From IMG/VR virus record IMGVR_UViG_3300008448_005720, positions 1 to 30,007 of that record: a stretch of DNA of 30,007 nt; one strand, written 5' to 3'. Below the pieces are notes generated by a model that did no database searches, had not been told where the DNA came from, and saw only the letters and a program-made list of their open reading frames with translations. Each line of letters opens with the position of its first letter. Position 1 is the first letter of the stretch. Shown here in pieces: positions 1 to 30,007 of the stretch. Origin of the DNA: a virus. The position numbers and the translations under genes were made by a program.

Positions 1-1072
1 GAAATCCTTGAGCACCATCAATGCCTTGAGAACCTTGAACGCCCTGAGCGCCCTGTGCACCTACGACTCCTTGTGCGCCCTGAATCCCTTGAGCGCCTTG
101 TGCTCCAGTATCACCTTCTGCACCAGTGAGTCCTTGAAATCCTTGAGCACCCTGTGCTCCCTGTGCACCTTGGGCACCAGTGAGTCCTTGAAATCCTTGG
201 TGCCCTTGTAATCCTTGTGCTCCAGCAGCACCTTGTACACCTTGGAATCCCTGTGAACCTTGAACACCTGCGTCACCTTGAACACCTTGTGCTCCTTGCA
301 GACCCTGGACGCCAATAGCACCTTGTGAGCCAGTGGCGCCTTGAGCACCAACGGCACCTTGCACACCCTGGAATCCTTGTGCACCCTGTGCGCCTACAAC
401 TCCTTGAAATCCTTGAGAGCCAGTTGCACCTTGAGCACCGACAGCACCCTGGACACCTTGTGAGCCTTGGACACCTTGAGAACCCTGAACACCAACAGAA
501 CCTTGGAATCCTTGTGCACCAACAGCACCTTGCGAGCCTTGAGCACCGACAGCGCCCTGTACACCTTGTGACCCTTGTGGACCTTGTGGACCAAAATCAC
601 TAATAGTGATTGTTCCGCCCATTGCCGCATGATTTTGGCAAACATAGTATAGAACACTTGGTGCATTAAATGGAACAGCAAATGCAATTGTCCCAACATC
701 ATCGCCGTTATTTGTGATGCCAGTGTTATAAACATTACCAGAACTATATGCACCAGGAACTGTTTGAATCCAGAATGGATGACCAGATGCATTTACACTA
801 AAGATATAACTAAAGCCGCGCAACAACAAGAGTGTTGGATTGTTTGAACCATCAATCACATATGCGCTTGTTCCGCTATTGGTCACATTAAAGGTTTTTG
901 CACCAGCGCCAGTCGCGCCTTGCACACCCTGCGAGCCTTGTGGTCCAGTTCTAGTATTATCAGTAACTACAACAATATCTGGATTAGAAGTTACTGAAAC
1001 TACACTATTAGTATTGGAGATTACTGAAACTATATTATCTGGACTAGGAGTTACTGTGACTATATCAGTCAT
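1..1072 (-). CDS. Collagen-like fibre protein with cupredoxin-like domain (C-terminus beyond window)
   Basis: Likely a virion fibre or tail-associated structural protein. The frame stays open for 357 codons from ATG at 1072 to the left edge, so the C-terminus is missing. Residues 1-42 are a Thr/Ser/Val-rich lead, followed by a few Gly-X-Y triplets (43-57). A globular domain of about 100 residues (59-157) carries H98 (GHPFW) and C145-x2-H148-x2-M151, the ligand pattern of a type I copper site. From residue 161 on, about 66 uninterrupted Gly-X-Y triplets follow, mostly G-A-Q and G-V-Q with almost no proline. The start overlaps the end of the upstream structural gene (ATGA), indicating coupled translation. 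The collagen fold and fibre role are inferred from the repeat; copper binding is a prediction. Confidence 0.85.
   Translation of the reverse strand, partial: MTDIVTVTPSPDNIVSVISNTNSVVSVTSNPDIVVVTDNTRTGPQGSQGVQGATGAGAKTFNVTNSGTSAYVIDGSNNPTLLLLRGFSYIFSVNASGHPFWIQTVPGAYSSGNVYNTGITNNGDDVGTIAFAVPFNAPSVLYYVCQNHAAMGGTITISDFGPQGPQGSQGVQGAVGAQGSQGAVGAQGFQGSVGVQGSQGVQGSQGVQGAVGAQGATGSQGFQGVVGAQGAQGFQGVQGAVGAQGATGSQGAIGVQGLQGAQGVQGDAGVQGSQGFQGVQGAAGAQGLQGHQGFQGLTGAQGAQGAQGAQGFQGLTGAEGDTGAQGAQGIQGAQGVVGAQGAQGVQGSQGIDGAQGF
2..592 (-). repeat. Collagen-type Gly-X-Y coding repeat
   Basis: About 66 in-frame Gly-X-Y triplets (residues 161-357 of the fibre gene) give a 9-bp-periodic, low-complexity DNA tract with many near-identical GGTGCTCAAGGA-like units. 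The same tract makes long spurious open frames in the other phases. Such tracts expand and contract by slippage or recombination, so length variation between relatives is expected. Confidence 0.9.
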
Positions 1073-1485
1073 CGTGTGACTTCTCCGTAGACATGAGCGT
1101 CACCAAAAAGAAGTTTAGTAACTGAGTTTGCAGTAATCAATTCTAGGTCATAAACATATGTTTTTCTAGGAATCTTGACAACAGAAGTTTCTGATAGTCT
1201 AACAGGAACAATAGTGCTGAGGTCAACACTAATATTAGCAGTTCTTGCTGCCGAAAGTTCTATCTGAAGAGTTCCATTTGCGCCGTCAGTGATGACTATT
1301 TCACCGTTTGCAGTTGTAAGAGTTTCTGCTGGCGTTGCTGCATCATATGATGAGCGAATCTGCATTCGAAGAGAATTAGAAGTGATGTTAGTCGGTGTGT
1401 TGTTTGCGTCCTTGATAGTCACCGTGAGACCGAAGGTAGAACCTTGCCAGATTTCAATGTTGTATTTGTTCTGAAGTATAGACAT
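1069..1485 (-). CDS. Putative phage structural protein (tail/baseplate or fibre-associated)
   Basis: This 138-residue soluble protein has no signal peptide or TM segment. The N-terminal part (IEIWQGSTFGLTVTIKD, then a segment ending LRMQIRSS) follows a pattern seen in small beta-rich phage baseplate or fibre-adaptor domains: a 'G-x-T-F' turn, a 'T-V-x-I-x-D' strand and a later 'M/R-x-Q-I-R' strand. The rest alternates short hydrophobic strands, fitting a beta-sandwich. The ATG at 1485 lies 41 nt downstream of a T4-like late box in the 49-bp leader, and its stop overlaps the collagen fibre start. It is therefore probably the first gene of a late structural operon and may be a partner of the fibre. 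The assignment rests on pattern and context, not on a clear family match. Confidence 0.6.
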   Translation of the reverse strand: MSILQNKYNIEIWQGSTFGLTVTIKDANNTPTNITSNSLRMQIRSSYDAATPAETLTTANGEIVITDGANGTLQIELSAARTANISVDLSTIVPVRLSETSVVKIPRKTYVYDLELITANSVTKLLFGDAHVYGEVTR

Positions 1486-1525
1486 TTGCGCGCCCCGATT
1501 CTCGATGGTGACTGGTTGTTCTTCT

Positions 1526-1533
1526 TATTTATT
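1526..1533 (-). promoter_or_regulatory. Candidate T4-type late promoter box (AATAAATA)
   Basis: The minus strand reads GAATAAATAAG in the short intergenic space between the endolysin stop and the structural gene start at 1485. It matches the T4 late consensus TATAAATA at 7 of 8 positions, and the expected start site leaves a leader of about 35 nt. Position and context support it; no late sigma factor (gp55 homologue) is visible in this window. Confidence 0.5.
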
Positions 1534-1534
1534 C

Positions 1535-2683
1535 TCACACTACAAATCCAGGCTTATAGACTGTCTTTCCATTTACTGTGACTGCAGTTAAACATTGTTT
1601 ACGATTAGTGCCTTTGGTTGTGTACGAAGCATGCACCCAGCCAGAGTTTGGACCTTCCTTCGGGTCATAGAACTCAAGAATGCATTGGTCGAATTCGCAA
1701 TTCTCAGAGACCCACTTCGCTAGTTGTGGATTCGCGAGTCCGTCGATCTCAAAGTCCACTGCCTCCCCGTTACAATGCTGAGACTTACTAGAGCCACCAA
1801 CAGCACTATTAAGGGCAGCACCACGATACCCAGAATTAATACGGACAGGTTTGCCAAAATGTTTACGGACAGGCTCAAGAATCTTTTCGCAGACAGTTTT
1901 AAGGTTTGCTGCATGATCAGGTCCAGGTGTATTATCAATTCGTTTACGGATAGCAGTTTCAGACTTTGTAAATTCACTCAATTTAAAGTGTTCAGATAAC
2001 TGCATGTCAGATGTGACTGCTAGAACAGGTGCCGCTGGTTTAACAACAGCAACTGGTGCTGGTGTAGCACTTGTAGCCCAGCCGATATACTTCTTCGTCT
2101 TTTCTGAGCGATCGGCAAGACCATGTGTGCCGCCATTGACTTTCTTTGTTAGAGCAAGAATTGCAGCATCAGTGACGCCTTGGTCGCAAATATTCCAAAG
2201 TTTGTTGCGCTCAAAGAAGAACATGGCTGACTCGAATGCCAGTTCACCAGCAACGAGATCTGGATTGCTCATGACATCTGGTCGTTTGCAGTAATCAGCA
2301 AAGGCTTTGTAGTTATCCTTACCAGTTAATTGCAATGCTCCACGACCACGGTATCTGAAGCCATCGCCCGATGCCTCAGGACCATTACCCATTCTTGATG
2401 CGTAGACGCGATTAGCAATCTTTTCTGGCTTGCGCTCATATTGCGCTGCCAATGCATCAGTTGGGAAATACTTCTTAAAGATACCACGGAGACCTTTAGC
2501 AGAATAATTTAGATTTTCTGAAAAGGCATTGAACCCACCTGTTTCGTGTGCTGTTTGAGCAAAGAAATGCGCAGCACGAACAGGTGAAAGTTTGTAGTAT
2601 GCCATTGCGGCTTTGAAGGTGCCAGCACCCCAAGACCCGTCGGCAGGAATTCCGATCTTAGTCTGTAGATTCTTAAGACTCAT
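1535..2683 (-). CDS. Two-domain endolysin: GH19 (chitinase-like) muramidase + M15 peptidase
   Basis: Peptidoglycan-degrading lysis enzyme of 382 residues. Residues about 1-200 form a GH19 domain: AHETGGF with probable catalytic E47, ENLNYSA at 56-62 and the substrate-groove segment YRGRGALQLTG (111-121). An Ala/Pro/Val-rich linker (about 203-223) leads to an M15_3-type zinc peptidase domain: SGYRGAALNSAVGGS (284-298), H303, D310 (AVDFE) and H351 (GWVHASY), which together make the H/D/H metal site. Known M15 phage enzymes cleave L-Ala-D-Glu or D-Ala-D-Ala bonds; which applies here cannot be told. No signal peptide, so a holin should be needed, and the two-TM protein just upstream is a good candidate. 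A strong GAGGTGA site precedes ATG 2683. Confidence 0.9.
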   Translation of the reverse strand: MSLKNLQTKIGIPADGSWGAGTFKAAMAYYKLSPVRAAHFFAQTAHETGGFNAFSENLNYSAKGLRGIFKKYFPTDALAAQYERKPEKIANRVYASRMGNGPEASGDGFRYRGRGALQLTGKDNYKAFADYCKRPDVMSNPDLVAGELAFESAMFFFERNKLWNICDQGVTDAAILALTKKVNGGTHGLADRSEKTKKYIGWATSATPAPVAVVKPAAPVLAVTSDMQLSEHFKLSEFTKSETAIRKRIDNTPGPDHAANLKTVCEKILEPVRKHFGKPVRINSGYRGAALNSAVGGSSKSQHCNGEAVDFEIDGLANPQLAKWVSENCEFDQCILEFYDPKEGPNSGWVHASYTTKGTNRKQCLTAVTVNGKTVYKPGFVV

Positions 2684-2691
2684 AATTCACC

Positions 2692-3027
2692 TCAAGCAAT
2701 GTGGTCGTCGATTTCCTCAACTGCATCTTGTACAGTCTCTGGTAATGGTGACTCTGGTGTTGGGTCGGCTGGCTTTTCGCCATCCTTCTTTTCACCAAGT
2801 TTAGCAATCTGCATGCCACCAAGTAGACCTACGAATGCACCGATTACGGTATTGAATGCTGGTCCGATGATTGCAAAAATATCCTTATTGTCGACCTGCT
2901 CATTCGGTAGGAAAATGCCAATCATAAGAACAAGAACAACAATCAATACAATGCTGGCAAGTGTGCCGATTGTAATTTTTAGAATCCAGCCTCTTAATGC
3001 CTGGTCTGCTGTTTGTAATAAATCCAT
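2692..3027 (-). CDS. Small two-TM membrane protein, candidate holin
   Basis: The 111-residue protein starts with a short amphipathic stretch, then has two hydrophobic segments (about 18-40, very Ile/Leu/Val-rich, and about 50-72, Gly-rich with VIGAFVGLLGG). A hydrophilic tail rich in Lys, Pro, Glu and Asp follows (78-111). Two TM segments, a charged C-terminus and a position 8 bp upstream of the endolysin gene fit a class II-like holin that would release the endolysin through the inner membrane. T4's own holin (gpT) is single-TM and unrelated, so the call rests on topology and synteny. GAGGT lies 8 nt before the ATG. It could instead be another inner-membrane phage protein. Confidence 0.6.
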   Translation of the reverse strand: MDLLQTADQALRGWILKITIGTLASIVLIVVLVLMIGIFLPNEQVDNKDIFAIIGPAFNTVIGAFVGLLGGMQIAKLGEKKDGEKPADPTPESPLPETVQDAVEEIDDHIA

Positions 3028-3032
3028 CGTGA

Positions 3033-3383
3033 TTACCTCTTACCGTATTTTAGATATACCATCGCGCCAGTCAATTCATCCTCTAGGATGATAGGCGCAT
3101 CCCTATTTTCTTTCGCGTACTGACGAATTGCTTCGCCGATCTCATCACGACCAACATAACTAGAATAATGTTCAAACTTTCTTTTTCCTAGTTTTGCTTT
3201 ATTAAATGCGTCAGACGAAACTACAAAGACTTCCTTGCCAGCGAACTTCTTGCGGCGAAGCATCTTTCCTTTTGTGGTCACACCCTTTGGAACTGGTGGT
3301 GTGTCTGGCTCAAGACCAGCAATCTGTCCACTGCCAACTGTGTTTACAATTGCTTCTTCTTGAATTTGTTTAAGTTTCTTCAT
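3033..3383 (-). CDS. Conserved phage protein with CTS-like N-terminus
   Basis: Function unknown. The 116-residue protein begins MKKLKQIQEEA, a short amphipathic leader ending in I-Q-E that resembles the T4 capsid-targeting sequence and prohead-protease site (see findings). NTVGSGQIAGLEPDTPPVPKG follows, a Gly/Pro-rich segment I recognise as recurring in small proteins of marine T4-like phages. The rest is basic (KGKMLRRKKFAGKEVFVV) with a mixed alpha/beta C-terminus (EDELTGAMVYLKYGKR). It sits 5 bp upstream of the holin-like gene, and the 57-bp gap behind its start is the longest in the window. A small internal or head-associated protein is plausible but unproven. Confidence 0.65.
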   Translation of the reverse strand: MKKLKQIQEEAIVNTVGSGQIAGLEPDTPPVPKGVTTKGKMLRRKKFAGKEVFVVSSDAFNKAKLGKRKFEHYSSYVGRDEIGEAIRQYAKENRDAPIILEDELTGAMVYLKYGKR

Positions 3384-3390
3384 ACAATAG

Positions 3391-3419
3391 TTGACTCGTA
3401 ATTCTTTTTATGCTATAAT
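3391..3419 (+). promoter_or_regulatory. Near-consensus sigma70 promoter pointing opposite to all genes
   Basis: The plus strand carries TTGACT (3391-3396), a 17-bp spacer and TATAAT (3414-3419), preceded by the extended -10 element TGC (3411-3413). It lies in the 57-bp gap between two minus-strand genes, so transcription from about 3426 would run antisense to the genes to its right. The motif is clear in the sequence; its use is not known. Confidence 0.5.
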
Positions 3420-3440
3420 GACTATGTCGACTGATAAGGA

Positions 3441-3830
3441 TTAGATCTCTCTGAGAATATCAACAATAGTATTATCTAGTTGTATATCGCTCGACCTAAT
3501 ATCTACTCCACGAATACCTTTGACTATACTTGGCATAGCCGAAGTGTATACTAGAAATGTCTTTAGTGCACTATAGTCCTTTTCGTTATTCCTTAGAAAC
3601 AATATTCTTGTACTAGCCTCAACTCCAAATACATTCTGACAAAGAATAAGGTGATTCAATAATAACCTTTCCTTCATCTCACCAGTCAAACGATACCGAT
3701 GTAGTAATCGTTTGATGTACCTGAATGTCTTGTAGTCTTCATCAAACTCACTTCGAATGCAGTTTGGCTTCTCGTAGCACTTGGCTGCATATAACAAAAC
3801 ATTTGCATCATTCAAATCATTAAAAAGCAT
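3441..3830 (-). CDS. Conserved phage protein (DUF7207-like)
   Basis: A 129-residue, mostly helical soluble protein. The N-terminal pattern (LYAAKCYEKPNCIRSEFDEDYK), the central RYIKRLL...LTGEMKERLLLNHLI block and the later TRILFL...ALKTFLVY block match, from memory, a small protein family widespread in T4-like phages (DUF7207 as I recall it). Its function is not known to me. It has no TM segment, signal peptide or catalytic motif that I can see. It is separated by 3 bp from the gene upstream and followed by the 57-bp gap, so it may end one transcriptional segment. Confidence 0.7.
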   Translation of the reverse strand: MLFNDLNDANVLLYAAKCYEKPNCIRSEFDEDYKTFRYIKRLLHRYRLTGEMKERLLLNHLILCQNVFGVEASTRILFLRNNEKDYSALKTFLVYTSAMPSIVKGIRGVDIRSSDIQLDNTIVDILREI

Positions 3831-3833
3831 AGA

Positions 3834-4292
3834 TTAATATTCGTTGGTGTTACCTGCATCATCATCGCGCTTACGATACCAGTCTGAGTGGCGAACTGGC
3901 ATCTCTTCGCGGTCTCCAAGAACCTCCTCGGAGTCCATATTTAATAGATCGTCCAGTTCGTCATTGGAAACAACCTGAGCATAACCGTCAACGAATCCAT
4001 CTTCACCTGTGTCATAGACAACATAAAGATGATAATTTGACTCACCAAGCATGTACACTAATTCAGCGCCAAGGTCTAGGAAGTTATTGGTCGCAGACTG
4101 TGGTAGCGGGAACCCATACTGCTCTGTGACACCACGCAATTGATTCAAGAAGATTGGTGCATTTTGATATGGCTTGTCAGTTAATGCGTCTAGATCGGCA
4201 TTAATCTTATCCATGTTTTGCTCTAGATAGCGAGCATCTACTTGGATGATATCATCAAATGCTTCGTTTAGAAACTCATTGAAGGTTTGCAT
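3834..4292 (-). CDS. Putative prohead internal protein with T4-type capsid-targeting sequence
   Basis: Function unknown, but the N-terminus MQTFNEFLNEA closely matches the T4 internal-protein capsid-targeting sequence MKTYQEFIAEA, which the prohead protease gp21 cuts after (L/I)-x-E. Here the predicted cut is after E10. This match decides the start: ATG 4292, preceded by GGTGA, is preferred over an in-frame GTG at 4301. The mature part is acidic and mixed alpha/beta (LGAELVYMLGESNYHLYVVYD, then FVDGYAQVV...DELDDLL), ending in a charged tail (WYRKRDDDAGNTNEY). It overlaps the gene upstream by 17 bp. If the leader works as in T4, the protein is packed inside the head and could be injected with the DNA. 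Confidence 0.75.
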   Translation of the reverse strand: MQTFNEFLNEAFDDIIQVDARYLEQNMDKINADLDALTDKPYQNAPIFLNQLRGVTEQYGFPLPQSATNNFLDLGAELVYMLGESNYHLYVVYDTGEDGFVDGYAQVVSNDELDDLLNMDSEEVLGDREEMPVRHSDWYRKRDDDAGNTNEY

Positions 4293-4734
4293 CTTTCTCA
4301 CCGTCTAGGTTTGGTTTCATATTAATCTTGTTCTTTTTGCCTTTAGCAATATCAATGGCTTTTTGCGCCACGACTGCACTTTTTGCAGTGTCTGCTGCCT
4401 TTCTAGCAACACGAGAAGCAATTGTTCCAGCCTGTTTGGTCTTTGCTCTGTCTTCTAGTTCTTGCGCTCTTCTTTCGACATCAAACTTTTGCTGCGCTCT
4501 TTTGACATATGGCTTCATTTCTTCGTTCATCTCGCCTTCCATGTAGTTAGCAGCCGTCAGAATGTAATCTTCAGCAAGAGTAATCTTGTTCTGAACCCAC
4601 TCTGGTAGATTCGACTCTGGCTTTAGCATGTCGTGCATTCTTTTAGAATTGGCGATAATGCTCTTCAACTGCGACTTTGCCATATCGCCTTCGTAGTCAT
4701 ATTCGCCTTTGTCTTGTGGTGTGATGTCTGGCAT
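4276..4734 (-). CDS. Conserved marine-phage head-region protein (EYDYEGDMAKSQL family)
   Basis: The 152-residue protein carries in its N-terminal half the block EYDYEGDMAKSQLKSI, continuing NSKRMHDML, LPEWVQNKITLAEDYI and TAANYM (residues about 11-64). I recognise this block as recurring, alone or inside longer proteins, in marine T4-like phages; its function is unknown to me. The C-terminal half (about 65-140) is strongly helical and rich in Ala, Lys, Arg and Glu, so a coiled coil or basic helix bundle is likely. Together with the lysine-rich end, this would suit a core or DNA-contacting head protein. It lies between the CTS-bearing gene and the 611-residue modular protein, which has similar composition. 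Confidence 0.65.
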   Translation of the reverse strand: MPDITPQDKGEYDYEGDMAKSQLKSIIANSKRMHDMLKPESNLPEWVQNKITLAEDYILTAANYMEGEMNEEMKPYVKRAQQKFDVERRAQELEDRAKTKQAGTIASRVARKAADTAKSAVVAQKAIDIAKGKKNKINMKPNLDGEKDANLQ

Positions 4735-4738
4735 GTTA

Positions 4739-6574
4739 TTAACCCTTGTTTAGTGCTTTCTTTTTAGCTGATGCAATACGAGCCTTGACAACATCACCAT
4801 AAGTGATCTTCTTTGGATTGCCGTGCATCTTGGCTAGACTTACTTCTGTGTCGGTTTCTGGTGTTTTGCCACCGACTTCTTCACCTACGACTCTAGTCAC
4901 CATACGATTAACTTTATCGATGCCTTTTTGTCCTTGGCGTTTCCCAATATAATCCATCGCTTTGTCTGATTTGCGATTTAGGCGATTTGCTTCCTTTTTA
5001 CCTTCTTTGTTGTGAAGATTTGAAAGACCAGAATAGTCACTAAATTCAATTGCTTTAACTTGACTTGCGGCAGCAGCTTTACGCGCTAGTCCTGGTGAAA
5101 TTTCATCAATCTGCTCGACTTCTTCTGGAAGATTTGGTTTTGGCGAACGATTATATATTGAGGTTTTTCCGCCAGACTTTATTCCATAAGAATCTTTGCC
5201 AACCCTTCTTGCAATAGCCTGTTTTGGTGTCTCGTGGCCACCACGGCGACCTAATACATCACCACTTGATACTCTTGTAGAGGAACCTGTTTCTGCCTTT
5301 CGAGCAGCTAATCTAGTTTCTTTATCGACAAATTCATCAATCTGCTCGACTTCTTCGTTTTTACCACCCTTCGCTGCGTAGTATGCACCAAGAGCCTGTT
5401 GAATGCGCTCTTTCTTGCTCTTTCCAGCAAACTTTGGATTGTCTGACTTGACGAAGTCGCTGATCCACTTTGATGCTGGGTCAGCGGCTGTTAGTTTTTC
5501 TTCGATATACTTCATCTCTGTGTCCTCTGTTTTAAGGCTCTTTAAATTGTTCTCATCAATTACAGGACCATCAAGTTCAACACTATCGCCAACATATTTA
5601 CGACCTGGTTCATATACAGGAAATTTTTGTGCTGGGCGTGTTTTTGCAACCTGTTTAGTCAATTGCTTGTTGGCAAATTTTCGTGCATCCTGGGTGTTGC
5701 GAAGTTTTCTGGCTGGATTTGGATTGCCTTCCTTTTCTGCACTCATAGCGACAGCAACGGCACTCGGCGTTAAGGGTCTTTTTTCTTGGCTGACCTTTAG
5801 ATACTTTTTATAATTAACTTCATCAACCTGCTCGACTTCCTCTTTCTTCATACTATCCTTCATTGCCTTGCGAGCAAGACCGCGAACATATCGATAACCC
5901 GCTGGTTGCTTTCCTGGTGGCATCTTTGGTTTCTCCTTGACTGGACCGCCGAGTAGTTCTGCAGCGTCTTCTTTCGCGCCCTCATCAACCTGCTCGACTT
6001 CTTCGTTTGTTTTAGCGGCTTGCTTTTTTGCATATTCTGCACGAGCCTGAGCAAGAACTTCCTCGCCACGCTTACGGCTGGCATCGCTTGCTGCTTTTTC
6101 TCTGTCAAATGCGCGTTGCAATTTGACGGCTGCACTCATGCGCTTTGAGCCTTCATCCACTTGCTCGACTTCTTCTTTCTTCATTGCTTTCTTTTCTTTA
6201 GCAGTCATTCCTTCATACGGGCTTAAAGAAACCTTTGGATTAAATCCTGCCTTGATTCCAGCAACAATTCCCTTTGCCGTTGACATGTTCGAACCAGCCA
6301 TAACACTTGAGCCACCAGAACCAGCAGCACCGATTGGCGCACGACCGCCCTTTGCCATATACGCTGCCTGGCGAGCAGCATTAATTGCTCTGACAGAGTC
6401 TGGCTTCACTTCTGACGCCTTTCTTGGAGCAACTTTGACTCGTTTTGCTGCAGCAGCAGATTTGCCTCCAGTTTGAACACTGGTAGACGGCATTTCCATG
6501 TTATTTTTCTTGTACCATGCCTTTTGGGCTGACTGCGACATCTTGTGCAATAGTGCTGGAATCTTTACTGCCAT
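4739..6574 (-). CDS. Modular basic polyprotein with five EEVEQ(V/I)DE linkers
   Basis: The 611-residue, Lys/Ala/Glu-rich protein has no enzyme motif. The acidic octapeptide EEVEQVDE or EEVEQIDE occurs at residues 134-141, 191-198, 245-252, 407-414 and 484-491, splitting it into basic modules of about 45-155 residues. The module at about 354-402 (LTAADPASKWISDFVKSD, then KFAGKSKKERIQQAL and GAYYAAK) and the GLARKAAAAS module at 494-503 are ones I recognise from other marine phage proteins. The repeats end in (V/I)-D-E, close to the (L/I)-x-E consensus cut by T4 prohead protease gp21, so it may be a precursor of several internal head proteins. GAGGAA precedes ATG 6574, and the gene directly follows the cupin-like gene. 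The processing model is inference. Confidence 0.75.
   Translation of the reverse strand: MAVKIPALLHKMSQSAQKAWYKKNNMEMPSTSVQTGGKSAAAAKRVKVAPRKASEVKPDSVRAINAARQAAYMAKGGRAPIGAAGSGGSSVMAGSNMSTAKGIVAGIKAGFNPKVSLSPYEGMTAKEKKAMKKEEVEQVDEGSKRMSAAVKLQRAFDREKAASDASRKRGEEVLAQARAEYAKKQAAKTNEEVEQVDEGAKEDAAELLGGPVKEKPKMPPGKQPAGYRYVRGLARKAMKDSMKKEEVEQVDEVNYKKYLKVSQEKRPLTPSAVAVAMSAEKEGNPNPARKLRNTQDARKFANKQLTKQVAKTRPAQKFPVYEPGRKYVGDSVELDGPVIDENNLKSLKTEDTEMKYIEEKLTAADPASKWISDFVKSDNPKFAGKSKKERIQQALGAYYAAKGGKNEEVEQIDEFVDKETRLAARKAETGSSTRVSSGDVLGRRGGHETPKQAIARRVGKDSYGIKSGGKTSIYNRSPKPNLPEEVEQIDEISPGLARKAAAASQVKAIEFSDYSGLSNLHNKEGKKEANRLNRKSDKAMDYIGKRQGQKGIDKVNRMVTRVVGEEVGGKTPETDTEVSLAKMHGNPKKITYGDVVKARIASAKKKALNKG
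5102..6175 (-). repeat. Five dispersed 24-bp direct repeats encoding EEVEQ(V/I)DE
   Basis: Copies lie at 5102-5125, 5333-5356, 5819-5842, 5981-6004 and 6152-6175. On the plus strand each reads close to TTCATCAAYCTGCTCGACTT followed by CYTC, with only a few substitutions, mostly synonymous (two copies encode Ile instead of Val). The DNA is more conserved than needed for the peptide, so recent duplication or recombination between modules is likely. Confidence 0.9.
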
Positions 6575-6575
6575 T

Positions 6576-6854
6576 TTATAGTTCCTCGACCCTTATCTTT
6601 AGATCTGTATTCCCGCGTTTTATTCTATGATAGGTTTTAGCAGGAATAAAAAACCTATCACCTTTTTGTAACTTATTTGGAAGTTTATCATCGAACTGGA
6701 TTTCCCAGCCATCACCTTCCAAAATCTCTATAAATCTGCCATTTTTATCACGATGCCAAACCAGTTCCTCGTTCAACACATCGTGTTTGAAGATTCTTAT
6801 AAACGACCAATTATTTAGTTCTTGGTCTTCGTATGGTTTGTCTTTTACCACCAT
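6576..6854 (-). CDS. Small cupin-like protein
   Basis: A 92-residue protein with a single small beta-barrel signature: WHRDKNGRFIEILEGDGWEI (33-52), a QFDDKLP turn, then LQKGDRFFIPAKTYHRIKRG (62-81). His/Glu residues in the first block and the GD...IPA.TYHRI pattern in the second correspond to cupin motifs 1 and 2; H34 and H76 are possible metal ligands. Short cupin-like proteins of this type are common in T4-like marine phages. Substrate and role are unknown. The start overlaps the end of the 810-residue gene by 10 bp and the stop lies 1 bp before the modular protein's start, so it is co-expressed with both. Confidence 0.65.
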   Translation of the reverse strand: MVVKDKPYEDQELNNWSFIRIFKHDVLNEELVWHRDKNGRFIEILEGDGWEIQFDDKLPNKLQKGDRFFIPAKTYHRIKRGNTDLKIRVEEL

Positions 6855-9277
6855 GTTTTACCTGAATTGCTGAAAAATCTTGGATAACGGCATGCCCAGT
6901 AGGATGCGCTAGTCTTATCTTTGTTGGTCAAACAATGATGACGAGCAACAAAACTGCGAGTTGCTGCTGGGTCCATAAACTTCTTCTTCATTCCAGACTG
7001 ACTGAAACGAACCTTTTTCACGCCACCGTCGCCGCTGCGAACATAGACAGCACCACCACCGCCTTCGCGCCATGGTTTGCCAATACCCTTGCCGTCGGTC
7101 TTATCTTCTTCGTTCACAGGGACACAGTTAGGGACCATCTTGTCACCTTTCTTTTTCAATCCCTTTTGTGTGTAACCAGTCCAGCATGCTTCTTCTAGAC
7201 CTTCTTCGATTGGATAGTCAAGAACAACTGTCTGACCTTCGAACTCAGCAATCTCACCGATATCTGAATTGAGCATATCCAATTCATATTCATCAGTTGG
7301 CGTATACTTGCCTTCAGCATAAAGACGCTTCGCCTCAGAGAGCATCTCAAAGAACATCTCTGAGCCTGGACGGAAAATGTTTTCAGTAAACGAGATCTTG
7401 TTTTCTAGATGATACTCAACGGCTTCTTGTAAACTTGCTGATGGTGAAAGTTTGCGAGGTGTTTTTAAAAATGCCGTTAATTTTTTTGCTGGACGGGATG
7501 AGCCGCAACTAACTTCATCTAGTTCGGTTTCTTCACGAGCATAGGCACCAGTTGTAACAACAGGCATGCCGTCTAGGGCAGCGTCGCGACTTCTAGGTGG
7601 AACTATCTGTGACTTCTTTTTCTTGTTCGCAGTATCAAGAGTTGGAGTTACATCTACAGCCTCATCCATATCTGGGCAGCACTGTAGCAATTCATTCTCA
7701 AACATATCATCAACATTTTCGCGCAGGTCTTTGTCTGCGCCGTGGTAAGTGCCTTTACCTTTACTGATGTATGAATTTACACGAGCATGACCCCACTGTG
7801 ATGGTGTCGTTCCTGGACGGTGACCAGAGTTCCATGCTGCTACGCCACGGCGATATACCTTACGGAGCGTGGATACTGAGATGCCAGACTTTGCTGCCTT
7901 TGCGCTGAGCGATTTGTCTGATGCGCCTTCGTCAATTGTTTCTTCAGAAACACGACCCGTTTCCTTTCTCTTATTCATGACAGCCGTGATGTTGCCGCTA
8001 CGAGGCACTCGGCGAATCTTCTTGAGTTCTGCTTCGTCCATCATCTTACGGACTTTAAGTGTGTACTTGCTTGGTTTTGTTTTAGCAGTTGCATCACCAG
8101 GTGCTGGCTCGTATGCACGAGGATCGCTGTCTGAAAGTTTTGCTTTTTCTTTCCAATGAGCAGCCCTTGCTTTAGCAGTTGATGCTGATAGACCCGCAAC
8201 ATACTTCTTTGGTAGACCTGATGCTTTGTCTTTCGGAACTACTTTTTTCTCAGATAGAACCAGACCAAGAGAAACAAGTCGTTCTAGCAAACTTTCGATT
8301 TGACCGCCAAACATAATCTGTTCCATTTGGCTGGACTCATGTAGATTAATTGAATTGTTGAATACAAAACAATCTAATCCTTCTGCAAGTTTCTCAGCAC
8401 GATACCACTTCTCCAAACGCTTGTTTTCTAGTAATGGATCTTGTCTTTCCTCGTTACGAGCGCGGCTGACTTTATTGGACACAGAAACATACACTGTATC
8501 GAATGTGTAGCCTTCAAGAATATTCTTGACTAACTCTATTTTCTCAGCATCCATGCTACCGTTAATAACAATGTTCTGATTAGATTCAACTAACTCTGCT
8601 GCCTTTCCGTTAAGGATCTGGTCTAGTTGAACTTCTACGAGGTCGAAGCGTGAAAAGATGTTCTTAAGAACATAGTCTTTTCCGCTGCCTGGACCACCGA
8701 TCAAGAAAACGCCAATAGGAGTTGTTGTATTTTCGTTCATTGCTTCTTTAACCTTGTCATATATATGTGCGCCAAGTTTTTTGTCGCTATAGTGTGAAAC
8801 GAATTCGTCTTTTTTTCCAGCAGCAACTAATCCGCGAAGTTTAGAAGCAGACATTCCTTCTGCCCCTTCTGCGTCTGGATCTCGCTGTCCTGCTGAAACA
8901 ACATTAACTTTTTTGATGCCTGGATATTCTTTAGTTCTATATTTATTAAGCAGAGAATGGAAGTCATCAACACGATCTGAACCAACTACCATAGTGACAT
9001 GAGTGTGCCCTTGCTTTTCTAGGTGTTTCATTGCATCAATTGCAGTGCGTACTTTACCTCGAGAAACAACATTAGCAGTTGGAAATAGTCGATTCAATGC
9101 ACCAACTTTATCACCATGGCTCAATGGGTTCTTTTTGGAGTCCTGAGAATGCGACGGGAAAATATAATGCTTACCGCTGCTCTTTTCTGCATGTGCTTGA
9201 ACTGCAGAAACAAGTTTTCCGTGTCCAGCCTCAGTCGGAGGATTGAAGCGACCAAAAGTAAATGTTGCTTTACTCAT
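6845..9277 (-). CDS. Multidomain nucleotidyltransferase-kinase protein with phage modules
   Basis: An 810-residue mosaic. Residues 1-175: HIGH-superfamily nucleotidyltransferase with GRFNPPTEAGHGK (9-21), MVVGSDRVDDF (96-106) and MSASKLR (142-148) in place of the usual ISSTxxR motif. Residues 185-335: P-loop kinase-like domain with GGPGSGKD (194-201), of zeta-toxin or polynucleotide-kinase type. Residues about 355-375 (LPKKYVAGLSASTAKAR) and 450-520 (SGISVSTLRKVYRRG, GHRPGTT..QWGHARVNSYI) belong to a phage module I associate with DUF5824. The C-terminus has CWTGYTQKGLKKKG...VPNCVP (698-719) and a Cys/His-rich end (ARHHC, YWACRYPRFF). EETIDE (445-450) and EETELDE (582-588) resemble the prohead-protease-like linkers of the neighbouring 611-residue protein. 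It may be a processed, capsid-packaged enzyme; substrate unknown. Confidence 0.8.
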   Translation of the reverse strand: MSKATFTFGRFNPPTEAGHGKLVSAVQAHAEKSSGKHYIFPSHSQDSKKNPLSHGDKVGALNRLFPTANVVSRGKVRTAIDAMKHLEKQGHTHVTMVVGSDRVDDFHSLLNKYRTKEYPGIKKVNVVSAGQRDPDAEGAEGMSASKLRGLVAAGKKDEFVSHYSDKKLGAHIYDKVKEAMNENTTTPIGVFLIGGPGSGKDYVLKNIFSRFDLVEVQLDQILNGKAAELVESNQNIVINGSMDAEKIELVKNILEGYTFDTVYVSVSNKVSRARNEERQDPLLENKRLEKWYRAEKLAEGLDCFVFNNSINLHESSQMEQIMFGGQIESLLERLVSLGLVLSEKKVVPKDKASGLPKKYVAGLSASTAKARAAHWKEKAKLSDSDPRAYEPAPGDATAKTKPSKYTLKVRKMMDEAELKKIRRVPRSGNITAVMNKRKETGRVSEETIDEGASDKSLSAKAAKSGISVSTLRKVYRRGVAAWNSGHRPGTTPSQWGHARVNSYISKGKGTYHGADKDLRENVDDMFENELLQCCPDMDEAVDVTPTLDTANKKKKSQIVPPRSRDAALDGMPVVTTGAYAREETELDEVSCGSSRPAKKLTAFLKTPRKLSPSASLQEAVEYHLENKISFTENIFRPGSEMFFEMLSEAKRLYAEGKYTPTDEYELDMLNSDIGEIAEFEGQTVVLDYPIEEGLEEACWTGYTQKGLKKKGDKMVPNCVPVNEEDKTDGKGIGKPWREGGGGAVYVRSGDGGVKKVRFSQSGMKKKFMDPAATRSFVARHHCLTNKDKTSASYWACRYPRFFSNSGKTWW

Positions 9278-10413
9278 ATCACGCTCTTCTGCGCTTTAAA
9301 TGTTGCTGAACGCTTGCGGTTTGCTTCAGTAAATTTTCTAGGAACGAATTTCATTCCACCAGAAACGAATCCTTCACCAGCGGCTTCTTCTCCATCGATT
9401 TTATGAGAATACCCACCACTGGCTGTTTTGGATAGGGCATCAGCAATTGTGTATCCAGCCTTTTGAATATGATGGTGAATATCAAAAGTTTTATCAAACT
9501 TATCCAGATTATCATTTACATGATTGATCGCCGCACGCATCTCTTCTGCTTTTTGATTCTTAGCCTTTTCTGTTTTTACAGAATCGATTCTTTTCTGGTG
9601 ATGCTTTTCTAGGAACTTGGTATAGCCCTTTGCGTTTGGCTTCTCACCAGTATCAACGGTTGAGTTTGCATAACGCAATAAAGTCTCTTCATGACCTTCG
9701 TGGTGTTTATTAGAATGTTTTTGCGACAGTTTCTTGGCTGCAGCAATATGCTCCATCGCTTTTCTTTTTGCGTCTGGAGATAGTTTTCTTTCTTCACCAG
9801 AAACGAGATGACTCATCAGATGGACATCTGGGTGTTCTTGCAACTCGCCTTCACCGATTGGGGATGTGCTGCCATCAGCAGCAATGCGTGAGTGAAGCGC
9901 AATGCTCAATGGAGCCTTTGCAAGTTTTTTTCCTTCTGCAGATTTCTTGTCTACAGAGTAACGGATAGTATTTGGTTTGTGACCGATATTGCCATCTTCT
10001 TCGGTGCGGTCTTCAAGAGAACTGAGATAACCACCCTGATATTCACCTGCACCTTTTGGAAGCACTTTATGAATATGCTTGTGGATATTCATGAGTGGTC
10101 CAGCGATATATGGCTTTGCGCTGTGCTGTTTCTTTATGTCCTCGGCAGAGAAGTTATAGGCTGCACCAGCACCCTTATACTTTACACCGACCTTGCCTTC
10201 TGGTGTGCGAATGGCTTGGAAGGACATGCGGTCGTCGATCTTACGAGTGATCGGAGTACGACCGCTGATGACACCTTGAATCTTGGAGAGAGCCGAACCA
10301 ACTGCACCACGACGAGTTGCAAACGCTGATTCAGCAGGATGGGGTAGGTGTTGTATTCCGCGAACTGGTTTCTTTTGCTCGTTTAATGGAATAAATTGTC
10401 TGAACCCAAACAT
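9274..10413 (-). CDS. Conserved phage protein (DUF6267-like) with CTS-like leader
   Basis: The 379-residue soluble protein resembles, from memory, the DUF6267 family that accompanies the nucleotidyltransferase gene in marine T4-like phages; function unknown. The N-terminus MFGFRQFIPLNEQ ends in L-N-E and resembles a capsid-targeting leader. The conserved core runs from TRKIDDRMSFQAI (57-69) through GKVGVKYKGAGAAYNF to KPYIAGPL and GEYQGGYLSS. K58-I-D-D is reminiscent of motif I (KxDG) of the ligase/nucleotidyltransferase fold, but no other ligase motif is evident. The C-terminal half is His/Lys-rich and helical. A candidate late box lies 29 nt upstream, GGAGA precedes ATG 10413, and the stop overlaps the next start by 4 bp. 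Confidence 0.7.
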   Translation of the reverse strand: MFGFRQFIPLNEQKKPVRGIQHLPHPAESAFATRRGAVGSALSKIQGVISGRTPITRKIDDRMSFQAIRTPEGKVGVKYKGAGAAYNFSAEDIKKQHSAKPYIAGPLMNIHKHIHKVLPKGAGEYQGGYLSSLEDRTEEDGNIGHKPNTIRYSVDKKSAEGKKLAKAPLSIALHSRIAADGSTSPIGEGELQEHPDVHLMSHLVSGEERKLSPDAKRKAMEHIAAAKKLSQKHSNKHHEGHEETLLRYANSTVDTGEKPNAKGYTKFLEKHHQKRIDSVKTEKAKNQKAEEMRAAINHVNDNLDKFDKTFDIHHHIQKAGYTIADALSKTASGGYSHKIDGEEAAGEGFVSGGMKFVPRKFTEANRKRSATFKAQKSVI

Positions 10414-10441
10414 TATCTCTCCACACTGTGGGATTACCTTC

Positions 10442-10448
10442 TATTTAG
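10442..10448 (-). promoter_or_regulatory. Candidate late promoter box (CTAAATA)
   Basis: The minus strand reads ACTAAATAGAAGG in the 40-bp gap upstream of the 379-residue head-region gene. It resembles the T4 late consensus TATAAATA at 6 of 8 positions. A start site near 10436 gives a leader of about 23 nt containing the GGAGA ribosome site. The same heptamer also occurs by chance inside coding regions (for example near 6811, 15155 and 26155), so the intergenic position is the main support. Confidence 0.4.
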
Positions 10449-10453
10449 TAATT

Positions 10454-11233
10454 TTATTTCTTCATATTGGCGATTGCTTGTACTAGAGCACCTTCAAGAT
10501 TAGACATGTTCTCGTGGGCAGGGATCGTGCAGGTAGACCTTCCGGCGGCAGTAGCAGCCTTAAACTCTTCTGCAGTGAACCATGTGGGGCTGAGACCCAT
10601 GACTTCTGCAAGTTCATGCATGTTCACAGAGCCTTTGTTGACAAGATTAAAGTAGCCGTTTGGCTCCTCTTGTTCCATCAGGGTGCAGGCAACTTCCACT
10701 GCTTCGTCTAGGTCAGTCAAAGAGTTCTCGCCAGCATCGATTAACTTACCAGTCTTGGCATAGTTATAGACCTTTGTGAGATAGTTCTTGGGCTCATTGA
10801 CGCCAGTAAATGGCATACGGATACGATAAACCTGCGCCTTATCGCCAAGATAGACATCTGACACACCCTTGGATACTGAGTAGATGCTACCGAAATAGTT
10901 CGGCGCAGCATCGACATCGTAGATATCACCCGAGTAGATACAGCCGCTTGAGAAGTGAGCCAGACGAGTGCGCCATGACTTGCTGCATGCCTCTGCAAGC
11001 AATGCTGGGAAAATTGCATTGGCTTCAATAGTTCCCTGCTTGTCAAACTCACAAGCGTCAACATTCGGGCTTCCTGTTTTGCCAGCGCAGTTCACGACCC
11101 AATCAAACTTATTGTTTTCAATAGTTTCAAAGACATCTCTGTGGGAGCAAAATGTCACCACATGCCCACGACTGAGCAATTCCTTGAATACCTTTTTACC
11201 TGTCCAACCTCTACCGACTACTAGAAAATGCAT
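10454..11233 (-). CDS. rmlD: RmlD-like NDP-4-keto-sugar reductase
   Basis: Extended short-chain dehydrogenase of 259 residues, slightly shorter than typical RmlD (about 290-300). The N-terminus has the dinucleotide motif VVGRGWTGKK (5-14). The active site has SS at 95-96 and Y118-x3-K122 (YSVSK). Late blocks include RIRMPF and the sugar-nucleotide region GVNEPKNYLTKV. With RmlA and RmlB immediately upstream, the likely reaction is reduction of a dTDP-4-keto-6-deoxyhexose to dTDP-L-rhamnose or a relative. No RmlC epimerase is present, so the product could instead be a D-configured sugar. GAGGATC precedes ATG 11233; only 2 bp separate it from rmlA. The symbol follows family and context. Confidence 0.75.
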   Translation of the reverse strand: MHFLVVGRGWTGKKVFKELLSRGHVVTFCSHRDVFETIENNKFDWVVNCAGKTGSPNVDACEFDKQGTIEANAIFPALLAEACSKSWRTRLAHFSSGCIYSGDIYDVDAAPNYFGSIYSVSKGVSDVYLGDKAQVYRIRMPFTGVNEPKNYLTKVYNYAKTGKLIDAGENSLTDLDEAVEVACTLMEQEEPNGYFNLVNKGSVNMHELAEVMGLSPTWFTAEEFKAATAAGRSTCTIPAHENMSNLEGALVQAIANMKK

Positions 11234-11235
11234 AA

Positions 11236-12111
11236 TTAGATCCTCGTGTGTAAAATTCTATACAAATACTTACCATAATCCGACTTGGCATACTTATCAG
11301 CCTGTTCTTCAACCTGTTTTTGTGTGACCCAAGCGTTCTTGTAGGCAATCTCTTCTGGGCATGCAATCATTGTTCCAGTTCTACGCTGAACCGAACCAAC
11401 AAATACAGAGGCTTCTGATAATGCCTCAAATGTTCCAGTATCAATCCACGCAACACCACGGTTCAAGATCTCAACCTTGCAGTCATGATTCTGCATGTAG
11501 ATCTTGTTGATGTCAGTAATTTCTAACTCACCACGAGCAGATGGCTTAATCTGATACGAGTAGTCAATGACCTTGTTGTCGTAGAAATACAGACCAGTCA
11601 CCGCATAGTTGCTCGGCGGAGATTGTGGTTTTTCGTGCACATCAATCGGATCGCCGTTATCGTTGAACTCAATCACACCGAATCTTTCGGGGTCATGTAC
11701 ATGATACGCGAAGAGTGTGCAGCCAGCACTCGACCAATTAGCGTAACTGAATCGGTTAATGAGATCGTTACCATAAAAGATATTATCGCCAAGAATTAGA
11801 GCAACATCATGATGACCAATCCACTTCTCAGCAATACGGAAACATTCAGCGATACCTTTTGGTTCTGGCTGGACTGCATAAGAGATGATTAATCCCCACT
11901 GTGAGCCATCACCAAGCAGCCGCTGAAACTGAGCATTATCCTCTGGGCTGGTGATGATCATGATATCTCTGATTCCAGCCATCATCAATGTCGACAATGG
12001 ATAGTAGATCATTGGTTTATCATAAACTGGCAATAACTGCTTTGATAAGACAGCCGTGCATGGATATAGGCGAGTACCTAATCCGCCAGCAAGAATAATT
12101 CCTTTTCTCAT
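11236..12111 (-). CDS. rmlA: Glucose-1-phosphate thymidylyltransferase
   Basis: A 291-residue protein, full length for RmlA. It catalyses dTTP + glucose-1-P to dTDP-glucose, the first step of dTDP-6-deoxysugar synthesis. The nucleotide-binding motif GGLGTRLYP starts at residue 9; SKQLLPVYDKPMIYYPLSTL, EPKGIAECF, LILGDNIFYG (with the metal-binding Asp) and GELEITDIN are all conserved. The chosen ATG at 12111 overlaps the rmlB stop (ATGA) and puts the GGxGTR motif at the normal distance from the N-terminus; an ATG 57 nt upstream would add an uncharacteristic extension. No missing catalytic residue is evident. Confidence 0.93.
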   Translation of the reverse strand: MRKGIILAGGLGTRLYPCTAVLSKQLLPVYDKPMIYYPLSTLMMAGIRDIMIITSPEDNAQFQRLLGDGSQWGLIISYAVQPEPKGIAECFRIAEKWIGHHDVALILGDNIFYGNDLINRFSYANWSSAGCTLFAYHVHDPERFGVIEFNDNGDPIDVHEKPQSPPSNYAVTGLYFYDNKVIDYSYQIKPSARGELEITDINKIYMQNHDCKVEILNRGVAWIDTGTFEALSEASVFVGSVQRRTGTMIACPEEIAYKNAWVTQKQVEEQADKYAKSDYGKYLYRILHTRI

Positions 12112-13049
12112 GAGTACCACTCCAAAGTTTTTTCTAGCCCAAGAGCAATCGGCGTCTTGGCTCTCCACCCTAACTCTTTGAGTATTTTACCTGAATCCAT
12201 TGAATAACGCAAATCATGTCCCTTTCGGTCAGACACAAAATTAATCCAAGTCTGCAACATGTTCTTACCCATAATATCTAAAATCATACTGACCATCTCA
12301 ATATTGGTCGCTTCAAATCCCCCGCCGATATTGTATCGCTCGCCAGACTTAAAGTTTTCACCGATAGTTAATAGTGCATCACAGTGGTCTTCAACAAACA
12401 ACCAGTCACGAATATTCAGACCTTTACCATAGACTGGCACTGGTGTGTTGTTTTGAATATGACGAATTACTGTCGGAATAAATTTTTCCTGATTCTGCCG
12501 AGGACCATAGTTGTTAGAACAATTGGTAACAACTGCATCAATCTTGTGCGTGTTCACATAAGCGCGAACTAGATGGTCGCTGGCTGCTTTGGTCGCCGAG
12601 TATGGATTGCGAGGATCGTATGGTGTGTTCTCATTAAACGGAGGATCGTCATGAGATAAAGAACCAAAGACCTCATCAGTAGAAACATGGACTAACTTGC
12701 CTCCATATTTCTTGATGCACTTCAGGATGTTATGAGTGCCGTTAATATTGGTGCTAAGAAAGGCATCGTCACTGTTAATAGAATTATCAACATGAGACTC
12801 AGCCGCAAAATGGAAGGTCACCTCAGGAGTGAAAGTTGCATACATTTCCTCAAGTTTTTCCATGTCGCAGATGTCGACATTTTTGATGGTCAGTCTCCAA
12901 TCGGAGATGACATCCTTGAGGTTATTGATGTCTGCTGAATAAGAAAAATTATCCAGCACAATAATCTCGTCTGAAGGATATCGCTTCAGATGAGAGATAA
13001 CAAAGTTAGAACCAATAAATCCCAAACCACCAGTTACAAATGTAGTCAT
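12108..13049 (-). CDS. rmlB: dTDP-glucose 4,6-dehydratase
   Basis: A 313-residue extended SDR enzyme that converts dTDP-glucose to dTDP-4-keto-6-deoxyglucose. Visible motifs: TGGLGFIGSNFV (6-17) for NAD+, AAESHVDNSI, the dehydratase-specific T124-D125-E126 (HVSTDEVFG) and catalytic Y150-x3-K154 (YSATK), then NNYGPRQNQEKFIP and GLNIRDWLFVEDHC. The ends are close to normal, about 20-40 residues shorter than many bacterial copies. GAGG lies before ATG 13049, 6 bp downstream of the gene ending at 13056, and the stop overlaps rmlA. With rmlA it gives the phage its own supply of the 4-keto-6-deoxy intermediate. Confidence 0.93.
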   Translation of the reverse strand: MTTFVTGGLGFIGSNFVISHLKRYPSDEIIVLDNFSYSADINNLKDVISDWRLTIKNVDICDMEKLEEMYATFTPEVTFHFAAESHVDNSINSDDAFLSTNINGTHNILKCIKKYGGKLVHVSTDEVFGSLSHDDPPFNENTPYDPRNPYSATKAASDHLVRAYVNTHKIDAVVTNCSNNYGPRQNQEKFIPTVIRHIQNNTPVPVYGKGLNIRDWLFVEDHCDALLTIGENFKSGERYNIGGGFEATNIEMVSMILDIMGKNMLQTWINFVSDRKGHDLRYSMDSGKILKELGWRAKTPIALGLEKTLEWYS

Positions 13050-13055
13050 AAAGCC

Positions 13056-14102
13056 TCATTTTTTCATAGTAAAACCGATTCTATTATTTGTCGGTCTAGG
13101 TGCACTACTCGGTGAACCAAATTTAAAAGTTGCCTCTTTAAATTCCTTAACTGTATACTTCACTTCATTCGCATATACATCCATATATATCTGCGTCACC
13201 GATAACTCTTTCGCTGCCATGGTGAGTAATTCTTTAGCATTATTCTTATCGTCGTTTAGCCATCTAATCAATTCTGCTGTTATAGGATAGTGTAATATTC
13301 CCCATCTCTTTTCTTTACCAGGTCTTGGGTTCTCAATCAATCGTTTCGTGACTTCTAAATTTATTTCAGTATATTTTGACGCAGCAAAAAAATCTTTAAA
13401 TTGCACCATACAATTTTTAAATGAGCCAGCGTTACCAACTGCCTCATCTAGTTGCATTGAAACTGGTGGTTTAGCAACATCAACACCACCGACTTTCAAT
13501 TTTTTTAATGTTTTCATCAAACCATCATATCCTGGTGTATCTAGGAATTGCGCAGCCTTTAATGGTCCCCAATATAACGCATCCTTTTCGTCAGAAGATA
13601 AAATTGATAAAACTTTTGCGGCTTTTTTAAATCTGCTATTAAGTTTGCCGCCTTTCATTTTTTGTTCGATAATCGGCATAACTGAAGTAATCGACGGTTT
13701 ACCACCTTGCCCAGCCTTTGATGAAAACTTTTCTTCGGATCCATCTGGTGCAACCAAGATAAAATCTATCAATTTTTCATTTGCTGATGGGAATCGAACT
13801 GCTTTGTATTTTTGTGGAAATTTCTTCATCAAATAAATTGATCCAGAAATTTCGCCGAAGTCGCTAGTAATAATTCCAATATCTTCTGTAGAAACCCCTT
13901 TAAACATTTTAGGGAAAGATTCTTTTCCCTTCATAGAAAAATTAAGGATATTAAGGCATGCCTCTTTGACTGCTGGTGTTACTTTTAACTTTTGTATTTT
14001 TTGTGTAGCGTCACTGTACATTTTCTGCGCTGTGTACTGAGAAACGCTATTAAATCCTAGTCCTGTTGGTGTCAATGCTTTTTTTGCTATTGTGGCTGCC
14101 AT
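13056..14102 (-). CDS. Unknown phage protein, possible nuclease-like core
   Basis: I do not recognise a named family. The 348-residue soluble basic protein has a helical N-terminus (1-75), then a segment with SDFGEISGSIYLM (80-92), FPSANEKLIDFILV (104-117) and EEKFSSKAGQGGKPS (123-137). The order E84 ... D113 ... S127-x-K129 is compatible with a PD-(D/E)xK nuclease core, but this is weak without a structural match. The C-terminal half is helical, with KRLIENPRPGKEKRWGILHY and a basic end. The start lies inside the upstream gene (53-bp overlap), with a poorly spaced AAAAGG, and a perfect late box (TATAAATA) lies about 125 bp upstream. It may be a late gene transcribed with rmlBAD. Confidence 0.65.
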   Translation of the reverse strand: MAATIAKKALTPTGLGFNSVSQYTAQKMYSDATQKIQKLKVTPAVKEACLNILNFSMKGKESFPKMFKGVSTEDIGIITSDFGEISGSIYLMKKFPQKYKAVRFPSANEKLIDFILVAPDGSEEKFSSKAGQGGKPSITSVMPIIEQKMKGGKLNSRFKKAAKVLSILSSDEKDALYWGPLKAAQFLDTPGYDGLMKTLKKLKVGGVDVAKPPVSMQLDEAVGNAGSFKNCMVQFKDFFAASKYTEINLEVTKRLIENPRPGKEKRWGILHYPITAELIRWLNDDKNNAKELLTMAAKELSVTQIYMDVYANEVKYTVKEFKEATFKFGSPSSAPRPTNNRIGFTMKK

Positions 14103-14712
14103 TGTTCTTATAAACCTTTTTCAAAAACCTTTGCCAGATCTTAGGATCTCTTTTACGGAAGTGTTTACGATACATGAACACTGCTTCCGACTCACGCCAG
14201 TCTATTCTGTGAGCAATCCGTAATCTATTTATATCTAGTTTCTCAGCCTGGGTTTCATAAGCATGGGCATCAATCTCATCAGGATTACCATAATAGTGTA
14301 ATCGTAATCTGTCTTTCTCGCCTTTCTTTGTATTGTACTGCTTCGTGTACACATACCCGCGCCCACGCTGTTGATGCTTGTGGCGATACTCATGGTGTAT
14401 TGCACGAATAATTTTAATCGCAAGATTATTAGCGCACTTTGTGCTTATGATTGCTTTCTTAGATTCTTTCGGAAATGCCAAGATTATCTGAATGTTCTCG
14501 GGAATCGCAGACAGAATCCTAGGACAGTACTGCCCAGAAACTATCACCGAGTGGTCTTTGTAGAATTTATCTGTATACCTTTCGGAAGAAAAGTAGATTA
14601 TAGACTTCGAGAAGGTGTTGTTCAATTGCCGAATGATAGAAGGAATATGTTTTTGACCCACCCATGACGGGATGAGTTTGTTTACTTTCTTTTCTATCTT
14701 ATCTAACTTCAT
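14050..14712 (-). CDS. Putative zinc metallopeptidase-like protein (HExxH)
   Basis: A 220-residue basic protein. The helix IKIIRAIHHEYRHKHQQRG contains H107-E108-Y-R-H111, a textbook HExxH zinc site, and about 35 residues on, YGNPDEIDAHAYE (141-153) offers E146, H150 or E153 as a third ligand. I have seen this combination in uncharacterised marine phage proteins. The N-terminal 80 residues include IQIILAFP strands typical of a minimal metallopeptidase sheet. The C-terminus is very basic (MYRKHFRKRDPKIWQRFLKK). The gene starts in an ATGA overlap with the helicase stop. Target is unknown: processing of a phage or host protein is possible, and proteolytic activity is inferred from the motif alone. 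Confidence 0.65.
   Translation of the reverse strand: MKLDKIEKKVNKLIPSWVGQKHIPSIIRQLNNTFSKSIIYFSSERYTDKFYKDHSVIVSGQYCPRILSAIPENIQIILAFPKESKKAIISTKCANNLAIKIIRAIHHEYRHKHQQRGRGYVYTKQYNTKKGEKDRLRLHYYGNPDEIDAHAYETQAEKLDINRLRIAHRIDWRESEAVFMYRKHFRKRDPKIWQRFLKKVYKNNGSHNSKKSIDTNRTRI
14226..14233 (-). promoter_or_regulatory. Perfect T4 late box TATAAATA inside a coding region
   Basis: The minus strand reads GATATAAATAGA within the HExxH gene, matching the T4 late -10 consensus at all 8 positions. A start near 14220 would give a leader of about 118 nt to the 348-residue gene and then rmlB, rmlA and rmlD. It also encodes D-I-N-R of the overlapping protein, so chance cannot be excluded. Confidence 0.4.
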
Positions 14713-16079
14713 ACCTTTAGATTCTTGAATTTGTCATTCTTAGAACCAAATTTCGGTTTCTGCTCAGTTTCCTGCATCACAGCATCTTGGGCTTTCTGCT
14801 CAAGGTCATACAGTTTCATCTTGGCTCTATCAACTCCAATAGTAAATCGCTTGTGGAGGTTAGGATCGTTATAGCGATTCTTCAACTGTTTCACAAGCAG
14901 TTGATTCAATTGCTGTAGTTCTTCAGTGCTCACCAACGCAAACATGAAGTCAGCAGTGGCTGGCAAACCAAACGATTCAGAAGTATCTTCAAGTCCAGGA
15001 TCTGAGTTACTGAATCCAGATCGAGTCGTCTGAGTAGCAGAGACAATCGGAACATTATTTTCTACTGCAAGACCACGCAGTTCTTCAGCGATTGCCTTGA
15101 TGTAAGTATAACTGTTTACATTCGCGCCAGCTTTAATTCTTGCAGACGCACAGATATTTAGATAGTCAACGAAGATAATGTCTGGCTTAAAGTTCTTCTT
15201 CAAAGCCAAGTCATTCAGCAATGCGCGGAAGTGAGCAGGGTTGGCAGAGGCAGTAGGATATTCCTTAATGATTAATTTGCCCTTGACCTTTTCCTTGAGT
15301 TTACCCATGCGCTTCTCATACATGTCTTTCGGCATGTTCATGAGATCGTCCATGGATACATTCATCAGATTAGCATCGATTCTTTCTGCAATCTTTTCTT
15401 CAGCCATTTCTAGCGTGATATAAAGAACATTATAGTTCTGTGTCAGGCAAGAAGCAGCCACATGACACATGAAAAGAGACTTACCGACACCAGTACCTGC
15501 AAGAGCAATATTGAGGGTTTTCTGCGGAAGTCCGCCTTTAGTGATTTTGTTGAAGTATTCAAGATCAAATGGGATTCTTTTCTCGATACGATGATAGAAA
15601 TCATACCGATCAGCGTAATTATCCAAAAAGTCATGACCAATGTGAGGATCGAAACTAACCCCCAAAGCATCAGAAAGCAGAGTAGGAATACTTCCTTTGC
15701 CCCTGTTTGGATCTTTGTTATCCAAGATCTGAATGGAATCCATGATGGCATTGTAAATCGCCTTTTCTTGACAGAATTTTTCCGTTGTATCAAGTAGCCA
15801 GCCCAGTTGTTGTTCTGATTTGTCACCCGCTATCTCCTTTAGCAGTTCAAGTGACTTATTTAATTCAACTTCAGTGAGTTTGGTTGACTCTTTAAGAGCA
15901 ATCTCAATCGCTGCTATCGGAGGTAGACTGTTGTACTTCAGAACGAACTGTTTTGTTTCTTCGAACAGTTTTCTTTCGTGGCTTTCGGTCAGATACTCGC
16001 TCTTCAGAAACGGCAACGACTTCCTCATGAATGCTTCGTTCCGAATCAGATTCGACAGTATCAGTGTTTCGGTTTTCAT
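14709..16079 (-). CDS. 41: DnaB-type replicative helicase (T4 gp41 homologue)
   Basis: The 456-residue helicase unwinds DNA at the fork, moving on the lagging strand with primase. It aligns with T4 gp41 throughout: the N-terminus TLILSNLI...FLKSEYL corresponds to T4 EIILSHLI...YMDSEYF; Walker A is GTGVGKS (195-201, versus GVNVGKS in T4), followed by LYITLEMAEE, RIDANLMNVSMDDL, DIIFVDYLNIC (Walker B) and SYTYIKAIAEELRGLAVE. ATG 16079 is chosen because AAGGA sits 5 nt upstream and the T4 start aligns there; a TTG at 16103 is the alternative. It overlaps the gp40-like gene by 176 bp in another frame. No primase (gp61) follows in this window. Confidence 0.95.
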   Translation of the reverse strand: MKTETLILSNLIRNEAFMRKSLPFLKSEYLTESHERKLFEETKQFVLKYNSLPPIAAIEIALKESTKLTEVELNKSLELLKEIAGDKSEQQLGWLLDTTEKFCQEKAIYNAIMDSIQILDNKDPNRGKGSIPTLLSDALGVSFDPHIGHDFLDNYADRYDFYHRIEKRIPFDLEYFNKITKGGLPQKTLNIALAGTGVGKSLFMCHVAASCLTQNYNVLYITLEMAEEKIAERIDANLMNVSMDDLMNMPKDMYEKRMGKLKEKVKGKLIIKEYPTASANPAHFRALLNDLALKKNFKPDIIFVDYLNICASARIKAGANVNSYTYIKAIAEELRGLAVENNVPIVSATQTTRSGFSNSDPGLEDTSESFGLPATADFMFALVSTEELQQLNQLLVKQLKNRYNDPNLHKRFTIGVDRAKMKLYDLEQKAQDAVMQETEQKPKFGSKNDKFKNLKV

Positions 16080-16392
16080 TCTTATCCTTTTCAATATGTT
16101 CAATGGACCCTAGAAGTATACTACGAAATATCTTCATAGTAAAGTCTTGAAACTTCTTGGAATTAGTATCGTGAAGATTTGGATTTGCAATTACAGTCAA
16201 ATCATACGACATATTTGTATCGGTAGACATATGAATATTTGTATACTCAATGATGACTCCAGGATACTTCTTCAAGATTTTAATTGCAAGTGCTTCGTGA
16301 TTAGAAAGATCTAAAAAGAAGTCATAATCTTCGCCTAACTTTAAGTTCTTCGCTCTCCAGAACTGGATTTTCGCTAGTAGTTCGTTAAACAT
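15904..16392 (-). CDS. 40: gp40-like head vertex assembly chaperone
   Basis: In T4, gene 40 lies between uvsX and 41, as here. The 162-residue protein starts MFNELLAKIQFWRAKNLKLG, then EDYDFFLDLS, KYPGVIIEYTNIHMS and LTVIANPN...KKFQDFTMKIFRSIL. These strands and helices fit the gp40-type family of T4-like phages, from memory. Residues 1 to about 105 look like a folded domain. The last 55 or so are a highly charged tail (ESDSERSIHEE, RKPRKKTVRRNKT) read from DNA that also encodes the conserved helicase N-terminus. GAGG precedes ATG 16392, which overlaps the uvsX stop by 8 bp. Function by analogy: helps initiate head assembly at the membrane. Synteny is strong, sequence evidence moderate. Confidence 0.65.
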   Translation of the reverse strand: MFNELLAKIQFWRAKNLKLGEDYDFFLDLSNHEALAIKILKKYPGVIIEYTNIHMSTDTNMSYDLTVIANPNLHDTNSKKFQDFTMKIFRSILLGSIEHIEKDKNENRNTDTVESDSERSIHEEVVAVSEERVSDRKPRKKTVRRNKTVRSEVQQSTSDSSD

Positions 16393-17425
16393 CTTCGTCC
16401 TCGGGTGCAGTTACAGCCGAACCGAAGGAGTAGTTTTCACGAATCCAATCCTTGAATGTCACATTTCCGAGAATAGAATCCCAGAACTCTTCGCACTCGG
16501 TCTCGGATTCACGCCAGTTCTTACCTTCAACTTCACCAGTTTGGGTGTTGACCTTTGCGTACCAGCCATTCTTCGGCTTGGTTACATGACCAGATTCTAG
16601 AGCCATCTCTAGGAGACCGCTGTACTTTGAGATACCGCCATCAAATCGAACAGTCACAGGAACTTTCGACTTCTCGCGAACATAACGAGACTTTTCGACA
16701 TTGATGATATAGTTGTATCCAATTAAATCTGCGCCATCCTTTTCTTGTTGACGACCAAGGATAAAGATGTTATCTGCAGAATAGTATGAGCCTGTGCCAC
16801 CACCAACGATCGCTTTAGGAAACATGCCGATTTCCATATAGGTGTGGTTGACAACAACCATCGGGATATCCTTCATCGTGAGATGCGGCGTGACCATACG
16901 GAACAGCGACTTAATCTGCTTCGCTCGAGTCATATCACCAACAGACTTTTGGTCAAGAGCATCCTCGACTTCTTTCTTCGAAGCAAGATTACCAATCGAA
17001 TCAATGAGAATCATGACGCGCTCGCCACGCTCGATCTGACTCAACTGAGCCATGATATCAAACTTCAGTTGCTCGACATCGGTGATTGGAGTGTGAATCA
17101 CGCGCTCTTTATCAATCCCGAAGTTTTGGAAGTAAGACTGCGGAGTACCAAACTCGGAGTCATAGAAAAGAACAACAGCATCAGGATACTTGTCCTGATA
17201 GGCTTTCGCCATAATCAAACTGAACGCAGTCTTGAAGTGCTTTGACGGACCAGCCCACATTGTGAGACCAGGAGTAAAACCACCGTCAATTGAACCAGAA
17301 AGGGCAATGTTAACAGCAGGAATGCTGGTCTGCACCATATCCTTTTCTTCAAAGAAGATTGACTTCGCAAGAATAGCAGTATCCTTGATAGTTGTATTTT
17401 TCTTGAGTTTATCTAACAGGCTCAT
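16385..17425 (-). CDS. uvsX: UvsX RecA-like recombinase
   Basis: A 346-residue strand-exchange ATPase for recombination-dependent replication and repair. It is close to T4 UvsX: the P-loop is GPSKHFKT (59-66; T4 GPSKSFKS), which lacks the second glycine of bacterial RecA just as T4 does. VLFYDSEFG, RVIHTPI, MILIDSIGNLASKKEVEDAL, DMTRAKQIKSLFRMVTP, VVNHTY, VGGGTGSYYSAD and NVEKSRYVREKSKVP are all present. The C-terminus is about 45 residues shorter than in T4 but still acidic (APEDEDV). ATG 17425 is chosen for the AAGGAGA 7 nt upstream; a longer in-frame version has no such site. It directly follows the polymerase gene (41-bp gap). Confidence 0.95.
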   Translation of the reverse strand: MSLLDKLKKNTTIKDTAILAKSIFFEEKDMVQTSIPAVNIALSGSIDGGFTPGLTMWAGPSKHFKTAFSLIMAKAYQDKYPDAVVLFYDSEFGTPQSYFQNFGIDKERVIHTPITDVEQLKFDIMAQLSQIERGERVMILIDSIGNLASKKEVEDALDQKSVGDMTRAKQIKSLFRMVTPHLTMKDIPMVVVNHTYMEIGMFPKAIVGGGTGSYYSADNIFILGRQQEKDGADLIGYNYIINVEKSRYVREKSKVPVTVRFDGGISKYSGLLEMALESGHVTKPKNGWYAKVNTQTGEVEGKNWRESETECEEFWDSILGNVTFKDWIRENYSFGSAVTAPEDEDV

Positions 17426-17466
17426 TAGCGGTCTCCTTGTTGACGATATATGTATTGTATAGTATT

Positions 17467-20007
17467 TTACACGAAAAAGCAATCTAGTGTGTCGATTTTT
17501 TCAGTGTGCCAATTTATCGTAGAAAGAATGATATCCAAAGGCTCAAGAAATGACTTCTCGAACTGAAGATCATAATCAATGTACTGCTCAGCCTCTAACT
17601 GTTTCGGCAAACCAGATAAAAATGCAAGAGTATTGTTATTGTACGGATTAGGTTGTTTGAGATAGATAAACTTAATCTTCTCGCCTTCTTTGATTAACTG
17701 GTATCGTTTAGTCAGGTTCATCTTCTTCAGCAAGTGATTATAAACTAGTGCACCCTTCACATGAATCGGTGTGCCTTTCAGATAGATGTTGTTCTCATCT
17801 GAATATTCCTTTAGACCATTCACGCTACGAGGAAACGCAATATCTTCAATAGGCAGCGTCTTAAACTCCTTGCGAAACTTCTCAATAAACACATGCAAGT
17901 CATCCTGCGATTTATTGATGATGATGTCGATTGCTTCCTTAATCTTAACGCGACAGGCGGAAGGAGTTGAAGATCTAATCGCAGAAATACCCATCATCTT
18001 CAGTTTTGGTTTTGCGTACGCAACACCTTCGCTGTCATAGACATTCAGAATATAATTCTTCTTAGCGACCCAGATGGCTTTGTCAGCCAAAGACTCACGC
18101 TTCATTTCCATACGCTGTGAATGCGCATTGACATAATCTGCTAGTTCTTGATACGAAGCATCAATATGCGGCTGGATCTTTTCTTCGCAAACTTTATTCA
18201 TAAACTTGATGACCTTCTTTGTGTCAGAAGTGTCATTATAAAGTTTCTCAATCAGCGGACCCATATTCAGATAAATCGAATCAGTGTCAGAAGCAATGAC
18301 ATAATCCTCATTACCAGACTTCAACAGCAAATTCATATACTTGTTAATCTTCTGCTCAATCCAACGAATGGACAACTGACCCGCTGTAGTAATGCCCTCG
18401 GCGATACGAATATCAAAGAAGCGGAAGTATTGATTGCCCAGCGCACCGTAAGCAGAATTTAGAGTGACTTTCTTTGCCAACTGCAGATTGTTGTATCGAG
18501 CAACTTGCTTCTCAAGATACTCAACTTGATTCTTATCTTCAAGAACGGTTTCTATTTTTTTCTTGGCTTCAATGGCAAGTTTTTTGTAACGAGTACGGTC
18601 TTTGTACATCGTGTCCATAATCTCGGGCATCACACCCTGCTCTTTGTTACTGAACATCTGACCGTTTGGTGTAATCCCAACATTAAAGTCTTTTAGTTCT
18701 CTGGTGTCTATCTGCTGACTCAAGAGCGTATCAACATTAATTTTCTTGGTGGCAATAAACTGCTTCATCTCATCCGTATACTTCGCTGGCTCTAGAAGAG
18801 TTTCCATCGAGATGTTATACTGCATAATCAAATGCGGATACAGACTGTTTAAGTCAAATGAAGCAACCCACTGGTGCATACCAAGAATAGGATCTTTCAC
18901 ATATGCGCCTTCATAGGCAGACTTCTTTTCTCCTCGTTTCATTTGAGGAATAACAATATTTTTCTTCTTGAGATAGTTGTAGACGATTGCGTCCCACATG
19001 CGAACCTGAGTGAACACATCTTCGTAATTAACTTTGTTGTCGTAAGCAAGAGTCAACGCCAACTCAAGAAGTTTCATCTTGTCTTCAAGTTTTTCGACTA
19101 GTTCAACATCCTTGATATTGTACTCAATAAACTTCTGATAGTCGTGTTTGTAAAGTTGATGTAGGCTTTCAAACTGAGAATAATCGACTTTCTTTTCTCC
19201 AACCTCAATATGCGCAATGTGGTCTAGTCGATAAGACTCTTGCTGGGAGTATGTAAACTTTCGATACAGTTCAATGTAATCAAGAACAGCCACACCATCG
19301 ATGCTGTAAGAGTTTAATTCTCTGTTAAACTTAACAGTTTTGTATGGGCGCAGTTTATTCCAAGGTGATAATTTCTTGGCTTCATCTTCACCAAAGAGTT
19401 TGGTGATGCGATTGATCAGATATGGAATATCAAAGAACTCGATATTCCAACCAGTAACTACATCGGGGTGGAATCTACACCAGAAGTCGATGAATCTTCG
19501 TAGTAGATCTGATTCATCTCGGCAGTGCGCATAGTGCACATCGTCACGATGCTTGACATAATCACCGCAACCAAACACAAAATAATTACCCTTGAGTTTA
19601 ATAGTGATGGCTGTGATTGACTCGTTGGCGTCATTAGGTTCTGGGAATCCATTTTCAGATCCGACTTCGATGTCAATATAAGCGATGCTAATTTTATTAA
19701 CATCCCACAGAATATCGTCAGGATAAGTATCGGCAATATAAGCATACTCAAAACGATTATTGCCAAAAATAGGGAAATTATCGACACTCTCATACCTCTC
19801 TAGAAATTCACGACAATCAGGAATAGTTCCTGGTTGGATTGGTTTAACAGACTCACCGCTCAGAGTCTTTACATTAGTTTGCTCTTGGCTAAGAAGGTGA
19901 AATGTTGGGCGATATTCGATTTTACGACGAACACGCTTGTCATTCTCCACGCCTCTGAAAAGTATATACTTCCCAGAGACGGAGATATTAGTGTAGAAGT
20001 CGGACAT
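17467..20007 (-). CDS. 43: Family B DNA polymerase (T4 gp43 homologue)
   Basis: The 846-residue replicative polymerase has an intact 3'-5' exonuclease. Exo I is D112-I-E114 (same numbering as T4). Exo II is VVTGWNIEFFDIPYLI (183-198). The Exo III region is YNIKDVELVEKLEDK (296-310). Polymerase motif A is FDLNSLYPHL (384-393). Motif B is KKVTLNSAYGALGNQYF (512-528), and motif C is ASDTDS (572-577). It is about 50 residues shorter than T4 gp43 (898). The C-terminus DTLDCFFV resembles the clamp-binding peptide of this family. There is no sign of an intron, inactive site or split gene. The stop lies 41 bp before uvsX, and the gene starts 1 bp after the Sm-like gene. Confidence 0.97.
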   Translation of the reverse strand: MSDFYTNISVSGKYILFRGVENDKRVRRKIEYRPTFHLLSQEQTNVKTLSGESVKPIQPGTIPDCREFLERYESVDNFPIFGNNRFEYAYIADTYPDDILWDVNKISIAYIDIEVGSENGFPEPNDANESITAITIKLKGNYFVFGCGDYVKHRDDVHYAHCRDESDLLRRFIDFWCRFHPDVVTGWNIEFFDIPYLINRITKLFGEDEAKKLSPWNKLRPYKTVKFNRELNSYSIDGVAVLDYIELYRKFTYSQQESYRLDHIAHIEVGEKKVDYSQFESLHQLYKHDYQKFIEYNIKDVELVEKLEDKMKLLELALTLAYDNKVNYEDVFTQVRMWDAIVYNYLKKKNIVIPQMKRGEKKSAYEGAYVKDPILGMHQWVASFDLNSLYPHLIMQYNISMETLLEPAKYTDEMKQFIATKKINVDTLLSQQIDTRELKDFNVGITPNGQMFSNKEQGVMPEIMDTMYKDRTRYKKLAIEAKKKIETVLEDKNQVEYLEKQVARYNNLQLAKKVTLNSAYGALGNQYFRFFDIRIAEGITTAGQLSIRWIEQKINKYMNLLLKSGNEDYVIASDTDSIYLNMGPLIEKLYNDTSDTKKVIKFMNKVCEEKIQPHIDASYQELADYVNAHSQRMEMKRESLADKAIWVAKKNYILNVYDSEGVAYAKPKLKMMGISAIRSSTPSACRVKIKEAIDIIINKSQDDLHVFIEKFRKEFKTLPIEDIAFPRSVNGLKEYSDENNIYLKGTPIHVKGALVYNHLLKKMNLTKRYQLIKEGEKIKFIYLKQPNPYNNNTLAFLSGLPKQLEAEQYIDYDLQFEKSFLEPLDIILSTINWHTEKIDTLDCFFV

Positions 20008-20008
20008 A

Positions 20009-20314
20009 TTATCCCGTGATTAATTGCTTGGGAGGCACAACAATTCCTGTGCCGAATATCTGATTATACCCGTTTCTCACTTCATCAGCAACTTCTGACA
20101 TGACAAGAATATGATTCTTGCTGATTGTGAATGGAGGATTGCTTGCTTGCATCCATGGCATAAAGCCAAGAACAGGTGCGCCATCTTTGCCGCGCTGAAG
20201 AACGCAAGCAACTGGATTAGTGAATGTGATTGTAGAAGCAGTCTCAAGATTCTCTTCGATTTCTACAATTAATTCCTCGCCATTTACGAGTTTGAGTGCT
20301 TTGATGTTCGACAT
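20009..20314 (-). CDS. Sm-like (LSm/Hfq-fold) conserved phage protein
   Basis: A 101-residue protein with an N-terminal Sm-like strand pattern: IKALKLVNGEELIVEIEE (residues 4-21), a TITFTNPVACVLQ strand, GFMPWMQ and the conserved NGYNQIFGTGIVVPP near the end. Proteins with this layout sit near replication genes in many marine T4-like phages, and an RNA-binding, Hfq-like role has been suggested from the fold. In T4 the position upstream of 43 holds regA, a translational repressor, but no RegA sequence signature is seen here, so any shared role is speculation. ATG 20314 is chosen because AAAGGAAG precedes it; a longer in-frame start adds nine uncharacteristic residues. Confidence 0.7.
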   Translation of the reverse strand: MSNIKALKLVNGEELIVEIEENLETASTITFTNPVACVLQRGKDGAPVLGFMPWMQASNPPFTISKNHILVMSEVADEVRNGYNQIFGTGIVVPPKQLITG

Positions 20315-20507
20315 TTTGTTTCTTCCTTTTGTAATTGTCAAATAGACCTTTTTCTTTTAGACTTTGTGGTGATCCATTTCTATAAAAAATGTCATGCACC
20401 ATAGTCCAAGTATCTTTACCAACTTTAAGATACCAGCCCGCAAACTCTTTGACTTCTATTTCTTTAGAAGCCATCAAGTCATATAGTTCCTTGAGCGAAT
20501 GCATCAT
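20244..20507 (-). CDS. Small hypothetical phage protein
   Basis: An 87-residue protein with no family recognised. Residues 1 to about 55 look folded: MHSLKELYDLMASKEIEVKE, then FAGWYLKVGKDTWTMVHDIF, with alternating hydrophobics and a Trp/Tyr pattern. The last 25 or so residues are very polar and basic (YKRKKQNVEHQSTQTRKW) and are encoded in the 71 bp that overlap the Sm-like gene in another frame, which may have eroded their constraint. The start overlaps the upstream small gene by 4 bp (ATGA type). Expression with its neighbours is likely; function unknown. Confidence 0.55.
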   Translation of the reverse strand: MMHSLKELYDLMASKEIEVKEFAGWYLKVGKDTWTMVHDIFYRNGSPQSLKEKGLFDNYKRKKQNVEHQSTQTRKWRGINCRNRRES

Positions 20508-20704
20508 TCTTCGCTGCTGGTAGTTTCCATAGATTGGCGCTTAATTTTAAATCCAACATGTTTAGCGTGTGCGTTGATAAACCCACGCTTTAATTCACCA
20601 CGCTCATGCGAATCCTTCAACCAGCCATTAGCCTCAGCCATTGCTAACATACGCTTAAATTGGCGCGGAAGTTTAGCATCAAAAAAATCACTGCGATTAG
20701 CCAT
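20504..20704 (-). CDS. Small hypothetical phage protein
   Basis: A 66-residue basic, helical protein (RSDFFDAKLPRQFKRMLAMA...NGWLKDSHERGELKRGF). It lacks TM segments and recognisable motifs and ends in a short acidic tail (METTSSEE). It overlaps the glycosyltransferase gene upstream by 8 bp and the next small gene by 4 bp, so it belongs to the same polycistron between the sugar cassette and the polymerase. Its support comes from tight packing and normal composition; function unknown. Confidence 0.6.
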   Translation of the reverse strand: MANRSDFFDAKLPRQFKRMLAMAEANGWLKDSHERGELKRGFINAHAKHVGFKIKRQSMETTSSEE

Positions 20705-21404
20705 TTAATAATTCCTCACACTTTTTCCAGAACTGTTCTTGTTGACCATCTACTCTGATCTGGAAGTTGTGCCAGAATAGATCTCCCATCACCGAATCGC
20801 CGTAGGTCGTTCCAAGACCATAATTCGGTAATTCATTTTCTAATGTCCAATATGGTCTACGGTCTTGTTCCCAATCATATCGGTATACATCTCTATCATA
20901 CCTGACTGGAGGCACAAAGTCAACTGCAATTTTATTCGCTTCAGCGGCATAAGTGTATTCTTCTGCAACATCACCACGAGAAGTTTCCATTGCCGATGGT
21001 CGACCAATTTTGTCAAAATTGGCTGCGCTCAAAGCAAGAGCAGATGGCGCCGCGAATAGATGATTGTTGTTTTGAATATGCCCAGACCGTTGCGCATTAC
21101 CAATCAATTTACCTTCTAGTGCCTTTGTCAGATAAAACTCAATTGCGTTTGCGCTAACTGGTAGACAATCGATATCAAGAAATAGCACAGCATCAAAGTC
21201 TAGTTGCTTCTCAATTTTTAGAGTGGATACAGACTGTCCATTTAATGACCAGACATAATCCATAAACATGCCGTGAGGAATCTCACCCTTAATAACAAGA
21301 TGCTGTAGTTTAAGTGGATTAAACTTTTCAACAACCTTTCTCTGTAGTTCTACAGTTTTTGGGTCGATATTCGGCATAAAGTATGATGCGATACAGGCTT
21401 TCAT
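20697..21404 (-). CDS. Putative glycosyltransferase (GT-A, DxD)
   Basis: A 235-residue soluble protein. The segment DFDAVLFLDIDCLPVSANAI (69-88) carries D77-I-D79, the DxD metal/nucleotide-sugar site of a GT-A fold, after an N-terminal strand-helix part (MKACIASYF...). Later parts include NNNHLFAAPSALALSAANFD and the His-containing GDLFWHNFQI, which may complete the acceptor site. It closes the sugar cassette, with the start overlapping the nucleotidyltransferase stop by 4 bp. The likely role is adding a sugar, perhaps the heptose-like product of the neighbours, to an unknown acceptor. The donor cannot be read from sequence. Confidence 0.7.
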   Translation of the reverse strand: MKACIASYFMPNIDPKTVELQRKVVEKFNPLKLQHLVIKGEIPHGMFMDYVWSLNGQSVSTLKIEKQLDFDAVLFLDIDCLPVSANAIEFYLTKALEGKLIGNAQRSGHIQNNNHLFAAPSALALSAANFDKIGRPSAMETSRGDVAEEYTYAAEANKIAVDFVPPVRYDRDVYRYDWEQDRRPYWTLENELPNYGLGTTYGDSVMGDLFWHNFQIRVDGQQEQFWKKCEELLNG

Positions 21405-21862
21405 GTGCGTTCCCTTTCGGCTTCGTGGACTCTTTTGCGTAAACTGCTGGAACTGAAACTGTGGTCTCTACTATTAAAGACCAGTTGAATTCCACGCTTC
21501 TCACAGATTGCGCGACCAGTAAACTCCTTCTCCATATACTCTACACCAAGAATGCGAACATCGACTGGCAATGTGAGTAGAATATCTTCTACATCTTTTT
21601 CGGTGTTGTAGACAATAATCTCATCTACAAAACGAACAGCACTCAGAGCAATCTGTCGTTCTACAATAGATTGGATTGGAGGATTTTTCTCTGGGCGATC
21701 TGCGTTGGCATTGTTCTGTAATCCACAGATTAGATAATCGCAGTGTTGTTTGGCTTCAGCAAGCATAGCCACATGACCAGCATGCAAAAGGTCAAACTGC
21801 GAAAATGTGATCCCAACCTTAAGACCCTGTTTCTTTAACTCGGTATATTTTCCGAAAATCAT
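21401..21862 (-). CDS. Cytidylyltransferase-family nucleotidyltransferase (TagD/HldE-C-like)
   Basis: A 153-residue single-domain enzyme of the HxGH superfamily: VGITFSQFDLLHAGHVAML with H27-A-G-H30, a central VERQIALSAVRFVDEIIVYN block (equivalent to the ER/R-x-DE region) and SSSSLRKR near the C-terminus in place of ISST-R. Glycerol-3-phosphate cytidylyltransferases and the C-terminal half of HldE share this layout. Next to a GmhA-like isomerase and an HddA-like kinase, nucleotidyl transfer to a heptose-1-phosphate is the best guess. Start ATG 21862 overlaps the isomerase stop (ATGA); an ATG at 21895 would also be in frame but adds residues before the first strand. Confidence 0.75.
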   Translation of the reverse strand: MIFGKYTELKKQGLKVGITFSQFDLLHAGHVAMLAEAKQHCDYLICGLQNNANADRPEKNPPIQSIVERQIALSAVRFVDEIIVYNTEKDVEDILLTLPVDVRILGVEYMEKEFTGRAICEKRGIQLVFNSRDHSFSSSSLRKRVHEAERERT

Positions 21863-22356
21863 ATAACAGAGTGCAGGATAATTCCGTGGACGCATTCAAC
21901 AATGCCATAATCTCTGCTAGGTACATAGAAGTGCAACTCAGAATCATGTTGATATTCTGCGCGCAGTTTATTGTTAGGATCAAATCCAGACAATGTCACC
22001 ATCGGATATTTACCAGCGCAAAACTCAGCAGCATTTAGAATATTTTGCGAGTTGCCAGACGAGGAGATGAGAATGACCAGAGACTTTGGCTGAACAAAAT
22101 GTTTTAGAAACTTCGTGTACGCATGCTCCCATCCATAGTCATTGGCATAGCATGTCAGGCGCGAAGAGTCACAGAAACAAATTGCTTGTTTGCCGAGTAC
22201 TTTGGTATAGTCTTGAGCAATATGACCCGTAATTGCATTACTGCCACCATTACCCAAAAGGATAATGTGGTCATTGTCACGAATAACAGTCTTAAGATGC
22301 TCAAGATCGATTGGGTCGATTGCGTCTATACAATTTTTAAGTTCTTGTAAATTCAT
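21859..22356 (-). CDS. SIS-domain sugar isomerase, GmhA-like
   Basis: The 165-residue protein is slightly short for GmhA (about 190). GmhA converts sedoheptulose-7-P to D-glycero-D-manno-heptose-7-P. The SIS phosphosugar site is visible as LLGNGGSNAITGHIAQDY (33-50) and LISSSGNSQNIL (96-107). LTCYANDYGWEHAYTKFL (67-84) and the C-terminal VECVHGIILHSVI fit the GmhA branch better than KdsD or GlmS types. The C-terminal helix stops early, at the overlap with the next gene. It overlaps the GHMP kinase by 20 bp. This context favours heptose synthesis; another phosphosugar is possible. Confidence 0.8.
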   Translation of the reverse strand: MNLQELKNCIDAIDPIDLEHLKTVIRDNDHIILLGNGGSNAITGHIAQDYTKVLGKQAICFCDSSRLTCYANDYGWEHAYTKFLKHFVQPKSLVILISSSGNSQNILNAAEFCAGKYPMVTLSGFDPNNKLRAEYQHDSELHFYVPSRDYGIVECVHGIILHSVI

Positions 22357-23302
22357 TTGTTAAGTTTATAAATTTCAATCCAGTTTCAGAAATGCTAATT
22401 TTATGACAACGCTCATATTCTTTTTCAAGGCAAGAATTTTTATGAGAGAACATCAAAAAGTAGCCGCCATTGCCAGCACCACATAGTTTATGCGATAAGA
22501 CTCTATCATCATACCGTAATCTATTATCCAAGTCAACTAAAATCTCATTCTCGCATATCAATGGGCTGAGTTGCTTCTTCTTTTCCCAAGAGTCTTGCAT
22601 CACAGAATTGAACCATCCTATGTCGCAACGATTAATTGCTTTCTCGAGGTTTTCTACATCCTTGAACAAAGGAACAGATTTATCAATGTCTAAACTCTCA
22701 AGAACCTTGGTCGAGTTTCGAAGCACACCTGTATATAGTAGATGGATATCCATCTCACTAAAGATTCTAGTGTTCAGATATTTGATTTCTGGGTCTGCGT
22801 TCTTAAAGAAATTGATGCGCTTTAGCCCACCCATACTGCCGTAGAAATCTTGCTGACCAACTAGAGGATTAAATTTGCGCTCAATCGTCTCAGCAATCTT
22901 ACAGACTTCGAATTCTGTGATGTTCTCACCGCGCCAAACATATACTGCTTTAATCAAGGCTTGTAGATAAGAAGACGATGCCGCTAATCCCGAACCAACC
23001 GAGTAGATATCTGACACAAGACTACAGTTAATCTTATCTACATTTAGATACTCAAAGCAATGGCGAACCATCTCGTTCTGGATATCTGCAATGCTTTTGA
23101 CAGTTTCTCTTTTCGAATAACTTATATTGTAATTCTCATCAATAGTGTTGATGCCAAACACATCTTGGTGAATGGTGATATAAGTGCGAAGCGAAGAGGG
23201 AAAACTAATTACTGCACCACGACCATACTTATCAATAAAGTGTGGGTGGTCTGTAGACCCACCTACAAGAGAAATGCGCAGAGGGCAAGAGGCTACAATC
23301 AT
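22337..23302 (-). CDS. GHMP-family sugar kinase, HddA-like
   Basis: A 321-residue kinase. The N-terminal strand CPLRISLVGGSTDHPHF (6-22) and the ATP loop VGSGLAASSS (102-111) are those of the heptose kinase HddA/fucokinase branch of GHMP kinases. NPLVGQQDFYGSMGGLKRI and LCGAGNGGYFLMF are the third and C-terminal motifs. HddA phosphorylates D-glycero-D-manno-heptose-7-P at C1. The following GmhB phosphatase is not in the window and would have to come from the host or from elsewhere in the genome. ATG 23302 overlaps the methyltransferase stop (ATGA); an upstream TTG is in frame but less likely. Confidence 0.82.
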   Translation of the reverse strand: MIVASCPLRISLVGGSTDHPHFIDKYGRGAVISFPSSLRTYITIHQDVFGINTIDENYNISYSKRETVKSIADIQNEMVRHCFEYLNVDKINCSLVSDIYSVGSGLAASSSYLQALIKAVYVWRGENITEFEVCKIAETIERKFNPLVGQQDFYGSMGGLKRINFFKNADPEIKYLNTRIFSEMDIHLLYTGVLRNSTKVLESLDIDKSVPLFKDVENLEKAINRCDIGWFNSVMQDSWEKKKQLSPLICENEILVDLDNRLRYDDRVLSHKLCGAGNGGYFLMFSHKNSCLEKEYERCHKISISETGLKFINLTNEFTRT

Positions 23303-24000
23303 TTCTTCACGCAAGCAAATAAGTCTTGATGATGAGCAGGATGCCCTCTGTTAGACTCATTAAACGGAAAATCTATCAGTTTAAAATGCTCTGACAGTTT
23401 GTTGGTCCACCAGTCTTTACCATGAATACATTTATGATAGTTTAATTCCTCTGGCGTGTTTTTAGAATTTGTGTTTCTTTTTGACTCGCCCATGTGTATA
23501 CTGGAAACAAATAGACCACCATCTTTGAGGTGGTTGTTCACAAGATTAAAATAAGTATCCAGATCTTCGTCGTTGAAATGTTCTATCACATCCCAGCAAG
23601 TAATAATGTCGAATTTAAAAGGCACATCATTTAGCAATACCTGGTACTTCTTAGTTACATCGCATGTAAAAAGGATTTTATTTCCAAATTCTTGCCAATT
23701 TTTATGACCTGCTGGCATCATCCCGACTTCCTCGACCATCTCTTGTCTAATATTCAAACAATGGTCTGAACCCTCAAGACCTACAGCCAGATGCCCCTTT
23801 TTATGTAGATGGCAAACTAATTCGCCGCCCGCGCAGCCCAAGTCCATGAAATTAATCTGTTTTATATCTTTATCATCAAAATAATCTTCTAACGATTCTA
23901 CGAATCCCAGATTCAAATTATTATCGTGGTAGATTCCTTCTGGGTGTTTATGGTCGTCTGATTCAACAGCCAGTGGATAATCTGTGACCACCTTAAACAT
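23299..24000 (-). CDS. Class I SAM-dependent methyltransferase
   Basis: A 233-residue protein with the SAM-binding core INFMDLGCAGGELVCHL (motif I), VGLEGSDH (motif II, acidic Glu), FDIITCWDVIEHFNDEDL (motif IV/post-IV) and LKDGGLFVSSIH (motif V/VI). This is the UbiG/Methyltransf_11-type layout. C-terminal HPAHHQDLFACV may contribute to acceptor binding. The target is unknown; in this cassette O-methylation of a sugar or glycan is the likeliest use. ATG 24000 overlaps the C-methyltransferase stop by 8 bp, and the stop overlaps the kinase start, so translation is coupled. No DNA-methyltransferase target-recognition motif is seen. Confidence 0.8.
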   Translation of the reverse strand: MFKVVTDYPLAVESDDHKHPEGIYHDNNLNLGFVESLEDYFDDKDIKQINFMDLGCAGGELVCHLHKKGHLAVGLEGSDHCLNIRQEMVEEVGMMPAGHKNWQEFGNKILFTCDVTKKYQVLLNDVPFKFDIITCWDVIEHFNDEDLDTYFNLVNNHLKDGGLFVSSIHMGESKRNTNSKNTPEELNYHKCIHGKDWWTNKLSEHFKLIDFPFNESNRGHPAHHQDLFACVKK

Positions 24001-25207
24001 TTTTATCTTCCAAGTATTCTGGAAAGTAACGGATAAACATATCTTTAGGATCATCACGAACTGCCTTGACGCGCTCGCGAATCTCCTTGTAGAAGTTCCA
24101 TGCTAGTGGCACAAAACAAATTTTATTGATTGGTTCTCGAAGCAGATCAATAGAACGAATAGGAATATTCATTCCTGGCGTCATATAATCCCACTTCAGA
24201 TAGTTATCATCAATAATAAAGTCCAGTTCTAACTGCAGATAATTTAGCAGCGTGTTACCCTTCGCGGCTGCACCATAACCAATGAGAACATATCCATCGT
24301 TTCGTAAACGAGTTAGATTGTCAATAAGTTGCTGCTTGGTTTCTGCTGCCTTGCGGGTGAATTTCTCATACATTTCAACCGTGTAGATGCCCTCAAGAGT
24401 TTCTTGATTCAACAGTTTAGCCAGGTCAGCCTCATCGCACTTTTTCTTTGTGAGCGAGAACAAGAAAGACTTGCTGTGAATGTCAGTCTTCACGATACTC
24501 GAAACATACAGCCCATGATTAAGCGCAAGTTTTTGAATCGAACGCCCAGTAAAGTATGACGAGTGCTCATGATAGATAACATCAAACTCGTTGTTCTGGA
24601 ACATATCACACTGCGATGTCTGGATAAAGATTGTTCCTTCATCAGAAAGAACTTTCACGCAAGAAGCGATGAAGTCATTTGGGTCTTGGACATGCGGAAG
24701 AACATGGAATGCCATGATTAGGTCGAATTTTCCGCGTTCTTGCTTGAGTCTATCAGCAAAAGTATTGTTCCAGTAATCGACATAAACATCTAATTCACGC
24801 AGTTGTGATAATGCTCTGATGTTTTGTGCTGGATCTACGCCGACACACTCAATACCTTTATTCTTGAACATCTCAAGAAGCAGACCAGAGTTACATGCAA
24901 TCTCAAGAACATTCTTCGGCTTTTCAATCTTGCTTAGAATGTAGTCTGTAGTCCACTCGAAGTAATCCGTGAGCGTTTTGCTGGTATCTGAGATGTAGAG
25001 ATAATGCTCAAACATCTTCGCGGGTTCAACAGAAACTGACAACTGCGAGTGCCAGCATTTAGTGCATAACCGCATCTGTAGTGGATACTTTTCGAGTACC
25101 TCGCCCTTATGGTAAGAGTTGGCGAGTGGCTGGTCTGTTAGATCTAAGTAATCAACTAGATTCTCGTCACCACAGACTAGACATGCATTATTTTCCTTGT
25201 ATGACAT
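23993..25207 (-). CDS. NDP-sugar C-methyltransferase (zinc-binding, TylC3 type)
   Basis: A 404-residue, three-part enzyme. An N-terminal zinc module has C9-x2-C12 and C48-x2-C51-x-H53. The SAM core starts at VLEIACNSGLLLEMF (100-114) and continues with MAFHVLPHVQDPNDF. The C-terminal module has GYGAAAKGNTLLNYL and DFIIDDNYLKWDYMTPGMN, typical of the Methyltransf_13/11/14 family that C-methylates NDP-4-keto-deoxyhexoses (TylC3, EvaC). Relatives also occur in capsule and LPS loci. A keto-sugar nucleotide substrate, perhaps made from the cassette's or the rml products, is inferred. ATG 25207 is chosen so that translation starts just before the zinc module; it overlaps the epimerase gene by 20 bp. 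Confidence 0.82.
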   Translation of the reverse strand: MSYKENNACLVCGDENLVDYLDLTDQPLANSYHKGEVLEKYPLQMRLCTKCWHSQLSVSVEPAKMFEHYLYISDTSKTLTDYFEWTTDYILSKIEKPKNVLEIACNSGLLLEMFKNKGIECVGVDPAQNIRALSQLRELDVYVDYWNNTFADRLKQERGKFDLIMAFHVLPHVQDPNDFIASCVKVLSDEGTIFIQTSQCDMFQNNEFDVIYHEHSSYFTGRSIQKLALNHGLYVSSIVKTDIHSKSFLFSLTKKKCDEADLAKLLNQETLEGIYTVEMYEKFTRKAAETKQQLIDNLTRLRNDGYVLIGYGAAAKGNTLLNYLQLELDFIIDDNYLKWDYMTPGMNIPIRSIDLLREPINKICFVPLAWNFYKEIRERVKAVRDDPKDMFIRYFPEYLEDKNV

Positions 25208-26069
25208 CGCGACGACCCCACTTATCATTGTATGGTTTATCAAGAATAGACTTAACAACAGATTCTACTGTTGCATTAAACTCAAAATTAAATGTATTTG
25301 TAAACTTCTCAGACGAGATTGTAAAGTCATAGGTTGGGCTGACTCCCTTGTTGATCAATGGAACACCCATGCAGTTTGCAACTGCGCTACCAACTTCGCC
25401 AATGTTTTTGTTAAACGAAGCGACATTATAGATACCACGCTTATCGCCAGACTGTAAAATAGCATCGATTGCTCGAGCAAGATCTTCAGTCGATACGATG
25501 GGGCGGTGAGCATGTGCATTGAACACATTGACTTCTTTGTTCTTTAGCGCAGAAGTTGTCATTGAATTGATCATCAAGTCAGTGCGCATGTTTGGTGACC
25601 AGCCGTTTACGCTACCGAATCGCAGACCATAATACTCTACATCGAGCAACGGCATGATGTTGTCAATCGTGGTCTTCGAAAGCGTCAAGCCATCAGTTGG
25701 CGGAGACAACTCAGTCTCAACCTTTGGTCGACCATCTGATTCAACATAAACGCAAGAACTAGAGGCATAGATAAACTTCTGATGCGTGAGTTTCTTGGTG
25801 AGTTCTAGAAGTTTGGTGACATTGTTATCAAAGGATCCATGGATATCTTTGCATAATGGCACAGAAGAATGCGATGCGGTATGAACAATCGCGCCAAATT
25901 GGTCATAGAAAGATTTCGGCATGTCAGCAAAGTCTGCTTGAATGTTGTTTGGGTTATTGAAGTTCCCGAACCACATGAGATCTAAAGTCTCAAAGGCATA
26001 CTTGTGCTTTAGATAATGATGAACTGCGGATCCGATATATCCGCAGCCGCCAGTAATTAATACTTTCAT
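25188..26069 (-). CDS. NAD-dependent epimerase/dehydratase-like SDR lacking the catalytic Tyr
   Basis: A 293-residue extended SDR. It has LITGGCGYIGSAVHHYL (4-20) for NAD(P) binding, HTASHSSVP at 63-71, SSSC at 103-106 and the sugar-nucleotide region GLRFGSVNGWSPNMRTDL. The YxxxK motif is altered: K132 is present (TLSK), but L128 stands where the catalytic Tyr should be. The DNA gives TTG at that codon with no frameshift around it. The product may therefore be a binding protein, use another acid/base residue, or be inactive. The ATG at 26069 overlaps the glycosyltransferase stop by 4 bp. It probably acts with the C-methyltransferase on the same sugar nucleotide. Confidence 0.78.
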   Translation of the reverse strand: MKVLITGGCGYIGSAVHHYLKHKYAFETLDLMWFGNFNNPNNIQADFADMPKSFYDQFGAIVHTASHSSVPLCKDIHGSFDNNVTKLLELTKKLTHQKFIYASSSCVYVESDGRPKVETELSPPTDGLTLSKTTIDNIMPLLDVEYYGLRFGSVNGWSPNMRTDLMINSMTTSALKNKEVNVFNAHAHRPIVSTEDLARAIDAILQSGDKRGIYNVASFNKNIGEVGSAVANCMGVPLINKGVSPTYDFTISSEKFTNTFNFEFNATVESVVKSILDKPYNDKWGRRDVIQGK

Positions 26070-26911
26070 AGTCTATTCTCTAATTCATCAATAATGGGTT
26101 TCAATTCAACGGCGAACTGGCGATGCCATTCGTAACGAGCAATCGCCATATCTCTATTTAGCAGATGTTGCCCACCGTTACCAACAGCCTTATCAGCCTC
26201 AGGAATCTGGGTTTGAATTGCTAACTTGCGCTGAATAAGATCTTCGGTGAACGGTGAGTATCCGTACCACAGAATACGGAAGTCTTCACATGGTGTGCCC
26301 CAGTAATGCCGACCAGCACGCCAGACTGATGTTTCGAAATAGTTTAGCGGGAAGTTATGCATGCTTCGCATCTTGCGATTGTCATACATCACATTATCTT
26401 CAATTGCTTGGAAATCGCGGCTACCAGCATATGCATTGTAGACTGTATCTTCGCTATAATCCATCGGCATACCAAATGTTCTTTGCTTTACAAGAGACAC
26501 ATTAGGATCTGGCTCGGTAAACTTTTGCAGTTCCGTGTCAATCATCACATCGCAAGGAATTAGTTTTTGCACGCGAACAGGTTTTTGTGACTTAAACGAA
26601 GTCAACAGTTTTCGAGTATTGCCAATAAGGAACTCTGTGACATTCAGCGTAATCATCCAAGCATATGGATACTGTTGCTGGATACTACGCTCAATGTTCA
26701 TGATTTCAATATCGCAATTGGCTGCGTTGAAATCCTTGTTCACAGATTTAATAATTTGCCACTTTGGTGTGATCTGTTTGACTAGATCCATTGACCTATC
26801 AGTAGAGTGATAGTCTACGATAATGCCGTGGTCAAATTTATCTTTATGGTGATGTAGCCACCAATTTAAAAGATACTCTTCATTACGAACATGACAAATG
26901 ACAAAACGCAT
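26066..26911 (-). CDS. Glycosyltransferase family 2-like protein (Glyco_tranf_2_4 type)
   Basis: A 281-residue protein whose N-terminus, VICHVRNEEYLLNWWLHHHK, then GIIVDYHSTDRSMDLV, matches the 'RNE..L..WL.HH..G......D..S.D.S' pattern of PF13704-type glycosyltransferases. The metal-binding position, usually D-x-D-E-F, here reads NVTEFL (around residue 90), so the first two acidic residues are missing. GRHYWGTP and YGYSPFTEDL in the C-terminal part resemble acceptor-site loops of the family. It overlaps the next gene by 1 bp and the epimerase by 4 bp. A transferase role is plausible, with weakened or altered metal use. Confidence 0.7.
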   Translation of the reverse strand: MRFVICHVRNEEYLLNWWLHHHKDKFDHGIIVDYHSTDRSMDLVKQITPKWQIIKSVNKDFNAANCDIEIMNIERSIQQQYPYAWMITLNVTEFLIGNTRKLLTSFKSQKPVRVQKLIPCDVMIDTELQKFTEPDPNVSLVKQRTFGMPMDYSEDTVYNAYAGSRDFQAIEDNVMYDNRKMRSMHNFPLNYFETSVWRAGRHYWGTPCEDFRILWYGYSPFTEDLIQRKLAIQTQIPEADKAVGNGGQHLLNRDMAIARYEWHRQFAVELKPIIDELENRL

Positions 26912-27654
26912 TATTGTTTCCAGGGTAGTTTGCCAGCATAACGCTTGAGCATTTCAGCGTTACCGTTGATAAAGAAGTCTGCTTGCACAGATATTCCTGT
27001 GCTTCCTACTCGATATTTTACCGTATAATCGTTGTTGGTGTCAAACTTTAATTTGTTTTGCTCGTGCATTAGAACTGCTGTCAATGCGCGGTCAACTTCC
27101 ATTACACCCTGTGGCGGACGAGCCTGTCTATACCAGACAGGAGCAATATTTACAGCGAGTTCGCGGCGAACAAAGAAGCAATTGACATCAACGAAGTGGT
27201 CGTTAATAACAGACTTGTATTTGCCAAGGTTCTCGCAATCATCATTACAGATAAACTTGCCTTCGCTATCAACAATCTGACGCAATGAGTATGCCCAGTC
27301 TAAGTTCTTTTCTTCTGTAATCCTAACAAGACTTTCAATATGATTTGGTGTGAATTCATTATCGTCGTCTAACCATGCAATGTAATCACCACTGGCTAGA
27401 AAACTAAACCCGCCATAGATACGATGACCATTGAATCGGTTTAACCCAGTTGGGTGTGGCAGAACAATGACATGTTCGTTACTGCTATTAGGAAATTCTA
27501 ATGCATCTAGAATCTCACTAACTGATTCCCATCGACTGCGACCATCGACGACAACAACATGTTCAATATTCTTATAGGTTTGATTGCGAACAGATTCAAT
27601 GCAATCAGCAAGTCTGGCGTTACCAGTGGTTGCGGTTATAACAGATACTTTCAT
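26911..27654 (-). CDS. Family 2 (GT-A) glycosyltransferase
   Basis: A 247-residue canonical GT2 protein. VSVITATTGNARLADCIESV (3-22) and VRNQTYKNIEHVVVVDG are the nucleotide-binding strands, and GDYIAWLDDDNEF holds the DxD site at D96-D98. The acceptor-side motif (usually ED near residue 180-200) corresponds to GVMEVDRALTAVL. It starts in an ATGA overlap with the 2OG oxygenase stop; ATG 27654 is preferred to an upstream in-frame codon because the family's first strand begins at once. It probably adds one sugar of the glycan made by this cassette. Confidence 0.83.
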   Translation of the reverse strand: MKVSVITATTGNARLADCIESVRNQTYKNIEHVVVVDGRSRWESVSEILDALEFPNSSNEHVIVLPHPTGLNRFNGHRIYGGFSFLASGDYIAWLDDDNEFTPNHIESLVRITEEKNLDWAYSLRQIVDSEGKFICNDDCENLGKYKSVINDHFVDVNCFFVRRELAVNIAPVWYRQARPPQGVMEVDRALTAVLMHEQNKLKFDTNNDYTVKYRVGSTGISVQADFFINGNAEMLKRYAGKLPWKQ

Positions 27655-28403
27655 ACACTTCTCTTTTTGCAAAATTCCAAAACACTCGGATCGTTTTTTT
27701 GATCCCCATAAGGAGCATATAATGCACGCTTTCTTGATTCCGCTCTACTATTTATGCGATTCAGATAGTAGGTTGCTAAACTTCTTCGTGAGATATTTTC
27801 TGGACAGGTTAGTTCTTGTGGCAACCCATGCCAAGAGTTCTGTGTGGTGTCGAATAATACCGCACGATTATATTTGTTGTCTATCTTTGTGATGCATTCT
27901 TTAGGTTGATGAGTTTCTTCGTCATGACTCCAAAACTCTAAGCCACCGCCCCATGATGAATCCCAATCTGGCGTCATGTAGATGATTAGATTGTAGTTTC
28001 TCATCAACGGCAATTTAGGATGCAGCGAATAATCTTTGTGGATATTCAGTTTACCTTCTCGGCTGTGTGAGTGCATCCCGCCACCATGAAGACCGTAGTC
28101 TGGAATGATGCAAGAATTACATGTAATGTGGCTCAGAATACCAGCGAACTCATGACTACAAAGATAGAACATCGCTGAATAAACTGGCGCGGGAAACTTA
28201 TCCCAATGCGAACAGGCTTTTTTCTTTTCTACTGGATTGTCATAAGAAACAGTCCACACAGAATCATTGTGTGCTGGAAAACTGCTCGCTATGTCAGCGG
28301 CAGTCTCACTAGTAAAAAAATCGTCAATGATTACATAATTAAATGGTTGCGCATTTCTAAAGTTGTCTCTCAACGAGACAACATCTAGCGTGTTGATTGT
28401 CAT
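27651..28403 (-). CDS. 2-oxoglutarate/Fe(II)-dependent oxygenase
   Basis: A 250-residue dioxygenase-fold protein. Metal ligands are visible as H122-x-D124 (LNIHKDYSLHP) and distal H192 (NSWHGLP), with the 2-oxoglutarate salt-bridge Arg at R206/R207 (SRRSLATYYL). NYNLIIYMTPDWDSSWGGGL and FWSHDEE lie between them in the normal order for the prolyl-4-hydroxylase-like (P4Hc/2OG-FeII_3) superfamily. The substrate is unknown: hydroxylation of a sugar, a lipid-linked intermediate or a protein fits the cassette. ATG 28403 is preferred to a TTG at 28415, leaving a 2-bp gap to the upstream gene, and the stop is coupled to the GT2 start. Confidence 0.8.
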   Translation of the reverse strand: MTINTLDVVSLRDNFRNAQPFNYVIIDDFFTSETAADIASSFPAHNDSVWTVSYDNPVEKKKACSHWDKFPAPVYSAMFYLCSHEFAGILSHITCNSCIIPDYGLHGGGMHSHSREGKLNIHKDYSLHPKLPLMRNYNLIIYMTPDWDSSWGGGLEFWSHDEETHQPKECITKIDNKYNRAVLFDTTQNSWHGLPQELTCPENISRRSLATYYLNRINSRAESRKRALYAPYGDQKNDPSVLEFCKKRSV

Positions 28404-28405
28404 TA

Positions 28406-28897
28406 TTAATCCCAAAGATTCTCATAGTATTTACCAAACAAACGGAAAGCATTCTTTTTGCGATCATAGTATGCTTTTTGTTTTTCAAAATCATAGACAG
28501 GTTCTTTAAGAGTGATCATCTCGCTCCAATCTTGACCTTCCTTCTTGACCCACTTGTGTTTGCCTTTCTTGATGCAGAAATCTGGTTCGCGATCTCGAGC
28601 AAGTTCACCAAATGCCCAAATCATCTCTTTCATGACCCAATCCCAACGCTTGTGGTGGTTAGAATCAATATCCCATTCGTTCTTCTTTGGTTTTGTGTTG
28701 GTAGAACGAAGATGCTCAGGCACATCTTCATCATCTGTATATGGTGAACCACGCTTCGTTTTGTTCAACTGCTTGAGCATAGGGTAAATGATATCAGAAA
28801 GAGTATGCGCCATGTTCCATGTATCCCATGGATCAATGCGAATAGATTTCTTTTGCCTGTCATCTTTCTTCGAATATCGACCGATAGAGATCTTCAT
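28406..28897 (-). CDS. Conserved phage protein, function unknown
   Basis: A 163-residue protein with a motif set I recognise from many T4-like phages: IDPWDTWNMAHTLSDIIYPM, LKQLNKTKRGSPYTDDEDVP, EHLR, then RWDWVMKEMIWAFGELARD. The first block is Trp/His-rich and might form a ligand pocket; the rest is basic and helical. The family's function is not known to me. GAGGA lies 5-6 nt before ATG 28897, the gene starts 1 bp after the upstream stop, and it precedes the sugar cassette by 2 bp, so it heads that transcription unit in practice. No TM segment or catalytic signature. Confidence 0.75.
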   Translation of the reverse strand: MKISIGRYSKKDDRQKKSIRIDPWDTWNMAHTLSDIIYPMLKQLNKTKRGSPYTDDEDVPEHLRSTNTKPKKNEWDIDSNHHKRWDWVMKEMIWAFGELARDREPDFCIKKGKHKWVKKEGQDWSEMITLKEPVYDFEKQKAYYDRKKNAFRLFGKYYENLWD

Positions 28898-28898
28898 A

Positions 28899-29219
28899 TT
28901 ATCCTCTGCGCATTCTCGAAATATCTTTCATCTGCTCTTCATCAATAACTGGAACGGCATTGCTCTTATGCATTGTAGCAATACCTTTCACCAAGGTGCC
29001 TGTGTATTTCAGGCTCTCACGCTTTTCAGTGTAGCACATAGTAGTATCTAGCGACTTCAGCGAGCGAGCCGCATCAGCACCAACACGAGGTCCATATGAA
29101 AGACTCGGAATACTCAGCACACCAGAAACTGCTTCTGAGCGCCGATACTTCCGAGCCACTTCACCCTTAACCTTGCGCTTCTTCTTGGGCTTGAAACGCG
29201 CAGCACAATATATCATCAT
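28899..29219 (-). CDS. Conserved basic phage protein, function unknown
   Basis: A 106-residue protein rich in Lys and Arg. The N-terminal third is very basic (RFKPKKKRKVKGEVARKYRR). The C-terminal third, YTGTLVKGIATMHKSNAVPV followed by IDEEQMKDISRMRRG, is the conserved tail of a small family I have seen in marine T4-like phages. It could bind nucleic acid because of its charge, but no domain is evident. Two in-frame ATGs (29219 and 29216) are adjacent, the first overlapping the upstream stop by 4 bp. It is translated together with its neighbours. Confidence 0.7.
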   Translation of the reverse strand: MMIYCAARFKPKKKRKVKGEVARKYRRSEAVSGVLSIPSLSYGPRVGADAARSLKSLDTTMCYTEKRESLKYTGTLVKGIATMHKSNAVPVIDEEQMKDISRMRRG

Positions 29220-29410
29220 GTAGGATATTTCTCTGTATGATGGGCATAAAACTTTTCAAGTTGGCGAACCAATGAAGTCATCTCTTCCCACTTTCCAACT
29301 GGATTTTCCATAGTACGAGAAATGGCAATCATTTCTTTCGAGAACTGACGAAGAACCTTCAACTCGTCAGTCGTGCCACGAGGAAGAACCTCAAAATCAT
29401 CCTTTGACAT
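29216..29410 (-). CDS. Small hypothetical phage protein
   Basis: A 64-residue protein starting MSKDDFEVLPRGTTDELKVL, mainly one long amphipathic helix pair (RQFSKEMIAISRTMENPVGKW and MTSLVRQLEKFYAHH). ATG 29410 is chosen because GGGAG is 8 nt upstream; a further upstream in-frame start would lie inside the overlapping membrane-protein gene and add uncharacteristic residues. It overlaps that small gene by 14 bp and the next gene by 4 bp. No function is recognised. Confidence 0.65.
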   Translation of the reverse strand: MSKDDFEVLPRGTTDELKVLRQFSKEMIAISRTMENPVGKWEEMTSLVRQLEKFYAHHTEKYPT

Positions 29411-29531
29411 TATTCTTCTCCCAATCTTTTTCCCACGAACGGCGCCATCGCAGATAATCAATCACACTCCACGACAAATAATATAAAAGCGCAGTATTAA
29501 ATGTAAGCATAGCAATCAGTAGATACATCAT
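29397..29531 (-). CDS. 44-residue single-TM small membrane protein
   Basis: A 44-codon frame starts at ATG 29531 inside TAATG, overlapping the upstream stop by one base, with GCGGAG about 9 nt before it. Residues 1-24 (MMYLLIAMLTFNTALLYYLS, then WSVI) form one hydrophobic segment. The remainder is strongly charged (LRWRRSWEKDWEKNNVKG), as expected for a protein inserted by its N-terminal helix. It fills the only gap between two convincing genes. Translational coupling, a ribosome site and composition support it. Similar tiny membrane proteins occur in early regions of T4-like phages; the role is unknown. Confidence 0.65.
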   Translation of the reverse strand: MMYLLIAMLTFNTALLYYLSWSVIDYLRWRRSWEKDWEKNNVKG

Positions 29532-29749
29532 TACACTTTCTCCGCATAGGTAAGAATAATAGCATCGGCAATTTTTGCACGAATCATAGTCGGGATATCA
29601 GTATGTGGGTCTTCCAAGTAATACATACATCCATTTCTCCAACTATTATACTTTACAAATTTAGCAAAGTCAAGCATGTGCTTGCGATTGCGAGGATCGA
29701 ACAAGACTCGTTCTTTAGGAGCAAGAACAGATTTACGATAATTGGTCAT
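29531..29749 (-). CDS. Small conserved phage protein
   Basis: A 72-residue protein. The core LFDPRNRKHMLDFAKFVKYN, then SWRNGCMYYLEDPHTDIPTM and IRAKIADAII, matches a short family seen in marine T4-like phages, characterised by 'FDP.N..H' and 'F/Y-x-LE-x-P...IP.MI'. No enzyme motif or TM segment is evident; function unknown. ATG 29749 overlaps the stop of the upstream gene (ATGA), which decides the start over an upstream in-frame TTG. The stop is coupled to the small membrane protein. Confidence 0.7.
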   Translation of the reverse strand: MTNYRKSVLAPKERVLFDPRNRKHMLDFAKFVKYNSWRNGCMYYLEDPHTDIPTMIRAKIADAIILTYAEKV

Positions 29750-29985
29750 TTGATTGCCCAATTCCAATCTTCATCAGAAGGTTTTACCAATCGCTCAGTC
29801 TCAATATCTTCCGCAATATCCCCAATGACTTCCCAACCCAGTTCAATCAAACGGTCTTGAACATGGTAAGGATTCGCGCCACGCAACTCTTCTGGGGTGA
29901 AGACTACAACGGTGCAACCCATATTCTCCAAGATGCGAGAATGATACACAATCTTGGACATAAACTCATTATCTTCATTGCTCAT
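29746..29985 (-). CDS. Small conserved phage protein with excellent ribosome site
   Basis: A 79-residue acidic protein: MSKIVYHSRILENMGCTVVV, FTPEELRGANPYHVQDRLIE, then LGWEVIGDI. The FxPEEL and RLIELGxxVI blocks recur in small proteins of T4-like phages, but no function is known to me. The fold is probably mixed alpha/beta. AAAGGAGGT lies 7 nt before ATG 29985, the strongest ribosome site in the window, which suggests high expression or the first gene of a unit. An internal ATG at codon 9 has no such site. The 22 bases to the window edge hold nothing else recognisable. Confidence 0.72.
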   Translation of the reverse strand: MSNEDNEFMSKIVYHSRILENMGCTVVVFTPEELRGANPYHVQDRLIELGWEVIGDIAEDIETERLVKPSDEDWNWAIK

Positions 29986-30007
29986 CGCGGAACCTCCTTT
30001 CTGATCT

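What the first reader, a model, noticed from the sequence alone, without database searches (positions are those of the whole stretch)
4263..4292. N-terminus that closely matches the T4 capsid-targeting sequence
MQTFNEFLNEA versus the T4 internal-protein leader MKTYQEFIAEA: the T, aromatic, E-F, hydrophobic, E and A positions all agree, and the end L-N-E fits the (L/I)-x-E cleavage rule of prohead protease gp21. In T4 this leader sends internal proteins into the prohead, where they are cut and later injected. The protein is thus a candidate injected effector of unknown function.
Basis: partly seen in the sequence, partly recalled or inferred. Interest (0 to 1): 0.75.

Follow-up and report, generated by a model that had tools for sequence, protein, structure and literature searches.

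The report
Phage protein tagged for capsid packaging
A small protein of an uncultured T4-like lake virus carries, at its front end, the same ten-residue tag that phage T4 uses to pack proteins inside its head, and the same tag sits on several unrelated proteins encoded by its relatives, one type of which has been detected in purified particles of a marine virus.

Summary
On the minus strand, ATG at 4292 opens a 152-residue ORF (3834-4292) beginning MQTFNEFLNE|A. It is not chance. In 26 distinct homologues M1, F4 and E10 are invariant, position 7 is only F/Y and position 8 only L/I: the residues reported for capsid targeting (4, 7) and processing (8, 10) of T4 IPIII. Residues 11-18 vary freely. 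In a 173-kb relative that encodes a gp21 prohead protease, the leader opens 4 of 210 genes (0.015 expected) and never occurs internally; in T4 the same scan finds only IPII, IPIII and 61.1. The leader sits on at least six unrelated bodies. In cyanophages it opens the T4-GC190 cytidylyltransferase (S-SM1: MKKFSAFLNEA), which published mass spectrometry found in purified virions.

Most likely this is the precursor of a head-internal protein, targeted to the prohead core and cut by gp21 after E10. The mature part (142 residues, pI 4.05) belongs to no known family. Injection and effector function remain inference; a structural core role is equally possible. Adjacent is a cassette protein with five EEVEQ(V/I)DE linkers that look like gp21 sites. 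New member of a known kind, in a lineage where I found no published description of such leaders.

The parts
4263..4292 (-). N-terminal leader MQTFNEFLNE, a T4-type capsid-targeting sequence; predicted gp21 cut after codon 10 (between 4263 and 4262)
   Evidence: invariant M1, F4, E10, F/Y7, L/I8 in 26 homologues; positions 4/7 target and 8/10 process in T4 IPIII (PMC9026906)
3837..4262 (-). Predicted mature protein, 142 aa, pI 4.05, mixed alpha/beta, no known family
   Evidence: AlphaFold mean pLDDT 72.9 with leader at low confidence; no PDB match
3834..4292 (-). Whole precursor ORF, 152 aa
   Evidence: 20 then 44 homologous loci in IMG/VR
3441..3830 (-). DUF7207 protein (phrog_407), the next gene downstream in the loci compared
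   Evidence: synteny in 22 loci
3033..3383 (-). 116-aa protein with a weak leader (MKKLKQIQEEA); its homologues carry a strict leader followed by a copy of the stretch of the major capsid protein gp23 that follows the prohead cleavage site
   Evidence: 54% identical to G001 156919-157284, which matches G001 gp23 at 1e-13
4276..4734 (-). 152-aa protein holding a module that is part of the cassette protein in relatives
   Evidence: 64-aa stretch 81% identical to residues 335-398 of the 610-aa cassette protein of G001
4739..6574 (-). Cassette protein, 611 aa, five EEVEQ(V/I)DE linkers that resemble gp21 sites, modules permuted between relatives
   Evidence: 5 sites vs 0.16 expected; 146 vs 1.6 expected in 42 ORFs; module order
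6845..9277 (-). Cytidylyltransferase-like multidomain protein, related to cyanophage T4-GC190 which is found in S-SM1 virions
   Evidence: phrog_3041 6e-65 and phrog_395 2e-37, S-SM1 GC190 matches both; PMC3037559
6576..6854 (-). Cupin-like protein of the same cluster
   Evidence: synteny
9274..10413 (-). DUF6267 protein with a lengthened leader-like start MFGFRQFIPLNE; homologues have the strict leader (MLQFSAFLTEA)

Best explanation
The ORF encodes the precursor of a head-internal protein of an uncultured T4-like phage. Its first ten residues bind the prohead core through the aromatic residues at 4 and 7, so the protein is built into the prohead. The prohead protease gp21 then cuts after E10, in L8-N9-E10. 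The acidic 142-residue mature protein stays in the head beside the DNA and probably leaves with it at infection. Shown here: the leader, its conservation pattern, its reuse on unrelated proteins, gp21 in related genomes. Inferred from T4: targeting and cleavage. Inferred without direct support: ejection and what the mature protein does.
For: Exact positions known to matter in T4 IPIII are the conserved ones. Leader on unrelated bodies: 152-aa family, DUF6267 family, 121-aa gp23-like family, 429-aa and 351-aa proteins, an HAD phosphatase, HEAT-repeat paralogues near gp21. Zero internal occurrences. The most diverged homologue that keeps the leader reads MKTFKEFISE while its body scores only E 1e-6. 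gp21 in all three contigs over 120 kb, with H85 and S140 of T4 gp21 conserved in the G001 copy. S-SM1 cytidylyltransferase T4-GC190 starts MKKFSAFLNEA and was found in purified virions (PMC3037559); leader hits in P-SSM2 (one of two), Syn9 and S-CREM1 (one of four) are cytidylyltransferase or NadR-like genes. Conserved synteny in 22 loci.
Against: No virion data for this protein or clade. The window is a 30-kb fragment without gp21. The mature body is acidic, while T4 IPI is basic. One very diverged homologue (L129) lacks the leader, and in L111 the leader-like stretch is internal to a longer frame. Two window neighbours carry only weak versions of it. HTVC008M gave no strict leader hit although it has related cluster genes. 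The virion location of GC190 by MS does not show that its leader was cut.
Confidence: 0.82

Rival explanations
1. It is a prohead core (scaffold) component that is targeted and cut, like IPIII or gp67 of T4, and serves head assembly; it is not an effector in the new host cell.
For: Fixed syntenic position next to DUF7207 in all 22 loci compared and long stretches of invariant residues are more than expected of an arms-race protein; T4 IPIII itself affects head morphology (PMC9026906). Acidic like T4 gp67, whose C-terminus is a run of acidic residues.
Against: Body identity to G001 is 60%, lower than replication proteins (81-91%), so it evolves faster than core genes; some DUF7207 loci lack it.
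Confidence: 0.4
2. It is an injected effector or counter-defence protein; the leader only gets it into the head.
For: T4 IPI and Alt are delivered this way (PMC9026906). The leader is shared with enzyme-like bodies such as the HAD phosphatase and cytidylyltransferase. A weak Foldseek match to a 1134-aa phage protein annotated Acb1.
Against: No domain match of any kind; conserved and syntenic rather than patchy; no host known.
Confidence: 0.4
3. The resemblance is chance or a general property of N-termini.
For: The motif is short and of low complexity.
Against: 0.015 expected vs 4 found at G001 starts; 0 internal; invariance across 26 homologues.
Confidence: 0.03
4. The leader targets the protein to the prohead but is not removed.
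For: In T4 IPIII targeting and processing are separable (PMC9026906).
Against: Positions 8 (L/I) and 10 (E), which matter for processing, are as conserved as 4 and 7.
Confidence: 0.1

Closest known systems
T4 internal proteins IPII and IPIII and their capsid-targeting sequence (CTS)
   Same: Ten-residue N-terminal leader with aromatic residues at 4 and 7, L/I at 8, E at 10, gp21-type cut
   Different: Mature body unrelated (no match in 50,697 phage records); acidic (T4 IPI is basic); syntenic next to DUF7207 and a cytidylyltransferase gene
Cyanophage T4-GC190 cytidylyltransferase (S-SM1, P-SSM2, Syn9)
   Same: Same leader (S-SM1 MKKFSAFLNEA), related gene cluster, virion protein by published MS in S-SM1
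   Different: The body is an enzyme-like protein, not homologous to this one
T4 Alt
   Same: N-terminal propeptide ending in E10 (MELITELFDE), head-internal, injected (PMC9026906)
   Different: Leader residues differ and the body is an ADP-ribosyltransferase
T4 gp61.1 and the 121-aa neighbours
   Same: Strict leader (MKTFKEFIKE)
   Different: The body copies the gp23 stretch at its gp21 site (T4 6e-9; G001 1e-13)
Polyvalent proteins of phages (PMC5512222)
   Same: Injected multidomain proteins, sometimes processed; resembles the neighbouring cassette protein
   Different: That paper concerns other domain sets; here the linkers resemble gp21 sites and the finding itself is single-domain

Membership tests
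T4-type CTS-bearing internal head protein | Leader of about 10 residues with targeting residues 4 and 7 | tested here: met
   F4 invariant, F/Y7 in 26 homologues; T4 roles from PMC9026906
T4-type CTS-bearing internal head protein | (L/I)-x-E cleavage site at residues 8-10 | tested here: met
   L/I8 and E10 in all 26; cleavage itself not observed
T4-type CTS-bearing internal head protein | Same leader on unrelated mature proteins of the same phages | tested here: met
T4-type CTS-bearing internal head protein | gp21-type prohead protease in the genome | tested here: inconclusive
   Present in three relatives with H85 and S140 conserved in the G001 copy; the window's own record is a 30-kb fragment
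T4-type CTS-bearing internal head protein | Present in virions with the leader removed | not testable with these tools
   Only indirect: S-SM1 GC190 in virions (PMC3037559)
T4-type CTS-bearing internal head protein | Ejected into the host with the DNA | not testable with these tools
   No experiment available
Homologue of T4 IPI/IPII/IPIII (body) | Sequence similarity of the mature body | tested here: not met
   tblastn against 50,697 phage records, no match

The most novel reading that the evidence does not exclude
The window lies in a head-cargo locus: several leader-tagged proteins next to a combinatorial polyprotein whose modules are joined by EEVEQ(V/I)DE linkers that gp21 cuts inside the prohead. 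The phage thus packs and releases a swappable set of small proteins from one gene, together with single-domain cargo such as the protein of this finding.
Probability: 0.35. Interest if true: 0.78.

Novelty: new member of a known kind. Interest (0 to 1): 0.56.

Why it matters
If right, the T4 head-cargo tag reaches across to the marine and freshwater T4-like phages (cyanophages and relatives). It becomes a simple sequence rule that predicts which of their many unknown proteins are packed in the head. In the genomes scanned it pointed to a virion-proven cytidylyltransferase, a HAD phosphatase, HEAT-repeat proteins and gp23-like proteins. Existing virion mass-spectrometry data could test it at once.

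Tried and rejected
Known family for the body: Pfam, PHROGs, PADLOC and PDB sequence and fold searches gave nothing usable. The viral structure library gave only unnamed phage proteins (E 5.5e-7 to 7e-4) and a weaker match to a 1134-aa protein annotated Acb1 (E 0.007), which I could not inspect. T4 late promoter TATAAATA near the gene: one match in the window, as expected by chance. gp21 in the window's own record: not found, but the record is a fragment. Isolated phages with a homologue: none. Single-linkage clustering of the cassette modules chained nearly everything into one group and was replaced by seeded modules. Papers on such leaders in cyanophages: the only paper holding both terms is a T4 review.

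Full report
Observation. The stretch 4263-4292 is the first ten codons, on the minus strand, of an ORF that starts with ATG at 4292 and ends at 3834 (152 aa). The N-terminus reads MQTFNEFLNE followed by A. T4 IPII and IPIII, read from the T4 record, begin MKTYQEFIAEA.

What kind of virus. The window carries homologues of gp43, UvsX and gp41 of T4-like phages in the order seen in cyanophage S-SM1; DNA matches in isolated phages are short and to Synechococcus phages. The longest well-covered relative is a 172,991-bp IMG/VR contig (G001), whose gp23 is about 56% identical to that of cyanophages and of Pelagibacter phage HTVC008M. The host is unknown.

More than chance. A first search found 20 homologous loci and a second 44. 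In 26 distinct sequences M1, F4 and E10 never change, residue 7 is F or Y, residue 8 is L or I, and the following residues 11-18 are markedly more variable. A review of T4 head assembly reports that in IPIII residues 4 and 7 carry targeting and residues 8 and 10 carry processing (PMC9026906). So the positions conserved here are the ones with known function. Codons at positions 4 and 8 vary synonymously between relatives.

Genome-wide test. The leader pattern fits 4 of 210 gene starts in G001, against 0.015 expected, and no internal site; in T4 the strict scan returns IPII, IPIII and 61.1 only. Around the homologous loci 35 of 392 ORFs carry it near the start, none internally; most of the 35 are the query family, but others have unrelated bodies: DUF6267-type, a 121-aa gp23-like protein, a 429-aa and a 351-aa protein. 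In contigs G007 and G008 it also opens a HAD phosphatase, HEAT-repeat paralogues near gp21 and an unknown 210-aa protein. Two of the seven G008 pattern hits look like chance (one lies on the opposite strand inside the gp21 gene).

Diverged members. Loci fetched through the neighbouring DUF7207 gene gave distant members that keep the leader (MLNFKTFINE, MQTFKQFLEE, MLKFKEFLNE, MKTFKEFISE), the last with a body that scores only E 1e-6. One member (L129) lacks it. In L111 the leader-like stretch KKFKDFIAE is internal to a longer open frame. Five DUF7207 loci, one of them very short, have no detectable family member.

Protease. gp21 (Peptidase_S77) is present in all three contigs longer than 120 kb that carry the gene. 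The T4 gp21 residues H85 and S140 are conserved in the G001 copy. The window record itself is a 30-kb fragment in which gp21 was not found.

Independent experimental anchor. Published mass spectrometry of purified cyanophage S-SM1 virions detected a cytidylyltransferase, T4-GC190 (PMC3037559). In the S-SM1 record that gene begins MKKFSAFLNEAER. The strict DNA pattern in Syn9, and one of two hits in P-SSM2, fall on the annotated cytidylyltransferase, and one of four in S-CREM1 on a NadR-like gene. The backward-read control pattern gave one match in nine genomes against 16 forward. The window encodes a relative of this protein, four genes upstream of the finding (6845-9277). This supports packaging of leader-bearing proteins in this wider lineage; it does not show cleavage, nor anything about the finding's own protein.

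Surroundings. In 22 loci the order is cytidylyltransferase, cupin, cassette protein, this gene, DUF7207, then in most the gp23-like protein and the endolysin, as far as each contig reaches. The cassette protein (4739-6574) holds five EEVEQ(V/I)DE linkers. In related loci such linkers occur 146 times in 42 ORFs against 1.6 expected, followed mostly by A, G, V, K or L (the 42 ORFs were chosen for holding two or more, so the fair total is 168 against 6.3 in 448 ORFs). Modules between them recur in different orders in different genomes. The same motif stands near the N-terminus of S-SM1 gp22 (MEQVDEG) and near the C-terminus of gp21 (QEIDEA in S-SM1, KQIDEI in G001). That these linkers are gp21 sites is an inference; the T4 rule is (L/I)-x-E (PMC9026906), and V at P3 is an extension of it.

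gp23-like neighbour. The 121-aa G001 protein matches the stretch of gp23 that follows its presumed cleavage site (22 of 44 identical, E 1e-13). T4 gp61.1 matches T4 gp23 across its cleavage site (17 of 37, 6e-9). The window homologue is 3033-3383, with a weak leader.

The mature protein. 142 aa, pI 4.05, mixed alpha/beta with a low-confidence leader in a moderate-confidence model. No match in Pfam, PHROGs, PADLOC, PDB sequence or fold. Its function is therefore open. Conserved position and long invariant stretches suggest a structural core role; its faster evolution than replication proteins (60% against 81-91% identity to G001) and the T4 precedents of IPI and Alt allow an injected effector. 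I give these equal weight.

Verdict. Packaging signal and cleavage site: very likely (0.82). Injected effector: about 0.4. Known kind of signal on a new protein family, in a lineage where I found no published description of it.

Noticed in passing
window 4739-6574: Cassette protein with five EEVEQ(V/I)DE linkers; modules are permuted between relatives. Candidate prohead-processed polyprotein.
   Followed up: partly
G001 156919-157284 (L030:919-1284); window 3033-3383: Small protein that copies the gp23 stretch following the prohead cleavage site, behind a CTS-like leader; T4 gp61.1 does the same.
   Followed up: partly
G001 151361-151867 (L029:14861-15367): Ferritin/Dps-like protein in the same cluster, Pfam E 1.5e-21, with a possible leader MKYHNLVEQAETMINEQ.
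   Followed up: no
L147:1501-2097 and G001 27372-28037: HAD phosphatase (polynucleotide-kinase-like) with a strict leader.
   Followed up: partly
L144, L146 (G008 about 76-80 kb): Two tandem HEAT-repeat paralogues with a strict leader, a few kb from gp21.
   Followed up: no
L111:4059-4994: Homologue in a longer open frame, so that the leader-like KKFKDFIAE is internal.
   Followed up: no
G001 92093-92974: 293-aa ORF between gp67-like and gp68-like genes starting MKLKDLKQKLTEA, another possible long leader.
   Followed up: no
window 10454-13049 and 20697-28415: Sugar-nucleotide, epimerase, glycosyl- and methyltransferase-like ORFs inside the phage genome, judged from the translations only.
   Followed up: no
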